A stretch of DNA of 64,000 nucleotides from Verrucomicrobiota bacterium (lineage in GTDB: Bacteria; Verrucomicrobiota; Verrucomicrobiia; Verrucomicrobiales; Akkermansiaceae), in assembly GCA_004293445.1 (NCBI GenBank), contig RDYP01000001.1, forward strand, positions 334,754 through 398,753. The letters are read 5' to 3'. Below are positions 1-64,000 of the stretch, piece after piece; the stretch's first letter is position 1; each line of letters starts with the position of its first letter. The notes beneath the pieces were generated by a model, which worked only from the letters and a program-made list of their open reading frames with translations, was not told the DNA's origin and did not search any database. The position numbers were made by a program, and so were the translations under genes.

Positions 1-967
1 CCGCGCCGGTAGGACCGGTGACGATGAAAATGCCATTCGGCTTCTCGATCGTGTCGCAGACGTATTCGTAGATCGACTCGGGCAGGGCGAGATTCTCCAG
101 CGAGAGATTGACCGACGAGCGATCCAGAACCCGAAGCACGACGGACTCCCCGTGCTGGGTCGGCAAGGTCGAGACGCGCATGTCCACTTGTCGGTCGCCG
201 ACCTGCTTGACGATGCGGCCGTCCTGCGGGATGCGGCGCTCGGCGATGTTCATGTTCGACATCACCTTGACCCGCGAAATGATCGGGATCGAGAGATGGA
301 CCGGCGGCGGAGCCATTTCGTAGAGCGTGCCATCGACCCGATAGCGGATCTTGAAGTCCTTCTCGAAGGGCTCGAAATGGATGTCCGAAGCCCGCTCTTT
401 GATGGCCTGGAAAAGGACGAGATCGACATAGCGGATGATCGGAGCGGAATTCGCCTCCGCTTCCAGATCCGCTGTATTCATGCTGGCCTCAGCACCGAAC
501 TCCAACTGGCTGAGGATGTCCTCCATCGCCTTCCCTTCGCCACCGTAGCACTCGTTGATCTTTTGCTCGACGAGGTAATCCGGGGCGATGGCCAGAACCA
601 ACTCGCGCCCGAGAGCAAAGCGCAGGTCCTCAATCGTCTGCGGGTTCATCGGATCCACCAGCGCGAGGTGGAGCCCTTCACCTGTAAGATTCACCGGCAG
701 TGCGCCATGGAGACGGGCCGTCCCTGCTGGAACCAAGGCAAGCAATTGCTCCGGCGGCGTCCAGTTGCGCAAGTCGACCAACTCCGCTCCAAGCTCTGAA
801 GCCACGACCGGCCAGACGTCGTCACGATGATGAATGACTTGGAAATCGGCGAGGATCTCGGCGGCCTCCTTGCCGCTGTTATCGACCTCATTCAGGATGT
901 CCTGCCCGAGCGAGCGGTCGATGAGGCCGCGGCTGATGAAAAGTTCTACGATCTGGTTGCTGTCCAT
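1..967 (-). CDS. PilB/GspE-type secretion ATPase, 3' end beyond the window
   Basis: Partial gene reading leftwards; its C-terminus lies outside the window. The protein starts MDSNQIVELF at 967. An N-terminal GspE/MshE-like domain covers roughly residues 1-150 and the start of the hexameric ATPase core follows (SDIHFEP, then IAERRIPQDGR, then HGESVVLRVLD). The sequence stops inside the Walker A motif (VTGPTGAG). Such ATPases energise type IV pilus extension or type II secretion from the cytoplasmic face of the inner membrane. It lies 53 bp downstream of a second, complete paralogue on the same strand, so the two are probably co-transcribed. Family assignment is firm; pilus versus secretion use cannot be decided here. 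Confidence 0.9.
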   Translation of the reverse strand, partial: MDSNQIVELFISRGLIDRSLGQDILNEVDNSGKEAAEILADFQVIHHRDDVWPVVASELGAELVDLRNWTPPEQLLALVPAGTARLHGALPVNLTGEGLHLALVDPMNPQTIEDLRFALGRELVLAIAPDYLVEQKINECYGGEGKAMEDILSQLEFGAEASMNTADLEAEANSAPIIRYVDLVLFQAIKERASDIHFEPFEKDFKIRYRVDGTLYEMAPPPVHLSIPIISRVKVMSNMNIAERRIPQDGRIVKQVGDRQVDMRVSTLPTQHGESVVLRVLDRSSVNLSLENLALPESIYEYVCDTIEKPNGIFIVTGPTGA

Positions 968-1020
968 GGACCGGGGTTTCGAAAATTTGAAAGCTGAAGA
1001 TTAAAGCGAGGCACCAAGGA

Positions 1021-2673
1021 TCAATCGAGATCCGCCATGGTCACGTGGATCACCTCCTCGGGCGAGGTAAGACCTGCGAGCACCTTGCGGATTCCGTCGT
1101 CCCGCAGCGTGCGCATTCCCAACTCCCGAGCGCGCCGACGAAGCTGGCTGGAGGTCAGGTTCTCGTTGATCATGTGGCTCACTTCATCGTCGATCTGGAA
1201 CAACTCGAAGAGACCAATACGTCCGCGATAGCCATTATTGCGGCACTTGTCGCAGCCCACCGGCCCCATGATGGTCGACGCGTCATTGCGACTGCTGTCG
1301 AAGCGAAGCGCGCGGGCCTCCTTGTCCGTCAGCACATGCGGAGCCTTGCAAATCGGGCAAAGCTTGCGGACGAGACGCTGAGCCAGCACGGCTCGGACGG
1401 CCGAAGCGATGAGGAAGCGCTTGATGCCGATGTCCGCCAAACGAGCCACTGCGGACGGCGCATCGTTGGTGTGCAAAGTGGACAGCACAAGGTGACCAGT
1501 GAGGGATGCATTGATGGCGATGTTTGCCGTTTCCGCATCCCGAATTTCACCGATCATGATGATGTTCGGAGCTTGGCGCAGCATGGCGCGAAGCGCGGCG
1601 GCAAAGGTCATTCCGATATCCGTCTTGACCATCACCTGATTGATCCCCGGCATCTCGTATTCGACCGGATCCTCAACCGTGATGATCTTGCGATCCGGTT
1701 GGTTGATGACGTTGAGGCAGGCGTAAAGCGTGGTGGTCTTACCCGATCCGGTGGGACCGGTGACCAGAATGATTCCGTCCGGCAGACCGATGAGCTGCTC
1801 GAAGGCCGACTGGTCGTCGGAGAAGAAACCCAGTTCGGGCAAACCCAGCACCAGAGCCGACTTGTCGAGGATACGCATGACGACGGACTCGCCATGATTC
1901 GAAGGCACGGAAGAAACACGGAGATCGATCTCCTTGTCCCCCATTTTGACCTGAATGCGGCCGTCTTGCGGCAAACGCTTCTCGGCGATCGACATCGTGC
2001 CGCTCATCACCTTAAGCCGGGCAATGATCGCCGGAAGCAGCTTCTTCGGGTGATTGTCGACTTCAACCAGTTTGCCATCCATCCGATAGCGCACACGAAC
2101 CGAAGTCTCCAGAGGCTCGATGTGGATGTCGGAGCAGCGCATCTTCATCGCCTCGGACAAAAGGCTCTGGACCAGGCGGATGATCGGCGCATCGCCATCG
2201 GAGACTTCCACGTCATGACCACCGGCGATGTCCATCGCGGCCGACTTTTCAGTCGCACCGTAGAACTGCTTCAGGAACAAGGTCACCGCATTGATCGGCG
2301 CGCAAACGAAGGACAATTCGCGGCCGAGGACGTGCGGCAAGCTGTCCATCGTCTCAAAATCGAAAGGATCGGCGACCGCGATGGTTAGAAAGACACCATC
2401 GTCCGCCACGGGAACCACTCGATAACGCCGGGCAATATCATCCGGAATGGCACTCGCCACATCCGGAGCGATCACCATCGAGCCCAGATCGATCGCATCG
2501 ATCCCGGCGTTCTGCGCCAAGACGGCACAAACGGTCTCTTCGGAAAGATCTGTATCATTGAGCAATTTCTCGATGACCGAACCGCCTTGGCGGCGGGCTT
2601 GATCAAGGGCTTCAGGTGCCACGGCCCCCGCTTCGACAAGCAGGTCAGCCAAATAATCTTCGTTTGAGAACAC
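1021..2673 (-). CDS. PilB/GspE-type secretion ATPase (550 aa)
   Basis: Complete ATPase of the PilB/GspE family, powering assembly of a type IV pilus or type II pseudopilus. An N-terminal GspEN-like region (residues 1-150) precedes the N2 domain (CSDIHIEP, IAEKRLPQDGR) and the motor domain: Walker A GPTGSGKTT, Asp box TVEDPVE, Walker B MIGEIRD, His box LSTLHTND. A zinc-binding pair (CPIC and CDKC) is typical of the family. Length is normal. The start is GTG at 2673, with a GspE-like N-terminus directly after it. It is followed by a paralogue on the same strand and diverges across 251 bp from the TamB gene; I saw no specific site in that gap. Confidence 0.95.
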   Translation of the reverse strand: MFSNEDYLADLLVEAGAVAPEALDQARRQGGSVIEKLLNDTDLSEETVCAVLAQNAGIDAIDLGSMVIAPDVASAIPDDIARRYRVVPVADDGVFLTIAVADPFDFETMDSLPHVLGRELSFVCAPINAVTLFLKQFYGATEKSAAMDIAGGHDVEVSDGDAPIIRLVQSLLSEAMKMRCSDIHIEPLETSVRVRYRMDGKLVEVDNHPKKLLPAIIARLKVMSGTMSIAEKRLPQDGRIQVKMGDKEIDLRVSSVPSNHGESVVMRILDKSALVLGLPELGFFSDDQSAFEQLIGLPDGIILVTGPTGSGKTTTLYACLNVINQPDRKIITVEDPVEYEMPGINQVMVKTDIGMTFAAALRAMLRQAPNIIMIGEIRDAETANIAINASLTGHLVLSTLHTNDAPSAVARLADIGIKRFLIASAVRAVLAQRLVRKLCPICKAPHVLTDKEARALRFDSSRNDASTIMGPVGCDKCRNNGYRGRIGLFELFQIDDEVSHMINENLTSSQLRRRARELGMRTLRDDGIRKVLAGLTSPEEVIHVTMADLD

Positions 2674-2924
2674 GGGGTTTCGGGCCTTGGGAAATCAATT
2701 GAGCAGCCACGAGGGCACTGTGCGCAGTCGGGCTGTGGGAGATTGGTCAATCAGCTCCGCCTTTGTCAACTAGCCGACCCGGGATCGGCAAGGAATCACA
2801 CGCAGGTAGTGACGTCGTATGGACGATGCGGTTGCGCCCGATGACAAGCTGTCGACTTTGGGACCCCGCCTCGGCGTTGACCCCATGACGGAAAGGGACG
2901 AGGAGTAGGGAGGTTCGAACAACG

Positions 2925-5900
2925 ATGATCCCCACGCCCTCCCCCCCCGATCCACCCGCGCGTCGTCGCCGTGGCCGGAAGCGTTTGATGACGATGGGGG
3001 TTTTACTGGTTTCGTTGCTGTGGCTGGACGGCCCCGGTTGGCGCTGGCTTGGCGCAATGGGCCTTCGCGAGTTGAGCACTCAAGTGGGCATCGAGGCCGA
3101 GTTCACCCTCACCGGCCGACTCCACGATAGCGCTGCGATTGAGGGCATCTCGCTGCAAGGCGGACCGATTCGCTCACTGCGGATCGATGCCATCAAACCT
3201 CGCTACCGCATCCACCAGGCCTTTCGCGGGAAAATTGACGGACTCTCGGTGACCGGACTCCGTGCCACGATCGACCTCGACGCGCCACCATTGCCTCTGC
3301 CCCGCACCCGCAGAGCGCCATCGGCGGGCTCCTATCCTTTGGCTCAGACTCTCCGGAAACTTGCCGTCGCTCTCCAACCGCTCGATTTACAGGGCCAGAT
3401 TCTCCGACTCGAGGTCGTCCGCGGCGAACAAAGCCTGCTTCGCACCGATCGCTTCGATCTCCAACATTCTTCAAACAGCGAGGATTACTCGTTCCAAATT
3501 GCCGGTCCACGCATAGGCCAAGAGCTCCACCTCCCCGATCAACGCGGAATTCTGACCTCTGACGGCTCATCGCTGGAGATCGATCGCCTCGACCTCCAGC
3601 CCCATTTCTCCCTCCGCGACCTGCGACTGCAGCTACCCCTCGATGCCGCACCACAGGGCTCCGCGGTCCTTCATTGGGCAGACTCACGATTGAAGATCTC
3701 CGTCACTCAAAGCACTGCCCGCCTCCGCCTCGAAGGCAAGCCCCTGCAACTCGACCGAGCGGCAAGAGACCTTTCCTTCCCCCTGCCTGCCGAAATCTCA
3801 GTTCAAAGGTTCACTGCCGAAGTCTCGGGCATCGATCGATCCCCTGATCAATGGATTGCCTCAGCGCAGATGGAACTCCGCTCGCTAAGGCATCGCGGCT
3901 GGCTGGCCGACGATCTCGACGTGCGTTTGTCAAAGAATGGATCACGCGGGCAGATTGACGTGACCACGAAAGCCTACGGCACCCAAATCCAAACCAAGGC
4001 CGAGTTGATCTGGCGAGACCTCGCAGCACGACAATGGCTGGATTTTGAGGCTCGGCTCCAGACATCTACCGGCGATCTATCTCCCCTCTTCGCGACCCTT
4101 CGGCAGGAGCTCGCGCTCGCGCCGTCCGCTGACATGGCAGTCCCGGAAGCATCGCTTGGCATCGACGCACGCCTGGATCTCTCAACAAGCGGGCTGAGGT
4201 CGGCGAGAGCCAAGTGGCGTCTCTCCACCCGGGATGACCTCGCCTTCCTTTCCGGGGAAGGCACTTGGAGTCCAGCAGGGGAAATCTCCGGCGAAATGAA
4301 AACCGAGGGCCTCGGCACACGCTATCAGCTCGACTTGAAATCGGGCCACTACGACGCCAGCACCGATTTCGACCACTTCCAGCTCGATCGCTTCGTGCCA
4401 TGGCTCGCCATCGGAGGCATCAAAGTGCCGGAAGGAATCGGAGCCAGCGGAAAGTGGCGGGGCAAGGGCAATTGGCAAGTCGCCTCCCACACGGGGGATC
4501 TGGAGCTCGAGTGTGTCACGCGGGAAACTGCGAGCAGCCCTCCCCTGAGCGTCCACGCCCGCAGTTCTTACGAATGGCCCAACCGCATTTCCTGTTCGGA
4601 GTTCAGCGCACGAATGGATGATCAGCGTCTCGATGCCGCCTTTCACTTCGCCCGCCCCACCCTCGAAATCCCGCGTCTCTCTTTGCACAAGGGCTCCCAG
4701 CTCTTGGTCGCTGGTCGCGCCTCTCTCCCCTGCGCACCGGCCACCGCCTCTCTGGCCGATTTTCTCCAGCAAGAAGGCCAGGTCGATATCGACCTCGCAT
4801 CGGAGTGGCTCGATGTCGCTCTCCTGAAAGCCTTCATTCCATCGGCGAAGCTGCCCGCCACTGAAGGCTCGGCCCGCTTTGAACTCCGACTCAAGGGAAG
4901 CCCCTCGGCACCACGAATCGATTTTGATACCAGCCTCCGGGATCTGCGACTCGCCTCCTATCCAGAACTCCCCCCTACCCATGGCAAGCTGGAGCTCCGT
5001 GCGAATTCGGGCGTCCTCACACTCGGCGGCGAATGGCAGGGCGGCGATGCCGCGCCGATCCGGATCGACGGACGCATGCCCTTCGAACCCCTCGTATGGG
5101 CCCGCCAACCGGATCGCTTTTTGACCCAAAGCTTCACCGCACGTGCCCACATTCCGCGTTTCGACCTCAGCACCCTGCGATCGCTTCTCCCCGACGCCCG
5201 ACTCGAGGGCACGATCAATGGCGAGCTGAGGGCCGCGGGAAGCATCGCTCAACCCGTTCTCGGCGGCGAAGTGGAAGTCTCCGGAGTTTCATTCACAGGC
5301 TCCCGTTCCAGCTTGCCCCCGATCCGCAACGCCAGCGGCCTCATCCAACTTCACAACCGCGAACTCCAACTCAAGTCCCTCTCCCTTGACTGCTTGGGCG
5401 GCAAGCTCGATGCCCGGGGCCGCATCGATCTCGTGGACTTCGCTCATCCTGCGTTCGACCTCAGCGCCAACGCGGTCGCCATTCCGATCAGGCGCGACGA
5501 CTCGATGATCGTCCGCGCCAATGCCCGCCTCGCCCTGCGCGGAAATCTCCAGCGCGCGGAAATTTCCGGCGGCATCGACCTCGTTGACAGCGTCTTTTAC
5601 CGCGACTTCGAGCTCATTCCCATCCGCGTTCCCTTCACGGCACCGACCCGCCCTCGATTGCCGGCGATCGACCCCGAAGAAAGCGCTCCTGCCATTTCAG
5701 CCCCCTTCGATGCCTGGACCCTGGACCTGCGACTCCGCACGCTTGATCCCCTTTTGATCCGTGGAAATCTCGCCCGTGGCCGTGCCATCGCCGACCTTCG
5801 CCTCGGCGGCACCTTGGGGAAAATCGAGGCGCTCGGCACCGCCACCCTCGATGAAGTCACAGCCCGCCTGCCCTTCAGCACCCTCAAGGTCCGCAATGGC

Positions 5901-6365
5901 TCGATCCGCTTTGATCCCTCCCGCGGATGGATCCCGGAACTCGACCTCCGGGGCAGCTCCAGCATCGGACGCTACGATGTGAACGTCTTTTTCTACGGCC
6001 CGGCCAACTCACCCACGACGACCCTCACTTCCGATCCACCCTTGCCGGAAAGCGAGATCATGACCCTGCTCGCCACCGGCACGACCACCGAAGGGCTGGA
6101 AGACGGCCAAGCCGCCACCTACAAAGCCGCCCAGCTCTTCATCGAAGAATGGCGACGCGGCCGAATGCCCTTTGCCGAGCCCCTCGCAAAGGTCCTTGCA
6201 TTGCTCAACAACGTCGATGTCAGGATCGGCGAGGACGACCCGCTCACCGGCAAGCGCCTCAGCTCAGCTACACTGGAACTCACCGACCACGTCGCCATCA
6301 GTGGCTCGGTCGATAAAGAGGGCCAGACACGGGTCCTCGGCGCTTTCATCCTCCGCTTCAAATGA
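2925..6365 (+). CDS. tamB: TamB-like translocation/assembly protein (1146 aa)
   Basis: Large inner-membrane-anchored periplasmic protein of the TamB/AsmA-like group, a beta-taco structure thought to bridge the two membranes and move lipid or help outer-membrane protein assembly. An Arg-rich N-terminus is followed by one membrane segment (about residues 22-45). The long middle has alternating hydrophobic beta-strands. The C-terminus has the DUF490/TamB signature (YDVNVFFYGP, TLTSDPPLPESEIMTLLATG) and ends in a strand terminating in Phe-Lys. The start at 2925 puts the basic and membrane segments in the expected order. Its stop overlaps the start of the TamA-like gene (ATGA at 6362), the usual tamA/tamB partnership in reversed order. 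Confidence 0.85.
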   Translation: MIPTPSPPDPPARRRRGRKRLMTMGVLLVSLLWLDGPGWRWLGAMGLRELSTQVGIEAEFTLTGRLHDSAAIEGISLQGGPIRSLRIDAIKPRYRIHQAFRGKIDGLSVTGLRATIDLDAPPLPLPRTRRAPSAGSYPLAQTLRKLAVALQPLDLQGQILRLEVVRGEQSLLRTDRFDLQHSSNSEDYSFQIAGPRIGQELHLPDQRGILTSDGSSLEIDRLDLQPHFSLRDLRLQLPLDAAPQGSAVLHWADSRLKISVTQSTARLRLEGKPLQLDRAARDLSFPLPAEISVQRFTAEVSGIDRSPDQWIASAQMELRSLRHRGWLADDLDVRLSKNGSRGQIDVTTKAYGTQIQTKAELIWRDLAARQWLDFEARLQTSTGDLSPLFATLRQELALAPSADMAVPEASLGIDARLDLSTSGLRSARAKWRLSTRDDLAFLSGEGTWSPAGEISGEMKTEGLGTRYQLDLKSGHYDASTDFDHFQLDRFVPWLAIGGIKVPEGIGASGKWRGKGNWQVASHTGDLELECVTRETASSPPLSVHARSSYEWPNRISCSEFSARMDDQRLDAAFHFARPTLEIPRLSLHKGSQLLVAGRASLPCAPATASLADFLQQEGQVDIDLASEWLDVALLKAFIPSAKLPATEGSARFELRLKGSPSAPRIDFDTSLRDLRLASYPELPPTHGKLELRANSGVLTLGGEWQGGDAAPIRIDGRMPFEPLVWARQPDRFLTQSFTARAHIPRFDLSTLRSLLPDARLEGTINGELRAAGSIAQPVLGGEVEVSGVSFTGSRSSLPPIRNASGLIQLHNRELQLKSLSLDCLGGKLDARGRIDLVDFAHPAFDLSANAVAIPIRRDDSMIVRANARLALRGNLQRAEISGGIDLVDSVFYRDFELIPIRVPFTAPTRPRLPAIDPEESAPAISAPFDAWTLDLRLRTLDPLLIRGNLARGRAIADLRLGGTLGKIEALGTATLDEVTARLPFSTLKVRNGSIRFDPSRGWIPELDLRGSSSIGRYDVNVFFYGPANSPTTTLTSDPPLPESEIMTLLATGTTTEGLEDGQAATYKAAQLFIEEWRRGRMPFAEPLAKVLALLNNVDVRIGEDDPLTGKRLSSATLELTDHVAISGSVDKEGQTRVLGAFILRFK

Positions 6366-8380
6366 TCTCAGCCGCCACATCGCCCAACGGCGGCAGGTTC
6401 CGCCTGATGATCGCCCTCGCCTTGATCGGCATCCCCTGCCAAGCCGCCGAAATCCGAATCGAAGGCCTTAGCCGCATGAAGGAGGCCGATGCCCTCAAGC
6501 TCCTCGGCGACCGCCTCGAATACATCCGCCGCAAAGCTCCGAGCTGGGCGCGTGCTGACGATGCCGCATTTCTTCTGAGCACGCTGATGGAACGGCAAGG
6601 CTACCAGCAGGCTCGCATCACCCCAACGATTGCAGGGCAGACCATCGTTCTTCGGGTCGACGAAGGACCGCGCCTTTCCCTCGGCTCACTCGCCCTGCCC
6701 GGAGTTCCTGCCGACGATCAAATTCGCCTCGCGAAGCTCTTCCGCCTCCCCGGACAGGAACGAGGCATCGGCCCCGCACAAGAGAGCCCCTTCCGTGAAG
6801 CCGACCTCGCCGAAGGCCTCGCGCTCATCGAAGCCGACTTCCGCTCTCGCAGCTTCTGGAAGGCATCCGCCACGGTCGAAAAGCGCACACTTGATCCTTC
6901 ATCCAACCGCGTCGACTTCGTCATCCGCGTTGATCCCGGCCCGCCCCACCGACTCGACGCACCGCGCTTCGATGGCGCGCCCGACGCTCTTCTTCCCGTC
7001 CTCGTGGCCCGCGCCGCACCGCATGTGGGCAAAGCTGCCGTTACCGAACGCCTCAGCACCCTACGCGGAGAAATCGAGGACATCTTCCGCAGCGCCGGCT
7101 ACCCCTTGGAGAGCTTCAAGATGAACCGGATTCTCGATGTCGGCATCCTCACTCCCCGCTTCATCATCCGCTGCGGTCCGCGCCAGAAACTCGGAAATGT
7201 CCACGCCATCGGCCTCGGGAAAACCCGCGAACAACGTGTCACCACGCGCTTTGAAAGCCTGCGTGGCAAGTGGTTCGATGCCCGCTCCTTCGATTCCCGA
7301 ATCGCACAACTTCTCGCTACCGGGGCCTTTTCCTCCATTCGGGTCGAGAAGCATCCAGCATCTGATGGCAGCGTCGATGCCACCCTTCGCCTCATCGAAG
7401 GCCCTGCTCGCGGTGCCACCAGCTATGCCGGATTCGGCAGTTACGAGGGCGCCATCTTCGGCGTCAAATACCACGACCGAAACTACCTCGGAGAGCTTTG
7501 GAACCTCAGCACTGGTGTCGAGTTCAGCTCGCGGGGCGCGCTCGGGGAACTCCGCCTGAGCAATCCCTGGCTGCTCGACACCGACACCCGCCTCGGCCTT
7601 CGCCTCTTCTCCGTGACCCGTGATCATGAAGGCTACGGCAAATTCGAGAGCGGCCTCAGCGCCGAACTCTCACGCGACGCGCTCGGTGGATGGCTCGATA
7701 CTGATTTGCTCTTCGGCAGTTCGCTCGTGAACATCGCCGACGAGGGGATACCGCTCCGCGAGCTCGGCGAAACGGTTTACACCCATCACTTCCTCCGCGG
7801 CTCCGTCGGCATCGATCGCCGCGACTCTCCGATCGCCCCGACGCGCGGCCACCACCTCAACGCATTGCTCGAGGCCGGACTCATTCTCGGAGATCTCGAT
7901 TCCAATTACCTCCGTCTTGATGCCTCGTTCGCCACTTATCAGCCCCACGGTTCCCACGGTCAGTTCAACTTCGGCGCCCGTGCCGGCGTCCTCTTCCCCT
8001 CCGGCGGCCCAAGCGACTTCCCCATCGACCTCCGGCTTTTCAACGGCGGTCCCGATAGCGTCCGCTCCTTCCGCTATCGCGAACTCGGTCCCCGCACGAG
8101 CAGCAACGATCCCGCAGGCGGCGAAGCCTACTGGGTCGCCAACGCGGAATACATCCGCCAACTCTCGGGTCCACTCAAAGCCGTGGCCTTCCTCGACGCA
8201 GGCGAACTTTCCCCCCTCGGAAAACGCTTCGATTTCGCCAACCCGGAAATCGCCGTCGGCTTCGGCACCCGCCTCAGCCTGCCGATCGGACTGATCCGCC
8301 TCGAGTACGGCCACAACCTTACCCGCGACCAAGCGGAGAGCTCTGGGACCTGGCACTTGGCCATTGGAAGCGCTTTCTGA
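6362..8380 (+). CDS. tamA: TamA/BamA-family outer-membrane protein (672 aa)
   Basis: Omp85-superfamily protein that sits in the outer membrane and works with TamB. A signal peptide (about residues 1-27, ending CQAAE) is followed by POTRA-like repeats (about 30-340) and a C-terminal surface-antigen barrel (about 350-672). The barrel carries a D15-type motif (FNGGPDSVRSFRYRELGPR) and the strand IRLEYGHNL, and the chain ends in an aromatic residue (GSAF), as is usual for a barrel substrate. Translation is coupled to the upstream TamB gene through the overlapping ATGA. TamA rather than BamA is inferred from the TamB neighbour and the modest number of POTRA domains. Confidence 0.88.
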   Translation: MISAATSPNGGRFRLMIALALIGIPCQAAEIRIEGLSRMKEADALKLLGDRLEYIRRKAPSWARADDAAFLLSTLMERQGYQQARITPTIAGQTIVLRVDEGPRLSLGSLALPGVPADDQIRLAKLFRLPGQERGIGPAQESPFREADLAEGLALIEADFRSRSFWKASATVEKRTLDPSSNRVDFVIRVDPGPPHRLDAPRFDGAPDALLPVLVARAAPHVGKAAVTERLSTLRGEIEDIFRSAGYPLESFKMNRILDVGILTPRFIIRCGPRQKLGNVHAIGLGKTREQRVTTRFESLRGKWFDARSFDSRIAQLLATGAFSSIRVEKHPASDGSVDATLRLIEGPARGATSYAGFGSYEGAIFGVKYHDRNYLGELWNLSTGVEFSSRGALGELRLSNPWLLDTDTRLGLRLFSVTRDHEGYGKFESGLSAELSRDALGGWLDTDLLFGSSLVNIADEGIPLRELGETVYTHHFLRGSVGIDRRDSPIAPTRGHHLNALLEAGLILGDLDSNYLRLDASFATYQPHGSHGQFNFGARAGVLFPSGGPSDFPIDLRLFNGGPDSVRSFRYRELGPRTSSNDPAGGEAYWVANAEYIRQLSGPLKAVAFLDAGELSPLGKRFDFANPEIAVGFGTRLSLPIGLIRLEYGHNLTRDQAESSGTWHLAIGSAF

Positions 8381-8434
8381 AATTTGCACACAGTCGCCAT
8401 TCGACATTCCTGCCGATTCAAGCACCCTCAGTCC

Positions 8435-9097
8435 ATGTTTGTTCTCTCCTGCGAGCCCGCCACCTCCGCCGTCCCCGCATGGCATCGGGAACTCTTCGAG
8501 GGGCACGAGGAAATCGTGAGTTCTCTCGAAGGCTGGGCACCGGGTTCACTCAATCTCGCTCAATCCATCGCCACCAAGCTCCGCGCCCTACTCGCCCACG
8601 GCGACATCACGCGATTGCTGATCGATGTGTCAAAGCGCCCCGACGACCCCGAACGGTTCAGCCGCTTCTCCCTCACGCTCAGCGATGAGGCACGGACGAA
8701 GCTCGACGAGCGCCACCACGCGGCCTATCTCAATCTCCTGCGGCAGAGGATTGTCGGAGAACAGGCGCGGTTCGGTAAAGCCATCCACCTCTCGATCCGC
8801 ACCGATCCTGCCCCCGCCCCACCCGTGGTGACGCTGATCCACGACCCGGCACGCGACCTCGAAGCCAAGCTGGTGCTCGATTGGACCGAGGCACTTCGCG
8901 CGGCCGAACCCGCCCTCACGGTAGCCGTCGCTGCCGATCCGAGCTACGGACTCTCCGCCACCCTGCGCGAGGCTTTCCCGCAGGACTTCGGAAGCATCTC
9001 CCTCGTCGTCGCCCAGTCCTGCTTCCTCGACTCTCGTCCGATTCGCTGGGATGCGTTGAAGAAACTGCTGATCAGCACCCTACCCGCGAGCGACTGA
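8435..9097 (+). CDS. N-formylglutamate amidohydrolase-like protein (220 aa)
   Basis: Resembles the N-formylglutamate amidohydrolase (FGase, DUF1105-like) fold: an opening strand FVLSCEP, a central LLIDVSKRPDDPERF that corresponds to the family's D-x-N/S-R-x-x-D segment, and a late strand LVVAQSCFLD. I chose ATG at 8435 because an in-frame TTG at 8384 would add 17 residues without family character. FGases release formate from N-formylglutamate, but many family members have unknown substrates and no histidine-degradation gene is nearby. It lies 54 bp after the TamA gene and could be co-transcribed with it. The family call is moderate and the substrate unknown. Confidence 0.55.
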   Translation: MFVLSCEPATSAVPAWHRELFEGHEEIVSSLEGWAPGSLNLAQSIATKLRALLAHGDITRLLIDVSKRPDDPERFSRFSLTLSDEARTKLDERHHAAYLNLLRQRIVGEQARFGKAIHLSIRTDPAPAPPVVTLIHDPARDLEAKLVLDWTEALRAAEPALTVAVAADPSYGLSATLREAFPQDFGSISLVVAQSCFLDSRPIRWDALKKLLISTLPASD

Positions 9098-9111
9098 CAT
9101 CCAGACGCGGT

Positions 9112-9519
9112 TCAGCGCCAGCGCCAGTCGAGCACCACCTCGATATCGGGATGCAGGCTGTGATGCACAGGACATCCATGACCGGTGCTCTCCAATAGTC
9201 GGCGCTCCGGATGATCGGCCGGCAGGGGCATATCGATGTCCACTTCCAGTCGGGAAATCCGTCGTGGCGTGTCGCTCGACATGTGCTTGCGAACCGCAAT
9301 TCGCAGGCCTGCAAGATCGACCTCCTTTCGCTTTGCGACGATGCCCATTACCGTGGCCATGCAAACACCCAGCGCCGTCGCTACCAAATCCGTCGGCGAA
9401 AACGACTCGCCTCGACCTTGATTGTCCACCGGCGCATCCGTCTCCAATTCACGGCCCGACGGCATGTGCACCGCCTGACAGCGAAGCTCTCCTTTGTAGT
9501 CGATCTCAATCTCCACCAT
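9112..9519 (-). CDS. OsmC/Ohr family protein (135 aa)
   Basis: Small OsmC-fold protein. It shows the family's helix segment with the first conserved Cys (SPTDLVATALGVCMATVMG, Cys at residue 53) and the second Cys late (GHGCPVHHSL, Cys 116). This pair is the peroxidatic and resolving site for thiol-dependent reduction of organic hydroperoxides. The start at 9519 (MVEIEIDY) gives the expected length. Its start lies 14 nt inside the 3' end of the kinase gene on the same strand, so it is probably translationally coupled to it. This links an oxidative-stress enzyme to the ECF sigma/kinase set; that functional link is inference. Confidence 0.9.
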   Translation of the reverse strand: MVEIEIDYKGELRCQAVHMPSGRELETDAPVDNQGRGESFSPTDLVATALGVCMATVMGIVAKRKEVDLAGLRIAVRKHMSSDTPRRISRLEVDIDMPLPADHPERRLLESTGHGCPVHHSLHPDIEVVLDWRWR

Positions 9520-12136
9520 GGTCCTGTTCTTCGGGTTGATCTTCCTCGGCCTCCGCTTTGGGCGGCACTTTCGCCAGCACCACGCGGAAGCCGTAGATGC
9601 TATCGCGAAAGTCGGGCGGCTGTGTGTTGCGCGCACCGAGATAGAGATTCTGCGCTTGATAGGTATTCCAGCCGCCGCCACGCAAAACACCGGAGGACGA
9701 TATCGGGCTGTAGTTGTCCGACACCCACTCATGAACATTCCCGCAGAGGTCATGCAGCCCCAGCGCGTTTGCGGGAAATGATCCAACGGGAGCGGTCGAT
9801 TCGAAACCGTCCTGATAATCCTCAATCACCCGGGTCGAAGAAATTCCCGGCAAACGAGCCGTCGCCGCATCCGCCAGATTCCCCACCTTCGCCCCATCCG
9901 CTCCGGGCGGCCACGCATCCCCCCAAGGAAAAATCGCCGACTTCAGGGGCTCCCGCTTCGCAGGCGACACATCCGGCAATTCCTCCAAGCCCACCATCAG
10001 ACTCCATTCGTAGTCGGTCGGCAGCCGATACTCGTGGACCTGACTCAGGCGCTCTTGTTGGCGCTCAACCTCGGTCAGCCACACACAGAAATCCTCGCCG
10101 TCCTTGCGGGAGACGAACACCACCGGATGATCCGGCCCCTGCTGGAAATCCGTCGCCGGCAGCAGGTGTCGACCACTTCCGCGGACGAAGGCATCGTAGT
10201 CCCGGACCCGCGTCTCCCAGACGCTCGCCATCAGATCCTTGCCGAGCGGAACGAATTTCATGCCCAACCCGTTCTCCCACGGCCGATCCATCACCACGCT
10301 GTGATTGAGCTCCAACTTCAATCCCAACTCCAAGGTCTCGCCCGGCTTGAGCACGACCTCACGCGACAGAGGCTTGTAGCCCTCCAACAAGACCAGCAAC
10401 TCCACCGCCCCAGGACGCAGTGCCTCGATCGCCAAAGGCCCGTTCGTCCGCCCGACCGAATTGTTGAAGCTCGCATCCGCCGCCTTGACGAAGACCTCGG
10501 CACCGGCGGGCTCGCTGCTTACGACGATCCTGCCAAAAGGAATCGGCCGCACCTGACATCGAAACGGCTTGAGCCCCTCCCGCCTCGCCCTCTCGCTCAA
10601 CGCGGGAGAGTCGAAGCCGCTATCCATCACCGGCAATGCCTCATGGCTCTCTGTTAGATAACCCGTCTCCAATCCCGTCGTTGCAAGCCATCCACAGAAC
10701 TCCTGCGCCTCCACGGCACTCGTCAGCGCTAACCGACGCTTGCTGCCCCCCTCGTCCAACTCCAAAAACTCCGCCGCGTCCGCTGGCCGCTGCTTGGCTT
10801 CACGATACCGCTCCCATTCAGACTGCCCCACCGAACGCACCGTTTCGTGGCCCTCGCCCATCGGACGATACTGCTGACCCAAATGGTCGATCCACGGCTC
10901 GCTGGGCTGTGGTGGTGAAAAGATCTTCAGCTCCGCCTCCAGCAGCAGAGGTTCTTCCGCGGCCGATGCCGGGACTTCCGCCTGCAGCAAGGCAGGCTCG
11001 AAGCCGTCTTTTTCAACCCGAAACGATACCCGCTCTCCAACCTGCGACTCGATCAAGGCGGTCGGCGTGGTCCCGACCAAAGCCCCATTCGCATCAAAGA
11101 CATCCGCCCCTTCGGGCCGACTCCCCACCTTGATCAGCCCCTTGACCGGTGCCGGCACCCGGTTCGCATTGCCATCGATCCAACCCGCCCCGAAAGGTGC
11201 CCAAGATCCCTCGCGGAAAGCCTCCCATGCAGCAAAACCCGTCACGACCGCGATGAATCCCGTCGCGAGCAAGGAACCGAGCGGACGACGTCGCCGCCGC
11301 CGCTTTCCGTCCTGCAATCGCCGCAAGGCATCGGCCAATTCCCCGGCGCTGGAAATCCGACGCTTCGAAAGCTGCGGCTCGCAGGCGTCGCAAATGATCT
11401 GATTGAGCGCCAGCCAGCGCTTCCGCTCGGCACCGCTCGGCAGCTCATCCGGCAACTCGGGGAACTCCATCCGATCCTTGCCTGTGGCAATTTCGTAGAG
11501 AACCTTTCCCAGGCTGTAGACATCCGCCTGAGCCGATCCCGGCCCTTCCGGTGGCACGAAACCCTCCGTCCCGACGAAGGTGCGCTGGCCGCGTGCCGCC
11601 ACGAGCCCGATATCGGCCAACTTGGCTCGCCCAGCAACGAAGATGATGTTCGCCGGCTTCACATCTCGATGAGCCAAGCCGTGATCGTGCAAATGTCGCA
11701 GCGCCTCAGCCAGACGAAGCCCGGCATCGATGCAGAAATCCGTGTCGAGACGCTTGCCCGCTGCCCGCTGGGTATCGCTTCGCAAGGTCCGGGCTTCATA
11801 CTCGACCGGATTGATCTCGCGGCCGGTCAGCACGTCATCGCCCAACTCCATCACGTAGTAATAGAAGGACTTCCCATCGACACTCCGCCCCACATGCAGA
11901 ATGTTCACCATCCCCGGATGATCACGGGAGATCGGCTCAAACTTGAGAATCCCCTCAAACTCACGCTCGAAGCCCCTCTCGTCCTCGAAATCCTCGCGCC
12001 ACAGAACTTTCACCGCCCGCAAGGCCCCTGTGACCCCGCGCGCCAGCCACACCTCGCCGTAGGCCCCGCCGCCCACCTTACGGAGGACTTCGTGGTCGGG
12101 GATCACCGGGTCGGGCCGCCTTTTAATCGTCGCCAT
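9506..12136 (-). CDS. membrane Ser/Thr kinase with PEGA and FGE-like domains (876 aa)
   Basis: Domains in order: eukaryotic-type kinase (about 15-285) with glycine loop GGGAYGEV, VAIK-like Lys (AVKVLW), catalytic HRDVKPAN (Asp 158) and ADIGL where DFG is usual; an Arg stretch and one membrane segment (about 297-320); a PEGA domain (about 335-400); a short degenerate FGE-like stretch; a second PEGA (about 525-595); and a full FGE-sulfatase/SUMF1-like domain (about 610-860) with HEWVSDNY and RGGGWN. The kinase is cytoplasmic and the rest extracytoplasmic. In this kinase family the SUMF1-like domain is usually taken as a ligand or C-type-lectin-like module, so I do not assign formylglycine generation. 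It overlaps the sigma-factor gene by 14 nt. Confidence 0.9.
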   Translation of the reverse strand: MATIKRRPDPVIPDHEVLRKVGGGAYGEVWLARGVTGALRAVKVLWREDFEDERGFEREFEGILKFEPISRDHPGMVNILHVGRSVDGKSFYYYVMELGDDVLTGREINPVEYEARTLRSDTQRAAGKRLDTDFCIDAGLRLAEALRHLHDHGLAHRDVKPANIIFVAGRAKLADIGLVAARGQRTFVGTEGFVPPEGPGSAQADVYSLGKVLYEIATGKDRMEFPELPDELPSGAERKRWLALNQIICDACEPQLSKRRISSAGELADALRRLQDGKRRRRRRPLGSLLATGFIAVVTGFAAWEAFREGSWAPFGAGWIDGNANRVPAPVKGLIKVGSRPEGADVFDANGALVGTTPTALIESQVGERVSFRVEKDGFEPALLQAEVPASAAEEPLLLEAELKIFSPPQPSEPWIDHLGQQYRPMGEGHETVRSVGQSEWERYREAKQRPADAAEFLELDEGGSKRRLALTSAVEAQEFCGWLATTGLETGYLTESHEALPVMDSGFDSPALSERARREGLKPFRCQVRPIPFGRIVVSSEPAGAEVFVKAADASFNNSVGRTNGPLAIEALRPGAVELLVLLEGYKPLSREVVLKPGETLELGLKLELNHSVVMDRPWENGLGMKFVPLGKDLMASVWETRVRDYDAFVRGSGRHLLPATDFQQGPDHPVVFVSRKDGEDFCVWLTEVERQQERLSQVHEYRLPTDYEWSLMVGLEELPDVSPAKREPLKSAIFPWGDAWPPGADGAKVGNLADAATARLPGISSTRVIEDYQDGFESTAPVGSFPANALGLHDLCGNVHEWVSDNYSPISSSGVLRGGGWNTYQAQNLYLGARNTQPPDFRDSIYGFRVVLAKVPPKAEAEEDQPEEQDHGGD

Positions 12137-12791
12137 CCTCCTCCAATCGAGCGAGTTCCTTCTTCAACACACCACCGACGCGGTGCTTTGCCAGATAAAC
12201 TTGGGCCATGCTGACATTCAAGTGGTCCTGCACTTTTTTCGCATCCCACTGCCGAATCACGTAGCAGTCGAAAATCTGATACTGCTTCGGCGACACCTGC
12301 GCCTTCACCCGGGCCAGCGCGGCGTCTGCGACGTTCTTTTTCCACTCCACGTCCCACAACCGGGAAAGAATATCACCGTTGGGGTCTTCGAAACGATCGA
12401 TCACTGCGGTCTTCCTATCATCATCCCAATCGCCACCAACCATCGCGGTGTCCTTCTTGCGACGACGGAACTGGTCATTGATCCGCCAGCGCGTCATGTT
12501 CATCAGCCAGGTTTTGAAGGATCCCTGCTCGGGATCGTAGAGCTTTTTCTTACTCTGCTTGGCGATCGACAGCACGGTTTCCTGCACACAGTCGTGCGCC
12601 TCATCCGGCCTCAGCCCCGCCTTGATTGCCACCGCATAAATCAAGCGCCAGTAGGTTTGGTAAAACTCGTCCCAAGTCTTCTGGTCCTCCCAGTTGTCGA
12701 GCCGCGCGATCAGACTCTTGCGGGTCTTCTCGTAGGCGGCGGCGAGCGTCTTATCGCGCTCCTTGTCATACTCTGAGTTGGACATCGGCAT
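12123..12791 (-). CDS. ECF-type sigma-70 factor (222 aa)
   Basis: RNA polymerase sigma factor of the ECF type. Region 2 runs about residues 38-105 (DEFYQTYWRLIYAVAIKAG, FKTWLMNMTRWRINDQFRRRKK) and region 4 about 160-215 (SPKQYQIFDCYVIRQW, then a helix-turn-helix ending YLAKHRVGGVLKKEL). A spacer of about 55 residues separates them. Start is ATG at 12791 or, with better spacing from the upstream AAGGGG, ATG at 12785. Its last codons overlap the kinase start. Sigma factors of this type coupled to membrane Ser/Thr kinases are common in Planctomycetes and Verrucomicrobiota and may be activated by phosphorylation. No anti-sigma gene is adjacent. Confidence 0.9.
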   Translation of the reverse strand: MPMSNSEYDKERDKTLAAAYEKTRKSLIARLDNWEDQKTWDEFYQTYWRLIYAVAIKAGLRPDEAHDCVQETVLSIAKQSKKKLYDPEQGSFKTWLMNMTRWRINDQFRRRKKDTAMVGGDWDDDRKTAVIDRFEDPNGDILSRLWDVEWKKNVADAALARVKAQVSPKQYQIFDCYVIRQWDAKKVQDHLNVSMAQVYLAKHRVGGVLKKELARLEEDGDD

Positions 12792-13002
12792 CCCCTTACC
12801 ACATCGGAGTAAGGCTGTCTTTCACCGAGTTCACAAACCCTACGGGGACAAGCAATCATTCGGGATCGCAAATGATCAGGAAAAACGAAGTATCAATCTT
12901 CCAGTTTACAAAGGCACGCCAAACGACCTAGCGTCTGCGCGCTGCCCCCCACTCACTCCATCCGGAAAACCCCGCCGGACCACCCCTGGAGAGAGTTCCC
13001 CC

Positions 13003-13599
13003 ATGCATCCCCCCAGCCCCGACATCAATCTGTCCCACCAGGTCGAGCGTATCCGCGAAATCATCGTGGGTCGACAAATGGACCGCGTGGAACGCCGCAT
13101 TGAGCAACTCGAAAGTTTGCTCCGGCCCATGCCAGCAGAGTTGCCGGGCGACCTCTTCGAAGTCCGGCTCGCAGCTTACGAGCAGCGCCACGACGAGAAA
13201 TTGCAGGCTTTGCGGGAGGAGATCGATGCCGACAAGGCACACCGTGCCGAAGAGATCCAGCGGCTGACTCAACAGACCGAGGAATCGGGCAGCCGCGATC
13301 TCAGCGAATTCGGGATTCAAGCCCAAGCGGAGCTCGAAGGAAAAATCACCCGCTGGCTGGAACACTGGAATGAAGGCTTCCGCCATTACTTGCACCAACG
13401 CGAACAGCACCTGATTTCCGAACTCCGCGCCGAACTCCAGCAGACCCGCGACTGGGTCGGCGCCCAGCTCGACCTCGCGAGCCAAGCAAGAACGCCCGAC
13501 CTCGGCATTCAGGCGTCCTTCGTTCAACTGGCGAACGCCGCCCGGGCGATCGCGGAAGCTGCCACGCTCCAAGCAGAATCGATGGGAGGAAAACCATGA
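13003..13599 (+). CDS. hypothetical coiled-coil protein (198 aa)
   Basis: Not recognised. It is a soluble, charge-rich, largely helical protein with no signal peptide. Heptad-like stretches suggest coiled coils (about residues 20-45 around ERRIEQLESLL, and 60-100 rich in Glu, Lys and Gln). I chose ATG at 13003, preceded by a GGAGAG ribosome site, over in-frame starts up to 240 nt upstream that would give a Pro/Arg-rich leader unlike the rest. Its stop overlaps the start of the next gene (ATGA at 13596), so the two are coupled. It diverges from the ECF sigma gene across about 210 bp. No function is proposed. Confidence 0.7.
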   Translation: MHPPSPDINLSHQVERIREIIVGRQMDRVERRIEQLESLLRPMPAELPGDLFEVRLAAYEQRHDEKLQALREEIDADKAHRAEEIQRLTQQTEESGSRDLSEFGIQAQAELEGKITRWLEHWNEGFRHYLHQREQHLISELRAELQQTRDWVGAQLDLASQARTPDLGIQASFVQLANAARAIAEAATLQAESMGGKP

Positions 13600-14429
13600 G
13601 AGGCATGCTTCCCACACTCCCGCTCCCTGTCGCCGCACCGAGTTCAGAAAACTTGGACCGCGGCATGAGCTCCTCTCCCCTCGCGAGCCCTCCTTTGCCG
13701 TCAGCGAGAGATCGGGTCCCGCTACCACCGCTCGGAACCGTTGCAGGCAAGGGCGTCGAGCGCGTCGAAGAACCCGAGCCGGATTTCACCGATGCGGATT
13801 TGCGCGCCGCCCTGACCCCACTTTTTGGCGGAGCTCCGTCCCGCTTCGACTTCCACGATAACGAGTCCTTTGAAGCCGTCCTCAGGGCCACCTTTCGCCG
13901 GGCCTTGGCGGAACAGCAATCGGGCCCATTCCAGGCGCCAGGACTTGTCCACCGCATCCTTTGGCGAGCTCTCGCCCTGTTCACCAGTCGCAGTTACGAC
14001 GAACTCCTTGCGGAGAAAATCCGACGATTCCACGTGGAAGAGGTCCACCTGCTCGATCGCGATCGGCTTTCACCCGTCTCATTCGCCAGTTGCGATCCCG
14101 TCCGGCACTCCAATCCGCGGCGCGCCGGCTCCTTCGCCCGACAACTCGCTCTCAGGGTCAAAGACGAAACAGGAAAATGGCGACCCAACTTCGAGCTGAA
14201 AGACGGTCGTCGCGGGGTCCTCCACGCCGGAGAATTCTGCATCCTCATCGCGGTGGTCCGAGGCGAGACCAACGACCTGCTGGAAGCGGATCTTGCCTTC
14301 GCCCTCCGCCGCATTGAGCACCGTTTCCGCGAGGCATTCCTGCACGGTCAGCCGCTCCTCAAGGAACTCCAGCCCCTCCTCGAGGAATGCCTGCTCATTC
14401 ACTCCCCGGCGGCCCCGCTGACCGCGTGA
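13596..14429 (+). CDS. hypothetical protein, partner of the coiled-coil gene (277 aa)
   Basis: Not recognised. A Pro/Ser-rich, probably disordered N-terminus (about residues 1-60) is followed by a folded-looking mixed region (about 65-270). This contains a helix around FEAVLRATFRRALAEQ, a segment FTSRSYDELLAEKIRRFHVEEVHLLDRD, and a beta-rich stretch ending GEFCILIAVVRGE before a long amphipathic C-terminal helix. There is no signal peptide or membrane segment. Overlap with the upstream gene suggests the two products act together. The position opposite the ECF sigma/kinase set hints at a shared regulatory role, but nothing in the sequence proves it. Confidence 0.7.
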   Translation: MRGMLPTLPLPVAAPSSENLDRGMSSSPLASPPLPSARDRVPLPPLGTVAGKGVERVEEPEPDFTDADLRAALTPLFGGAPSRFDFHDNESFEAVLRATFRRALAEQQSGPFQAPGLVHRILWRALALFTSRSYDELLAEKIRRFHVEEVHLLDRDRLSPVSFASCDPVRHSNPRRAGSFARQLALRVKDETGKWRPNFELKDGRRGVLHAGEFCILIAVVRGETNDLLEADLAFALRRIEHRFREAFLHGQPLLKELQPLLEECLLIHSPAAPLTA

Positions 14430-14494
14430 CTTCTTGCAGACAAGCCACTCATCCCTTGACCACCCGGTCTCCGATCCCTACGCATCCCGCACGC

Positions 14495-15691
14495 ATGGGA
14501 TTTGACACATTAGGCCTTTCCGCACCCGTTCTCGAAGCCGTCAAGGAATCGGGCTACGACAATCCGACACCGATCCAAGCCCAGGCGATCCCATTGATCC
14601 TTGCAGGAAAGGACGTCATCGGCGCATCCCAGACCGGCACCGGCAAGACCGCCGCGTTCGCGCTTCCATCTCTGAGCAAGCTCAGCCCCATCGGCAGACC
14701 TCAGATCCTCGTCCTCGAACCAACCCGCGAACTCGCCCACCAGGTTGCGGAACAGTTCGAGCACTACGGCAAACACACAGGCCTGAAGGTGGCCCTGCTC
14801 TTCGGTGGCGTGGGCTTTGGAGAACAGCTCAAAGCACTGGAGGCTGGTGCCGATGTCGTGGTCGCGACCCCCGGCCGCCTCGTCGACCACTTCTACCGCG
14901 CGACCATGCGCTTCAATGATGTGAAGATCCTCATCCTCGATGAGGTCGATCGCATGCTCGACATGGGCTTCCTTCCCCAAGTTCGCAAGATCGTCAACCT
15001 CTGCCCCTGGGAAGGCCGCCAGACCCTCTTCTTCTCGGCCACCATGCCGCCGGCGATCCAGACCTTCGCCCAGTGGTGCCTCCACGAACCGGTCAGCGTG
15101 GAAATCGCCCGCCGCGCCGTGGCCTCCACCGTCACCCACGCCTTCTACCCGGTCTCCATGGACCAGCGTGACGAGCTGCTACTCGCCTTGCTCGACCAAA
15201 CTGAATACCACTCGGTGATGATATTCACCCGCACCCGCAAGGAGGCCGACCAGGTCTGCGCGCTGATCAAACGCGAAGGCCAGGAAAAGGTCGCTGCCAT
15301 GCACTCGGATATCGGGCAGGTGGATCGCATGAAGGCGCTTGCCGGCTTCAAGAGCGGCGAGTTCGAGGTGCTTGTTGCCACCGATGTCGCGGCTCGTGGG
15401 ATCGACATTTCCGGAGTCTCCCACGTCATCAACTACCGCGTCCCCGAAAACGCCGAAGACTACGTTCACCGCATCGGCCGCACCGGTCGGGCGGAAGCGG
15501 AAGGCGACGCCTTCACCCTGCTCACTGCCGACGAGTTAGAGTATGCAAAGTCGGTCGAGATCTTCATCGACCAGAAGATTCAGCGCAAGAAGCTCGAAAA
15601 CTTCCCTTACATCTACACCGCGCTGCTCGACGACTCCCCGGCACGCCCTATCCGGAAGAAACCGCAAGGCGGTAAGAAAAAGCGGAGGTAA
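14495..15691 (+). CDS. DEAD-box RNA helicase, RhlE-like (398 aa)
   Basis: ATP-dependent RNA helicase that remodels RNA duplexes, for example during ribosome assembly or mRNA decay. Visible motifs: Q motif (GYDNPTPIQAQAIP), motif I ASQTGTGKTAAF, Ia PTRELAHQV, Ib TPGRLVD, motif II as DEVD rather than DEAD, motif III FSATMP, and in the second RecA domain IFTRTRKEADQV, VATDVAARGIDI and HRIGRTGRAE. The basic C-terminal tail (KKPQGGKKKRR) is typical of RhlE. I chose ATG at 14495 (MGFDTLGL) because the upstream in-frame extension has no family similarity. The DEVD variant still keeps the magnesium-binding Asp-Glu pair. Confidence 0.95.
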   Translation: MGFDTLGLSAPVLEAVKESGYDNPTPIQAQAIPLILAGKDVIGASQTGTGKTAAFALPSLSKLSPIGRPQILVLEPTRELAHQVAEQFEHYGKHTGLKVALLFGGVGFGEQLKALEAGADVVVATPGRLVDHFYRATMRFNDVKILILDEVDRMLDMGFLPQVRKIVNLCPWEGRQTLFFSATMPPAIQTFAQWCLHEPVSVEIARRAVASTVTHAFYPVSMDQRDELLLALLDQTEYHSVMIFTRTRKEADQVCALIKREGQEKVAAMHSDIGQVDRMKALAGFKSGEFEVLVATDVAARGIDISGVSHVINYRVPENAEDYVHRIGRTGRAEAEGDAFTLLTADELEYAKSVEIFIDQKIQRKKLENFPYIYTALLDDSPARPIRKKPQGGKKKRR

Positions 15692-15770
15692 CACCTCCCC
15701 TGGCGGCTCCCGAGGGCCATCCATCGACTAGGAGCTGCGTGAACGAGACCCGTCTCTCCGAACTCCCACC

Positions 15771-16274
15771 ATGCGTGTCCTCGCCATCGACCCCGCGATC
15801 CGCAACACCGGCTATGCCGTTGTCGAAGCCGGTGGCCGCAACGCCATCGCTCTTGCCTTCGATGTGATCACGATCCCTGCGCGGCTACCCCAGTCCGCAG
15901 CGCTTGCAGCAGTGCGAAGCCATCTCCGTCACGTCATCGAAAAGTTCCAGCCGGATGAGGTCGCGGTCGAGGGCATCATCTTCGTTCAATCCCACAAGAC
16001 CGCCATTTCGATGGGAGCTGCCCGAGCCGCCGCCCTGATTGCTGCGGCGGATGCCGGGCTGAATGTGTTCGAATACGCACCAAGGAAGGTCAAGATGGCC
16101 GTCGTCGGCAAAGGCACCGCTGACAAGGCCCAGGTCGCATTCATGGTCCGCGCGCTGCTGGGTCTGGCCGAGACCCCACCGCACGATGCCGCAGATGCCC
16201 TGGCGATAGGGCTCGCACACCTTCAGGCATCCGATCCCCTCAAGGCAAAGATGCTCGACCGCCGCCAGGTATGA
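15771..16274 (+). CDS. ruvC: Holliday junction endonuclease RuvC (167 aa)
   Basis: Crossover-junction endodeoxyribonuclease that cuts Holliday junctions during recombinational repair. It has the RNase-H-like fold signature: opening strand VLAIDPAIRNTGYAV with the first catalytic Asp, central VAVEGIIF with the Glu, KMAVVGKGTADKAQVAFMV, and the C-terminal HDAADALAIGLAH with the last acidic residues. Length is normal. Its stop overlaps the start of lipB (ATGA at 16271). ruvA and ruvB are not in the window. Confidence 0.92.
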   Translation: MRVLAIDPAIRNTGYAVVEAGGRNAIALAFDVITIPARLPQSAALAAVRSHLRHVIEKFQPDEVAVEGIIFVQSHKTAISMGAARAAALIAAADAGLNVFEYAPRKVKMAVVGKGTADKAQVAFMVRALLGLAETPPHDAADALAIGLAHLQASDPLKAKMLDRRQV

Positions 16275-16909
16275 CAAGCCTTTCAACCTCCATGAATTGC
16301 ATCCAACTCGGCGCTGGGATTTCGTATGAAGAGGGCCTCGATCGCCAAAACGCCGCCGTCGATGCTCTCCTCGATGGAATCGGCTCCGAGGTCCTCTTCC
16401 TACTCGAACACAGCCCGATTTACACCATCGGCCGCCTTCGCGATACCTCGTCGCTTCGCAATCCCTCCGCTCTTCCTGCCCCGGTAATCGAGACAAACCG
16501 AGGCGGACAAGCCACTTATCACGGCCCCGGGCAGTTGGTCGGCTACCCCATCCTCGACCTCCGCGCACGGAATCGCGACCTCCACGCCCACCTTCGAGGG
16601 ATCGAAGAAGCACTCATCCGCACTTGCCGTGACTTCGCCATCGCGGCGACACGCCGCGATGGCCTGACCGGAGTATGGGTGGAAAATCGCAAGCTCGCGT
16701 CGATCGGCGTCGGCGTCAGAAAGTGGATCTCGATGCACGGCTTCGCGATCAACATCAGCCCCGAAAGCCTTCTCCCCTTCTTTGCGATCACCCCCTGTGG
16801 CATCGACGGCGTGATCATGAGCTGTGCCGCGCAAGAAGCCCCCCACCCACTGACCGTGGCCGATTTCTCCGAAGCCCTACTCCCTCACTTCCGCTCGGTC
16901 TTTCTCTGA
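16271..16909 (+). CDS. lipB: octanoyltransferase LipB (212 aa)
   Basis: Moves the octanoyl group from acyl-carrier protein to the lipoyl domains of 2-oxoacid dehydrogenases and the glycine-cleavage H protein, the first step of lipoate synthesis. Family signatures: LFLLEHSPIYTIGR, then RGGQATYHGPGQLVGYPILDLR with the conserved His, KLASIGVGVRKWISMHGFAIN with the catalytic Lys, and FFAITPCGIDG with the catalytic Cys. The start may be ATG 16271, overlapping ruvC, or the internal Met at residue 7. lipA is not in the window. Confidence 0.95.
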   Translation: MTSLSTSMNCIQLGAGISYEEGLDRQNAAVDALLDGIGSEVLFLLEHSPIYTIGRLRDTSSLRNPSALPAPVIETNRGGQATYHGPGQLVGYPILDLRARNRDLHAHLRGIEEALIRTCRDFAIAATRRDGLTGVWVENRKLASIGVGVRKWISMHGFAINISPESLLPFFAITPCGIDGVIMSCAAQEAPHPLTVADFSEALLPHFRSVFL

Positions 16910-16981
16910 TCCGATGCGCGGACGGCGATTATCTTCAAAAATGAGCGGGGAGACTCCATTCATCACCAGCCGCTTAGGATC

Positions 16982-17305
16982 ATGATGCTCGTTTTTGAAC
17001 ACCTCGATTTCACCCTCGTCGGACATCTCCGCGGGCTCCTCGAAGCCGATGGCATTCCCTGCGAAGTCCGCAATGAAGCCGCTTCGTTCATGGCTGGAGA
17101 AGTTCCCTTCACCCAAGTTTTCCCCGAGCTCTGGATTGCCGACGATCGCGATGCCACTCGCGCGCGAGCGATTATTCGAGACTTTCGCGAACAGATGGAC
17201 GCAAAAACGTCCAACGAAGATTGGACCTGCGCCAAATGCGGAGAAGTCGTCGACGGCAACTTTGCCGAATGCTGGAACTGCGGTGCTCCTTCGCCTGAAG
17301 GCTAG
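16982..17305 (+). CDS. DUF2007-type protein with C-terminal zinc ribbon (107 aa)
   Basis: Small cytoplasmic protein. Residues 1-75 match the DUF2007 pattern (putative signal-transducing domain): a start VFEHLDFTLVGHLRGLLEADGIPCEVRNE, then PELWIADDRDATRARAIIRDF. Residues 80-102 form a short zinc ribbon (WTCAKCGE, then CWNCGA, two CxxC pairs). It lies just before two tRNA-Gln genes on the other strand. No partner is evident and the function of the family is unknown. Confidence 0.75.
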   Translation: MMLVFEHLDFTLVGHLRGLLEADGIPCEVRNEAASFMAGEVPFTQVFPELWIADDRDATRARAIIRDFREQMDAKTSNEDWTCAKCGEVVDGNFAECWNCGAPSPEG

Positions 17306-17315
17306 ACCGCCAACT

Positions 17316-17389
17316 TGGCAGTCCCGCCTGGATTCGAACCAAGACGAACAGAGTCAGAATCTGTTGTGCTACCGTTACACTACGGGACT
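17316..17389 (-). tRNA. tRNA-Gln (anticodon CTG)
   Basis: Cloverleaf readable on the minus strand. Acceptor stem AGTCCCG pairs with CGGGACT; the D arm is GTGTAACGGTAGCAC; anticodon stem ACAGA/TCTGT encloses loop TTCTGAC, giving anticodon CTG; the T arm contains TTCGAAT. The discriminator is G and the CCA end is encoded (17316-17318). It is paired with the TTG isoacceptor 26 bp further on. Confidence 0.93.
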
Positions 17390-17415
17390 CAATAGAGCCG
17401 AAGCGACGGTGAAAG

Positions 17416-17486
17416 CAGCCCCCCCAGGACTCGAACCTGGAAAGACGGAATCAAAATCCGTAGTGTTACCATTACACCAAGGGGCT
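17416..17486 (-). tRNA. tRNA-Gln (anticodon TTG)
   Basis: Cloverleaf on the minus strand. Acceptor stem AGCCCCT pairs with GGGGGCT (one G-T pair); the D arm is GTGTAATGGTAACAC; anticodon stem ACGGA/TCCGT encloses loop TTTTGAT, giving anticodon TTG; the T arm contains TTCGAGT. Unlike its neighbour, the CCA end is not encoded. Being upstream on the same strand, it is probably co-transcribed with the CTG isoacceptor. Confidence 0.93.
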
Positions 17487-17567
17487 TTTTGCCGTCGGCG
17501 GGCGGACGCTAGAGCGCCCCTTTTCATTTGGCAATCCGGAAATTGCCCGATGATGCAATCCCGTGGA

Positions 17568-20042
17568 TCAATCGATGGAGGCCTCGAAGACCACCTGATA
17601 AAATGCGCGAGATTCTGGATTCGGGTCGATGAACGTCCACCCAGCGCGCTCGTCCTCGGACATCAACGCAATTTGAGCACGAGTGACGGTGGCAATCCGG
17701 CAAGAGGGACGACCCAGTCCGGCTAAATCGGTACTGCAGTGCAAATGATAATGTCCCAAGGGCTTGAGCGGCGGGAATCGCAGCAATTTCCCGCCCGTCG
17801 GCAAGGACTCGCAATGCAGGCGAAAACCCGCGTCGTCGGAAGCGTCCTTCGGATCCATACGAAGTTCGTATTCATCGAAATTGTCCAACCCGCCAGAATC
17901 GGAATCCTCCCCTTCGGATCCTGCCAAACCATGGATGAGCAGCCATTCTTCAAAACTGGGGGGTGGAGCAGGCAGGACCTCAATCCCAGACAAGGTCGGA
18001 TTATTGACCATTCTGGGGAAGCCAAGATCAAGATGGCCATCGACCACCGTCACAGGAAAAGTGACCGTGCAAGCGGCATTGCCACCGACACGACTGAAGA
18101 TATCCAGCGCATCAAGCACCGACTGCCCCTCGGCGGTAATGCCAAAAACCCGCGCATCCGGCTGAAATAGCGCACTGACCACTTCGACGAAATGCAGGGT
18201 CACCTGATAGCTGCCGCTAGGTAATGAGAAGCCGTATGCCAACGAAGGCTGACTGCTGCTCACCGTCCGCCTCGTCTGATACAAGCTCGGTCTGATGCTA
18301 CCAGTGATGAGGTTTGAATACGATTTCGCGGAGCTTGCCGCGCCAAAACCAAAATCCGCCCGCCACAGCTGACCCTGTGGATCAACCCAATCGGTGCCAC
18401 TCCCCACATTGACCCGGAGTGGCAGTGTTGTCTGACCGCCGGTCCCCGCATCAGGCACGACTACTTGAACCAGAGCCCCCATCGACATGTTGCCCGCGGC
18501 ATCGAAGGCTGCGACCTCGTATTCAAAAACCCGGCCAGCCAGCAGATTGCGATCGATGTGAGTTGTGGAGGTTACCCGAGCGATCTCGACGCCATCGCGC
18601 AGAATCCGATAGCCGTTCACGCCGACGTTATCGGTCGATGCATTCCAAGTGAGAGTCGCATCCCCATCAACGGCAACGCAGATCAAATCCTCCGGGCGAG
18701 AGGGAGCTTCCAGGTCTGGAAAAGGATCACTTGTCGTTACCTCGATGACGGCAGCGACAGACGAATTACCGGCAGCATCGAATGCGGTAATCCGATAAAC
18801 GTATACAGTCGATGCCGACAGACCAGCATCGCGGAAACTCAGGGCCGAGCCGCTGAACACCTGCACGCCATTTCGCTGAATCACGTAGCGACTGACACCG
18901 ACATTGTCCGTAGAGGCGCCCCACGCCAGTAAAACGCTGTTTGGCGTGACCTCGCTCGCCACCGGATTGAGCGGTGCGGTTGGCGCCTGCGTGTCGCTCA
19001 CTGAAGCCGACGGATTGTAGTCGACGACCAACACGTTCGATAAGGAACTTCGTCGCCCGGCATCATCCACGAGGAAAGCGGAAAGGAGGTAAATCCCACC
19101 AACGGTCGTGCGAGTCATCGATACCGGAACGTCCACAAAACCACCCGGCCCGAGCGTGTATGGGTCGTATCCGAAGCCAATGACTTTGTTCACCTCATAA
19201 GGATCGATGTCGTAGCCGCCGCCCGGTACACCCGCAAGATACAAGGCAGCCGGGAGTTTCCAGAAACTGACCTTGGCCCCGGCGGGACCGTTCACCCGTA
19301 CCACGGGCTGTTGGGAAATGGTGAAGGGAGAACTCCGCCCCGAGACCGAAATCACGGGCGTTTCCAACTGATCTGCAGACAGCACAGCCATCGACGCCTT
19401 GTTCGCGCTTGTTCCCGGCACCCCGCCCGTCCGCGCCAACCGCACGGAACCGTCGCTGAACACGACGCGAATGGTCGCGCCGATCAACTCCAAGCCGGAA
19501 ATACTGGCGGAATGCTCGGGACCAGGACCCGCTGCGCCCTTGACACTCGTTGGATCGACATCCGCGGAAAACGTCATCCGGTCTCCAGGCGCGAAATCAA
19601 CACCCGGACCGAAGCGAATCAACAGCACATCATAGCCGTCTTCGCTGCCAACACCATCGTGAGGCGATTCGAAACTATGCGACGGCGTCCCACTGCCAGT
19701 AAACGAATCCACCACGAACGCTTTCCCATCGGGATCACCCGCAGTGCCCGCAGGATCGAAGACGACGTCAGGCAGCACCGCCGTAGAGAGATCGATCTCC
19801 ACCGAGTGAATCCGAATCCCTCCCCTGGACTCGTTCTCGATTTTAAAAGAGTCGCTCGAGTTCGTGCTAGAACTACTAAGGCTTCCGGAGTTGCTATTGA
19901 TTGTTACCCGCGCTGCTGCATCCAACGAAGCAGCGCTAGCCAGGGGCACCAAAAGACCTAGAGCTAAAAACAAAAAAGCGTAACTCGATCCGCGCGAACG
20001 CGAAAAAAGTGCACGACTGAAGTTAGGGGGGAACGCCTTCAT
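17568..20042 (-). CDS. secreted protein with FN3 and malectin-like domains and an STDL-type C-terminus (824 aa)
   Basis: Secreted protein with an N-terminal signal segment (about residues 18-38, ending ASAAS). A Ser/Asn-rich beta region is followed by two fibronectin type III domains (about 350-440 and 445-535, each with the pattern LTWNASTDNVGV). A malectin/carbohydrate-binding-like domain covers about 540-690 (LRVNVGSGTDWVDPQGQLWRADFGF, then YQVTLHFVE). The C-terminal ~130 residues (FEEWLLIHGL, an acidic DSDSGGLDNFDEYELRMDP stretch, then HLHCSTDL) match the C-termini of three large repeat proteins elsewhere in this window. No catalytic residues are seen; glycan binding or surface attachment is inferred. 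It has none of the TTTTAACGGGTAG elements upstream. Confidence 0.75.
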   Translation of the reverse strand: MKAFPPNFSRALFSRSRGSSYAFLFLALGLLVPLASAASLDAAARVTINSNSGSLSSSSTNSSDSFKIENESRGGIRIHSVEIDLSTAVLPDVVFDPAGTAGDPDGKAFVVDSFTGSGTPSHSFESPHDGVGSEDGYDVLLIRFGPGVDFAPGDRMTFSADVDPTSVKGAAGPGPEHSASISGLELIGATIRVVFSDGSVRLARTGGVPGTSANKASMAVLSADQLETPVISVSGRSSPFTISQQPVVRVNGPAGAKVSFWKLPAALYLAGVPGGGYDIDPYEVNKVIGFGYDPYTLGPGGFVDVPVSMTRTTVGGIYLLSAFLVDDAGRRSSLSNVLVVDYNPSASVSDTQAPTAPLNPVASEVTPNSVLLAWGASTDNVGVSRYVIQRNGVQVFSGSALSFRDAGLSASTVYVYRITAFDAAGNSSVAAVIEVTTSDPFPDLEAPSRPEDLICVAVDGDATLTWNASTDNVGVNGYRILRDGVEIARVTSTTHIDRNLLAGRVFEYEVAAFDAAGNMSMGALVQVVVPDAGTGGQTTLPLRVNVGSGTDWVDPQGQLWRADFGFGAASSAKSYSNLITGSIRPSLYQTRRTVSSSQPSLAYGFSLPSGSYQVTLHFVEVVSALFQPDARVFGITAEGQSVLDALDIFSRVGGNAACTVTFPVTVVDGHLDLGFPRMVNNPTLSGIEVLPAPPPSFEEWLLIHGLAGSEGEDSDSGGLDNFDEYELRMDPKDASDDAGFRLHCESLPTGGKLLRFPPLKPLGHYHLHCSTDLAGLGRPSCRIATVTRAQIALMSEDERAGWTFIDPNPESRAFYQVVFEASID

Positions 20043-20202
20043 CGTCTGGGGGGAGGACGGAATTGCTACGGAGAAAATCAGAACGAATGACTTATGTCCA
20101 TGGCAATGTACCTCAACATCACGACCTCACTCTCCTTCACAGCGTGACAAAATGCCGATTTCAGGGATGATTCCGGCGTTCCGACTTTCCAATTTGCCGA
20201 AG

Positions 20203-21414
20203 ATGTTCCGGAAATCCCTAGCCCTTCTTGTCGCCTTAGCCCTCTCCGCGGCCGGACAGACCACGGCACTCCGCGCCCTACCGGTGGATCCCTCCGAAAT
20301 CACGCCCGGGACCGAGCTTGATGCCGCACCGCTCCCCTCGCCTTCGATTCGGGAAATCACGCCGCTCGATGCCCAAAAGGTCACCATCGCCGAAACGAAG
20401 CGGCATCCGAACTCCGACGCCCCGAAGGGTATCGAAAATCTCCCCGAAGGCGACGACGCTGTGCGGCTCCAGATTTTCCTCGATCAATCGAATTTCGGAC
20501 CCGGGGTCATCGACGGCAAACCCGGCCGCTTCACCGTGCTCGCCGTGGATTCCTGGAACGAAGTCAAAGGCCACCTGGCTGGCGACCTCCAACCTGCCAT
20601 GGCGGCTGCCCGCCGTGCGATCCGCCACCCCTTCGCCAGTGCAGTGATCCCTGCAGTCAGCACGAAGTGGGTCGATAGCACCCTTTCCCACGACCGCAGC
20701 CAGCAGGCACAGGCAAAACGCATGAGCTACCGGAGCTACGCAGAGTTCATGGCGGAGCGCTTCCACACCGACGTCGATTTCATCCTCGAACTCAACGGCT
20801 CCAAAAACACTTGGGCCGCCCGACCCGGTGGTAGGCTCATCGTTCCGAATGTGAAACCTTTCCTCATCGAGAACGTCACCGGCACACGCCACCAAGCCGA
20901 GCCACCCATGTCCGAGCGCCATGCGGTCGTGGATACCCGCAACAACCAAGTCCGAATCTTCGAAGCCGCGCCGGCCGCATTGATGATCGACGAAGGGGAG
21001 AGCACTGAAAATACGATCGCCACCGAACCGACGAACCCTCCCGTGAGCAGCAAGCCGAGAGCAAACCGCGCGCTGGTCGCCTCTTTTCCCATCACCCCCG
21101 GCAAGCCTCAGTTCATCCACTATGGCGTCTGGAAGCTCAACAACAGCATCGAACTCCCCTTCTGGCGCTTCGACCAATCTCTGCTCGATACCGGCAAGCG
21201 CTCCGATAAGGCCCTCAACATCCCGCCAGGCCCCAACAGCCCGGTCGGCATCATCTGGAACGGACTGAGCCGACCGGGCATCGGCCTTCATGGCACCTCC
21301 GACCCCGAAACCATTGGCCGGGCACGCAGCGCCGGCTGCATCCGCCTCGCCAACTGGGACGCCATTCGACTCCCAACACTGATCCGCCCCGGTGCCACCA
21401 TCGAGGTCCGCTGA
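20203..21414 (+). CDS. L,D-transpeptidase (YkuD family, 403 aa)
   Basis: Periplasmic enzyme with a signal peptide (MFRKSLALLVALALSAAG, residues 1-18 onward). A helical N-terminal part contains a LysM-like stretch (YAEFMAERFHTDVDFILELNG, about 180-225). The YkuD catalytic domain sits at the C-terminus, with the signature GLHGTSDPETIGRARSAGCIRL and catalytic Cys at about residue 379. It would form 3-3 peptidoglycan crosslinks or attach proteins to peptidoglycan. I chose ATG 20203 because it starts the signal peptide; an in-frame ATG at 20152 lies upstream. It diverges from the FN3/malectin gene across about 160 bp. Confidence 0.9.
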   Translation: MFRKSLALLVALALSAAGQTTALRALPVDPSEITPGTELDAAPLPSPSIREITPLDAQKVTIAETKRHPNSDAPKGIENLPEGDDAVRLQIFLDQSNFGPGVIDGKPGRFTVLAVDSWNEVKGHLAGDLQPAMAAARRAIRHPFASAVIPAVSTKWVDSTLSHDRSQQAQAKRMSYRSYAEFMAERFHTDVDFILELNGSKNTWAARPGGRLIVPNVKPFLIENVTGTRHQAEPPMSERHAVVDTRNNQVRIFEAAPAALMIDEGESTENTIATEPTNPPVSSKPRANRALVASFPITPGKPQFIHYGVWKLNNSIELPFWRFDQSLLDTGKRSDKALNIPPGPNSPVGIIWNGLSRPGIGLHGTSDPETIGRARSAGCIRLANWDAIRLPTLIRPGATIEVR

Positions 21415-21459
21415 ACCCCGCCAAGCAAAGGATCCACCCAACTCCAAGCCAACCGCACC

Positions 21460-22521
21460 GTGCGCCACACCAAAGGATTCGTCATCCGCATCGTCCTCTT
21501 TTCCGCGCTGCTCTTCTACCTCGTCGGCGATCTCTTCGTCTTCGACGGCCCCCTTCGCAAACGCATCCAGCGCGGCCTGCCCGATAGCCCGGAATCGATC
21601 GCTGCGGCGAAGGCTCAAGGCGTGGTCGCTCGCGTGCTCCACCTGCCAATCCTCGCTTCGCAGCTCGAACGCGCGACCCTCGAACGCCTCTGGTTACGAG
21701 GAAAGACCTTAGACGAGCTGCCTCCCGCCCAACGCCGGATCGAACGCCTGGCAGCCCTCGACGAGTTGATCGATCACCAACTTCTCCGCATCAAAACGAA
21801 ACACAATGCGACGGAACTGCCCGTCTCCTCGGCAGAGATCGAAGATGCACGAAACCTCTTCGCGGCACGTTTCGAATCGCCCGAGGCGATGCAGGCCGAA
21901 TTGGCCGCTGAAGGCATCGATTCCGAAAAAGAACTCCGCCTCCGTCTCGGCGCACGCCTTCAACAATTGAAATACGTGGAAAGTCGAATCGCCCCATCGA
22001 TCGCAGTCAGCGACGAAGAGGCACGCGCTTGGCATGCCGAACACGCCGCCGAATTCCAGCACCCCGAACGCATCGAAGCCCGCCACGTTTTCGTCGCGAC
22101 GCTCGAGCGCGATCCCGAACAAGCCCGCAACCTGCTGCAACAGGCCCTCGATGAGCTCCTTGCCAAGCGCAAAGACTTCGCCGGCATCGCTGCCGAACTC
22201 AGCGAGGATGCCCGCAGCAAAGAAAATGGCGGCAAACTCCAATGGCTAAGCCGCGACCGGCTTCCTGCCGATCTCAGCGAAGCGCTTTTCGCCCTTCCCA
22301 TCGGCCAGCCCACGCTGATCCGTAGTAAGATCGGCTGGCACCTCGCGGAGGTCTCCGCCCGGAAATCGCCCGAAGCACGCGATTTCGAAGAATGCCGCAG
22401 CGAAATCATCGCCTCCTTGCAGGCGGTCAAACGCCACGATGCCACCCGCGCCTTTCGCAAAGCACTGCGCCAGCAAGAGGGCCGCTACATCACGGTCTTC
22501 GCCGACCAGATCAAGGAATGA
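21460..22521 (+). CDS. parvulin-type peptidyl-prolyl isomerase (353 aa)
   Basis: Envelope-associated SurA/PpiC-like chaperone-isomerase. One N-terminal membrane segment (about residues 8-28) anchors a helical chaperone region with a SurA-N-like stretch (about 75-190). The parvulin core follows at about 205-310: IEARHVFVATLERDP, FAGIAAELSEDARSKENGGKLQWLSRDRLP, IGWHLAEV. The start is GTG at 21460, 45 bp after the L,D-transpeptidase gene. The stop overlaps the next start (ATGA at 22518), so this looks like one envelope operon. Confidence 0.9.
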   Translation: MRHTKGFVIRIVLFSALLFYLVGDLFVFDGPLRKRIQRGLPDSPESIAAAKAQGVVARVLHLPILASQLERATLERLWLRGKTLDELPPAQRRIERLAALDELIDHQLLRIKTKHNATELPVSSAEIEDARNLFAARFESPEAMQAELAAEGIDSEKELRLRLGARLQQLKYVESRIAPSIAVSDEEARAWHAEHAAEFQHPERIEARHVFVATLERDPEQARNLLQQALDELLAKRKDFAGIAAELSEDARSKENGGKLQWLSRDRLPADLSEALFALPIGQPTLIRSKIGWHLAEVSARKSPEARDFEECRSEIIASLQAVKRHDATRAFRKALRQQEGRYITVFADQIKE

Positions 22522-23438
22522 GGATCGCTACCGTCTTCTGCATCCTCTTCCTGAGCCTAGGCTGTCGTCGCCCACCGCCCGCACCGGCGCGACCCAGCCC
22601 CACCACCTCGGTACTCGAACTGTCACTCGCCAGCTTCAATATCCGCTACGAGAACCCCACCGAACGGGATTGGCGATCTTGGCCCAATCGACTGGATCGC
22701 GTCGTCCGCTCGATCCGCGCCATGAGCCCCGACCTCTTCGGCATTCAGGAATCCCTCCACGGGCAGTCCGCCGACCTCCGTGCATCGCTGCCTGACTACG
22801 AATTCCACGGTATCGGCCGCGACGACGGCCACCGCGCCGGAGAGTATTCGGCCATCCTCTTCCGACGCGACCGCTTCGAAAAAACCGAGGGCGGGACCTT
22901 CTGGCTCTCGGATCACCCCGAGGTTCCGGGCTCGATGACTTGGGGCAACGAATTCCCCCGCGTTGTCACCTGGGTCCGCCTCACCGATCTTCATAGCGGC
23001 CGGGCTTTCCATGTCTTCAACACCCACTGGGACCACCGCAACCAATACTCGCGGGAACGGGCCGCCCCGCTGATCGCCGACCGCATCGACTCTCGGCCCG
23101 ACCCCACGGAACCCGTCATCCTGCTCGGCGATTTCAATGCGACCGAAGGCAATCCCGCCGTGGACTACCTCACTGGCAGACCCGTGACCCTCGCTGGCGA
23201 AACCATGCCGCGCTGGCGAACCGGCCTCGTCGATACCTTCCAACACCTCCACCCAGAGGTGAAAAATCGCCGCACCCTGCACTTTTGGGACGGCCACTCG
23301 ACCGGCTGGGCCAAGGTCGACCACATCCTTGTCAGCCGAGGCGTGCGAATCTCCAGCGCCGGCATCAGGATAGAAAAATCGCGCACCGAACAGCCCTCCG
23401 ACCACTTTCCCGTGTGGGCAAAAGTCCGCTGGCCCTGA
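22518..23438 (+). CDS. endonuclease/exonuclease/phosphatase family lipoprotein (306 aa)
   Basis: Probable lipoprotein, with lipobox LFLSLGC at residues 9-15. It carries an EEP-fold domain: LASFNIRYENPTERDWRSWPNR, GIQES with the metal-binding Glu, VFNTHWDHRNQYSR, VILLGDFNATEGNPAV, and a final SDHFPVWAKVRW with the catalytic Asp-His. The family includes nucleases, sphingomyelinases and inositol-phosphate phosphatases, so the substrate is open. The start at ATG 22518 begins the lipoprotein signal and overlaps the upstream stop; upstream in-frame codons read through the PPIase gene. Confidence 0.88.
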   Translation: MRIATVFCILFLSLGCRRPPPAPARPSPTTSVLELSLASFNIRYENPTERDWRSWPNRLDRVVRSIRAMSPDLFGIQESLHGQSADLRASLPDYEFHGIGRDDGHRAGEYSAILFRRDRFEKTEGGTFWLSDHPEVPGSMTWGNEFPRVVTWVRLTDLHSGRAFHVFNTHWDHRNQYSRERAAPLIADRIDSRPDPTEPVILLGDFNATEGNPAVDYLTGRPVTLAGETMPRWRTGLVDTFQHLHPEVKNRRTLHFWDGHSTGWAKVDHILVSRGVRISSAGIRIEKSRTEQPSDHFPVWAKVRWP

Positions 23439-23497
23439 ATCCAGCCGATCACAATCGGCTATCCACCCAGTCCCTCACCACCTAAATTCCCCGCGCC

Positions 23498-24754
23498 ATG
23501 GAATGGAACATCCTCGCACTCTTCATCCTCCTCGCGCTCTTTGCCCTCTGGAACTTGGATTTGATCGCCACCCTCCTCAATCTCAAGGCCCTCTCCCCCA
23601 CGCTGCCGAGCGAGTTTGCCGATACCTTCGACGCCGATCGCTATGCCCGATCCCAAGCCTACACCCGTGAATCCTCGCGCTTCGAGCTCATCCACGCCAG
23701 TTTCTCACTCTCCGCATTGCTGGCGTTCTGGACCGTCGGTGGCTTCGGCTGGCTCGATCAGTTCGCCCGCAAGCTTGCTCCTGGTGAAATCCTCCCAGGA
23801 CTTGTCTTCCTAGGACTCCTCTTTGTCGGCAACACTCTCCTTCAGCTACCCTTCGCGATCTACGATACCTTCGTGATCGAGCAGAAATTCGGCTTTAACA
23901 AGACCACCGCGCGAACCTTCGCCATCGACCAATTCAAGGGACTCTTGCTCGCCGCATTGCTCGGACTTCCCCTCGTCGCGGGTATCCTGTGGATCTTCAG
24001 CCACGTCGCCCACGCCTGGCTCTGGGCCTGGGGATTCTTCGTCAGCTTCCAACTCTTCCTCACCTGGCTTGCCCCCACTCTCATCCTCCCGCTCTTCAAC
24101 AAATTCACCCCCATGGCCGACGGTCCCCTGCGCCAAGCCATCGAATCCATGGCTGCCAAATGTGGATTTCCCCTCGGCGAAATCTCCGTGATGGACGGAT
24201 CCAAGCGCTCGACCAAAGCAAATGCCTTCTTCACCGGCTTCGGGAAAACAAAGAAGATCGCCCTCTACGACACTCTTGTGGAGGAGCAAGGCACCGACGA
24301 ATTGGTCGCGGTCCTCGCTCACGAAATCGGCCACTTCAAACTTCGTCACATCGTGCAGCGCCTCGCAGTTTCCATCCTCCAAGCCGCCGCCCTGTTCTAT
24401 CTCCTCGGCTCGACGATCGATGGCGGCCCCTTCTCCCGCGACCTCTTCGATGCCTTCGGCGTGGCAACCATTTCACCCCATGTCGGCCTCGTCTTGTTCG
24501 GGATTCTTTTCTCCCCCATCAGCCGCCTTCTCGGCATCGCCGCCGCCGCCTGGTCTCGCAAACACGAGTTCGAGGCCGATGCCTTCGCCGCCCAAGCCAC
24601 AGGCCATCCCGAGTCCCTCGTCAGCGCGCTGAAGAAACTCTCCGCGAAAAATCTCTCCAACCTCACTCCCCACCCCTTCCGCGTTTTCCTCGACCACTCG
24701 CACCCGCCGACCCTCGCCCGCATCGCCGCCCTTCGCGAGAGGTCAGCCCAATAG
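23498..24754 (+). CDS. M48-family membrane protease, Ste24-like (418 aa)
   Basis: Integral inner-membrane zinc metalloprotease. Several membrane segments occur (about residues 4-25, 68-85, 100-122, 150-170 and 175-200, and two more near 290-350). The cytoplasmic-facing catalytic motif HEIGHFKL (His 275) lies between them, and a later EFEADAFA supplies the third zinc ligand. The N-terminal CAAX-prenyl-protease-1 domain (YDTFVIEQKFGFNKTT) marks the Ste24 type. In bacteria such enzymes act in membrane protein quality control. It is followed 29 bp later by the aldo/keto reductase. Confidence 0.92.
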   Translation: MEWNILALFILLALFALWNLDLIATLLNLKALSPTLPSEFADTFDADRYARSQAYTRESSRFELIHASFSLSALLAFWTVGGFGWLDQFARKLAPGEILPGLVFLGLLFVGNTLLQLPFAIYDTFVIEQKFGFNKTTARTFAIDQFKGLLLAALLGLPLVAGILWIFSHVAHAWLWAWGFFVSFQLFLTWLAPTLILPLFNKFTPMADGPLRQAIESMAAKCGFPLGEISVMDGSKRSTKANAFFTGFGKTKKIALYDTLVEEQGTDELVAVLAHEIGHFKLRHIVQRLAVSILQAAALFYLLGSTIDGGPFSRDLFDAFGVATISPHVGLVLFGILFSPISRLLGIAAAAWSRKHEFEADAFAAQATGHPESLVSALKKLSAKNLSNLTPHPFRVFLDHSHPPTLARIAALRERSAQ

Positions 24755-24783
24755 ACCAGAAAAACAGCCAGCACCCCGTCCCC

Positions 24784-25800
24784 ATGCACTCCGCCGATCC
24801 CAACCGCTATGACGCCCGCATGCCCTACCGCCGCTGCGGGGACTCCGGACTCCTTCTGCCCGAAATCTCTCTGGGTTGCTGGCACAACTTCGGCCACGTC
24901 GACGATCAGCACGAAGCCCGAGCCATCCTGCGTCGCGCCTTCGACCGTGGCATCACCCATTTCGATCTCGCCAACAACTACGGACCACCACCCGGCAGCG
25001 CGGAGGAAAACGTCGGCCGCATCCTTGCCGAAGACTTCGCGGCGCATCGCGATGAACTCCTCATTTCCACCAAGGCCGGTCACGAAATGTGGCGCGGGCC
25101 ATACGGCGAATGGGGCTCTCGCAAGCACCTGCTCGCCTCCCTCGACCAATCCCTCAAGCGCCTCCGCCTCGATTACGTCGACATCTTTTACTCCCATCGA
25201 CCCGACCCCAACACTCGGTTGGAGGAAACCATGTCCGCCCTCGCCACCGCCGTCCATTCCGGACGGGCGCTCTACGTCGGACTCTCAAAATACCCGCTCA
25301 AAGCGCTCAAAAAAGCCGTCAGAATCCTCAAGGACATGGGAGTCCCTTGCACGATCTACCAGCCGCCCTACTCCATCCTCAACCGCTGGCCCGAGGCCGA
25401 AGGCATTCACGATTGGCTCGAGGAGAAAGGCATCGGATCCGTGGTATTCAGTCCCCTCGCCCAAGGAATGCTGAGCGGAAAATACATCGACACCATCCCC
25501 GATGGCTCACGCGCCGCCCGCAGCGATGGCTTCCTGCAAGCAAGTCAAGTGACTGCCCAGCTCGAGAAAATCCGCGCGCTGCATCAGATCGCCAGTGAAC
25601 GTGGCATCAGCCTCCAGCACCTCGCCCTGCGCTGGGTGCTCGACCACTCGTCCGTCACTTCCGCCATCATCGGCGCACGCAACGTCACTCAGCTCGACGA
25701 CTCCCTTGCCGCCCTTCAGGCACCCAAGCTCGATGTCGAGACCCTCGCACTCATCGATGCCATCTCACCGGCCCTAAAAAAGGACGACGCCGAGGCATGA
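24784..25800 (+). CDS. aldo/keto reductase (338 aa)
   Basis: Cytoplasmic NADPH-dependent reductase of the AKR superfamily, closest in feel to the L-glyceraldehyde-3-phosphate reductase (YghZ) group. Visible: opening strand MPYRRCGDSGLLLPEISLGCW, catalytic Asp-Tyr stretch FDLANNYGPPPGSAEENVGRIL, the conserved Lys in LLISTKAG, the His in DIFYSHRPDP, and the cofactor loop TSAIIGARNVTQLDDSL. I chose ATG 24784; the same frame stays open for 795 nt upstream, but that stretch is antisense-like reading of the M48 gene. Physiological substrate unknown. Confidence 0.92.
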   Translation: MHSADPNRYDARMPYRRCGDSGLLLPEISLGCWHNFGHVDDQHEARAILRRAFDRGITHFDLANNYGPPPGSAEENVGRILAEDFAAHRDELLISTKAGHEMWRGPYGEWGSRKHLLASLDQSLKRLRLDYVDIFYSHRPDPNTRLEETMSALATAVHSGRALYVGLSKYPLKALKKAVRILKDMGVPCTIYQPPYSILNRWPEAEGIHDWLEEKGIGSVVFSPLAQGMLSGKYIDTIPDGSRAARSDGFLQASQVTAQLEKIRALHQIASERGISLQHLALRWVLDHSSVTSAIIGARNVTQLDDSLAALQAPKLDVETLALIDAISPALKKDDAEA

Positions 25801-25871
25801 CTCGACGCCGCGTCCCAACACATCCGCAGCGCTTCCTTCAGCTCTCGCCTGACTCCTTTCATCGCTCCCTT

Positions 25872-25916
25872 AAAGCCCACTTCCGTACCGCTGAAACAAT
25901 CGCGGTTTCGGGCTTT
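25872..25916 (+). terminator. possible stem-loop terminator after the aldo/keto reductase
   Basis: AAAGCCC (25872-25878) and GGGCTTT (25910-25916) form a 7-bp stem, with an inner GAAAC/GTTTC pairing. No strong T tract follows, so factor-independent termination is uncertain. The rest of the 25801-26037 gap holds the first TTTTAACGGGTAG element. Confidence 0.35.
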
Positions 25917-25945
25917 GTAGCCTGAAATGGGGAAATGCTTCCCAC

Positions 25946-25961
25946 ACATTTTAACGGGTAG
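25946..25961 (+). promoter_or_regulatory. regulatory element copy 1 (TTTTAACGGGTAG)
   Basis: ACATTTTAACGGGTAG, 76 bp upstream of the sialate O-acetylesterase start. Its GGGTAG is followed after 7 nt by CTACCC (25969-25974), making a short inverted repeat. The 13-base core is identical in all five copies in the window. Confidence 0.7.
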
Positions 25962-26037
25962 CAGCCAACTACCCATCCGCTAATTTCACGTCCTTGCTCG
26001 AGCTCGTCTTGACCAGTCAATCCGCACCCTGATCGCC

Positions 26038-28245
26038 ATGATCCCCGCCACGATCTTCTCTCGCATTCTCGCCCTTACCATCGCCGCTTTTCTCGCGAGC
26101 CCGCTCGCCCGCGCCGATGTCCGACTGCCCAAAATCTTCGGCAGTCACATGGTCCTTCAACAGGGCAAACCCATCATCATCTGGGGCTGGGCGAATCCCG
26201 GCGAGACCGCCACCGTTCGGCTGGGTGAAGCCACCCACACAGCCGTCGCCAATGACAAGGGCGAATGGAAGTTGTCCATGCCCGCCATGAAGGCCGGCGG
26301 ACCTCACACCCTCGCTGTGAAAGCCAACAATGAGATCCTCTTCGAAAACGTGATGGTGGGCGAAGTTTGGGTCTGTTCCGGGCAGTCGAACATGGAAATG
26401 GGCATGAAGAAATTCCACATTTCCCCGCAGGAAATCGCCGCCGCCAATCATCCCGGCATCCGGCTGATGCTGGTCGAGAACAAGTGGACCCCTCGCCCGC
26501 AGAACGACATCGAAGGGACTTGGAAAGTCTGCACGCCTCAGACGATTGCCGAAGGCGGATGGGATGGTTTTTCCGCTACAGGTTACTACTTCGGACGAGA
26601 GATCCACCAGAAGCTCGGAGTTGCGGTCGGGTTGATCGATGCCGACTGGGGCGGGACGAGGATCGAGTCCTGGACTCCGCCCGAAGGCTTCGCCGCAGTG
26701 CCCGCGCTGAAGGATGAGAGCGACCGGGTCCAGCTTGGGGATCCCAAATCGGAAGCGCATCAACAGCGGCTTCAACAGACCCTCGGCGAATTGGATCAAT
26801 GGCATCAAACCGCGCGCGTGGCCCTGCAGAGCGGCCAATCAGCACCGCCTGCCCCGAATCTGCCCGACGAATTGCGTGGCCCGCAGGAACTCCAGCAGGC
26901 GACCGCGCTCTACAATGGCATGATTCATCCGCTCGTGCCCTTCGCCATTCGAGGCGCGATCTGGTATCAGGGTGAGTCGAATATGGGCGATGGCATGCGC
27001 TACGCCGACCGAATGAAAGCGCTGATCGCTGGCTGGCGGAAGGTCTGGAACCAAGGCGATTTCCCGTTCTACTTCGTGCAGATCGCGCCTTTCCTTTATG
27101 CCGACAAACCGCCGGAGATGGCACCAGAAATTTGGGAGGCGCAAAGCACCGCCGCGCAGACCATCCCCAACACGGGAATGGCGGTGATCAATGATGTGGG
27201 TGACTTGCAGGACATCCACCCTCAGGACAAACGCACGGTAGGCCAACGTCTCGCTTTGCTGGCGCTGGCGAAGACCTATGGAGAAAGCGCGCTGACCCAC
27301 TCCGGCCCGGTTTTCAAATCGATCAGCTCGAAGGGCCATCAGATCCGCGTCGAGTTCGATCACGCCCACGGCGGTCTCGTCACCCGCGATGGCAAAGCTC
27401 CGGACTGGTTCGAGATCATCGATGCCGAGGAGGGCGGCTTCGTCAAAGCCGAGGCCCGCATCAGTGGCAGCAGCGTGATCCTGTCCTCGCCGGTAGTAAA
27501 ACACCCGGTCGCAATGCGATTCGCCTGGAGCCATGTCGCCACGCCAAACCTGATGAACGGCAAAGGCCTGCCCGCCGGAGCCTTCCGCGCCGCGGTTTCG
27601 TCCGGGAAGGATTGGCTAAAATCCCAGGTGCCCGAGGCGAAGGACTACGAGTTGGTCTATGATCTGGACCTGAGGCGACTCGGACCATCGATCTCCTACG
27701 AGATCGATCGGCACGCGGAGATCGGCAAGCCCTTCGACCGGATCGCGTATTTGTTAGAACTTCAGGATGCGAACCTCCGCACGCGGAATCTATTCGTATC
27801 GATGGATGCGTTTACCGACGATCTGTCGAAGATCGCAATCCCCACGCTAACCTCTGGCGCGATTTTCCAAGAAAAAGTCACGAATCTGACGGCATATTCG
27901 AACGTTAAAGGCCTTCCGAACGGCAAAAATTTGTCAGGCGGAAGCATCGAGTTCTGGCCGAACAACTACACCCAAGCAAATCCCGCCAATATCCCCGGGG
28001 CATCGGCGGAGCGCTACGATAGCGGCGACCAACCGATCGAAAGTACCGACGGATACGGATCCATGCAGGTGCATCATCATGGCTCGGGGCAAACCTTGTT
28101 CGCCATCAACCACTGGCGCGATGGCTTGCAAGCGGATGTCGGCATCGGCAGTCAGGCCACGGGAGAACCGGACTGGACCTTTGCCAAAAACGCTAGTTCC
28201 TACCGCTCCATGCGCTTGAAGGTGCTGGTGCGGATCCGTCGCTGA
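26038..28245 (+). CDS. sialate O-acetylesterase-like secreted esterase (735 aa)
   Basis: Secreted SGNH-type esterase that removes O-acetyl groups from sugars. A signal peptide (about residues 1-26, ending ARADV) precedes a beta-sandwich (to about 105). The SASA catalytic domain has CSGQSNMEM (Ser 117), GLIDADWGGTRIESW, IWYQGESN and DIHPQDK (His 394). A second beta-sandwich closes the catalytic half (to about 510). The last ~220 residues form a separate domain (YDLDLRRLGPSISY, IEFWPNNYTQANPANIPGA, GYGSMQVHHH) that is probably carbohydrate-binding. It is the first gene after regulatory copy 1 and lies 17 bp before the GH95 gene. The true ester substrate may be an acetylated plant or algal glycan rather than sialic acid. 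Confidence 0.9.
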   Translation: MIPATIFSRILALTIAAFLASPLARADVRLPKIFGSHMVLQQGKPIIIWGWANPGETATVRLGEATHTAVANDKGEWKLSMPAMKAGGPHTLAVKANNEILFENVMVGEVWVCSGQSNMEMGMKKFHISPQEIAAANHPGIRLMLVENKWTPRPQNDIEGTWKVCTPQTIAEGGWDGFSATGYYFGREIHQKLGVAVGLIDADWGGTRIESWTPPEGFAAVPALKDESDRVQLGDPKSEAHQQRLQQTLGELDQWHQTARVALQSGQSAPPAPNLPDELRGPQELQQATALYNGMIHPLVPFAIRGAIWYQGESNMGDGMRYADRMKALIAGWRKVWNQGDFPFYFVQIAPFLYADKPPEMAPEIWEAQSTAAQTIPNTGMAVINDVGDLQDIHPQDKRTVGQRLALLALAKTYGESALTHSGPVFKSISSKGHQIRVEFDHAHGGLVTRDGKAPDWFEIIDAEEGGFVKAEARISGSSVILSSPVVKHPVAMRFAWSHVATPNLMNGKGLPAGAFRAAVSSGKDWLKSQVPEAKDYELVYDLDLRRLGPSISYEIDRHAEIGKPFDRIAYLLELQDANLRTRNLFVSMDAFTDDLSKIAIPTLTSGAIFQEKVTNLTAYSNVKGLPNGKNLSGGSIEFWPNNYTQANPANIPGASAERYDSGDQPIESTDGYGSMQVHHHGSGQTLFAINHWRDGLQADVGIGSQATGEPDWTFAKNASSYRSMRLKVLVRIRR

Positions 28246-28262
28246 TTCCCAGTCGGTTATTT

Positions 28263-30647
28263 ATGAAACACCATCGGCTCGTCATCTCACTCTTCTCCCT
28301 CGTAATCGGCCTCAGCCCGCTGGCACGCGCCGCCGAGTCCGATCTGAAACTTTGGTATGACAAGCCAGCCAACGATTGGATCGAGGCCTTGCCCATCGGC
28401 AATGGCCGCTTCGGGGCCATGATCTTCGGCCAACCGGAGCACGAGCGATTCCAACTCAACGACGTCACCGTCTGGTCCGGCAGCCCGCAGCCGGATGCCG
28501 ACCGCAAAGACGCTTGGAAAAACCTGCCCGAACTCCGCCGCCTGATCCGCGAGGGGAAATACGACGCTGCAACCGATTTCGCGAACGCGAACTTCAATGG
28601 CCCGGCACCTTACAACAATTCCTATCAGACACTCGGCGACCTCAAGTTCACCTTCGATCTCGGCGGCCAAACGGTTGCCGACTACCGCCGCGAGCTGGAT
28701 CTCTCCTCCGCGCTGGCTTCAGTGACTTTCAAGGCTGGCGGCAATACTTTCCACCGCCAGACGTTCTCCAGCGCGGTCGATGGCGTGATCGTCCATCGCC
28801 TCGTCGCCGACAAAAAAGGCACCATTGGTTTCGGATTGAAACTCGACCGCGTCGAACGCGCCAACACCCGCTTCGAAGCGCCCGACACCCTCGTGATGAC
28901 CGGCAACACCGGCGACACCCTGAACTACGAAGTCCGCGCGAAGGTGTTGCACAAAGGTGGGAAAATTACCGGCAATCCCGATGGCACCTTGCGGCTCGAA
29001 GGCTCTGACGAAGCCACCGTGTTGATCGCCGCCGCCACAAGCTTCGTGCTCGATTACGACAAAGGTTACAAGGGCGGCGACCTGTCCACCGCCGCCACTC
29101 GCATAGCCGCTGCATCAGGCAAGACATACAAGGAATTGCGCGACGCCCACGTTGCGGAATACTCGGGCTATTTCAATCGGCTCAGGCTCGACCTCGGCCG
29201 ACAAGACACCAGCACGCCCACCGATGTACGACTCAAATCGTATTTCAACAAACCCGATCCCAGCTTCGCCACGCTGTTCTATCAGTTCGGCCGCTACCTG
29301 CTCATCTCCTCCAGTCGTCCGGACAATCCGCTGCCCACCAACAGCCAGGGCATTTGGGGCGACGGGCTCGATCTGCCGTGGAAGTGCGACTACAAGTCGA
29401 ATATCAATTACGAGATGGCTTACTGGTCCGCAGAAGCCTCGAATCTCGGCGAGATGCACAAGCCGATGCTGCGCATGACGCAAAACCTCGTGAAACCCGG
29501 CACCCGCACCGCGCAGGCCTACTTCGGCCCGGAGACCCCGGGATGGGTCGTCGGCTACACCACCAATGGCTGGAGCTGGACTTCGCCGGGCGAGCGATTG
29601 ACCTGGGGCGTCTGGTTCGGCGGCAGCGCGTGGATGTGCCAGCACCTGTGGGAGCACTATGCCTACGGTCGCGATAAGGATTATCTCCGGTCCGTTTACC
29701 CGACTCTCAAGGGAGCGACGGAGTTCTGGATGAGCCAACTCGTCGAAGGCCCCGACGGCAAACTCATCACCTCGCCTTCCAGCTCGCCGGAAAACGAATT
29801 CGTCACGGAAAACGGCGTCCGCGGGTCGATCTGCGAAGGGGCTACGATGGAAAAATCCCTCGTTCGTGACCTGCTCACCCACTCCGCCAAAGCAGCGGCC
29901 GTTCTCGGAATCGATGAGGATTTCCGCCGCAAGGTCGAGGCCACCCGCGACCGCATTCGCCCCCCGCAGGTCGGCAAACACGGCCAGATCATGGAATGGG
30001 GCGGCGATTGGGACAATCCGAGCGATACGCATCGCCATGTCTCCCATCTGTTCGCCCTGCATCCCGGCAGCGAGATCACCCCGCGTGGCACGCCGGCACT
30101 CGCGGAGGCGGCGAAAGTCACGCTCAAGCAGCGCGGTGACGACGGCACCGGCTGGGCGCTGGCATGGAAAATCAACTTCTGGGCGCGCCTCCTCGATGGC
30201 GACCACGCCATGACCCTGATGGCAAATCAACTCCGCAGCACCCAAGAATTGCAAACCGTCATGCAAGGCGCGGGCGGCACTTATCCCAATCTGTTCTGCG
30301 CCCATCCACCGTTCCAGATCGATGGCAATTTCGGCTTTGTTTCCGGCGTCAATGAACTCCTTCTGCAAAGCCACGAGACCTACATCGATCCCAAGGCCCC
30401 GAACGAAGACCGCTACGTCATCCACCTTCTCCCCGCCTTGCCAAAGGCCTGGAGCAGCGGCTCGATCCGCGGGATCCGCGCCCGCGGCGGATTCACGCTC
30501 GATCTCGAGTGGAAAAACGGGAAGCTCACTCAGGCTCGCATCAACAGCACGGGAGGGACTCAGGGGCGCCTGCGCATCGGCGACAAGGAGACCGAGTTCA
30601 CCGTTCCGACCGGAGGAAGCATCGTTGTCCCCACCCGGGAACGCTGA
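28263..30647 (+). CDS. GH95 alpha-L-fucosidase/galactosidase (794 aa)
   Basis: Secreted exo-glycosidase of family GH95, an inverting enzyme acting on terminal alpha-L-fucose or alpha-L-galactose. A signal peptide (about 1-23, ending ARAAE) is followed by the N-terminal beta-sandwich starting LWYDKPANDWIEALPIGNGRFGAMIFG. The (alpha/alpha)6 barrel includes LLISSSRPDNPLPTNSQGIWGDGLDLPWKCDY-type residues, HVSHLFALHPGSEITP, GDDGTGWALAWKINFWARL and FQIDGNFG. A C-terminal sandwich (HLLPALPKAW) completes the fold. Length is normal for the family. It is probably co-transcribed with the upstream esterase. Confidence 0.93.
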   Translation: MKHHRLVISLFSLVIGLSPLARAAESDLKLWYDKPANDWIEALPIGNGRFGAMIFGQPEHERFQLNDVTVWSGSPQPDADRKDAWKNLPELRRLIREGKYDAATDFANANFNGPAPYNNSYQTLGDLKFTFDLGGQTVADYRRELDLSSALASVTFKAGGNTFHRQTFSSAVDGVIVHRLVADKKGTIGFGLKLDRVERANTRFEAPDTLVMTGNTGDTLNYEVRAKVLHKGGKITGNPDGTLRLEGSDEATVLIAAATSFVLDYDKGYKGGDLSTAATRIAAASGKTYKELRDAHVAEYSGYFNRLRLDLGRQDTSTPTDVRLKSYFNKPDPSFATLFYQFGRYLLISSSRPDNPLPTNSQGIWGDGLDLPWKCDYKSNINYEMAYWSAEASNLGEMHKPMLRMTQNLVKPGTRTAQAYFGPETPGWVVGYTTNGWSWTSPGERLTWGVWFGGSAWMCQHLWEHYAYGRDKDYLRSVYPTLKGATEFWMSQLVEGPDGKLITSPSSSPENEFVTENGVRGSICEGATMEKSLVRDLLTHSAKAAAVLGIDEDFRRKVEATRDRIRPPQVGKHGQIMEWGGDWDNPSDTHRHVSHLFALHPGSEITPRGTPALAEAAKVTLKQRGDDGTGWALAWKINFWARLLDGDHAMTLMANQLRSTQELQTVMQGAGGTYPNLFCAHPPFQIDGNFGFVSGVNELLLQSHETYIDPKAPNEDRYVIHLLPALPKAWSSGSIRGIRARGGFTLDLEWKNGKLTQARINSTGGTQGRLRIGDKETEFTVPTGGSIVVPTRER

Positions 30648-30650
30648 GCC

Positions 30651-30766
30651 CTCGCTCGTAGCGAGTGCGTCTCGATGCCGACCACATTTCACTTGGGTGG
30701 CGAGTTTTAGGCATCCAGTTGGCTCCCATTGACCCGCCGATCCGAGGCTCGGCGCTCCCGGATGCC
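30651..30766. repeat. inverted repeats between GH95 and the giant beta-helix gene
   Basis: CTCGCT-cgt-AGCGAG (30651-30665) follows the GH95 stop by 3 bp and may act as a terminator stem. A second, longer inverted repeat has GGCATCC at 30710-30716 and GGATGCC at 30760-30766, enclosing a small CCGAG-G-CTCGG hairpin. It ends 3 bp before regulatory copy 2. Confidence 0.5.
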
Positions 30767-30769
30767 TGC

Positions 30770-30785
30770 ACATTTTAACGGGTAG
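30770..30785 (+). promoter_or_regulatory. regulatory element copy 2 (TTTTAACGGGTAG)
   Basis: ACATTTTAACGGGTAG, 52 bp upstream of the giant beta-helix gene. The 16 bases are identical to copy 1. Downstream bases CAAGCAAC differ from the GGCA seen in copies 3-5. Confidence 0.7.
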
Positions 30786-30837
30786 CAAGCAACACGTTCC
30801 AATAGCAGGATCGCACTGGTTTTAGAATACTCGAATC

Positions 30838-33800
30838 ATGCCTCAAACCCATCTCCTCGCGGGTTTCCGCGCCGCCTTCTCCGCGCGTCATTTCCGCACA
30901 GCGCTTGCCGTGGTAGCCATGGGTAGCCTTCACGCGGCGGATTATCACGTCGATCCCGCAGGCAATGACTCAAACATCGGAACGAGTCCCGCCGCAGCTT
31001 GGCAAAGCCTCGGCAAAGTCAACGGCACCGTCTTCCAACCCGGTGACCGAATCCTTTTCAAACGCGGCGCCACTTGGGCGGGCACCCTCAGCCCGCAAGG
31101 CTCCGGCAACAGCTCGGCGCAGATCACCCTCGGCTCATACGGCGAAGGCGCCAAGCCGCTCATCAACGGCAATGGCAACTGGGCCGTGATCACCCTCTCG
31201 TCCCAGAGCTACTGGACCATCGATGGCTTTGAAGTCACCAACCCGGCCGGAAATGACAGCAGCCGCTCGGGCATCCGGGTTGATTGGTCGGGCAGCGACA
31301 CAATGCGCGGCATCCAAATCCTCAACAACGACGTGCACGACGTCCGCGGCATCAAGAACGTCAACGATGGCGGCCGCAACAACGGTGGCATCTTCTTCTG
31401 GATCAACGAGCCCGGGAAAGCCGATGGCGTGCTCATCCAGGGCAACACGGTGAAGACCATCTATGGCCAAGGGATCGCCTTCAATGCCGAGGCTGAATAC
31501 ATGGGCGGCGGGATGAACTACGCGAATTGCAGCCCGAACGTGGTCGCGCGCGGCAACACCGTAATCTCCACCTCAGGCGACGGCATCCTGATGCTCGGCA
31601 CCGACAACGAACTCGTCGAACACAACGAGGTCGCCTACGTCGGTCAGCTCAGCGACAACGGCAACAACATCGCCGCCGCCTGGCCGACCCGCCATGTGAA
31701 CGGTCTGTGGCAATACAACCACGTCCACCATACCGCCGCGCTCAACGCGAACGACAGCACCGCCTTCGACAACGACGGCTTCGTGAAAGGCACGACCGTC
31801 TTCCAGCACAACGTTTCCCACGACAATGCCGGCGGTTTCATCATGGAATACACTTGGGGCGGTGACGAGTTCGCCCAGAGCATCGTGCGCTACAACATCT
31901 CCTGGAACGAAAGCCGCATCATCGCCACCAACCGCAACAACACGCGCATCTACAACAACGTCTTCTACAATCCGGGTGCCACGATCGACGTGACGTGGAC
32001 GCAGAACCCGAGCTACATCCAGTTCTCCAACAACCTCTTCGTCGCCGCCGGGCGCACGGCGGAATTCTCGCGGCAGCTGTTTATGAACAACAGCTTCAGC
32101 GGTGGCGTGACACGGCCGGTGACGATTGATGGAAACCGCACGCAGGACCCGCTATTCGTCAGCCCCAACACCACCGGAAATCTCGCCGGTTTCATCCTGC
32201 AATCCGGCTCTCTTGCTAGGAATACCGGCACCGTCATCGTCGGCAACGGCGGTCTGGATTTCTGGGGCGCGACCCTGCCCAGCACCGCGCCTCATCGCGG
32301 TGCCTCGCAGATCAACAGCATCGCCAACTACACCGCCACGCCCACCTTCATGCAAGTGAGCGGCCCCTATTCCGCCGCCGTCCCCTACAGCGGCAGCTCC
32401 ACCGTCAATTTCAGCGGCACGGTGCGCGACCAGAAATTCCACGCCATCTCCGGTGCCGCCGTGACTTGGTCGGTCAGCCCGGCGCTTGCGGGTTATTCGA
32501 TCAATTCCAGTGGCGTGCTCACGCTGTCCGCAGGTGCGCAACCGCAGCGGGTCGCCATCGTGGCACAGAGCGGATCGGCGACAGCCACTTTTTCGTTCAC
32601 CACCTCGCAGGCCGTGCCGCCGGTGGTCGGTTCCTCGTGGATCAACCCGGCGGGCGGCGAGTGGTCGATCGCTGGAAACTGGCAAGACAACGCGATCGCC
32701 AACGGTGCCGACCAAACCGCCACGGTCGCACTTTCGACCGGAGTCACCATCAACCAAGGCGACGCCAGTCGCAGCATCGGCCATCTGGCCTTCAGCAACG
32801 CCGACCACAGCATTCAGGGCAACCCGCTGACGATGGATGTCACCAGCGGCGCAGCGACCGTTTCGGTGGCAAACAGCACCACAGCCACGCTTTCCGCCGC
32901 GCTGGTCGGCAATGACGGATTACTCAAGACCGGCACGGGAACGCTGGCGCTCACCGCGGTGAATTCCTACAGCGGCGGAACCACGGTGAACGAGGGCACG
33001 CTGGAACTCCGCGGCGCGTCCGGCGGCACCAGCCGGATCAATGGCGCGATCACCGTGAATGCCGGTGGCACACTCACTCTAACAAACGGCGACGGCAGCG
33101 GCTTCGGCTGGAACAACACGATTTCCCAACTCAACGTCAACGGTGGCTTGGTGAACGCCACCGGCGGAGCGCACATCGGTTTCGGAGCCTATGTGAACGT
33201 GGCCATGAACGGCGGCGGATCGATTTCCGGCAATTGGCAGTGGAACGGTGACAACCTGCTCGGTTTCAGCTCTTCGGGCGGCAGCACCAACAGCATTTCG
33301 GGATCGCTCGTCCTTCGATCGGATGCCGGCCCCAACCACAGCTTCAATGTCGCCGATGGCGGAGAGGCCACCGACCTGCTGGTCAACGCCGTACTTTCCG
33401 ACCAATACCCAGAAGTGGGGTGGGTTCCCGCGTCGGTGCTTGTCAAATCGGGAGCCGGGACCATGGAGCTCACCGCCGCCAATACCCACGACGGCGGGAC
33501 TTCCGTCAACGGCGGCACGCTCATCGTCGGCAGCAGCGCCTCGCTTGGTGGCGGATACCTCGCGGTGAACACCGGAGCCGTCTGCGACCTTCGCAACACC
33601 GCCGGTGCGGTGGCGAACGGAGCCTCGATCTATCTGAATGGCACGGGACGATTGATCCTCACAACCGGCCTCAACGAACTGGTCGCCCGGCTCTATCTGG
33701 ACAACAATGCCCTAGCACCCGGCACCTACAGCGCGGCCACGCATCCGGCACTCATCAGCGGCGGCGGCAGCCTGACGGTCACCGAAGGCGCGTCCGCCAC

Positions 33801-36800
33801 GCCCACCAGTCTAACAGCATCCGCCGTTTCCGCCGACTCCATCCAGCTGACCTGGACCGACAACGCCTCGGACGAGACCGGCTTCATCATCGAGCGCTCG
33901 CTGACATCCGGCAGCGGATTCAGCCAGATCACCACGCTGGGCGCGAACGCCGTTTCCTACACGGATACCGGCCTCGTCGCGGGAACGGCCTATTTTTATC
34001 GGATCAGCGCCAGCAATGCCATCGGCCGCTCCGCCTATTCGAATGAGGCCACGGCGGAAACAACTGTCGGCGATTCGGGCACGTGGACGAGCGCGGTGAG
34101 TGGAGATTGGAGCGTCTCCGGTAAGTGGCTGAACGGCATCGTAGCCACTGGCACGGGGCAAACTGCGACCATTGCCCCGGCCACAGGAGTCACGGTGAAT
34201 CTGAATACGGCGCGCACCATCGGCGGCTTGAGTTTCACCGGCGCGAATCACGTCATCTCGGGTTCGAATTCCCTCTTGCTCGATGTTCTCTCCGGCGCAC
34301 CCGGCGTGGATGTCGCATCCGGTCTGACCGCCACGCTCGGAGTTCCATTGATCGGCAACGATGGTTTGGCGAAAATCGGCGCGGGCAATCTGGTGATCTC
34401 CACCTCCCCCGGATACAGCGGTCTCACCAGCGTCAGCGGCGGTCGCCTGACCTTCTCCGGCAACGTGGGAACGCCTCCACCGGCGACGCCGACCGTCACC
34501 TACAGCCTCGCGGGCGGGAACGAGAACTGGCCCGCCGACAAGCGCGCGGCGATCGTCGCGGCGATGGACACGGCTGTCGCGTTCTACAACCGCTACGGCA
34601 GTTTCAATCGCTCGCTGACGGCGAACTACGACGCCAATGTGGGAACCGCACAGGCGGGTTACGGCGGATGGATCGACTTCGGCGGCCAGATCGGCGCGCG
34701 CACCGCCCTCCATGAAATGGGACACACCATGGGCGTCGGAACGTACTGGGCCTGGGACTACAACCGCTCGGGCGGCGTTTGGACTGGCGCGAACGGCGTG
34801 GCAATGATCCGGAAGCTCGACGGACCCTCCGCCAACATAGGTTGCGACGCAGCGCACTTCTGGCCCTATGGTTTGAACTACGACGATGAAAACAACCCGC
34901 TGGCCTTCATGCGACACGTCCAGACCGTTTCGGCGATGCGGATCGACATGGGCATCGCCTCCAGTTCCGAGCTCCACGGCTACGATGGTGCCTTCGATAT
35001 CGCCACCGGCGCTGAGCTGGAGTTCAGCGGAACCGCGGTGCAACTCAACCATGCCATCAGTGGCGGCGGCATGCTACGCCATTCCGGAAACGGCACCCTC
35101 GTGCTCGCTGCGACAAACAGCTACACCGGCGGCACTGTCGCCGGTGGGGGCAGGCTGGTCGTCTTCTCGAACGGCGGCAACAGCGCGATCCGAGGAGCAC
35201 TGACCATCCAACCCGGCTCGACGGTCGAATGCACTGGCGACGGCACCGGCTTCGGCTGGCAGGATCAGATGAGCTCGATCTCGATCCAAGGCGGCACTCT
35301 TACCAGTTCCGGCATCTGCCACATCTGGAACCTCCCCGGCGGGATCACGATGACTGGCGGGACGCTGCAAAGCAACAATGGGACCAGCGACCCCAACGGC
35401 CCGCAACTCGAATGGAACCGCTGCTCCGTCGCCACACTTGCCAGCGGCAACACAGCGACCATCGGCGGTCGCATCCGCATCCGCGGGGATGCCGATTACG
35501 CTGCAGTGAGCTTCAACGTGGAAGAGGGTGCAGCGGCGACCGACCTGCTCGTCAGCGCGGCGCTCACCGAAGCTACTTCCGGCCGCGGCATCACCAAATC
35601 CGGCGCCGGGAAAATGGCGGTCAGCGGTTCTAACAACTACAGCGGCGTCACCACGGTGAACGGCGGCACGCTCGTCGCCGACACCACCGGCACCCTCGGA
35701 ACCGGAAATCTATCGGTCAACACCGGCGCAACCTGCGAAATCCGCAATCCCTCGGGCGCCCTTGCCGATACCGCGGCCGTCTCACTGAACGGCAGCGGAA
35801 AACTCACCCTCGCCAGCGGCGTGGCCGAAACGGTGAGACAACTGTTCATCAACGGCGTCCGGCAGCCGTCTGGTACCTACACCAGCGCGTCGTCCTTCAT
35901 CACTGGTTCCGGCAGCCTGATCGTGACCGATGTTCCTCTCGCATGGATCAGCCTGACGGATGGCAACTGGAGCAGCATCGGCAACTGGCAGAACTCCACG
36001 GTGGCCGACGGCGCTGACAACATCGCCACCTTCGCACAAGCCACCGGCGTGACCGTTACCCTGGACAGCAACCGCACTATCGGCGGACTGAGCTTCGCCA
36101 ATTCCAACTACACGCTCACCGGCAACGCGCTGATTCTCGCCACCACCCTCGGCAGCTCCAATCTGCAGGTGAGCGGAGCGGGCATTACGGCCACCATCGG
36201 GTCCAGCATCGCCGGTGGCAGTGCGCTGACCAAGACCGGCAATGGCACCTTGAAGCTCACCAACATCAACTCACACAGCGGCGGCACCTTGGTCAACGAA
36301 GGCACGCTGGAACTCGCCGGATCCTCTGGCGGCAACAGCTTGGTCAACGGCGTCGTCACGGTGAATCCGGGAGCCACCCTCGCCCTCACCGGTGGCGACG
36401 GCACCGGCTTCGGATGGAACAATCCCATCTCCCAACTCACAATCAACGGCGGCACGGCCAATGCATCTGGCAGCTCCCACCTCGGCTTCGGAGCTTACAT
36501 GAATGTGGCACTGAACGATGGCGGCACCATCGCCGGCAATTGGCAGTGGAATGGCGACGGGCTTCTAGGCTTCACCACATCGGGAGACAGCACCAACACC
36601 ATCAACGGCCTGCTGAACCTGCGATCGGACGCCGGAGCCAACCACACCTTCAATGTCGCCAATGGTGCCGCCTCGGTCGATCTCCAGATCAACGCGAACC
36701 TGAGCGACCAGTATCCGGAGGTTGGGTGGCTTGCCGCCTCCCATTTCATCAAAACCGGAGCTGGCACCGCGGTTCTCGCCGGTTCCAACAGCCACGACGG

Positions 36801-37806
36801 CGTGACCGATATCCAAAGCGGCATGCTCATCGCCGCTCATTCCTCGGCACTGGGCGCGGGCGGATGGGACGGCAGCAACATGACCTGGATCCGCAACGGA
36901 GGAACGCTTGCCCTACAAGGCGGAGTCAGCCTAGGCGAGCATCTCCACCTGCTCGGCACCGGCGTCGATGGCCACGGCGCCTTGCGCAGCATCTCCGGCA
37001 ACAACTCCATGACCTTGACCTACGGTGGCAGCGGCAGCGGCCCGGGATTTTGTTTTGATGGCAACACGACAGTCGGCGTCGATGCCGACACGCTGACGGT
37101 GACCGGTTTCTATGAAGATGTGGGATCCTTCGGGCTGACGAAGGTCGGCAACGGCACACTCCACATCAGCAGCACCAATGCCTACACCGGCCCGACCACT
37201 GTCACTGCTGGCACGCTGCGAGTCGGCAACGGATCTAACAACGCCAACCTCGCCAATACCGCCGACGTAATCGTTGGAACGGGAGCCACCCTGCACCTCG
37301 ATTACAGCGGCACCGATACCATCGACGAACTCTGGCTCGGCGGCATCGCCCAATCCCCCGGCGTCTATTCCTCCGCCAACAGCAACGGCCACATCACCGG
37401 GACCGGGACCCTCACCGTCAGCAACGGCCCGGTTTCGGACTACGATACTTGGAAGGCCTCGAACAACCTCACAGGAGGTCCCGACGACGACGACGACCAC
37501 GATGGTCTCAGCAACTTCGCCGAATACGCCTTCGGCCTCGATCCACAGGGAGCCTCATCGGCCAATGCCATTGTCACTCCCCTCAACACCGCAACAGGCA
37601 CTTTTTCTTATAAGCGCCGCAAGCAATCCACCAGCGGATTGAGTTACTCGATTTGGTATTCAACGGACCTGAACTCTTGGACGAAAGACACTGGTGCCAT
37701 CGAGGAATCTCCAGCCATCAACGGCGAGGTCGAAACCGTACCCGTCGCCATTTCGAGCGGTCTCCTCAACAACCCGAAGCTCTTCCTCCAAGTCAGAACC
37801 GAATGA
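30838..37806 (+). CDS. giant secreted beta-helix/autotransporter-repeat protein with inserted metalloprotease motif (2322 aa)
   Basis: A signal segment (about residues 15-32) leads into a right-handed beta-helix (about 33-490: YHVDPAGNDSN, IQILNNDVHDV, YNNVFYNPG) of the pectate-lyase/GH141-like kind. Then come autotransporter-associated strand repeats (LLKTGTGTLAL, VNEGTLELRG and similar), a fibronectin type III domain (about 985-1080), and a likely metallopeptidase domain (about 1220-1390) with HEMGHTMGVG (His 1292). Further repeat modules follow. The last ~120 residues (DYDTWKASNNL, acidic DDDDDHDGLSNFAEYAFGLDP, YSIWYSTDL) match three other proteins here. No C-terminal beta-barrel is visible, so this is not a classical autotransporter. 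It lies directly downstream of regulatory copy 2. Substrate unknown. Confidence 0.8.
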   Translation: MPQTHLLAGFRAAFSARHFRTALAVVAMGSLHAADYHVDPAGNDSNIGTSPAAAWQSLGKVNGTVFQPGDRILFKRGATWAGTLSPQGSGNSSAQITLGSYGEGAKPLINGNGNWAVITLSSQSYWTIDGFEVTNPAGNDSSRSGIRVDWSGSDTMRGIQILNNDVHDVRGIKNVNDGGRNNGGIFFWINEPGKADGVLIQGNTVKTIYGQGIAFNAEAEYMGGGMNYANCSPNVVARGNTVISTSGDGILMLGTDNELVEHNEVAYVGQLSDNGNNIAAAWPTRHVNGLWQYNHVHHTAALNANDSTAFDNDGFVKGTTVFQHNVSHDNAGGFIMEYTWGGDEFAQSIVRYNISWNESRIIATNRNNTRIYNNVFYNPGATIDVTWTQNPSYIQFSNNLFVAAGRTAEFSRQLFMNNSFSGGVTRPVTIDGNRTQDPLFVSPNTTGNLAGFILQSGSLARNTGTVIVGNGGLDFWGATLPSTAPHRGASQINSIANYTATPTFMQVSGPYSAAVPYSGSSTVNFSGTVRDQKFHAISGAAVTWSVSPALAGYSINSSGVLTLSAGAQPQRVAIVAQSGSATATFSFTTSQAVPPVVGSSWINPAGGEWSIAGNWQDNAIANGADQTATVALSTGVTINQGDASRSIGHLAFSNADHSIQGNPLTMDVTSGAATVSVANSTTATLSAALVGNDGLLKTGTGTLALTAVNSYSGGTTVNEGTLELRGASGGTSRINGAITVNAGGTLTLTNGDGSGFGWNNTISQLNVNGGLVNATGGAHIGFGAYVNVAMNGGGSISGNWQWNGDNLLGFSSSGGSTNSISGSLVLRSDAGPNHSFNVADGGEATDLLVNAVLSDQYPEVGWVPASVLVKSGAGTMELTAANTHDGGTSVNGGTLIVGSSASLGGGYLAVNTGAVCDLRNTAGAVANGASIYLNGTGRLILTTGLNELVARLYLDNNALAPGTYSAATHPALISGGGSLTVTEGASATPTSLTASAVSADSIQLTWTDNASDETGFIIERSLTSGSGFSQITTLGANAVSYTDTGLVAGTAYFYRISASNAIGRSAYSNEATAETTVGDSGTWTSAVSGDWSVSGKWLNGIVATGTGQTATIAPATGVTVNLNTARTIGGLSFTGANHVISGSNSLLLDVLSGAPGVDVASGLTATLGVPLIGNDGLAKIGAGNLVISTSPGYSGLTSVSGGRLTFSGNVGTPPPATPTVTYSLAGGNENWPADKRAAIVAAMDTAVAFYNRYGSFNRSLTANYDANVGTAQAGYGGWIDFGGQIGARTALHEMGHTMGVGTYWAWDYNRSGGVWTGANGVAMIRKLDGPSANIGCDAAHFWPYGLNYDDENNPLAFMRHVQTVSAMRIDMGIASSSELHGYDGAFDIATGAELEFSGTAVQLNHAISGGGMLRHSGNGTLVLAATNSYTGGTVAGGGRLVVFSNGGNSAIRGALTIQPGSTVECTGDGTGFGWQDQMSSISIQGGTLTSSGICHIWNLPGGITMTGGTLQSNNGTSDPNGPQLEWNRCSVATLASGNTATIGGRIRIRGDADYAAVSFNVEEGAAATDLLVSAALTEATSGRGITKSGAGKMAVSGSNNYSGVTTVNGGTLVADTTGTLGTGNLSVNTGATCEIRNPSGALADTAAVSLNGSGKLTLASGVAETVRQLFINGVRQPSGTYTSASSFITGSGSLIVTDVPLAWISLTDGNWSSIGNWQNSTVADGADNIATFAQATGVTVTLDSNRTIGGLSFANSNYTLTGNALILATTLGSSNLQVSGAGITATIGSSIAGGSALTKTGNGTLKLTNINSHSGGTLVNEGTLELAGSSGGNSLVNGVVTVNPGATLALTGGDGTGFGWNNPISQLTINGGTANASGSSHLGFGAYMNVALNDGGTIAGNWQWNGDGLLGFTTSGDSTNTINGLLNLRSDAGANHTFNVANGAASVDLQINANLSDQYPEVGWLAASHFIKTGAGTAVLAGSNSHDGVTDIQSGMLIAAHSSALGAGGWDGSNMTWIRNGGTLALQGGVSLGEHLHLLGTGVDGHGALRSISGNNSMTLTYGGSGSGPGFCFDGNTTVGVDADTLTVTGFYEDVGSFGLTKVGNGTLHISSTNAYTGPTTVTAGTLRVGNGSNNANLANTADVIVGTGATLHLDYSGTDTIDELWLGGIAQSPGVYSSANSNGHITGTGTLTVSNGPVSDYDTWKASNNLTGGPDDDDDHDGLSNFAEYAFGLDPQGASSANAIVTPLNTATGTFSYKRRKQSTSGLSYSIWYSTDLNSWTKDTGAIEESPAINGEVETVPVAISSGLLNNPKLFLQVRTE

Positions 37807-37813
37807 GCCCCGC

Positions 37814-37829
37814 ATGTTTTAACGGGTAG
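37814..37829 (+). promoter_or_regulatory. regulatory element copy 3 (TTTTAACGGGTAG)
   Basis: ATGTTTTAACGGGTAG, starting 8 bp after the stop of the giant gene and 64 bp before the next start. This short gap has no visible terminator, so the element probably marks a new transcription start for the downstream four-gene run. Confidence 0.7.
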
Positions 37830-37893
37830 GCACTGCGACTCTCCTTGCTAAGGTTGGCGCGCTCCAAAGCATCGGTCCCGCTCCTGCCCGTTC

Positions 37894-40800
37894 ATGAAGA
37901 AAGCCACCCCCGCCCCACCCGCACTCTTTCTGCGATCCGCCGGCTTCTTCGCCCTGTTTATCCTTTCATCCCACGCTGCAAGCTATCACGTCGACGCGAC
38001 ATCAGGGAGCGACCTCGCAGATGGGCTCACTCCCGCCACCGCATGGCAATCGCTGGCAAAGGCGAATTCCGTGATTTACCAGCCCGGCGACCGCCTTCTG
38101 TTGAAATCAGGAGCGACCTGGACCGGACGCCTGAGACCCCAAGGATCGGGCACCGCAGCGGCACGCATTGTCCTCGACCGCTACGACGATGGTCCGAAGC
38201 CCTCGATCCATGGTGGCGGGATCGCTGGTGGCGCGGTCACCTTGGAGAACGTGGAATATTGGACGGTCCGCAATCTCGAGGTCACCAACAACGGCAGCTC
38301 GGAGCCGAAGAAGATGGGCATCAATGTCCGCAACGACTGTGTCGGCACCCTGTCGGGCATCGAGGTGCGTGATTGTGACATCCATGACGTCACTGGGGTC
38401 ATGAACAACTACATCGACGGCAAGGAAAGCGGCGGGATCGTCTTCCAAGTCACGGTGTCCAACCTCGCCGTTCCTTCCAAATGGGAGAACATCACCATCG
38501 AAGGAAACACGGTTCGCAATGTCCTTCGCGAAGGCATCCTCATGCAGTCGCTGTGGATCAACAAACCACAGGACCCCAATTCCAACTGGACCGGATGCGG
38601 GCCCTATCTGCCCTCCGAAAACATTCGCATCGCATCCAACATACTCGAGAACATCGGCGGCGACGGCATCATTCCCTGGTGCGTGAAAAACGGCCTCGTC
38701 GAACACAATCTTGTCCGCCGCGCCAACAACAACTCTCTCGGCCAGGGACATGCGGGACTATGGCCGTATTTTTGTGAGGACGTGGTCATGCAGTTCAACG
38801 AAGTCTGCGAAACGAAGACCGCCTACGACGGCATGGCTCTCGATTTCGACAACAGCGACCAACGCTGCATCTACCAATACAATTACAGCCACGACAACGA
38901 GGGCGGCTTCCTCAACATGTGCTGCGATGGCAACGGCAATGGAAACGTCGCGCGTTACAACATCAGCCAAAATGACGGCTGCATTCCCGGCGGACGGGTA
39001 TTCCTCGTCCACGGTCACGGCAACCACGGCTATCAGGTCTACAACAACACGATTTTCGTCAGCAGGAACAACCCACCGATGTTCGAGCAAGGAGCCTCGA
39101 GCACCGGCAGCGACATTACTTTCAAAAACAACATCTTCATCAACAGCGGCAGCGGATCGTTCTTCGCTCCGGGCGGTTGTTTCTTCGACAACAACCTCTA
39201 TCACGGCAACGGCCACATCGCCGCGGATCCTCGCAAGATCCTTGCGGACCCGATGCTCGTCTTTCCGGGGAGCGGAGGAACCGGCCTGAACTCGTTGAAC
39301 GGCTACAAGCTCCTCGCTGGTTCACCCGCGCTGGGCAGCGGACAGGTCATCGCAAGCAACGGCGGTTTGGATTATTGGGGAACCACGGTCTCCTCTTCAC
39401 TGGCTCCGAACATCGGAGCCTACAACGGCAGCGCAGCTCCACCTATCACCCCCTCCTCCGGCATCTGGGCTCGGGATGCCGATGGCTTCTGGACCGATGG
39501 CGGAAACTGGCAGGACAACACCATCGCCATCGGTTCGGAAATGACGGCCACCATCGCGCAGACGAACGCAGTGACCGTGCAACAGCCTGTCGATGATTTT
39601 CCGCTCGGTGGATTCGTCTTCTCCGGAGCGAACCATATCATCTCAGGTGGATCATTTCTCCTCAACGCATCGTCCTCCAGACCATTTGTAGAGGTCGCTA
39701 GCGGCAACCCAACCATCCATTCCACCCTTCGTGGCATGGCAGGTTTCCGAAAGACCGGAAACGGTACACTCACCCTCACCGGCATCAGCAACTATTCCGG
39801 CGGCACAATCGTCGATGAAGGCACGCTGGTTCTGCAATCAAACACTTCCGACCAATCCACGGTTCGCGGAAGCCTCGCGGTAAATCCTGGCACGACGGTC
39901 GCCATCTCCGGCATCGACTACGCGGGCCTCGGGCGAACCGGCGGGGCGAACGTCACCGCCTTGAACGTTATCGGCGGGACCGTGCAAAACACGATTCAGA
40001 GCTTCCTCACCGGAGCCACCGTGAATCTCACAGCGGGCACGATCAACGGCGGAGCTTTTCATTTCATCAGTAGCAACCTGAACAGCAAGGCAAGCGCCAG
40101 CACTTCGACGGTCACCAGCAATCTGATCATCCGCAAGGACTACGGCTCCGGTGACCCAGACATCGGCGTGGAGGATGGAAACGCATCCACCGATCTTCAT
40201 GTCAGCGGAATCATCACCGAGGTCTTATCATCGGGCCTCAGCAAATCCGGCGCGGGAAAATTCCTCCTCACTGGAACCAACAGCTACACCGGAACTACGA
40301 ACATCAATGCGGGGACCTTGAGCATACTCAGCACGGGGAAAATCTACACCGGCTCCGGATGGGCTCCGCGGACCGTGAACGTAAACCCGTCAGCCGTCTT
40401 GGAGATCGACCACTGGAACGGCGATGGCAGCCTCGGACAATCCGACTTCCGCGCCGCAGGGCTCGTCCTCAATGGCGGGACGCTTCGTTACATCGGAGCG
40501 GAAACCACCGCTCCCTCGGTCATTGACGGCAATACGGGCCGTGCTTTCAGTCTTGGTACTAACGGCGGTACTTTGGAAAGCGCGGCTCCTGCGGGCTACG
40601 TATTCGCCATTAGCCAATACCATGGCGATCCCGCAACCTATGCCCTGCCGGCGTTCAGTAGCACATTGACCCTCGCTGGCTCCGGGAATGGATTCATCGG
40701 GAAAATACTCTCCGGCTCAGGAGGTGTCACCAAATCCGGCAACGGCACATGGTCCCTCGTACGATCCAACAGCTACACGGGGCCCACGACCGTGAATGGC

Positions 40801-41394
40801 GGCACGCTCAGGCTCGGCAATGGATCCTCCAACACCAACCTCGCCGACAGCGCCGCGGTCATCGTCGCCAGTGGGGCAATGCTCGAGCTGCACTACTCCG
40901 GCACCGACACCGTAGCCTCCCTCAGTTTCGCAGGCATCGCCAGGCCTCCGGGAGTCTATTCCGCAGCAAACAGCCCCTTCATCACCGGCTCCGGCACGCT
41001 CACTGTTCTCTCCGGGCCGATCACCGACTTCGCCGGATGGGCAGCATTCCACTCCCTTTCTGGCGGACAAAACGATGACGACGACCACGATGGTCTCAGC
41101 AACCTCGCCGAATACGCCTTCGGCCTCGATCCCAAAAGCGGTGCCTCGGTCCAAGCCGTCACCACACTACCCGACCCCACCACCGGCAGCCTCACTTACA
41201 CCCGAAGGAGGGCATCCCTCAGCGGACTGAGCTTCCTGCTCTCGACGTCCACCGATCTCGCGGTCTGGACCGAAGATCCCGCAGCCCAAGAGGACATCAT
41301 CCACCAAAGCGGCGACTCCGAATTGATCCGAATCACGCCGAGCACCGCATCGCCCGAAAGAAGCAAAAGATTCTTCCGTATCAACGCCCGCTAA
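37894..41394 (+). CDS. secreted beta-helix/autotransporter-repeat protein (1166 aa)
   Basis: A signal peptide (about residues 10-29, ending SSHAAS) precedes a right-handed beta-helix (about 30-510: YHVDATSGSDLADG, IEVRDCDIHDVTG, ITIEGNTVRNV, YNNTIFVSRNN). Its start parallels the giant protein upstream (SYHVDATSGSD and ATAWQSLAKAN against DYHVDPAGNDS and AAAWQSLGKVN). Autotransporter-associated repeats follow, including a module also found in the 57690-62057 gene (SGIDYAGLGRTGG, ASTSTVTSNLIIRKDYGS). The C-terminus has the shared acidic DDDDHDGLSNLAEYAFGLDP and LLSTSTDL region. The beta-helix could be a polysaccharide lyase or a GH141-like hydrolase; without structural matching I do not assign activity. 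It heads a run of same-strand genes spaced 17-50 bp. Confidence 0.8.
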   Translation: MKKATPAPPALFLRSAGFFALFILSSHAASYHVDATSGSDLADGLTPATAWQSLAKANSVIYQPGDRLLLKSGATWTGRLRPQGSGTAAARIVLDRYDDGPKPSIHGGGIAGGAVTLENVEYWTVRNLEVTNNGSSEPKKMGINVRNDCVGTLSGIEVRDCDIHDVTGVMNNYIDGKESGGIVFQVTVSNLAVPSKWENITIEGNTVRNVLREGILMQSLWINKPQDPNSNWTGCGPYLPSENIRIASNILENIGGDGIIPWCVKNGLVEHNLVRRANNNSLGQGHAGLWPYFCEDVVMQFNEVCETKTAYDGMALDFDNSDQRCIYQYNYSHDNEGGFLNMCCDGNGNGNVARYNISQNDGCIPGGRVFLVHGHGNHGYQVYNNTIFVSRNNPPMFEQGASSTGSDITFKNNIFINSGSGSFFAPGGCFFDNNLYHGNGHIAADPRKILADPMLVFPGSGGTGLNSLNGYKLLAGSPALGSGQVIASNGGLDYWGTTVSSSLAPNIGAYNGSAAPPITPSSGIWARDADGFWTDGGNWQDNTIAIGSEMTATIAQTNAVTVQQPVDDFPLGGFVFSGANHIISGGSFLLNASSSRPFVEVASGNPTIHSTLRGMAGFRKTGNGTLTLTGISNYSGGTIVDEGTLVLQSNTSDQSTVRGSLAVNPGTTVAISGIDYAGLGRTGGANVTALNVIGGTVQNTIQSFLTGATVNLTAGTINGGAFHFISSNLNSKASASTSTVTSNLIIRKDYGSGDPDIGVEDGNASTDLHVSGIITEVLSSGLSKSGAGKFLLTGTNSYTGTTNINAGTLSILSTGKIYTGSGWAPRTVNVNPSAVLEIDHWNGDGSLGQSDFRAAGLVLNGGTLRYIGAETTAPSVIDGNTGRAFSLGTNGGTLESAAPAGYVFAISQYHGDPATYALPAFSSTLTLAGSGNGFIGKILSGSGGVTKSGNGTWSLVRSNSYTGPTTVNGGTLRLGNGSSNTNLADSAAVIVASGAMLELHYSGTDTVASLSFAGIARPPGVYSAANSPFITGSGTLTVLSGPITDFAGWAAFHSLSGGQNDDDDHDGLSNLAEYAFGLDPKSGASVQAVTTLPDPTTGSLTYTRRRASLSGLSFLLSTSTDLAVWTEDPAAQEDIIHQSGDSELIRITPSTASPERSKRFFRINAR

Positions 41395-41411
41395 GCTCAA
41401 CCACAGGTCAC

Positions 41412-43901
41412 ATGCATCGACTCCCCAAGAGGATCCAAACCCTCGTCCGACAAACGTTCTTCGTCCTTTTCGGATGCCTTTCAGCGTCTGCGGCCACGCC
41501 TCCGGAGTTCAGCCATTTGTCCCTTTTGCAGGTCAAAACCGACCCATCGGGAATCGCGTGGACCGAGCATCTGATCGAACCCCGTCCCGGCTGTGGACTG
41601 GTCAAAACAGGTCCCGGCACGCTGACCATTCGCGGAGAACTCAAGCTTAGCGGCATCGTAACCGTCCAGGAAGGCATCCTCGATTTGTCCGAGGCCAAGC
41701 CTTCCGCAAACCTCCGCTTCAATCTCTCGGAGACGGCGGGCCTGAAGCTCCCCGCGGACCGGGACTTCGCATGCGACGCCCTCTTTTTCAGCGATGAAAA
41801 GCAGGCCCCCGGGAAATGGGGGGGCAAGGGCAGCATTGCCAAGCGCAAGACCGACTTCGAATCGCCGAATATCAGCGGCGGAGTCTTGGTCGTAAAAGAC
41901 AGCGGACCCTCAGCGCGAGAACGCTGGCGGGGCATGAAATACGGTCTCTTCGTCCACTACGTGAACGATGGTAACGGCCATACCACGTTCAATATCGATG
42001 GCAGCCCGACTTCCGCCGGGGCGGAATATCTCGCCGCGAACTTCGATGCCAAGGGCTTCGCCGAGGATGTCGCGTCCATGGGCGTCGAATACCTCATCTT
42101 CACCGCCTGGCACTCGAACTTCCACCCGCTCTTCAATAGCGCCGCGGTCGAACGCGTGCCGAGCCACGAACGTCCGCGCATCAATATCCCACAGACCGAC
42201 ATGCTGGGACGCATGGTGGCCGCCGTCCGAGCCAAAGGCGTTCGCGTCCTGTTCTACACCCACCCCGGACAGCAGCTTTACTGGGGCGAGGACTGGAATC
42301 GCTTCATGGAGGACATCTATGGCGAAATGCTCGACCGCTACGACATCGATGGCTTTTACGTCGATGAGAACGATCCCGGCGGGAACAGCGACCGAAACAT
42401 CGATTTCCACCGCATCGAGCGCGCGGTGCGCTGGCGCAAACCCGATGCCGTGCTCATCCAGAATTTCTACCGCAATCTCTACGCCTTCGACGCAGGCATC
42501 GGCGAATCCGGACCAGCATCCCACACCCCATCGCCGGATGTCTCGTGGACCATGCCGAACGCCTTCGCCCAAGTGATTTCAAAAACCTGGAGCGCCCATG
42601 TCCCGAAGGTGCCGAACCCGATTTCCGCGGTGACCCGCACACCGGAGGCCATTTTCCGCTCCACGGTCGTCGGCGCGGGTTCTTGCGTCGAAGGCGGGGG
42701 TTGGGCTTGGGCAGCCGGCCCTTATCCGGGCGACGGCACTTGGACGGATCCTGCCACAGGACAGAAGAAATTCGTCGGTCGATGGGAAGAAGGAGTGCTC
42801 GAAGCCATGCAGAAAGCCGGCGCCTACATCGCCCCCATCGCGGAATCGATCAAGAACACCTACCCCAGCACCTCATGGCAACCGAAAGGCTGGATCTCGA
42901 GCCTCCCCTGGGGCGTGGCAACCCGCTCGACCGATGACCGGACGGAATTCCTTCATGTCCTCAAACCACAGCCTGATGGCACTCTAACACTTCCCCCGCC
43001 CGATGATGGCAAGACTTTCGCGAAGGCGCGACTCCTTCCAAGCGGGGAACCCGTGAAGCTTGAGCAATCCGGCAAAGGGCTTCGACTCACGCTCCGCAAA
43101 GGCACCGAATGGAATAGCCTCGATACGGTCATTGCAATGGACGTGACCGGACGGGGCCGATTCAAGTCGCGCTCCATCACTGCAGACCACTCCTCCGTGG
43201 TCTTCGGCGCGCGCGAGGTCTTCAATAACACCGCCACGACCCCGGGCGGCGCGGGCTGGATCGAATACCACGGCAACTGGTCTCACCAACACCGCGACGG
43301 TGGTGAACACGAAAGCGATATTCACTTCTGCGCCGGCAACGGCGAGGCCTTCACCATCCACTTCAACGGCACCGGCGTAATGATGATCGGAAACGGCATG
43401 GGCGAGATCGATTTCTCACTCGACGGCAAGCCGCTCAAACGGGTCGACATGGGTGCCTCCGGCAACCGTCCCCATATCGTAGGCATCGACCTAACAGGAC
43501 TGCCCGACAAAAAACACGAGCTCAAGGGAGTGAAAGTCGGCGGACCCTACGTCCAAGTCGATATGTTCCGCGTTTACAATCCAGCAGGCGGAAACTGGCG
43601 AAAGCCCGATCGCCATTTACCCCTGCGCACGACCGACCGCAGCGAGGATTTCGTCCAATTCGACTTCACCGGCACCGCCGTCCAATTCATCGCCCCTCAA
43701 GGCCCGGATCGCGGCACCATCGAGGCCTTCCTCGATGGTCAAAGCGTCCGCCATATCAACCAGTATCACGGCACTCCGACAAGCAAGGCCCCGCTCCTCA
43801 CTCTCACCGGCCTCACTCCGGGACGCCACACCCTTTGCCTCGTCAAGACCCGCGGCCGCAACATGGACGTCCATTCTTTCCGGGTGTTCGAAGCCCACTA
43901 A
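41412..43901 (+). CDS. secreted GH29-like hydrolase with N-terminal autotransporter-strand segment (829 aa)
   Basis: After the signal peptide (about residues 1-28) comes one autotransporter-associated strand unit (GCGLVKTGPGTLTIRGELKLSGIVTVQEGILDL, about 62-95), unusual in front of a glycosidase. A TIM-barrel resembling GH29 alpha-L-fucosidase starts near 173 (WRGMKYGLFVHYVND), with FTAWHSNFHPLF and RYDIDGFYVDEND, whose Asp 318 aligns with the usual nucleophile position. The C-terminal half holds two beta-sandwich domains (about 595-720 and 730-829), likely carbohydrate-binding. Fucosidase activity is likely but the substrate is unproven, since the barrel diverges from the canonical GH29 copy at 50644-52065. 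Confidence 0.75.
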   Translation: MHRLPKRIQTLVRQTFFVLFGCLSASAATPPEFSHLSLLQVKTDPSGIAWTEHLIEPRPGCGLVKTGPGTLTIRGELKLSGIVTVQEGILDLSEAKPSANLRFNLSETAGLKLPADRDFACDALFFSDEKQAPGKWGGKGSIAKRKTDFESPNISGGVLVVKDSGPSARERWRGMKYGLFVHYVNDGNGHTTFNIDGSPTSAGAEYLAANFDAKGFAEDVASMGVEYLIFTAWHSNFHPLFNSAAVERVPSHERPRINIPQTDMLGRMVAAVRAKGVRVLFYTHPGQQLYWGEDWNRFMEDIYGEMLDRYDIDGFYVDENDPGGNSDRNIDFHRIERAVRWRKPDAVLIQNFYRNLYAFDAGIGESGPASHTPSPDVSWTMPNAFAQVISKTWSAHVPKVPNPISAVTRTPEAIFRSTVVGAGSCVEGGGWAWAAGPYPGDGTWTDPATGQKKFVGRWEEGVLEAMQKAGAYIAPIAESIKNTYPSTSWQPKGWISSLPWGVATRSTDDRTEFLHVLKPQPDGTLTLPPPDDGKTFAKARLLPSGEPVKLEQSGKGLRLTLRKGTEWNSLDTVIAMDVTGRGRFKSRSITADHSSVVFGAREVFNNTATTPGGAGWIEYHGNWSHQHRDGGEHESDIHFCAGNGEAFTIHFNGTGVMMIGNGMGEIDFSLDGKPLKRVDMGASGNRPHIVGIDLTGLPDKKHELKGVKVGGPYVQVDMFRVYNPAGGNWRKPDRHLPLRTTDRSEDFVQFDFTGTAVQFIAPQGPDRGTIEAFLDGQSVRHINQYHGTPTSKAPLLTLTGLTPGRHTLCLVKTRGRNMDVHSFRVFEAH

Positions 43902-43950
43902 ACATCGACGATTCAGCACTGATTTTCCCTGCGATCCCACCCCATCTTCC

Positions 43951-46900
43951 ATGCGAGCATTCCACGGTCTTCTCTCTCTAACAGCTGGTGCCCTCCTGCT
44001 GGCATCCCCGTATCGATCCGATGCCGGGTCCGATCCCGAACAAGCATTTCTCAGTCCCTCCCAAGATGCCAAACCCGGCGTCTGGTGGCACTGGATGGGC
44101 AGCAATGTGAGCCGCGCCGGCATCACCCGGGACCTCGAAGGCTTCAAGGACGCCGGGATCGCTTCCGCCACGATCTTCGGCATGGCCGATGTCTGCACAC
44201 CGTGGGCCGGTCACATCGAGAACTCACCGAACGATGGACTGCTCGCCTTCACCGATCCTTGGTGGAGATTGGTTCGCCACGCAGCCGAGGAGGGAAAGCG
44301 CCTCGGGATCGACGTCGGAATCCACAACTGTCCCGGCTACACCAGCACAGGCGGTCCGTGGATCACGCCGGAGTTGTCGATGCAGCAGATCTTCCACTCC
44401 CGCGTCGATATCGGAGGCGGCCAGGCCTTCTCGGGAACTCTCGCGAAGCCGGAGATCGATCCCCGCGGCGATGTGCTGTTTCCCATGCTCAACAAGGAGA
44501 CCGGCGTGGTCGAAAAGCCCGTGATCGAGGCCCGGAAGACCTACTGGCAGGACATCGCCGTCCTCGCCGTGCCTGCCGAGGGCGTCATCGCCAAAGATCG
44601 AATCATCGATCTAACCGAAAAAATGGACGACTCGGGTCGCCTTCGTTGGACACCACCAGAATCCAGCAAGTGGTCGATCTATCGCTTCGGCCACACCACC
44701 ATGGGTGCTCTCACCCAGCCGAACCAGTGGGAGATCATGGGCCTCGAGTGCGACAAGATGAGCGAGAAGGCCGTGACTTTCCACCTCAAGCACGTGCTCG
44801 GGAAGTTGAAGGAACACCTCGGTCCCCTTGTCGGCACGGGATTGCAACACATGCTGCTCGACAGCTACGAGGCCGGCACACCGTCTTGGACACCGCTCAT
44901 GCCGCGGGAATTTGAGCAACGCCGTGGCTACGGGATCATCGAGTTCCTGCCAGTCTTGGCCGGTCGGGTTGTGGTGAGCGATGGCGAAACCGCGAAGTTC
45001 CGCGCCGACTTCGACCGCACCATCGCCGATCTCTACCGCGACGTGCTGTTCAAGGTCATGCAGAGCATGCTCAAGGAGTCCAATCTACGCTTCGTCTGTG
45101 AACCCTATGGCGGACCCTTCCACACCGGCGAAGTGGCCCCCCATGTCGAGCGCGTGATGACCGAATTCTGGTCGGCCGATCGCTTCAATGCGACGGTTCA
45201 GGATGGCATCATGAAGGCGGGCGAGGGACGGTCGCACAACATTCTCGAAGCCGAGGCCTTTACCGGCGCTCCCGACAAGTGCTCTTGGATCGAGACGCCA
45301 GGCTGGCTCAAAACGGTCGGCGACGAGGCCTATCTTGCGGGCATCAATCGCTTCATCCTCCATACCAACCCACATCAGCCTTGGGACGATCGCTTCAAGC
45401 CCGGCGTGACGATGGGTCAATGGGGAGCGCACTTCGGTCGCACGCAAACGTGGTGGGAACCCGGCAAAGCCTGGATCGCCTATCTCACGCGCTGCCAAGC
45501 TCTTCTCCAGTGGGGACGGCCTTCACCATCCAACGCATCGTCCTTTATCCCCATCGATGGCAATGCCAACCCCCGCAGCGTGCATCGCAGCGATGGCAAG
45601 GTTCATCTCTTCTTCATCGCCGTGCCTGCTTCCGATCAGGGGAAAGCACTTGCTTCGTTCGATGTCGGCAGCATGCAACCCGAACTCTGGGATCCGGTAA
45701 CGGGCGAACAACGCAACCTCACCGACTTCCGTATCGATGGAAACACCGTCCGGGTGCCTCTCGATTTCGCGCCGGGACAAAGCCATTTCGTAGTCTTCCG
45801 CAAAGCCGCTGCCAAGCCAGACGCCCTCACCCGCAATTTCCCGCAAGCCACCAAATCAATGAAGCTGGACGCCTCATGGCGAGTGAAGTTCGATCCGAAA
45901 TGGGGCGGGCCACAACAGGTGGTAACTTTTCAAAAACTGACCGATTGGACGCAGCATTCCGATCCCGGTGTCCGTTATTACAGCGGCACAGCGGTCTATC
46001 GGGCGAAGGTGGATCTCGACACAGTCCCCGAAGACGCATCGTTTCTCGATCTCGGGGAGGTCAAGCATCTCGCCCGCGTCCGGGTGAACGGAAAGGATTT
46101 GGGAGTTGTCTGGTGCGCGCCGTGGCGCGTCGAACTTCCCTCGGGCCTGCTGAAGTCCTCCGGGAACCTGATCGAAATCGCCATCACCAACGTCTGGGCC
46201 AACCGTCTGATCGGAGACGAGCAGGAGCCCGACGATTGCGAATGGCTCACCGGCCACGTGAACACCGGCAAATATCTCAAACGCTTCCCGGATTGGTTTG
46301 TCGCAGGCAAGTCACGCCCCTCGTCCAAGCGCTTCGGATTCACCACATGGAATTATTTCAACAAGGATTCGCGGCTCGCTCCATCGGGCTTGATCGGTCC
46401 GGTCCAAGTGCTGGCCGCGAATTGGAAACAAGCCGCATCGGAAGTGCCGAACGGCGCTTTCGCCGAGACATCGGTCAATAGGGCGTCCGAAGACGCCTTC
46501 GAAGCTGAGTTGCCTACCGCAGAGCAGCTGGTGCCAGTGGCAAGCATGTCGGCATCGGGCGACACGCAGAGCTCCGATGATGCGGGCACCTTGCGCGACG
46601 GTACCACTCGCAATGGCAGTGGTACCGCTGAAACGCTCGATGATGCAAAGACCTTCCGCGCCTGCGGCAAGGGCACCAGCCTCTTGTTCAAGCTCGACGA
46701 GCGTGGGGTCGCACTCGGTGAAATCCAATCCTTCGCGGGTCATCGCGACGCCCGAGCGAGCCAAGCATACACGGTATGGATCGCCAAAGCCGATGCGCCG
46801 GATCAGTTCACCAAGGTCGCCAACGCCCGAGTCGTCAGCCAAGGCGGAGCGACCCGCATGCGCGTCCCGGTGAATGAGTCCAAAGTCGTCGCGGTCCGTC

Positions 46901-46986
46901 TCGATTTCTCAGATGGCCCTCTCGGCTTCAATGTCTATCGCGAGATCTGTCTGCTGCGCTTTGCCAGGGCCGCATCGAAGCAATGA
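43951..46986 (+). CDS. GH106-type alpha-L-rhamnosidase (1011 aa)
   Basis: Secreted glycosidase with a signal peptide (about residues 1-25). The GH106 hallmark opens the mature protein (GVWWHWMGSNVSRAGITRDLEGFKDAGIASATIF). The catalytic barrel has GIDVGIHNCPGYTSTGGPWI, MLLDSYEAGTPSWTPLMPREFEQRRGY and ESNLRFVCEPYGGPFHTGEV. A galactose-binding-like sandwich (about 650-780, GTAVYRAKVDL, LGEVKHLARVRVNGKDLGVVW) and a further C-terminal sandwich follow. I chose ATG 43951 because it starts the signal peptide; the frame is open further upstream over the preceding gene. It overlaps the next gene by ATGA. It would remove terminal alpha-L-rhamnose. Confidence 0.85.
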   Translation: MRAFHGLLSLTAGALLLASPYRSDAGSDPEQAFLSPSQDAKPGVWWHWMGSNVSRAGITRDLEGFKDAGIASATIFGMADVCTPWAGHIENSPNDGLLAFTDPWWRLVRHAAEEGKRLGIDVGIHNCPGYTSTGGPWITPELSMQQIFHSRVDIGGGQAFSGTLAKPEIDPRGDVLFPMLNKETGVVEKPVIEARKTYWQDIAVLAVPAEGVIAKDRIIDLTEKMDDSGRLRWTPPESSKWSIYRFGHTTMGALTQPNQWEIMGLECDKMSEKAVTFHLKHVLGKLKEHLGPLVGTGLQHMLLDSYEAGTPSWTPLMPREFEQRRGYGIIEFLPVLAGRVVVSDGETAKFRADFDRTIADLYRDVLFKVMQSMLKESNLRFVCEPYGGPFHTGEVAPHVERVMTEFWSADRFNATVQDGIMKAGEGRSHNILEAEAFTGAPDKCSWIETPGWLKTVGDEAYLAGINRFILHTNPHQPWDDRFKPGVTMGQWGAHFGRTQTWWEPGKAWIAYLTRCQALLQWGRPSPSNASSFIPIDGNANPRSVHRSDGKVHLFFIAVPASDQGKALASFDVGSMQPELWDPVTGEQRNLTDFRIDGNTVRVPLDFAPGQSHFVVFRKAAAKPDALTRNFPQATKSMKLDASWRVKFDPKWGGPQQVVTFQKLTDWTQHSDPGVRYYSGTAVYRAKVDLDTVPEDASFLDLGEVKHLARVRVNGKDLGVVWCAPWRVELPSGLLKSSGNLIEIAITNVWANRLIGDEQEPDDCEWLTGHVNTGKYLKRFPDWFVAGKSRPSSKRFGFTTWNYFNKDSRLAPSGLIGPVQVLAANWKQAASEVPNGAFAETSVNRASEDAFEAELPTAEQLVPVASMSASGDTQSSDDAGTLRDGTTRNGSGTAETLDDAKTFRACGKGTSLLFKLDERGVALGEIQSFAGHRDARASQAYTVWIAKADAPDQFTKVANARVVSQGGATRMRVPVNESKVVAVRLDFSDGPLGFNVYREICLLRFARAASKQ

Positions 46987-47018
46987 ATTTCCTCCCCATT
47001 CCCCCACCCGTTTCATCC

Positions 47019-50000
47019 ATGAAATTTCTCTCACCCGCGGTGCTTGCCTTGGCACTCGCCTCTGTATCCACAGCTGCCACACCCCGCATTGAGCAGCTCG
47101 ACGACTGCAAGCTCGTATGGGAAGGCCCCAGTAAAAACCAATCGTTCGATTCGATGCCTCTCGGCAATGGAGACGTCGGCGTCAACGTCTGGTTCGAATC
47201 CAATGGCGACATCCTCTTCTACGTCTCGAAAGTCGATTCCTACGACTCAGAGCACCTGCTGCCGAAACTCGGCCGACTGAGGCTGCGGACCGAACCCGCC
47301 CTCGACATCCACAAGGTCAAGACGACCCTGCTGCTCGATCAAGCAGCAGTGGAAATTCAAGCGGGTGATGCCAAATTCCGCGTCTGGGTCGACGCCCATG
47401 CACCTGTCGTCCGACTGCAAGGCCACTGTCCGACACCGCGCAAAGTCAGCATCGCCGCCGAATCGCTCCGCTCCTGGCAGAATGCGGCCGATCCCCTTCC
47501 CGGCTCAGGAACAGCCGCGCTGCTTTTCCATGATTCATCCGATCACGTCGCTTGGTGCTATCGGAATCAGTCCTCCATCTGGGCAGCCAGCTTCGCCAGC
47601 CAGAATTCGCCGGAGATGGTCGCAAAAACCAAGGATCCCATTCTTCACCGCACCTCCGGATGTCTGCTCAAGGCAAAGGGCTTCAAGCGGCTCAACCCAA
47701 CCACCATCGCCTCGCAAGGGGCGATTTCAGGCATCGATGCCAGCGTGCGGGTTCTAACAGGCCAACCGGAATCGCCCGAGGCATGGAAGGCGGAGGCAAC
47801 GAAACCCGTGAAGTCTGACTGGAAAGCCCACCTCGCCCACTGGCAGGAATTCTGGAACCGCAGCCACATCTTCATTCCGAAGGCCGGCGAGGGCAGCTAC
47901 GACCTCTCCCCTTACCGTTTCACCCAGTTCACCCAGTCGCGCGATGTCTACGCAGGCCACGACAAGGTCACCGCCTCGGACAATGCCTTCCAGATTACTC
48001 AGCGATACGCGCTGGAACGCTTCTGCCAGGCCATTGCCAGCAGAGGCGCGGTGCCTCCGCCCTACAACGGCTCCATCTTCACCATGGACATGCCCGCCGG
48101 TGTGATGGGCTTCGACAGACCGAAGGAAACACCGATCTCTCCCGATGGTCGCGACTGGGCGCAACTCTCTTTCATGTGGCAGAATACCCGCCATCCCTAT
48201 TGGTCGATGCCCACCCGTGGCGATTACGACACCATCCTTCCCGGCATGAACTTCGTCCGCAACGGACTTGAGATCGCCCAAGACCGCTGCAAAAAGCTCT
48301 ATGGCGTCGATGGCGCGGTGATCTTCGAAGCCAGCTGGTATCACAATGTCGGCGTCTTCCCCTTTGAAGGGATGCCCGGCCACCTCCGCTTCCACCAGCT
48401 TGCGACCATCGAACTCCCCGCCATCATGGCGGAGACCTACGCGCACACCCGCGATGAGAATTTCCTCCGCAACACCCTGCTGCCCTGTGCCGAGGAAGGC
48501 CTGAAGTTCTACTTCAACCGCTTCACCAAGACCGACCCGAAAGGTAAGATGCTCATGGAAGGCGTCGGCTGCGCGGAAACCTATCAAGGCGTCACCAATC
48601 CCGCCACCGAGATGGGCTGCATGAAATACCTGCTCGATCTCCTCCTCTCTTTTCCCATCGACGCTCAGCGCCGCACGACATTCAGCCGATGGCGCGCCAT
48701 GCTGCCCGAGGTTCCCACCCGCCGAATCCGCGGAATGGATCTACTGGCGGTCGGTGAGGTGTATGATCCGGGTCGCACCGACTGCGAAACGCCCGAGCTC
48801 TACTCGATCTATCCCTTCCGCCAGGCATGGGTCGGCACACCGGACAAGCTGGCAATGGCTCGCCAATCTTTCCACGTCCGGAATTCCAGCCTTGATGGAA
48901 CGATCGATTGGCAGCCGGTCGAAACGGGTGGCTGGCAGTCCGCCCCCGTTCAAGCAGCCCACCTCGGCCTTGCTCGCGAAGCCGCACGCCTCGCCAGCAT
49001 CAATTTCCATGACCGCTTCGTCCAATGGTCGGGCAATATCGCCAAGGGGCCAAGCGGCGAGCTGCTGCGTGGAACCACGGAAAGCCCGGGCTTCGTAGTG
49101 GGTGATCCCAAGTCCGGCCTTTCCTTCCCCTATCGTCCACGCCCGAAATTCCCCGCCTTCTGGGAGTGCAAGATGGACGGCACACCCGACAACGACCACG
49201 GTGCCAACTCGGTTAACACGCTCCAGGCGATGCTGCTGCAGGCCGACGGCGACAAGATCCATCTGCTCCCCGCATGGCCGGAGGATTGGGATGTCACTTT
49301 CAAGCTCGCCGCGCCGAAGAGAACCACGGTTGAAGGCAGCTACCGCGATGGCCGCATCGTTTCGCTCAAGGTCACACCGGAATCACGCCGCAAGGACATC
49401 ATCGACCACAGCACGCGGGAAGCGCGGCTCCAGACCATGATCGATATCGCCTGCAACGACCGCAACTGGCTCTTCCAGCTGCCACCCATGCTCGATGGCT
49501 TACCCACCCCCGGTCCGGTCACTCGGGACTGGATTGCGGAATTCGGCGAGAGCCTGACCGACACCCGCGGCACCTTCTGGCCTGGCTGCACCTTCCGCGA
49601 CCACATCCTCTACGTGCACGGGAAAAACGCCCTGCCGCAGATCCCGGCCAAGGTGCTCAAGGAGACCAAGCTCTCTGACACTTTGGTGAAGGTCGAATAC
49701 GACCAAGCGCTCGAAGCCATCATCCTGGCTACCGTCTCACAGGGCTCTCTTACCGGCGGCAAATCCGACACCACCGCCGATCTCGGCGAAGCCAAGACCT
49801 TCGACCGCGTCGAGTTCACCATCGACCACCCGAACTACCTCCGAGGCCAGGCAAAGTCCTTCCGCCTCGAGGTCCTGCGGCCCGACGGCCAGTGGCAGAT
49901 CGCGCATCAAGGCAATCTCTACGGCATGATCTATACAAAGCGCTTTGCCCCGACCACTGCCACCCAGGCACGCCTTGTGATCGACGCGAAAGTAACTCAG

Positions 50001-50027
50001 TTCGACCTCTTCCCTCCCGGTCTCTGA
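47019..50027 (+). CDS. DUF5703/GH95-like secreted glycosidase (1002 aa)
   Basis: The N-terminus resembles the DUF5703 sandwich (LVWEGPSKNQSFDSMPLGNGDVGVNVWFESNGDILFYVSK), which precedes GH95-like (alpha/alpha)6 barrels. The barrel follows at about 300-790 (FMWQNTRHPYWSMPTRGDYDTI, YGVDGAVIFEASWYHNVG, NDHGANSVNTLQAMLLQADGDKIHLLPAWPEDWDV). The C-terminal ~150 residues look like an F5/8-type sandwich. I prefer ATG 47019 (MKFLSPAVLALALASVSTAA) as signal start; ATG 46983 overlaps the rhamnosidase stop and would put a Pro-rich stretch in front. Exact specificity is unknown, probably a terminal deoxy-sugar or galactose. Confidence 0.75.
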   Translation: MKFLSPAVLALALASVSTAATPRIEQLDDCKLVWEGPSKNQSFDSMPLGNGDVGVNVWFESNGDILFYVSKVDSYDSEHLLPKLGRLRLRTEPALDIHKVKTTLLLDQAAVEIQAGDAKFRVWVDAHAPVVRLQGHCPTPRKVSIAAESLRSWQNAADPLPGSGTAALLFHDSSDHVAWCYRNQSSIWAASFASQNSPEMVAKTKDPILHRTSGCLLKAKGFKRLNPTTIASQGAISGIDASVRVLTGQPESPEAWKAEATKPVKSDWKAHLAHWQEFWNRSHIFIPKAGEGSYDLSPYRFTQFTQSRDVYAGHDKVTASDNAFQITQRYALERFCQAIASRGAVPPPYNGSIFTMDMPAGVMGFDRPKETPISPDGRDWAQLSFMWQNTRHPYWSMPTRGDYDTILPGMNFVRNGLEIAQDRCKKLYGVDGAVIFEASWYHNVGVFPFEGMPGHLRFHQLATIELPAIMAETYAHTRDENFLRNTLLPCAEEGLKFYFNRFTKTDPKGKMLMEGVGCAETYQGVTNPATEMGCMKYLLDLLLSFPIDAQRRTTFSRWRAMLPEVPTRRIRGMDLLAVGEVYDPGRTDCETPELYSIYPFRQAWVGTPDKLAMARQSFHVRNSSLDGTIDWQPVETGGWQSAPVQAAHLGLAREAARLASINFHDRFVQWSGNIAKGPSGELLRGTTESPGFVVGDPKSGLSFPYRPRPKFPAFWECKMDGTPDNDHGANSVNTLQAMLLQADGDKIHLLPAWPEDWDVTFKLAAPKRTTVEGSYRDGRIVSLKVTPESRRKDIIDHSTREARLQTMIDIACNDRNWLFQLPPMLDGLPTPGPVTRDWIAEFGESLTDTRGTFWPGCTFRDHILYVHGKNALPQIPAKVLKETKLSDTLVKVEYDQALEAIILATVSQGSLTGGKSDTTADLGEAKTFDRVEFTIDHPNYLRGQAKSFRLEVLRPDGQWQIAHQGNLYGMIYTKRFAPTTATQARLVIDAKVTQFDLFPPGL

Positions 50028-50030
50028 CTG

Positions 50031-50061
50031 CCACGACGCCTCACCCAAGCGGTGGCAGCCA
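50031..50061 (+). terminator. possible stem-loop after the four-gene glycosidase run
   Basis: CTGCCAC and GTGGCAG arms (7 bp, about 17-nt loop) directly follow the stop at 50027. No T tract is present. It borders the tandem repeat array. Confidence 0.4.
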
Positions 50062-50070
50062 ACCAAACCC

Positions 50071-50630
50071 GATAGGACTGGACCGCTGGGCCGGCCGACT
50101 CCCACCCCAGAGGGCGAATCGCAAAAGCACTCGCCAAAGACCCGCCTCCGCCACCGCCACCGCCGGTAAAGTGGGACCGCCTAGCAGTCGGTCCCTACCA
50201 TTCTTAAAAAGGTAGGGCTGGACCGCCGGGCCGGCCGACTCTCACCCCCGAGGGCGAATCGCAAAAGCACTCGCCAAGGAACCGCCTCCGCCGCCACAGG
50301 TAAAGTGGGACCACCTGGCAGTCGGTCCCTACCATTCCTAAAAAGGTAGGGCTGGACCGCCGGGCCGGCCGACTCTCACCCCGGAGGACGAATCGCAAAA
50401 GCACTCGCCGAGGAACCGCCTCCGCCGCCGGTAAAGTGGGACCGCCTGGCAGTCAGTCCCTACCATTCCAAAAAAAGGTAGGGCTGGACCGCCGGGCCGG
50501 CCCACTCTCACCCCCGAGGGCGAATCGCAAAAGCACTCGCCGAGGAACCGCCCCTTCCGACGCAGGTAAAGCGGGCCCGCCTAGCAGTCAGTCCCTACCA
50601 TTCCAAAAAAGGTAGGACTGGTCGGCAGCT
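50071..50630. repeat. tandem array of four 132-140 bp units plus a partial fifth
   Basis: Units start at 50071, 50211, 50345 and 50477, with a partial one at 50611. Each begins GGTAGGGCTGGACCGCC (unit 1 slightly diverged) and ends GTCGGTCCCTACC or similar, then an A-rich linker. Each junction can fold as CCCTACC-(11-12 nt with an A run)-GGTAGGG. Inside each unit, GGCGA and TCGCC can pair around AATCGCAAAAGCAC. There is no open reading frame worth calling. The array fills the gap between converging genes (50027 and 50644), so bidirectional termination or a REP-like element is plausible. Unit 1 is the most diverged, which suggests expansion from one side. Confidence 0.85.
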
Positions 50631-50643
50631 CCCAGCGACTTGC

Positions 50644-52065
50644 TCATCCATCCACGGCAACCGGTTCGCCTTCGACGCTGAGTTCAATCACGCGGAAGGG
50701 AGCATGAGCACCTCCTTCGATAGGACCAATTTGCCATTCCCCCGGCCCGCACTGGACGGCCACTTTGATCTTCGGGGAATCAAGCAGGCAGGCACCCAGC
50801 AAACGATTCTTCAGCGCCGGAATCAGCAGAGGTGCTGACGCATTCGACGCACGAACGATCAGATAGAGCTTTCCCTTCCGGCTGGTGACATAGCCCCAAG
50901 CAGGTGCCTCCTTGAACGGACTCTGCGAGACACCCTCAAAAGCAGCGCGGTTCGGATTCACCCACGCACCGATCTTCTGCAGGTAATCGCTGGCCATCGG
51001 ATGAAATTTGCCCGTCGCATCCGGGCCGACATTCAACAGGTAGTTCCCACCCAACGACGCAATGCGCGCCAAGGTTTCGATGTAGTGCTCCGGGGTTTTG
51101 ACCAGGTCCGGAGTGTAATTCCGTGGGTTGTATCCCCAGAAAGCTCCCATGTTCCAACAATACTCCCAGCGACCACCCGGCGGAGCATGAGGAATCTCGT
51201 TCTCGTAGGTATTGAAGTCCGAACGATCCAGACCCAGTCGATTGTTGATGACCACGTTCGGAAGCAACGAACGAATGATTTTCTCCGACTCTTGGGCATC
51301 GGCATCCGTCCACTTGCCCATCATGTGCCAAGTTCCGTCGAACCAGAAGATATCGGGCCGATACCATTCCGCGAGCTCCTTGATCTGTTTCTTGGCCAAC
51401 GCCGCAATCTGAGCATCGGTCGCGTAGGGCTTGGGTCCGAGACTGCGATAATCAAAGCCCCCATCGATCGCCTTCTGGTCCGCATCATCAAAGCCCTTCG
51501 GCGAGCCTCGGAACTCCAGAGGAGAATAGTAGATACCGAAAAGCAGCCCCTCTTTTTGGCAGGCTTTCTTCAAAGCAGCGAGCGGATCAGGGCCCTTGTA
51601 GGCACCACTGGCGAAGAGATGATAGTTGCTCGCCTTCGTCGGATAAATCGCGAAGCCGTCGTGATGCCGCGCGGTGATGACGATGTAACGCATCCCCGCC
51701 TCCTTGGCGCTGCGAACCCAGGCGTCCGCATCGAAGTTGCTCGGATTCCAAGCCGCCGCGGTCTTTGCATATTCTTCATAAGGGATCCGTGCGTTCTCCT
51801 GAATCCACTCGGCACTCCACAGGTCCTGCCCCTGGTAAGTGCCACCATACACCGAATAAACACCCCAGTGGAGGAAGAGTCCGAACTTGGCCTTGTTCCA
51901 GCGGTCGAGCGCTGCGACGCGACCCGGCGACTGCGATTCTTCCGAGCGGGTCTTCGCATTGTCGGGAATCGGTGCCGCGACGGCCTCGGCGGAAATCGCT
52001 TGGCCTTGGACGAGGCAAGCGTGCAGGGCAATGAGAAATCGAAACCGGAGAGAATGATGCCGCAT
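50644..52065 (-). CDS. GH29 alpha-L-fucosidase (473 aa)
   Basis: Canonical secreted retaining fucosidase. A signal peptide (MRHHSLRFRFLIALHACLV, cleaved near AISAEA) precedes the GH29 barrel: WNKAKFGLFLHWGVYSVYGG, YIVITARHHDGFAIYPTKAS, GIYYSPLEF, IFWFDGTWHMMG with the nucleophile Asp 243, GRWEYCWNMGAFWGY and ASLGGNYLLNVGPDATGKF. A short beta-sandwich ends the protein. I chose ATG 52065 because it begins the signal peptide; an in-frame upstream start at 52140 would add 25 residues. Regulatory copy 4 lies upstream. This is the only glycosidase of the locus on the minus strand. Confidence 0.93.
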   Translation of the reverse strand: MRHHSLRFRFLIALHACLVQGQAISAEAVAAPIPDNAKTRSEESQSPGRVAALDRWNKAKFGLFLHWGVYSVYGGTYQGQDLWSAEWIQENARIPYEEYAKTAAAWNPSNFDADAWVRSAKEAGMRYIVITARHHDGFAIYPTKASNYHLFASGAYKGPDPLAALKKACQKEGLLFGIYYSPLEFRGSPKGFDDADQKAIDGGFDYRSLGPKPYATDAQIAALAKKQIKELAEWYRPDIFWFDGTWHMMGKWTDADAQESEKIIRSLLPNVVINNRLGLDRSDFNTYENEIPHAPPGGRWEYCWNMGAFWGYNPRNYTPDLVKTPEHYIETLARIASLGGNYLLNVGPDATGKFHPMASDYLQKIGAWVNPNRAAFEGVSQSPFKEAPAWGYVTSRKGKLYLIVRASNASAPLLIPALKNRLLGACLLDSPKIKVAVQCGPGEWQIGPIEGGAHAPFRVIELSVEGEPVAVDG

Positions 52066-52195
52066 GGCGATTGAATGAGTGGTTGGATGAGTCGAACATG
52101 GGAGCGGCGTGCGGAAACCCAAAACCGCACACCGCCCCAAAGCCCGCGGGTTGGCCGGAACGCCTGCAGCATGCTCTTTTTCAGCAGCAACTGCC

Positions 52196-52211
52196 TACCC
52201 GTTAAAATAAG
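52196..52211 (-). promoter_or_regulatory. regulatory element copy 4 (TTTTAACGGGTAG)
   Basis: Read on the minus strand as TTATTTTAACGGGTAG, followed by GCAGT. It is 131 bp upstream of the preferred GH29 start (56 bp from the alternative start at 52140) and 31 bp beyond the response-regulator stop. Copies 4 and 5 are identical over ATTTTAACGGGTAGGCAGT. A direct repeat GTTCCTGC flanks it upstream. Confidence 0.7.
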
Positions 52212-52241
52212 CAGGAACGCTCCCGCATTGCAGGAACCACA

Positions 52242-52907
52242 TCAGCCCTTCCGTAACTTGGCGACCGCTTCGGATCGTGAGTGCACTTGGAGTTTCCCGT
52301 AAATGTTCCGGATGTGGAAGTTCACGGTGTAAACGCTTAGCTCGAGGCGATCGGCAATCTGCTTGTAAGGAAATCCCTCCAGCACCAGATCCAGCACCGC
52401 TTGCTCACGATCGGTCAGGCTCACCTCCGCCGCCTGGGCAGGTATGGGAGCCACGGTGGGATGGCTGAAAGTCTGCACCACCATGCGCGCAATCCTCGCC
52501 GACATCGGAGATCCACCAGCCGCGACTTCGCGAATCGCAGCAACGAGTTCCCGCCCACGGACCGGCTTGTGAAGATAACCGCAGGCGCCCGATTTCAAGG
52601 AATTGAAGATCGCTTCGGTGTTGTCGAACACCGTCAACATGACCACCAACACGCCGGGAATCCGATCGACCAAATGCCTGACACATTCCACGCCACTCAT
52701 GCCAGGCAGATTGATGTCCATGAGCACGACCTGAGGTTGCAGCAAGGGCAGCTCATCGATCGCCTGCTCGGCATTCGCGCACGATGCCACACAGATGATC
52801 CCGGGAACTCCCGTAAGAGTCTTTTCCAAGGACTCCCTCAAGCCGCCCTGATCCTCGACCATGGCGACTCGGATGGGATGGGCGTATGGGGCGGCGGAGC
52901 TGCTCAT
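52242..52907 (-). CDS. NarL/FixJ-type response regulator (221 aa)
   Basis: Receiver domain at about residues 12-130, with acidic pocket VEDQ, phospho-acceptor VVLMDINLPGMSG (Asp 64), TVFDN and the conserved Lys in YLHKPVRG. A LuxR-type helix-turn-helix follows at about 160-219 (LTDREQAVLDLVLEGFPYKQIADRLELSVYTVNFHIRN-type segment). It lies 27 bp after the kinase gene on the same strand, so they form a two-component pair. Proposed (inference) to bind the TTTTAACGGGTAG elements around it. Regulators of this family usually bind as dimers to short inverted or direct repeats. Confidence 0.95.
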   Translation of the reverse strand: MSSSAAPYAHPIRVAMVEDQGGLRESLEKTLTGVPGIICVASCANAEQAIDELPLLQPQVVLMDINLPGMSGVECVRHLVDRIPGVLVVMLTVFDNTEAIFNSLKSGACGYLHKPVRGRELVAAIREVAAGGSPMSARIARMVVQTFSHPTVAPIPAQAAEVSLTDREQAVLDLVLEGFPYKQIADRLELSVYTVNFHIRNIYGKLQVHSRSEAVAKLRKG

Positions 52908-52934
52908 GAAAATCGATGGCGATGGAGGGAGAAA

Positions 52935-55859
52935 TCAAAGGACACTTGAATTGCGGACAGGAACCGCGAGACGAACGAGAGTCCCACGACCGGAATCGGA
53001 AGCCAAGACATCGCAGCGCCCGCCAACCTCGGCGGCGCGGTTTCTCATATTCTGCAGGCCATTCCCCTGCCGCAGTCCAGCGGTGGGAGGAAGACCGCGA
53101 CCGTCATCGGCGATCTCGAGCAGGATGTGTCCGTCTTCCAGACCGATTCGCAAGGTGACCAAGGAAGCTGAGGCATGTCCCACCACGTTGTGAAGCGCCT
53201 CTTTCACGATCATCAAAAGATGGTGCCGAAGCCGGGCCGACAGTCGCAGTTCAGGCATGGATTCCGTGCTCGCAAAATGACAGCGCACCCCCGCCATCGC
53301 GAGATAGTCCTCGGCATAGCCATGCACGTATCGCGCAAATTCCTCAAAAGTGTTGTTCGCAGGATCCACCGCCCAGACCACCGTATCGAGCTCCTTCGCC
53401 GTCGCATGGGACACGTGGAAGATACGATCCAGCTGCGCCCGCATTTCCTCGGGATCGTCCATGGCGCGCTCGACCTGCTCGGTGAGTAGGCCGATCTGGG
53501 CGAGATTTGCCCCGATGTTGTCATGAAGATCCTGCGCAATGCGCGAGCGCTCCTGCTGCAGCGCATGCTCGCGCTCGAGTCGAATCCCCGCGAGATAACG
53601 CCAACTACCGAAAAGGAGGCTTGCGATGACCACCACGATCAGCAGCCAAAACCACGGCTGCTTCCAAACCGGGAGTTGAATGCTCATTTCCACCCTCTGA
53701 GAAACACCGCGCTGCCGCTCCTCCACGGCGATCCTCCAGACATTCTCACCTGCATACGAGATCTTGCCAATCTTGCAGCCTGTCGCGGCTTTCAGGACTG
53801 GCGTCAAACGACTGTAAACAAAAAGATCCCCATCCCGTGCACCGGCATCGCTGAGCTCGATCTCCATCCCGCCCTGTAGGCTGGTAACCCGCTGAATTTC
53901 CGCGGCACCACAGTAAATGTGAAGGTTGGATCCAATCAACACCGGACGGTCCGGCGTTCGATCGAGATCGGTAAAGCGCAGATGCTGAGAGGCCGAAGGT
54001 GCCAGCGAAGGCGTCGTCCAGGATCCCTTGGCAACGCCGAGGAATCGATCGTCCCAAAACGACCACACCGCGTAACGTCGATCAGGCAAAAGCCCGGCGT
54101 CTTGGAAATCCAGCGTAACCTTGCGCTCCGTCCCTCCAGGATTCCACAGCAGCGCCACCGACATGCGGCCCCATTCACGATCGACATGCCCCACCAAGCG
54201 CGGGAACTCATGACTCGTGCACAGATCCATCACCTCGGTGCGTTCCCGCGCCGGAGGGGTCATGGTTTCAACGTTCCGGAGTAGAGGCTTGAACTCCTCC
54301 AAGTACCAAGGATCCGAAGTGATGGCATTGCCGCAGGACAAGCCCACCATGCTGATCCAAGTACGAACGATCGGCCATCCACCCGCGATGGAACTGATAT
54401 TTTCCAGATCGGTCCCGAGAAAATAACCATCGCTGTCCACCACACCCCAGCGTCCTTGGATCGATAGACAACGCAGAACATCATCGAACACCGGGCGCAG
54501 CGTGCCGCGAGTGGACTCGACTCCTATCCGATGGGCATCCACGAGTCCCACCGACGCACGATTCGGCTTGAGATCGTTGTTGAGTAGATAAGCTCCATCG
54601 CCCACCGCTTTACGGATCGAAGTGAAGCCATCCCGAACCACCTCGAACGAAGTCTGCCTTTCGTTGCCCAAGGCATACTGAGTCAGCTTCTGAGTATTGA
54701 GTTTGAAATACGAATACCCCTTGCCCGACAGGACCCGCGCTTGATTGACAAGCTTGTCCCACGGAACGGCAAATCCGTTCTTGTCGACCGATTCCAAAAG
54801 CAGCCCCGGCCGCGCTCCGGCCGACTCGATCTGCTTCGCGTAAAAATCCAATCCCTCCGGAAAGCGCTCGTTCGACTCTTTCACGCCGCTCGGATCCTCG
54901 TAGCCACCGTCGATCTGAATGACCGCAGGCCGCAGCCGATCCGGATAAGTTCGGGTGGAATCGACCACCGCGAGCACATCCTTCCCCGATACCTGCCCTC
55001 CTAGAAATTGCCAACTATTCCAACCCGAGACGGCACCATGCTGCGTGCGGGCATCATGCGAGACACCCACCCAATGGCTCCAGTGGCCCAAGGCGATTCG
55101 CGGCATCTCCGCAAACAGAGCGACCTGCTGCCCCCAGCGCGTCTCGCCCGGGTCGACCCTCACCCGACTCATGTCCGCGGCATACGTAAAAGCGACACGC
55201 CCCTCTGGGATCAAGGTGAGGGAGGCGTTCACGTAGGCGATGGGCGACCCCACCGGCCCCCACAGAAACCCAAGGCCGTTCTTGCGATACAAGCCACCGT
55301 TCTCGAAGACCGATACGGTTTGACTAGCGTCTGACAATCGCACCAGCGGCGGCGTTGTTTGAACACTATCATTGAGCCGGGTGATCCACCAATCGCCAGG
55401 TCCATCCGCGACCGAAAACTCCATGCGCATGGGCGTGACGGAAACCAACTGAAGCGGCTGCTTGCTGCGGTTGGTGATGCCCGATTGCATCAGCACCACC
55501 GCAGTCCCCGGGATCGTTCCCATACGATGCACCAGACTCACCTCTCGCTCGGGAAAGTGAATGGTCCTGGAGGTGATGGATGCCACGCCGAGCGGCGTCA
55601 TCTCCGTCTCCGCTGCCGCGGTCGTTGGGAGCAGATCCCCCTCGCTGGATACGAGATCCAGCTCCTGCCCCTCCACTACGACTTTCGCAGAATATCCACC
55701 TCGCCAGTCGGCGAATCCATCAGCCTCCAAACCGATGGATCTTCCACCGGCCTCGAAGCCCGCCTGCAATCCCCATGCGACCGTAGGGCCGGGAAAAAGC
55801 CCGGCCAGCAAGCCGAGCCAGGCCACCCATCCGCGGAATGCCCTCACCGTGACCATCAT
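52935..55859 (-). CDS. sensor histidine kinase with a GH36-like alpha-galactosidase ectodomain (974 aa)
   Basis: A signal segment (about residues 4-29) precedes a GH36-type beta-supersandwich (about 30-265) and a TIM barrel starting GWNSWQFLGG (279-288), with IQIDGGYED (Asp 317), PGLLLESV, YFKLNTQKL and VVDSDGYFLG (Asp 475, 477). A C-terminal sandwich runs to about 725. One membrane helix (about 735-752) leads to a HisKA_3 dimerisation domain (QDLHDNIGANLAQI, His 779) and a HATPase_c domain (KEALHNVVGHA, DDGRGLP, GNGLQNMRNRA). GH36 enzymes use an Asp nucleophile after this Lys; here Asn 388 (AAT) stands there, and the usual Asp-Asp of the IDDGY motif is Asp-Gly. The ectodomain is therefore probably a non-catalytic sugar sensor. 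The start at 55859 begins the signal; an in-frame start at 55979 adds 40 residues. Confidence 0.88.
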   Translation of the reverse strand: MMVTVRAFRGWVAWLGLLAGLFPGPTVAWGLQAGFEAGGRSIGLEADGFADWRGGYSAKVVVEGQELDLVSSEGDLLPTTAAAETEMTPLGVASITSRTIHFPEREVSLVHRMGTIPGTAVVLMQSGITNRSKQPLQLVSVTPMRMEFSVADGPGDWWITRLNDSVQTTPPLVRLSDASQTVSVFENGGLYRKNGLGFLWGPVGSPIAYVNASLTLIPEGRVAFTYAADMSRVRVDPGETRWGQQVALFAEMPRIALGHWSHWVGVSHDARTQHGAVSGWNSWQFLGGQVSGKDVLAVVDSTRTYPDRLRPAVIQIDGGYEDPSGVKESNERFPEGLDFYAKQIESAGARPGLLLESVDKNGFAVPWDKLVNQARVLSGKGYSYFKLNTQKLTQYALGNERQTSFEVVRDGFTSIRKAVGDGAYLLNNDLKPNRASVGLVDAHRIGVESTRGTLRPVFDDVLRCLSIQGRWGVVDSDGYFLGTDLENISSIAGGWPIVRTWISMVGLSCGNAITSDPWYLEEFKPLLRNVETMTPPARERTEVMDLCTSHEFPRLVGHVDREWGRMSVALLWNPGGTERKVTLDFQDAGLLPDRRYAVWSFWDDRFLGVAKGSWTTPSLAPSASQHLRFTDLDRTPDRPVLIGSNLHIYCGAAEIQRVTSLQGGMEIELSDAGARDGDLFVYSRLTPVLKAATGCKIGKISYAGENVWRIAVEERQRGVSQRVEMSIQLPVWKQPWFWLLIVVVIASLLFGSWRYLAGIRLEREHALQQERSRIAQDLHDNIGANLAQIGLLTEQVERAMDDPEEMRAQLDRIFHVSHATAKELDTVVWAVDPANNTFEEFARYVHGYAEDYLAMAGVRCHFASTESMPELRLSARLRHHLLMIVKEALHNVVGHASASLVTLRIGLEDGHILLEIADDGRGLPPTAGLRQGNGLQNMRNRAAEVGGRCDVLASDSGRGTLVRLAVPVRNSSVL

Positions 55860-56003
55860 GCCCGAGCCTTGGCAGATGCCGTCCGACACGTCGAGTTGGA
55901 TTTGGAGCCCGGCATCGCAAGATCTGTGACCGCGCGGTTTGGACGCAAGAAGGCCGGCCTCCCATTGAGGCAGGCCCAATGCAGCCCACCTCCGTACACC
56001 CCA

Positions 56004-57479
56004 TCAAGCACGGCGCCGACGCAGGAGACAAAGCAAACCCAGACCACCCATAAGGGCCGATGCGGGCTCGGGAACCACAGTAAGGGTACCGGTGCTATTG
56101 TCGAAGGTTGCGGTGTAGCCGCTCGCGAGGCCGGTCGGAACCACGGAAGAGAAGCTCCCACTGTAGGAATCGAAATCGAAAATCTTCAACGAACCCATCG
56201 TATTGAAACCGGACTGGAAGAGCAGATTCAAGGTTCCGTTGAACTGAACGCTCTGGGTCCCACTCGCGGCCGCGACAGCTAGGTCAAAATTCCCGGAGTT
56301 GAACGAGTTGACCTCGAAGTCGGAAACACTACCAGCGTCGAGGACAAGATTACCAGTCAGAGTCATGGTGCCCGGGCTGTTACCGGGAGCAAAGACCCCG
56401 TTATTCTGAATAGTAACAGTACCAACAGTGCCGGCACCACCGAGCGTAGCTCCCGATTGCACGATAGTAGCACTTGTCGCGATGCTTCCATTGACCACGA
56501 GCTTACCGCCGGAAACCGTGGTAGCACCGGTGTAGCTGCTGTTGGCACCCGAGAGTTCCATGGTTCCAGCGCCGGATTTGCTGAGGCCCAGAGGGCCATA
56601 TGTTTCTGTGATGTTCCCGCTGATGAGCAAATCCGTAGCTGCCGCGCCATTGGCGACGTTGGCCGACAAGCTGGTGTAGCCACCGTCACCGCGAAGATTG
56701 AGTTGCCCGGCGATCGTTGCGGTATCCGCACTTGGGTTGGTATTCAGGTTGGTATGGTTCCACTGGAAACCGCTGCCCTGCAGCGTGCCGCCAGTCATGT
56801 TGACACCACCCGAGATACCCCAAATGTGACTGCCACCGGTGTCGGTCACCATGCCGCCGTTGATATTGACAGAACTGGGCCTCCAACCGCCTTGATAGCC
56901 AAGACCGCTGCCATCACTCGTGATGGAAAGAGTCGTGCCGGAATTGACAGTGACCGCGCCGTCGAAGAAACCGTAGCCGCCATTACCACCAGACAATTTG
57001 AGCGTGCCGCCATTGAGATCTAGTCCTCCCCGGAAGTAGCTGTGAACAGTGACTTCCATCGTACCCGCTCCCTCCTTGATGATTCTGGCAGCGGAATAGG
57101 TGTAGTCAGGATTGCCAGGCAGAGCCCGAAGACTGGTGTTGACGAGGAGGTCCGTCGCGGAGCTGCCCGTAACGTCCGCCACGGTGAAGGTGGTAGGGTC
57201 GGCGATATTGAACCACGACGAACCAGTGATGGTCGATGGAGCAGAGCCACTGACCGCGACTCCGGTGATAACCGATGCGCCATAGGCATTGTAATTGCCC
57301 GAACCGCTGACCGTTCCGCCTTGGAGCAGGAGATTGGCACCGGTGTAACTGCCATTGCTCAAATTCAGGGTTTCCCCGACACCTACAGTATAATCAACGG
57401 CATCGGCGGAACCGGCGATGACCAGGGTTGCGGCTAGGAGGGCACGTATTTGCAAGGAGGAACGAGAGCTTGATTTCAT
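56004..57479 (-). CDS. PEP-CTERM protein with autotransporter-associated repeats (491 aa)
   Basis: Signal peptide (about residues 8-27, ending AGSADA), then beta-strand repeats of the autotransporter-associated type (IIKEGAGTMEVT, LSKSGAGTMELSGANSSYTGATTVSGGKLVVNG). The C-terminal domain contains FNGTLNLLFQSGF and FDFDSYSGSFSS. A PEP-CTERM tail follows: VPEPASALMG, a short hydrophobic helix, then LLRRRRA. In exosortase systems this tail directs sorting to the cell surface; no exosortase gene is in the window. Regulatory copy 5 lies 76 bp upstream, and the kinase and regulator genes follow on the same strand. A surface component of the sensing system is possible. Confidence 0.9.
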   Translation of the reverse strand: MKSSSRSSLQIRALLAATLVIAGSADAVDYTVGVGETLNLSNGSYTGANLLLQGGTVSGSGNYNAYGASVITGVAVSGSAPSTITGSSWFNIADPTTFTVADVTGSSATDLLVNTSLRALPGNPDYTYSAARIIKEGAGTMEVTVHSYFRGGLDLNGGTLKLSGGNGGYGFFDGAVTVNSGTTLSITSDGSGLGYQGGWRPSSVNINGGMVTDTGGSHIWGISGGVNMTGGTLQGSGFQWNHTNLNTNPSADTATIAGQLNLRGDGGYTSLSANVANGAAATDLLISGNITETYGPLGLSKSGAGTMELSGANSSYTGATTVSGGKLVVNGSIATSATIVQSGATLGGAGTVGTVTIQNNGVFAPGNSPGTMTLTGNLVLDAGSVSDFEVNSFNSGNFDLAVAAASGTQSVQFNGTLNLLFQSGFNTMGSLKIFDFDSYSGSFSSVVPTGLASGYTATFDNSTGTLTVVPEPASALMGGLGLLCLLRRRRA

Positions 57480-57550
57480 CGATTTTGATGGGGTTGGAAG
57501 GTGATGATGTAGCCGCTGGACTTATTTCACATTCCTCCCGATTAAGAACA

Positions 57551-57582
57551 CTGCCTACCCGTTAAAATGTCCGGGTAGGCAG
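57551..57582 (-). promoter_or_regulatory. regulatory element copy 5 within a perfect 10-bp inverted repeat
   Basis: The element core is at 57555-57570, read on the minus strand as ACATTTTAACGGGTAG. It sits in a perfect inverted repeat: CTGCCTACCC (57551-57560) and GGGTAGGCAG (57573-57582), with a 12-bp spacer. It is 76 bp from the PEP-CTERM start. Only this copy has both full arms. Confidence 0.72.
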
Positions 57583-57689
57583 CAGAAGAATGCCTGTGAC
57601 ATCAAGCATCTCGGGGCCCAATTCTTAAATCAGAAGGAAGGAAACGACCACACGATATGACTACTTTCCTCTCTCTGATTAACGGCATT

Positions 57690-60600
57690 TTACTGAGCGC
57701 GGACTTGAATGAAGAGCTTCGTGTTGCTCAGAAGCGCAGGACTGAGAGTTACCGGCACCGTTTCCACTTCACCATTGAGACTTGGGTTGCCTTGGACAGC
57801 ATTACCGTCCTCAGCCCACGTCCCGAGATCGGTGGAATACCAAACGCTGTAGCTCAAACCAGTAAGCGACTGCTGACGACGGGTGTAAGAGAAGGTCCCT
57901 GTGGTCGCGTCGAGCGCCACCGAGATCGCATTGACGGAGGCCCCACCCGTGGGATTCAGGCCAAATGCGTATTCCTCCTGATTGGTGAGACCGTCGTTAT
58001 CGTCATCATCGTTCTCGCCACCGATCACGCCGTTGGCAGTCTTCCAGTTGTCGAAGTCGGTAGCAGTGACGGTGTAGGTAAGATTTCCGTCCGCCTCGGT
58101 GAAGACCCACTTGGCATTGGTAACCGAAAGCTCCCAACTGCCGGGGGTAACTTCTGTGAAGCTATCAGGACCACTGGTGATCGCGGTAGGCGCGAGGACT
58201 GGTGCCGTGCCGGTCAGGGTGCTAAGTTGGAAAAGATTCCAAACATTGCCATCGGTCGTATCGGCAGCGCTGAGGTCGAGGTTGACCGCGCCAAGGAAGG
58301 AAAGCGAGGAACCCTCCGAGCCGGATACCGAGTTCGTTGCGCCATTCGTGGTCGGACGGAAGAGCAAGCCAGAAGTCACTTCAAGCGCACCCTCACCAAC
58401 CACCGTATTACCGGTGTAGGTATTGTTTCCGGAAAGGACCAGCTTGCCGGAACCCGACTTGATCAAGCCTGCAGCGAAGACGTTGCTGATGTTTCCACTG
58501 ATCAGCAGGTCCGTCGCAGCAGTACCATCTGCAACGCTGACGCCGAGGTCGGTGGAACCGTAATCTTTACGAATCAGCAAATTGCTCGAGATCGTCGAGG
58601 TGCTCGCGCTCTCGCTGCTATTAAAGGCACTGCTGATGACGTGGTAGGTGCCACCGCTCATGGAGCTACCCGTCAAATTGACCGTGGCACCACTCACCCA
58701 GCTCTGGACCGTATTTTCCACGGTGCCGTCGTTCACCTCAAGATAGCTGACACGCGATCCGACACGGCCAAGACCGGTGAAGTCCAAGCCCGCGAGCTTC
58801 AAGGTCGCGCCACTCGCTACCGTCAGACTTCCGCTCACTGCCGAGATATCGTAGCTGGACGAAGCAAGCTCAAGCGTGCCCGCGGTGACGGTGGTGCCGC
58901 CGGTGTAGGACTTAACACCGCTGAGGATCAAGCTACCTGAGCCCGTCTTCTCGAGCCCAGCATTACCCGCAAGATTCGCGGAGATCGTGGCGTTGATACC
59001 GTTGGCGACACTCACAAACGGAATCCCCGAGGACTCCAGCAACAGAGTATTGGAACCCGCTAGGGTGTAATCCGAGACATCGAACACAAGATTGCCGATG
59101 CTTCGGTTGCTGTCCAAGTTCACGATCGCACCCGTTGCGGCACCGAAGGTAGCGGTCGCATCCGTACCAACCGCGACAACGTCGGAGAGCCAATTCGCCG
59201 CATCGCTCCAATTGCCATCGGTGAGCGATGTCCAGGTGCCGCTCGCCTGGGTGACCACGAGCGAGCCTCCACCCGTGAAGAACTCACCGTAGGTGGGGTG
59301 GGTGGAATCATAGGTTCCAGCCGGGAGGGAACCACTGCCATCGATATCGATACTACCGACGATATCTGCACCGACGAAGTTCAGATCCATCTTCGCGTTG
59401 GTGCCAATGACGACAGGCGCCGCATCATCAAGGACCGGATTCGTAAGAGAAACAGTGCCTTCATTGACAACGGTTGATCCCGTGTAGCTGTTCGCACCGC
59501 CAAGCACCATCGTGCCCGCGCCGTTTTTGGTAATACCCATACCCGCATTGGCCTGGGTAATCGCCGCACTGACCAGCAAGTCGGCGGAGGCATCACCATC
59601 GGCCACATTGAAGACGATTCCAGTTGAACCACCATCGGCGCGCATACGGATGCGACCGCCGATGGTTGCAGTGCCCGCGCTGGCGTTCGTGGTGACAGGG
59701 GTATTAGCCCATTCCAATTGGGGTCCGCTTGCATCGCTGGTCCCGCTATTGCTTTGCAACGTGCCGCCAGTCATGTTCACCCCGCCGGAGAAATTCCAAA
59801 CGTGCATGGTTCCCGCACTGCTAACCGTACCCCCGTTGATATTAAGAACGGTCACCTTGGCACCCGGGTTGTATCCAAGGCCGGTACCGTCATCGTTCAC
59901 CAAGCTAACAGTGGTACCGTTATTCACGGTGAGAGCGCCTCGGACGCGGCAGTTTCCTCCATTGTTTCCATCCAGAATCAAGGTGCCTGCATCGACCGTT
60001 GTCCCACCGGTGTAGTAACTGAAATTGGTGAATCTGAGCGTTCCGTTACCGATTTTGGTCAGGCCCCAAGAACCGCCATCTTCATAGAAACCGGTGACCG
60101 CGAGCGTGTCGGCATCGACACCAACAGTGGTGTTGCTTCTTAGAGCGAAGCCTGGACCGTTTCCACTGTTCCCATAAGTCATGGTCAGGGCATTGTCGCC
60201 GCTGATGCTACGCAACGCGCCTAGGCCACCCACGCCCGAACCCCAGATGTGGAAGTGCTCGTTAAGGGAAATACCACCTTGCAATGCGAGGGTTGCGTCG
60301 TTCTGGATAAAGCTCATCGTGTTGCCATCCCAGCCGCCCGCACCAAGCGCATTGCTACTGGCTGCAACCAAGGTGCCCGCCTGAATATTGGTCTGACCGT
60401 CGAAGGAGTTGGAACCGGAAACAAGCATCTGGCCGGCACCGGTCTTGATCAGATTCCCACGCGGCACCCAGCCGACCTCCGGCCATTGATCGCTGAGGTT
60501 GGCGTTAACCAGAAGGTCAGTCGCCGCCGCGCCGTCAGCCACGTCGATACTATGGTTGCCACCGCCGTCTCCGCGCAGGTTCCATGATCCCGAAATGGTG

Positions 60601-62057
60601 TTGGTGCTGTCGCCGGAAGCACTGAAAGGAGTCCCTGTGCCGCCATTCCATTGACCGGCGCCCATCATCGTAGCACCGTTTTTCAGAACGACGGTCATGG
60701 CACTTCCGAAACCGAGGTGCGTGCCACTTGCGGCGTCAAAGGTACCGCCATCGACGGTGAGGCTTGTGGCCGGGCCATTCCAGCCGAAGCCCGAACCATC
60801 CCCACCGATGAACTTCAATGTGCCACCGGAGTTCACAGTGACCGCGCCGCGGAGCCAGCCGTAACCACTGTTCTGGCCGACCAATTCGAGCGTGCCGTTA
60901 TTGATCGTCGTGCCACCCGTGTAACTCTGCCAACCACGGAATTGCATGGTGCCGGCACCGGTTTTGGTGAGGGAACCGCCGCTTGCCCAGCCCGTGAAAT
61001 TGAGCGTCGAACCCGAACCTACCTCAAAAACGCCGCTGCTCAGCGTCACCTGATTCGCGCTGATGGTCGATGTGACGCCACCGGTGGCGGTGGTGGTGCC
61101 ATTGATTCCCCAACTGCCCCAGGTGGCATCCGATCCCGTGCTGGCGAGTTCGCCTCCAGCGAGGGTCAGGTTGCTGATGTTGGAGTGGGCATTGATGGTC
61201 AGCTTGCCACCGGTGTTGATGGTGGTGCCATCAATGGCTTGGTAGTAGTTGACGCTTCCAGCCTGATTGACCGCGACGGTCCCTCCGTTGTTGATGGCGA
61301 TCGTTCCAGCGCCAGAATTGCCCGCGGCCAATTCGCCGTTAATCGAAAGTGTATTGATTGTGGGCGAATAGGAATTCGATCCGACAAAGTTGTAGCTGCT
61401 TCCATTCCAAACCGACGAACCCGTGTCCGCCGTGATGATCCCACTCGCCGCAGAAATCGCTCCGGTCTGGACAGTGAGATAAGGATTAGTCGGTCCGGTG
61501 AAATGCAATTGGGAACCGGAGCCACCGATCACAGCAAACCCGTTGAAGCTACTCTGATTGGTAACGATGTCTTGAAAGGTTGATGCCCCGATTCCCCAAG
61601 AGACCGAAGCTCCGTTGCCGTAAGAACCGGTCGCATTCACAGCATTGGTGATCGGAGTGGCTCCCGGGATGGGCTGCCCCCCACCTGCTGTCCAAGAACC
61701 ATCAGCAGTCGCCACGAAAGACCCATTAACGCCACCGCCCCAAGTGGCATTACCATTCTGGAGCGTCACGGTAGCGGGAGCTACCAGAGTCAAACCCGAG
61801 AGCGTGGACAGATCGAAGTGGATGTATTGCCCATCGCCAGCGCTCCCACGCCAATACAAACGTCCCCAATCATTCGCGCTATTGAAAGTGCCGCTGCCTC
61901 CAACGTAGTCCGCCCAGTCCGTGGCATTGATGGTATGAGTAGTGACATCCGTAGCCTGATTCCCGTCGAAGGTCAGAATCTCGGCATTGACGGAAACGGT
62001 GCATGCAGCACCGATCACAGCGGTTACGCAAAGGAAGGGATTGAAGCGGAGTTTCAT
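57690..62057 (-). CDS. giant secreted autotransporter-repeat protein with STDL-type C-terminus (1455 aa)
   Basis: A signal peptide (about residues 8-25, ending SVNAEI) is followed by an N-terminal beta domain (about 26-200) and then about 1100 residues of autotransporter-associated strand repeats (LTKTGAGTMQF, INNGTLELVG, ITKNGAGTMVLGGANSYTGSTVV). Several modules recur in other proteins of this window. The last ~120 residues (NWKTANGVIGG, acidic DDDDNDGLTNQEEYAFGLNP, YSVWYSTDL) match the C-termini of the 30838, 37894 and 17568 genes, so no PEP-CTERM tail is present. No TTTTAACGGGTAG element lies upstream. Probably a fibrous surface or matrix protein; no enzymatic motif is visible. Confidence 0.82.
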   Translation of the reverse strand: MKLRFNPFLCVTAVIGAACTVSVNAEILTFDGNQATDVTTHTINATDWADYVGGSGTFNSANDWGRLYWRGSAGDGQYIHFDLSTLSGLTLVAPATVTLQNGNATWGGGVNGSFVATADGSWTAGGGQPIPGATPITNAVNATGSYGNGASVSWGIGASTFQDIVTNQSSFNGFAVIGGSGSQLHFTGPTNPYLTVQTGAISAASGIITADTGSSVWNGSSYNFVGSNSYSPTINTLSINGELAAGNSGAGTIAINNGGTVAVNQAGSVNYYQAIDGTTINTGGKLTINAHSNISNLTLAGGELASTGSDATWGSWGINGTTTATGGVTSTISANQVTLSSGVFEVGSGSTLNFTGWASGGSLTKTGAGTMQFRGWQSYTGGTTINNGTLELVGQNSGYGWLRGAVTVNSGGTLKFIGGDGSGFGWNGPATSLTVDGGTFDAASGTHLGFGSAMTVVLKNGATMMGAGQWNGGTGTPFSASGDSTNTISGSWNLRGDGGGNHSIDVADGAAATDLLVNANLSDQWPEVGWVPRGNLIKTGAGQMLVSGSNSFDGQTNIQAGTLVAASSNALGAGGWDGNTMSFIQNDATLALQGGISLNEHFHIWGSGVGGLGALRSISGDNALTMTYGNSGNGPGFALRSNTTVGVDADTLAVTGFYEDGGSWGLTKIGNGTLRFTNFSYYTGGTTVDAGTLILDGNNGGNCRVRGALTVNNGTTVSLVNDDGTGLGYNPGAKVTVLNINGGTVSSAGTMHVWNFSGGVNMTGGTLQSNSGTSDASGPQLEWANTPVTTNASAGTATIGGRIRMRADGGSTGIVFNVADGDASADLLVSAAITQANAGMGITKNGAGTMVLGGANSYTGSTVVNEGTVSLTNPVLDDAAPVVIGTNAKMDLNFVGADIVGSIDIDGSGSLPAGTYDSTHPTYGEFFTGGGSLVVTQASGTWTSLTDGNWSDAANWLSDVVAVGTDATATFGAATGAIVNLDSNRSIGNLVFDVSDYTLAGSNTLLLESSGIPFVSVANGINATISANLAGNAGLEKTGSGSLILSGVKSYTGGTTVTAGTLELASSSYDISAVSGSLTVASGATLKLAGLDFTGLGRVGSRVSYLEVNDGTVENTVQSWVSGATVNLTGSSMSGGTYHVISSAFNSSESASTSTISSNLLIRKDYGSTDLGVSVADGTAATDLLISGNISNVFAAGLIKSGSGKLVLSGNNTYTGNTVVGEGALEVTSGLLFRPTTNGATNSVSGSEGSSLSFLGAVNLDLSAADTTDGNVWNLFQLSTLTGTAPVLAPTAITSGPDSFTEVTPGSWELSVTNAKWVFTEADGNLTYTVTATDFDNWKTANGVIGGENDDDDNDGLTNQEEYAFGLNPTGGASVNAISVALDATTGTFSYTRRQQSLTGLSYSVWYSTDLGTWAEDGNAVQGNPSLNGEVETVPVTLSPALLSNTKLFIQVRAQ
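60781..61263. repeat. block nearly identical to 63518-64000
   Basis: Collinear with the right end of the window at an offset of 2737 bp, with about 20 mismatches by eye over 483 bp. It codes the same repeat region (around LTKTGAGTMQFRGWQSYTGG) of two adjacent paralogues. The partner block continues past the window edge, so the full extent is unknown. Confidence 0.85.
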
Positions 62058-62217
62058 AAGATTTTGAGATTAGTGGGAGATTAGGTTTAGACCGTTTTGG
62101 GAAGCCGAGGGAACGCTTTGTGCGGCCTACGCATGAGAAATTACTGAATACTCGGGGAGTTTTGATGGAAGAGCTCGAAAGTCTCCGGCGCAGGATCGCC
62201 AGTGAAGTCACTCTTCA

Positions 62218-64000
62218 TCAGGGACGACGACGACGAAGCAGACAAAGGATGCCAAGACCACCCAGCAATGCCGGAGCAGGCTCGGGAACCACGGTCACAA
62301 TGCCGGTGCTGTTATCGAAAGTTGCGGTGTAGCCACCCGCCAAGCCACTTGAAACGACCGAGGAGAAGCTTCCGCTGTAGGAATCGAAATCGAAGATTTT
62401 GACCGACCCCATCGTGTTGAAACCGGATTGGAAGAGAAGATTCAGCGTGCCGTTGAACTGAACATTCTGGCTCCCGCTCGCAGCAGCGACGGCAAGGTCG
62501 AAATTCCCCGAGGTGAACGCATTGATTTCGAAGTCGGAAATACTTCCAGCGTCGAGGACGAGATCGCCCGTCAGGGTCATGGTCCCCGGGCTATTGCCCG
62601 GAGCGAAAACGCCGCCACTCTGGACGTTGACCGCTCCAACAGTGCCTGCACCGCCAAGAGCTCCACCCGCTTGCACAATCGTGGCACTCGTTGAGATGTT
62701 GCCATTCACGACAAGCTTTCCGGCGGAGACGGTGGTAGCCCCGGTATAGGTGCTGTCTTGAGTAAAGTTCAGCGTGCCCGCACCAACCTTTGTAATACCC
62801 CAAGAGCCACCATCTTGATAGAAACCAGTGGCTGTCAGCGTGTCAGCATCCACACCGACAGTGGTGTTGCTTCTGAGAGCGAAACCAGGGCCGCTGCCGC
62901 CGCCACCGTAGGTCATGGTCAGGGCGTTGTTGCCACTGATGCTACGGATCGCGCCGTTGCCACCGACACCCGATCCCCAGACGTGGAAGTGCTCGTTAAG
63001 GGAAACACCGCCCTGCAAAGCGAGGGAGGCTCCGTTCTGGATGAAACTCATCGTGTTGCCATCCCATCCGCCAGTACCGAGTGCATTACTACTGGCCGCC
63101 ACAAGGGTGCCCGCCTGAATATCGGTCTGGCCATCGTATGAGTTGGAACCGGCGAGCACCATGGTACCCGCGCCGGATTTGACCAGATTGGAACGAGCCA
63201 CCCACCAAGCATCCGGATATTGATCGGAGAGATTAGCATCGACCCGAAGATCAGTTGCCGCTGCGCCGTTCGCCACATTGAAGGTGTGATTGGCACCATT
63301 GTCTGAACGCAAGGTCCATGATCCGGAAATCGTATTGGTGCTATCGCCCGAAGAACTGAAGCCGAGCAATCCGTCGCCATTCCACTGCCCGGAGCCAGTA
63401 ATTGTGCCGCCGTTGCTGAGAGCAACCGTCAAGTAACTGCCAAAGCCAACGTGCGCCGCACCCGCCGTTGTATCGAAAGTACCGCCATTGATGGTAAGGC
63501 TACTGGGCGAACTGTTCCAGCCGAAGCCGGAACCATCCCCACCGGTGAACTTCAATGTGCCACCGGAGTTCACCGTGACCGCACCGCGAAGCCAGCCATT
63601 ACCGCTGTTCTGGCCGATCAATTCGAGCGTGCCGTTATTGATCGTCGTGCCACCCGTGTAACTCTGCCAGCCACGGAATTGCATGGTGCCGGCGCCGGTT
63701 TTGGTGAGGGAACCACCGCTTGCCCAGCCCGTGAAATTGAGGGTCGAACCCGAACCCACGTCAAAAACGCCGCTGCTCAGCGTCACCTGATTCGCGCTGA
63801 TGGTCGATGTGACGCCACCGGTGACGGTGGTGGTGCCATTGATTCCCCAACTGCCCCAGGTGGCATCCGATCCCGTGCTGGCGAGTTCGCCTCCGGCGAG
63901 GGTCAGGTTGCTGATGTTGGAGTGGGCATTGATGGTCAGCTTGCCACCGGTGTTGATGGTGGTGCCATCAATGGCTTGATAGTAGTTGACGCCTCCAGCT
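62218..64000 (-). CDS. PEP-CTERM autotransporter-repeat protein, 5' end beyond the window
   Basis: The frame is open from the stop at 62218 to the window edge. It continues upstream of the first in-frame GTG (63786) in a sequence that matches the paralogue at 57690-62057 (NYYQAIDGTTINTGGKLTI), so the N-terminus lies outside. Visible: repeats (GTLELIGQNSGNGWLRGAVTVNSGG, GFGWNSSPSSLTINGG, SDQYPDAWWVARSNLVKSGAG), the GWDGNTMSFIQNGASLALQGGVSLNEHFHVWGSG-type module, and a C-terminal domain close to that of the 56004-57479 gene (SGNFDLAVAAASG, FDFDSYSGSFSS), ending VPEPAPALLG and LLRRRRP. The protein is thus a chimera of the two neighbours: repeat body from one, sorting tail like the other. Confidence 0.88.
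   Translation of the reverse strand, partial: AGGVNYYQAIDGTTINTGGKLTINAHSNISNLTLAGGELASTGSDATWGSWGINGTTTVTGGVTSTISANQVTLSSGVFDVGSGSTLNFTGWASGGSLTKTGAGTMQFRGWQSYTGGTTINNGTLELIGQNSGNGWLRGAVTVNSGGTLKFTGGDGSGFGWNSSPSSLTINGGTFDTTAGAAHVGFGSYLTVALSNGGTITGSGQWNGDGLLGFSSSGDSTNTISGSWTLRSDNGANHTFNVANGAAATDLRVDANLSDQYPDAWWVARSNLVKSGAGTMVLAGSNSYDGQTDIQAGTLVAASSNALGTGGWDGNTMSFIQNGASLALQGGVSLNEHFHVWGSGVGGNGAIRSISGNNALTMTYGGGGSGPGFALRSNTTVGVDADTLTATGFYQDGGSWGITKVGAGTLNFTQDSTYTGATTVSAGKLVVNGNISTSATIVQAGGALGGAGTVGAVNVQSGGVFAPGNSPGTMTLTGDLVLDAGSISDFEINAFTSGNFDLAVAAASGSQNVQFNGTLNLLFQSGFNTMGSVKIFDFDSYSGSFSSVVSSGLAGGYTATFDNSTGIVTVVPEPAPALLGGLGILCLLRRRRP
63518..64000. repeat. block nearly identical to 60781-61263
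   Basis: Second copy of the ~96% identical block, running into the window edge. Identity is higher toward the edge than at 63518-63620, which fits a conversion tract centred outside the window. Confidence 0.85.

Follow-up and report, generated by a model that had tools for sequence, protein, structure and literature searches.

Gene organization and domain structure

The window (the whole stretch of DNA that was analysed, 64,000 nucleotides from a Verrucomicrobiota bacterium) contains, on the minus strand at 52935–55859, an open reading frame for a sensor kinase of 974 codons (974 aa). It starts with the ATG at 55859, with AAGG located 7 nt 5' of this codon. An in-frame extension to a TTG at 55979 is possible and is unnecessary for the frame.

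The encoded protein may be divided into five parts, all on the same strand. The signal peptide (about residues 1–29; 55773–55859) is recognized by direct reading, from a basic n-region, a hydrophobic core and AWG, its cleavage site not being a program prediction. It is followed by a periplasmic GH36-like ectodomain (about residues 30–735; 53655–55772), probably composed of an N-terminal beta-sandwich, a (beta/alpha)8 barrel and C-terminal beta domains, and by a single transmembrane helix (about residues 736–756; 53592–53654), which was assigned from the sequence and falls within a helix at 735–798 in the AF2 model. The cytoplasmic part consists of a HisKA_3 dimerisation and phosphoacceptor domain (residues 770–833; 53361–53552; Pfam 5.2e-10) with the phosphoacceptor at His779, and a DesK-like HATPase_c catalytic domain with its N and G boxes (residues 880–969; 52953–53222; Pfam 4.2e-9). 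The features of a HisKA_3-type kinase (phosphoacceptor His and HATPase N and G boxes) are therefore present, and His779 is invariant. An earlier note on this DNA had placed a signal peptide, a GH36 module, one membrane helix and a HisKA_3/HATPase kinase in this single frame, and reading of the sequence, Pfam and searches of the PDB all confirm the arrangement.

The kinase gene lies in a run of genes of one direction, in the order PATR surface-protein genes, kinase, regulator and GH29 fucosidase. Immediately upstream is a gene for a PATR-repeat, PEP-CTERM surface protein (56004–57479, minus strand; Pfam). On the 3' side, separated by 27 bp, is a gene for the cognate response regulator, of NarL/LuxR type (52242–52907, minus strand; Response_reg 3.5e-22, GerE 1.9e-18). 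The next gene in the same direction encodes a GH29 alpha-L-fucosidase (50644–52140, minus strand; Alpha_L_fucos 2.9e-72), which is a possible target or operon partner of the kinase-regulator pair. The opposing genes encode a SASA-type esterase, GH95, PATR, GH29-like, GH106 and DUF5703 proteins.

Several other genes in the window may be mentioned. Genes for at least five surface proteins with PATR repeats (one of them PEP-CTERM) are interspersed with glycosidase genes at 30838–43901 and 56004–63786. The DUF5703 protein at 46983–50027 (plus strand) has weak similarity to GH95 and is possibly an undescribed glycosidase relative. TamB and Omp85 genes are found at 2925–8380. The gene at 9506–12136 (minus strand) combines a Ser/Thr protein kinase with PEGA repeats and an FGE-sulfatase domain, and adjoins a sigma-70-like gene at 12123–12791. 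Elsewhere in the same genome there are eight other HisKA_3 kinases of 680–760 codons (L116–L122 and L125); five of their ectodomains were read by eye, and to the eye some look OB-fold-like (L117–L119) and others discoidin-like (L121, L122), none resembling GH36.

Relationship of the ectodomain to GH36

Pfam recognizes the kinase domains of the window protein, and no GH36 family scores above the cut-off. Automatic annotation would therefore probably label the protein a plain sensor histidine kinase. The relationship to GH36 emerges from comparison with solved structures. A PDB search with the single window protein finds the GH36 alpha-galactosidase TmGalA (1zy9/5m0x) at 8e-5, and the same search with a profile of 27 fused ectodomains finds it at 3.6e-14. 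A profile of kinase-free relatives matches GH36 structures at 3.4e-34, and two of the four kinase-free relatives scanned first exceed the Pfam Melibiase cut-off. Between the fused family and the kinase-free relatives, hhalign gives an E of 1e-151 over 687 columns.

The AF2 models, one for the ectodomain and one for the full protein, were built from a seven-row input and are poor (pLDDT 51 and 54), and for this reason pocket geometry is not drawn on here. With these low-confidence models, Foldseek nevertheless ranks GH36 structures first for the ectodomain and DesK first for the kinase, and VIA gives a Z of 13.5 over 350 residues (rmsd 14) against GH36.

Active-site residues

The nucleophile of TmGalA is D327, and D387 acts as its acid/base (PMC6089974). 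The C4-OH of the sugar is held by D220 and K325 and the C3-OH by K325 and R383 with Y191, while D221 holds the C6-OH and W257 packs against the sugar (PMC5132143, PMC6089974).

Codon 388 of the window protein (54696–54698, minus strand, as are all codons given here) is AAT, placing Asn at the position of D327, and codon 448 (54516–54518) places Glu at the position of D387. Thus the two residues that an active retaining GH36 requires, the nucleophile Asp and the acid/base Asp, are both replaced. Codons 317–318 (54906–54911) specify Asp-Gly at D220–D221, by which the C4-OH ligand is kept and the C6-OH ligand lost, and Leu354 occupies the position of W257. Lys386 (54702–54704) and Arg444 (54528–54530) correspond to K325, the C3/C4-OH ligand, and R383, a C2/C3-OH ligand; both are kept. 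By alignment with TmGalA, then, both catalytic Asps are changed in the window protein and the C3/C4-OH ligands are retained. The earlier note had read Asn388 at the nucleophile and Gly318 at the second Asp of IDDGY, and both readings are correct. It overlooked, however, the acid/base change to Glu448.

This Glu leaves room for residual or altered chemistry in the window copy. The ectodomain might accordingly be a slow or altered glycosidase or transglycosidase, operating through Glu448 or through substrate assistance at Asn388, with signalling coupled to turnover. It is true that, with Glu448, a carboxylate remains at the acid/base position throughout the orthologue group, and that some paralogues retain one of the two Asps. 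Against this, the replacements at both positions are varied in the fused family (see below), the two Asps never occur together, and no substitute pair is common to all; moreover, in TmGalA the D387A change alone lowers kcat/Km by about 3100-fold (PMC6089974). A working enzyme is for these reasons considered improbable.

Kinase-fused copies and kinase-free homologues

The search for GH36 modules fused to HisKA_3 that the earlier note had proposed yielded about 39 such genes in Verrucomicrobiota, spread over at least three family-level groups; the genome of the window has three, the window copy and two more. Because the proteins L127 and L130, each from a different genome, are nearly identical, the number of independent fused copies is about 38. 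The same architecture in so many genes argues against chance and against a one-off fusion of frames.

Searches of Verrucomicrobiota gave a first set of 27 distinct copies fused to a kinase, along with 20 usable homologues that lack one. All 20 kinase-free homologues have both catalytic Asps, and none of the 27 fused copies does. A second set, gathered after this pattern had been noticed, added 12 fused copies, none of which has the nucleophile Asp or both Asps (0/12 in each case), and one complete kinase-free copy, which has both. In total, both Asps are found in 0/39 fused and 21/21 kinase-free copies. The nucleophile Asp is kept in only two of the 39. The earlier note had held that an intact Asp at 388 in close homologues would count against its reading; the two copies concerned, L013 and L023, are distant fused paralogues with Ala at the acid/base position, while Asn is found at 388 in all five of the nearest orthologues.

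At the nucleophile position the fused family has N, S, G, Q, Y, F, L, A or E, and at the acid/base position A, T, N, V, M and others. In the alignment of the first set, 42 columns are invariant in the 20 kinase-free enzymes, and the eight of these least kept in the 27 fused copies are C281 (the Cys of GWCSW), W354 (W257), N388, G318 (D221), E448, 327, 321 and 389. In contrast, most structural Gly, Trp, Pro and Arg columns are kept in 74–100% of the fused copies. The loss thus targets catalysis and is not scattered over the fold.

All 27 fused copies of the first set have lost the pocket Trp and Cys, which would be in keeping with a dead GH36 that binds no sugar and serves as a scaffold for sensing a partner protein (a surface PATR or transport protein) or envelope stress. 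The sugar-gripping residues would, however, be needless in a pure scaffold, and the equivalents of K325, R383 and D220 are kept in 25/27, 25/27 and 22/27 of the same copies, the pocket being nearly invariant among orthologues as well.

Origin and selection

Trees of 47 and 62 sequences were constructed with SH-aLRT support. The fused copies form one clade in both (support 100 and 99). The sister of this clade is formed by the kinase-free L035 (=L092) and L093, in which both Asps are intact and the N-terminal part carries an inserted NPCBM domain. The deepest fused branch is L142:778-4605 (G856:C335), a 1276-codon frame with a kinase. It has an NPCBM domain at the corresponding place (1.5e-32) and an intact IDDGY, and has lost both catalytic Asps. 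Since its branch is long, the basal placement leans on the common NPCBM insert as much as on the support values. L142 looks like an intermediate on the way from the secreted enzyme to the receptors. The simplest order of events suggested by these sequences would be that a secreted enzyme of NPCBM-GH36 type was fused to a kinase and lost catalysis, and that NPCBM then disappeared before the gene multiplied.

One locus, L084 (G013:C14), has a tandem pair of fused kinase genes, with a separate regulator behind each. They belong to different branches of the fused clade (L036, L033), and the pair is therefore not a recent tandem copy.

Relative to the orthologue L010, first, second and third codon positions differ by 18/11/54% in the ectodomain and by 16/9/59% in the kinase, and four other orthologues behave alike. 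By this measure the ectodomain is under as much constraint as the kinase, and purifying selection is strong; a pseudogene reading was rejected on these codon-position differences. The members of the six-member orthologue group are 67–76% identical to the window protein. Across the group the pocket residues listed are invariant except for Gln/His at position 284, compared with 55% invariant columns overall. Change dominated by third positions, together with a nearly invariant pocket, implies that the disabled enzyme, pocket included, is retained for some role.

An artefactual fusion, or a gene in decay, is hardly credible. No point in favour of this was found, and the spread of about 39 fused genes over three or more family-level groups, the strong purifying selection and the conserved regulator partner all speak against it.

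Neighbouring genes

The regulator lies directly 3' of the kinase in all fused loci of which the contig reaches that far (26/26 and 10/10). One of the kinase-free loci, L097, is also adjoined by a regulator.

With regard to glycosidases, L004 has a 76% identical copy of the GH29 directly after the kinase-regulator pair, and the paralogues of the same genome adjoin GH78 (L002/L070) and GH16 (L003/L071). Fifteen regions from the same lineages, taken as controls, are also rich in glycosidases, however, so that glycosidase neighbours are weak evidence for local regulation. Enrichment of GH29 beside the fused kinases is not significant (5/70 versus at most 1/67 neighbours, p 0.21 or 0.06).

PATR genes are commoner beside the fused kinases than among control neighbours (15/70 versus 3/67, Fisher p 0.004, neighbouring genes not being independent). 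This excess would suit the sensing of a partner protein by a scaffold. Set against the kept sugar ligands, such sensing is judged about as improbable as a slow enzyme, and a glycan receptor is preferred.

A probable receptor derived from a dead enzyme

The window gene is best read as encoding a membrane sensor histidine kinase in which a catalytically dead GH36 would serve as the periplasmic glycan receptor of a two-component system (probability about 0.8). The proposal of the earlier note that an enzyme had been turned into a receptor is strongly supported by the single origin of the fusion, the loss of at least one catalytic Asp in 39/39 fused copies versus 21/21 intact kinase-free ones, the sugar-gripping residues, purifying selection and the adjacent regulator. 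Its choice of an alpha-galactoside-like end group as the ligand may not hold. Because the equivalents of D221, which binds the C6-OH, and of W257 are lost, the ligand may well be other than a standard alpha-galactoside end group. As a guess from the pocket residues, a sugar of galacto configuration in which the C6 group differs or is missing, or else an extended chain, might be expected.

In the mechanism envisaged, a periplasmic glycan end or fragment would settle, uncut, into the old active-site cleft, and its binding would shift the C-terminal beta domain and the single membrane helix. The shift of the helix would change autophosphorylation of His779 in the kinase dimer, and phosphotransfer to the NarL-type regulator would alter how neighbouring genes for glycan degradation and surface proteins are transcribed.

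Pockets differ among the fused paralogues, which probably report different sugars. For the family as a whole, it is likely, though with somewhat less assurance than for the window gene, that a secreted NPCBM-GH36 glycosidase was fused once to a histidine kinase, lost catalysis, and then multiplied with changes of the pocket to report different glycans. If true, a repertoire of receptors has been derived from one dead enzyme. The natural series from active enzyme through a basal dead fusion with NPCBM to diversified dead receptors would show the way in which a catalytic domain turns into a signalling receptor. To our knowledge, carbohydrate sensing in glycan-degrading Verrucomicrobiota is poorly described, and a class of sensors would be added for them. 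As the pocket is inherited from a well-studied enzyme, the ligand guesses and the inactivating substitutions are directly testable.

Comparison with known systems

The window protein shares with TmGalA-type GH36 alpha-galactosidases (1zy9, 5m0x, 6lcj) the sequence family, the GW.SW start, the IDxGY and YFK motifs and the C3/C4-OH ligands. It differs from them in that both catalytic Asps, W257, D221 and the Cys of GWCSW are replaced, and in the addition of a membrane-anchored kinase. The kinase core and output are those of NarX/DesK-type HisKA_3 kinases with NarL/LuxR-type regulators, but the sensor is a former glycosidase of about 700 residues. Klotho proteins likewise are dead glycosidases, of GH1, that form parts of receptors; they are animal co-receptors for FGF hormones, of an unrelated family and pathway.

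In Bacteroides hybrid two-component systems such as BT1754, a periplasmic glycan sensor and histidine kinase controls adjacent polysaccharide-utilisation genes (PMC3404733). Such glycan-sensing kinases, situated next to degradation genes, are well known in Bacteroides, and the likeness to the proposed receptor lies there. These systems, however, are one-piece hybrids with AraC-type output and non-GH36 ectodomains, whereas the kinase and its NarL-type regulator are separate here; the hybrids are marked by a single protein with kinase, receiver and AraC HTH, a combination absent here, where the regulator is a LuxR-type protein of its own.

In the open-access literature searched, no report was found of a GH36-kinase, or of any other glycosidase-kinase, and none of a family whose kinase-fused members have all lost the catalytic pair. 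A precedent for a disabled glycosidase used as a sensor is the anti-sigma factor RsgI6 of Clostridium thermocellum, of which the extracellular GH10 module has very low activity and still binds polysaccharide (PMC4711584). That report concerns the very low activity of the GH10 and not a family-wide loss of the catalytic pair (PMC4711584). RsgI6 differs further in being GH10 rather than GH36, an anti-sigma factor rather than a histidine kinase, and from a Gram-positive organism; by Pfam, the RsgI_N anti-sigma domain is absent from the window protein, the cytoplasmic part of which is the kinase. It is nevertheless the closest precedent, a membrane signalling protein with a nearly inactive glycoside hydrolase as its outside sensor, much as is proposed for the window protein.

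Follow-up and report, generated by a model that had tools for sequence, protein, structure and literature searches.

What is the purpose of a perfect inverted repeat that stands in front of a sensor operon in an Akkermansiaceae genome? The repeat lies within the 64,000-nucleotide stretch of DNA analysed here (the window), and a preliminary description took it as a stronger dimer site at the regulator's own operon, which would mark autoregulation. Its arms, CTGCCTACCCG and CGGGTAGGCAG, are 11 bp each, 100% complementary, and separated by a 10-nt gap; the repeat first described, with 10-bp arms and a 12-nt gap, is the same one with one pair undercounted. We counted nine perfect-repeat entries with arms of at least 10 and loops of 3 to 20 in the window, several of them registers of one locus, versus 0 to 4 in 12 first-order resamplings. 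With arms of at least 11 there were four entries, versus none in 11 of the 12 resamplings and two in one. Such a repeat is thus rare, yet its length alone does not make it unique.

Copies of a directional motif

The repeat encloses one of the copies of a core sequence, TTTTAACGGGTAG, that has six exact occurrences among the 49 contigs (3.35 Mb) of the genome; a search that tolerated one mismatch found these six exact copies and none further. All six are on one contig within 39 kb, five in the window (Table 1) and one about 870 nt past its end, and each points toward a start codon 50 to 132 nt downstream. The repeat belongs to copy 5, one of six single-locus operator copies fronting sugar-degrading and sensor genes.

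Table 1. Features of the operator copies, the sensor operon and adjoining genes in the window
Feature	Positions	Strand	Remark
Operator copy 1	25941-25958	+	Upstream of SASA-esterase gene 26038-28245
Operator copy 2	30765-30782	+	Upstream of PATR autotransporter-like gene 30838-37806
Operator copy 3	37809-37826	+	Upstream of PATR-containing gene 37894-41394
Alpha-L-fucosidase gene	50644-52140 (likely ATG 52065)	-	Behind copy 4
Operator copy 4	52198-52215	-	Upstream of alpha-L-fucosidase gene; without in-register -10
NarL/LuxR-type response regulator gene	52242-52907	-	Product is the probable motif binder
Sensor histidine kinase gene	52935-55979 (likely ATG 55859)	-	GH36-like extracytoplasmic domain, then HisKA_3/HATPase_c
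PATR/PEP-CTERM protein gene (491 aa)	56004-57479	-	First gene after copy 5
Expected -10 (TAnnnT) position, copy 5	57530-57535	-	GGAATG instead
Perfect inverted repeat, copy 5	57551-57582		Arms 57551-57561 and 57572-57582
TAGGCA, -35-like	57552-57557	-	Overlaps copy 5 right arm; from the 18-site alignment
Operator copy 5, core CCCGGACATTTTAACGGG	57558-57575	-	Dyad CCCG-N10-CGGG, axis between 57567 and 57566
PATR gene, tandem, upstream of copy 5	57690-62057	-	Stop 108 nt before copy 5 hairpin

Other genomes of the family also contain the core, and an ungapped alignment of 18 sites from four genomes yielded the directional motif C-N9-CCCGCACATTTTAACGGGTAGGCA-N16-TAnnnT. The core is invariant in this alignment by construction, because it was the search key. 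The flanks are not: all 18 sites have CC at positions -8/-7, 14 have A at position 15, and T, A and T stand at positions 32, 33 and 37 in 12, 13 and 14 sites, respectively. Lone core matches in eight other family genomes (L008, L010, L012-L017), without the CCCGCAC half, were kept out of the alignment.

In the commonest form of the site, the mirror-related CCCG and CGGG stand 10 bp apart. The left half is therefore present in every copy, and copy 5 adds only seven outer pairs, compared with 0 to 4 extra pairs beyond the conserved core at the 28 other tabulated places. The earlier observation that only copy 5 has a full outer arm holds among the six copies of this genome (11 of 11 arm pairs, fewer in the others). 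The accompanying statement that the other copies have "one full half-site" was incomplete, since CC occupies the mirror position in all 18 aligned sites. Copy 1 does carry the arrangement GGGTAG-7-CTACCC, as described; we rejected it as an alternative operator form, because none of the other aligned sites repeats it. As judged from the alignment, the conserved unit is a directional motif and not a symmetric arm.

Promoter-like geometry

The motif includes what looks like a promoter, with TAGGCA resembling a -35 element and TAnnnT a -10 element. TAGGCA matches TTGACA at four of six positions and lies 16 nt before the conserved TAnnnT, which occurs at offset 32 in 20 of the 29 tabulated places and in at most two at any other offset from 18 to 49. 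Counting the TAnnnT hexamer as -12 to -7 puts the dyad axis near -43.5. The TAGGCA of the right arm is a better fit to a -35 element than to half of a protein-binding site. As a set, the sites have the layout of activator-dependent sigma70 promoters, in which the site abuts or overlaps the -35 and the -10 is at fixed spacing; copy 5 itself does not. Its in-register -10 is missing, as it also is in copies 2 and 4, so that the activity of copy 5 is uncertain, and GGAATG at that position speaks against copy 5 as the strongest promoter. The corresponding sensor-operon sites of two related genomes, G013 and G232, have -10 elements TATTCT and TAGCCT. An ECF-sigma promoter was considered and rejected: under the spacing rule for such promoters, the conserved TAnnnT, about 25 nt past AAC, is too far away.

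The probable regulator

The sensor operon encodes, after the PATR/PEP-CTERM protein, a kinase with HisKA_3 and HATPase_c domains and a regulator with receiver and GerE domains (Pfam), the latter two genes being about 27 nt apart, which is the arrangement of a two-component system. Among solved structures, the regulator matches NarL best (1a04, E 1.5e-28); its NCBIfam NarL score is 122.6, under the cut-off of 250.

A profile of the 18 sites was then applied, under stricter filters, to the 260 family genomes. At E<1e-3 it matched 28 sites in six of the 260 genomes (8, 6, 6, 4, 2 and 2 sites), and the best match outside those six had an E-value of 0.005. Two of the six, G232 and G245, had contributed no sites to the profile and were matched all the same. 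One place in G245 (C403:2785) is tabulated among the 29 places; not being a profile match, it is excluded from the 28-site counts. In a protein search, the same six genomes, and no further genome, held the kinase at 66% identity or more (66-74% in the five others). Nine other family genomes have weaker kinases (43-56% identity) and showed no strong motif match, and nine paralog loci gave no profile match at E<=10. Six kinase-paralog loci (43-49% identity) contained no comparable repeated 10-mers, in a script that recovered the motif in the window. Because motif and kinase are linked in one locus, their co-occurrence is not independent evidence; the two may in part simply have been inherited together.

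A search for the exact 19-base sequence CCNGCACATTTTAACGGGTA in contigs of 84,980 species, a set that may omit the window's own record, matched five genomes, four of which are these Verrucomicrobia MAGs. The fifth match (L140, Chitinophagaceae) overlaps a gene end on a contig with no such system, and we took it as chance.

The helix-turn-helix recognition stretch of the regulator, SVYTVNFHIRNIYGKLQVHSR, is identical in this regulator and in its five orthologs, down to 73% overall identity, and differs in all 10 other regulators aligned. The neighbouring regulator is the best candidate binder, given scattered copies of one geometry and a helix that matches. We consider it highly likely, from these comparisons, that the NarL-type regulator binds the motif, and copy 5 very probably serves as an operator for the adjacent kinase/regulator pair.

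What the second arm adds

On the reading of the preliminary description, the full second arm would make copy 5 the strongest dimer site of the regulator and so mark autoregulation. The complete pairing and the position before the regulator's operon speak for it, but the orthologous sites do not bear it out: the sensor-operon site of G013 has neither a second arm nor a strong hairpin, and that of G232 reads CTGCC-ACCCG where copy 5 has CGGGTAGGCAG, one base short and thus out of register as a DNA dyad. Furthermore, a -35 element accounts for the outer TAGGCA, copy 5 lacks the in-register -10, and the CTA beside the core is also found at the non-sensor sites L093:11 and L094:8520. It is unlikely, on such evidence, that the second arm raises the affinity of the regulator, and equally unlikely that it makes copy 5 the strongest site; most likely the outer arm marks no higher affinity. 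Where an outer arm falls on a core-promoter element, the perfect symmetry of a single copy says little about affinity. A role as a hairpin, or an origin by template switching, is no worse an explanation of the arm. In the first of these, a nucleic-acid hairpin, separate from the operator function, would stabilise, process or end read-through RNA from the upstream gene and insulate the sensor operon. The 36-nt copy 5 site has a predicted RNA fold of -24.3 kcal/mol (-31.9 in its 71-nt context, z -5.6), and of the 28 sites backed by the profile just one other, the sensor-operon site of G232 (-22.0), falls below -14 kcal/mol; random left flanks reach -20 kcal/mol or lower in only 29-35 of 20,000 trials. 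The G232 arm still pairs as a 12-pair hairpin with a one-base bulge, which is compatible with a hairpin and not with a rigid DNA dyad, and a tandem gene ends just upstream in both genomes (about 9 nt away in G232). Strong hairpins thus occur at two of three sensor-operon sites versus none of 25 others (hypergeometric 0.0079), in a post hoc comparison made after copy 5 had been seen and with only three sensor sites, of which G013 has no strong hairpin. A T-rich terminator tail is lacking, however, and the hairpin would lie upstream of the expected promoter start and so be absent from the operon's own transcript. We hold this role to be possible but doubtful; the hairpins at copy 5 and in G232 suggest that the arm, if it matters at all, matters as a hairpin. 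An intrinsic terminator was rejected, as none was found in 57400-57800 (the scan used loops of 3-8 nt, and the copy 5 loop is 10) and the tail TGTTCTTAATC is only partly T-rich.

The perfect repeat may instead be a functionless by-product of replication template switching, in which the right arm was copied onto the left of an imperfect palindrome. All copies have the imperfect dyad that would be the substrate for such events, and the creation of perfect stems by template switching has been reported (PMC8794818). Against this, the orthologous site in G232 carries a hairpin of its own, shaped separately from that of copy 5, and we regard this origin, too, as a tentative possibility. It is far less probable that the TAGGCA copy in the second arm serves a divergent promoter: the arm does mirror the -35-like element, but no sigma70-type match exists on either strand of 57400-57800, and the only nearby plus-strand open reading frame starts at 57657, antisense to the upstream PATR gene, into which such a promoter would read.

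Control of the sensor operon

Whatever the outer arm does, autoregulation itself is plausible, because the site before the regulator's operon is conserved in three of the four testable genomes. It is present in this genome (G000), G013 and G232, the last two with the same gene order behind it as here (PATR/PEP-CTERM, kinase, regulator); in G171, the roughly 17 kb examined upstream of the sensor operon contain no site. G245 and G096 were left out of this count, as their contigs start too near the kinase. The part of the preliminary description that proposed autoregulation is therefore plausible, while the stronger dimer site on which it was based is not supported. Every copy that can be assigned to a gene, copy 5 included, directly precedes that gene, and in most cases the product looks secreted by eye; the sensor genes may thus be passengers of a structural-gene promoter. 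The gap between the PEP-CTERM gene and the kinase contains no sigma70-like promoter or terminator-like match, and a promoter of a type other than sigma70 could lie in the roughly 145 nt ahead of the likely kinase ATG. Control of the operon by its own regulator is somewhat favoured.

The explanation that we prefer overall, with fair confidence, is a six-copy operator/promoter set at a single locus, of which copy 5 is the sensor-operon member. The motif, its conservation, its position and its co-occurrence with the kinase and regulator are direct observations, from which we infer binding, activation and autoregulation. Specifically, the sensor kinase would phosphorylate the adjacent NarL-type regulator, which would then bind the dyad CCCG-N10-CGGG centred near -43.5 and activate sigma70-type promoters with a poor -35 (TAGGCA). 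The targets would be CAZyme and PATR/PEP-CTERM genes and, via copy 5, the PEP-CTERM/kinase/regulator operon, giving moderate positive autoregulation. The outer arm of copy 5 would be dispensable for the operator, a later addition that forms a strong hairpin between two tandem genes.

A sensor kinase with a GH36-like domain

The extracytoplasmic part of the kinase matches GH36 alpha-galactosidases (profile E 5e-14). Its AlphaFold model (pLDDT 76.9, pTM 0.66) finds GH36 and related structures as best Foldseek matches, with E-values down to 1e-22. The domain shares fold and sequence profile with enzymes such as TmGalA of T. maritima and the F. plautii galactosaminidase, but differs from TmGalA in its catalytic residues. 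At the position of the Asp of YFKIDF, which we take to be the TmGalA nucleophile, the six orthologs have Asn, and only two of 20 family members have Asp. At the position aligned with TmGalA D387, the mutated residue in a PDB title and presumably the acid/base residue, all six have Glu. In other words, the orthologs have Asn and Glu in place of the two Asp residues of an active GH36 glycosidase, and the domain is probably a sugar-binding pseudo-enzyme. Such a sensor, a kinase joined to a glycosidase fold that has lost a catalytic residue, hints at a way in which these bacteria could read complex glycans. The kinase has paralogs at 43-52% identity, both here (C4, C21) and in other families of the phylum, and a second kinase/NarL-type pair (44-49% identity) lies inside the same G013 cluster (L029:93-1315).

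Comparison with known systems

Close parallels include NarL-related activators. NarL activates E. coli ogt from -44.5, next to the -35 (PMC7419079), which compares with a dyad axis near -43.5 here. Unlike NarX/NarL, known from the ogt and yeaR promoters, the present system has a GH36-like sensor in place of a nitrate sensor. ComA of Bacillus subtilis shares with it a tetrahelical helix-turn-helix dimer, promoter-proximal activation and CGG-containing recognition elements (PMC4797271). The operators differ: NarL binds two inverted 7-base elements 2 bp apart (7-2-7), and ComA binds TTGCGG-N4-inverted TTGCGG plus a direct repeat, with another orientation and spacing (PMC4797271). CCCG-N10-CGGG does not follow the 7-2-7 form and is wider than either site, which counts against our preferred explanation.

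In polysaccharide loci of Bacteroidota, hybrid two-component systems or SusR act as local regulators that switch on their own CAZyme locus. Here, in contrast, kinase and regulator are separate proteins and the targets include PATR/PEP-CTERM proteins. RsgI of Clostridium thermocellum is likewise a membrane protein that senses carbohydrate and is linked to the transcription of polysaccharide-degradation genes, but is an anti-sigma factor rather than a histidine kinase.

In a literature search over titles and abstract openings, with subscription journals and preprints mostly outside its scope, we found no description of this operator or of a GH36-type sensor kinase, nor, within the same limits, of an operator for any Verrucomicrobiota polysaccharide locus. 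Here a sequence-defined operator, a promoter geometry, a probable regulator and a target list come together at one locus. A wider and more speculative proposal, to which we give rather little credence as a whole, is that a Verrucomicrobiota kinase family senses carbohydrate via a dead GH36 domain, and that in this lineage a private single-locus regulon uses a dedicated composite operator/promoter, which at the sensor operon would also form an RNA hairpin shielding the regulator from upstream read-through.

The surrounding locus

Among the neighbouring genes are those for two Alpha_L_fucos proteins, GH95, GH106, DUF5703 and a SASA-type esterase, which makes a glycan containing fucose and rhamnose a reasonable guess. 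The PATR gene upstream of copy 5 and the adjacent PATR autotransporter-like gene (62218 to beyond 64000, minus strand) share long stretches that are near-identical by eye, apparently the result of a recent tandem duplication. Positions 50072-50640, flanked by genes that end at 50027 and 50644, hold four GC-rich tandem copies of about 134 nt, each with inverted arms CCTACCATT...AAAGGTAGG. A 14-nt imperfect inverted repeat at 52101-52138 (fold -23.5 kcal/mol), between copy 4 and the likely fucosidase start, is a possible leader hairpin. Finally, a perfect 12-bp inverted repeat with a 3-nt loop at 16637-16663 is among the strongest small minus-strand hairpins.
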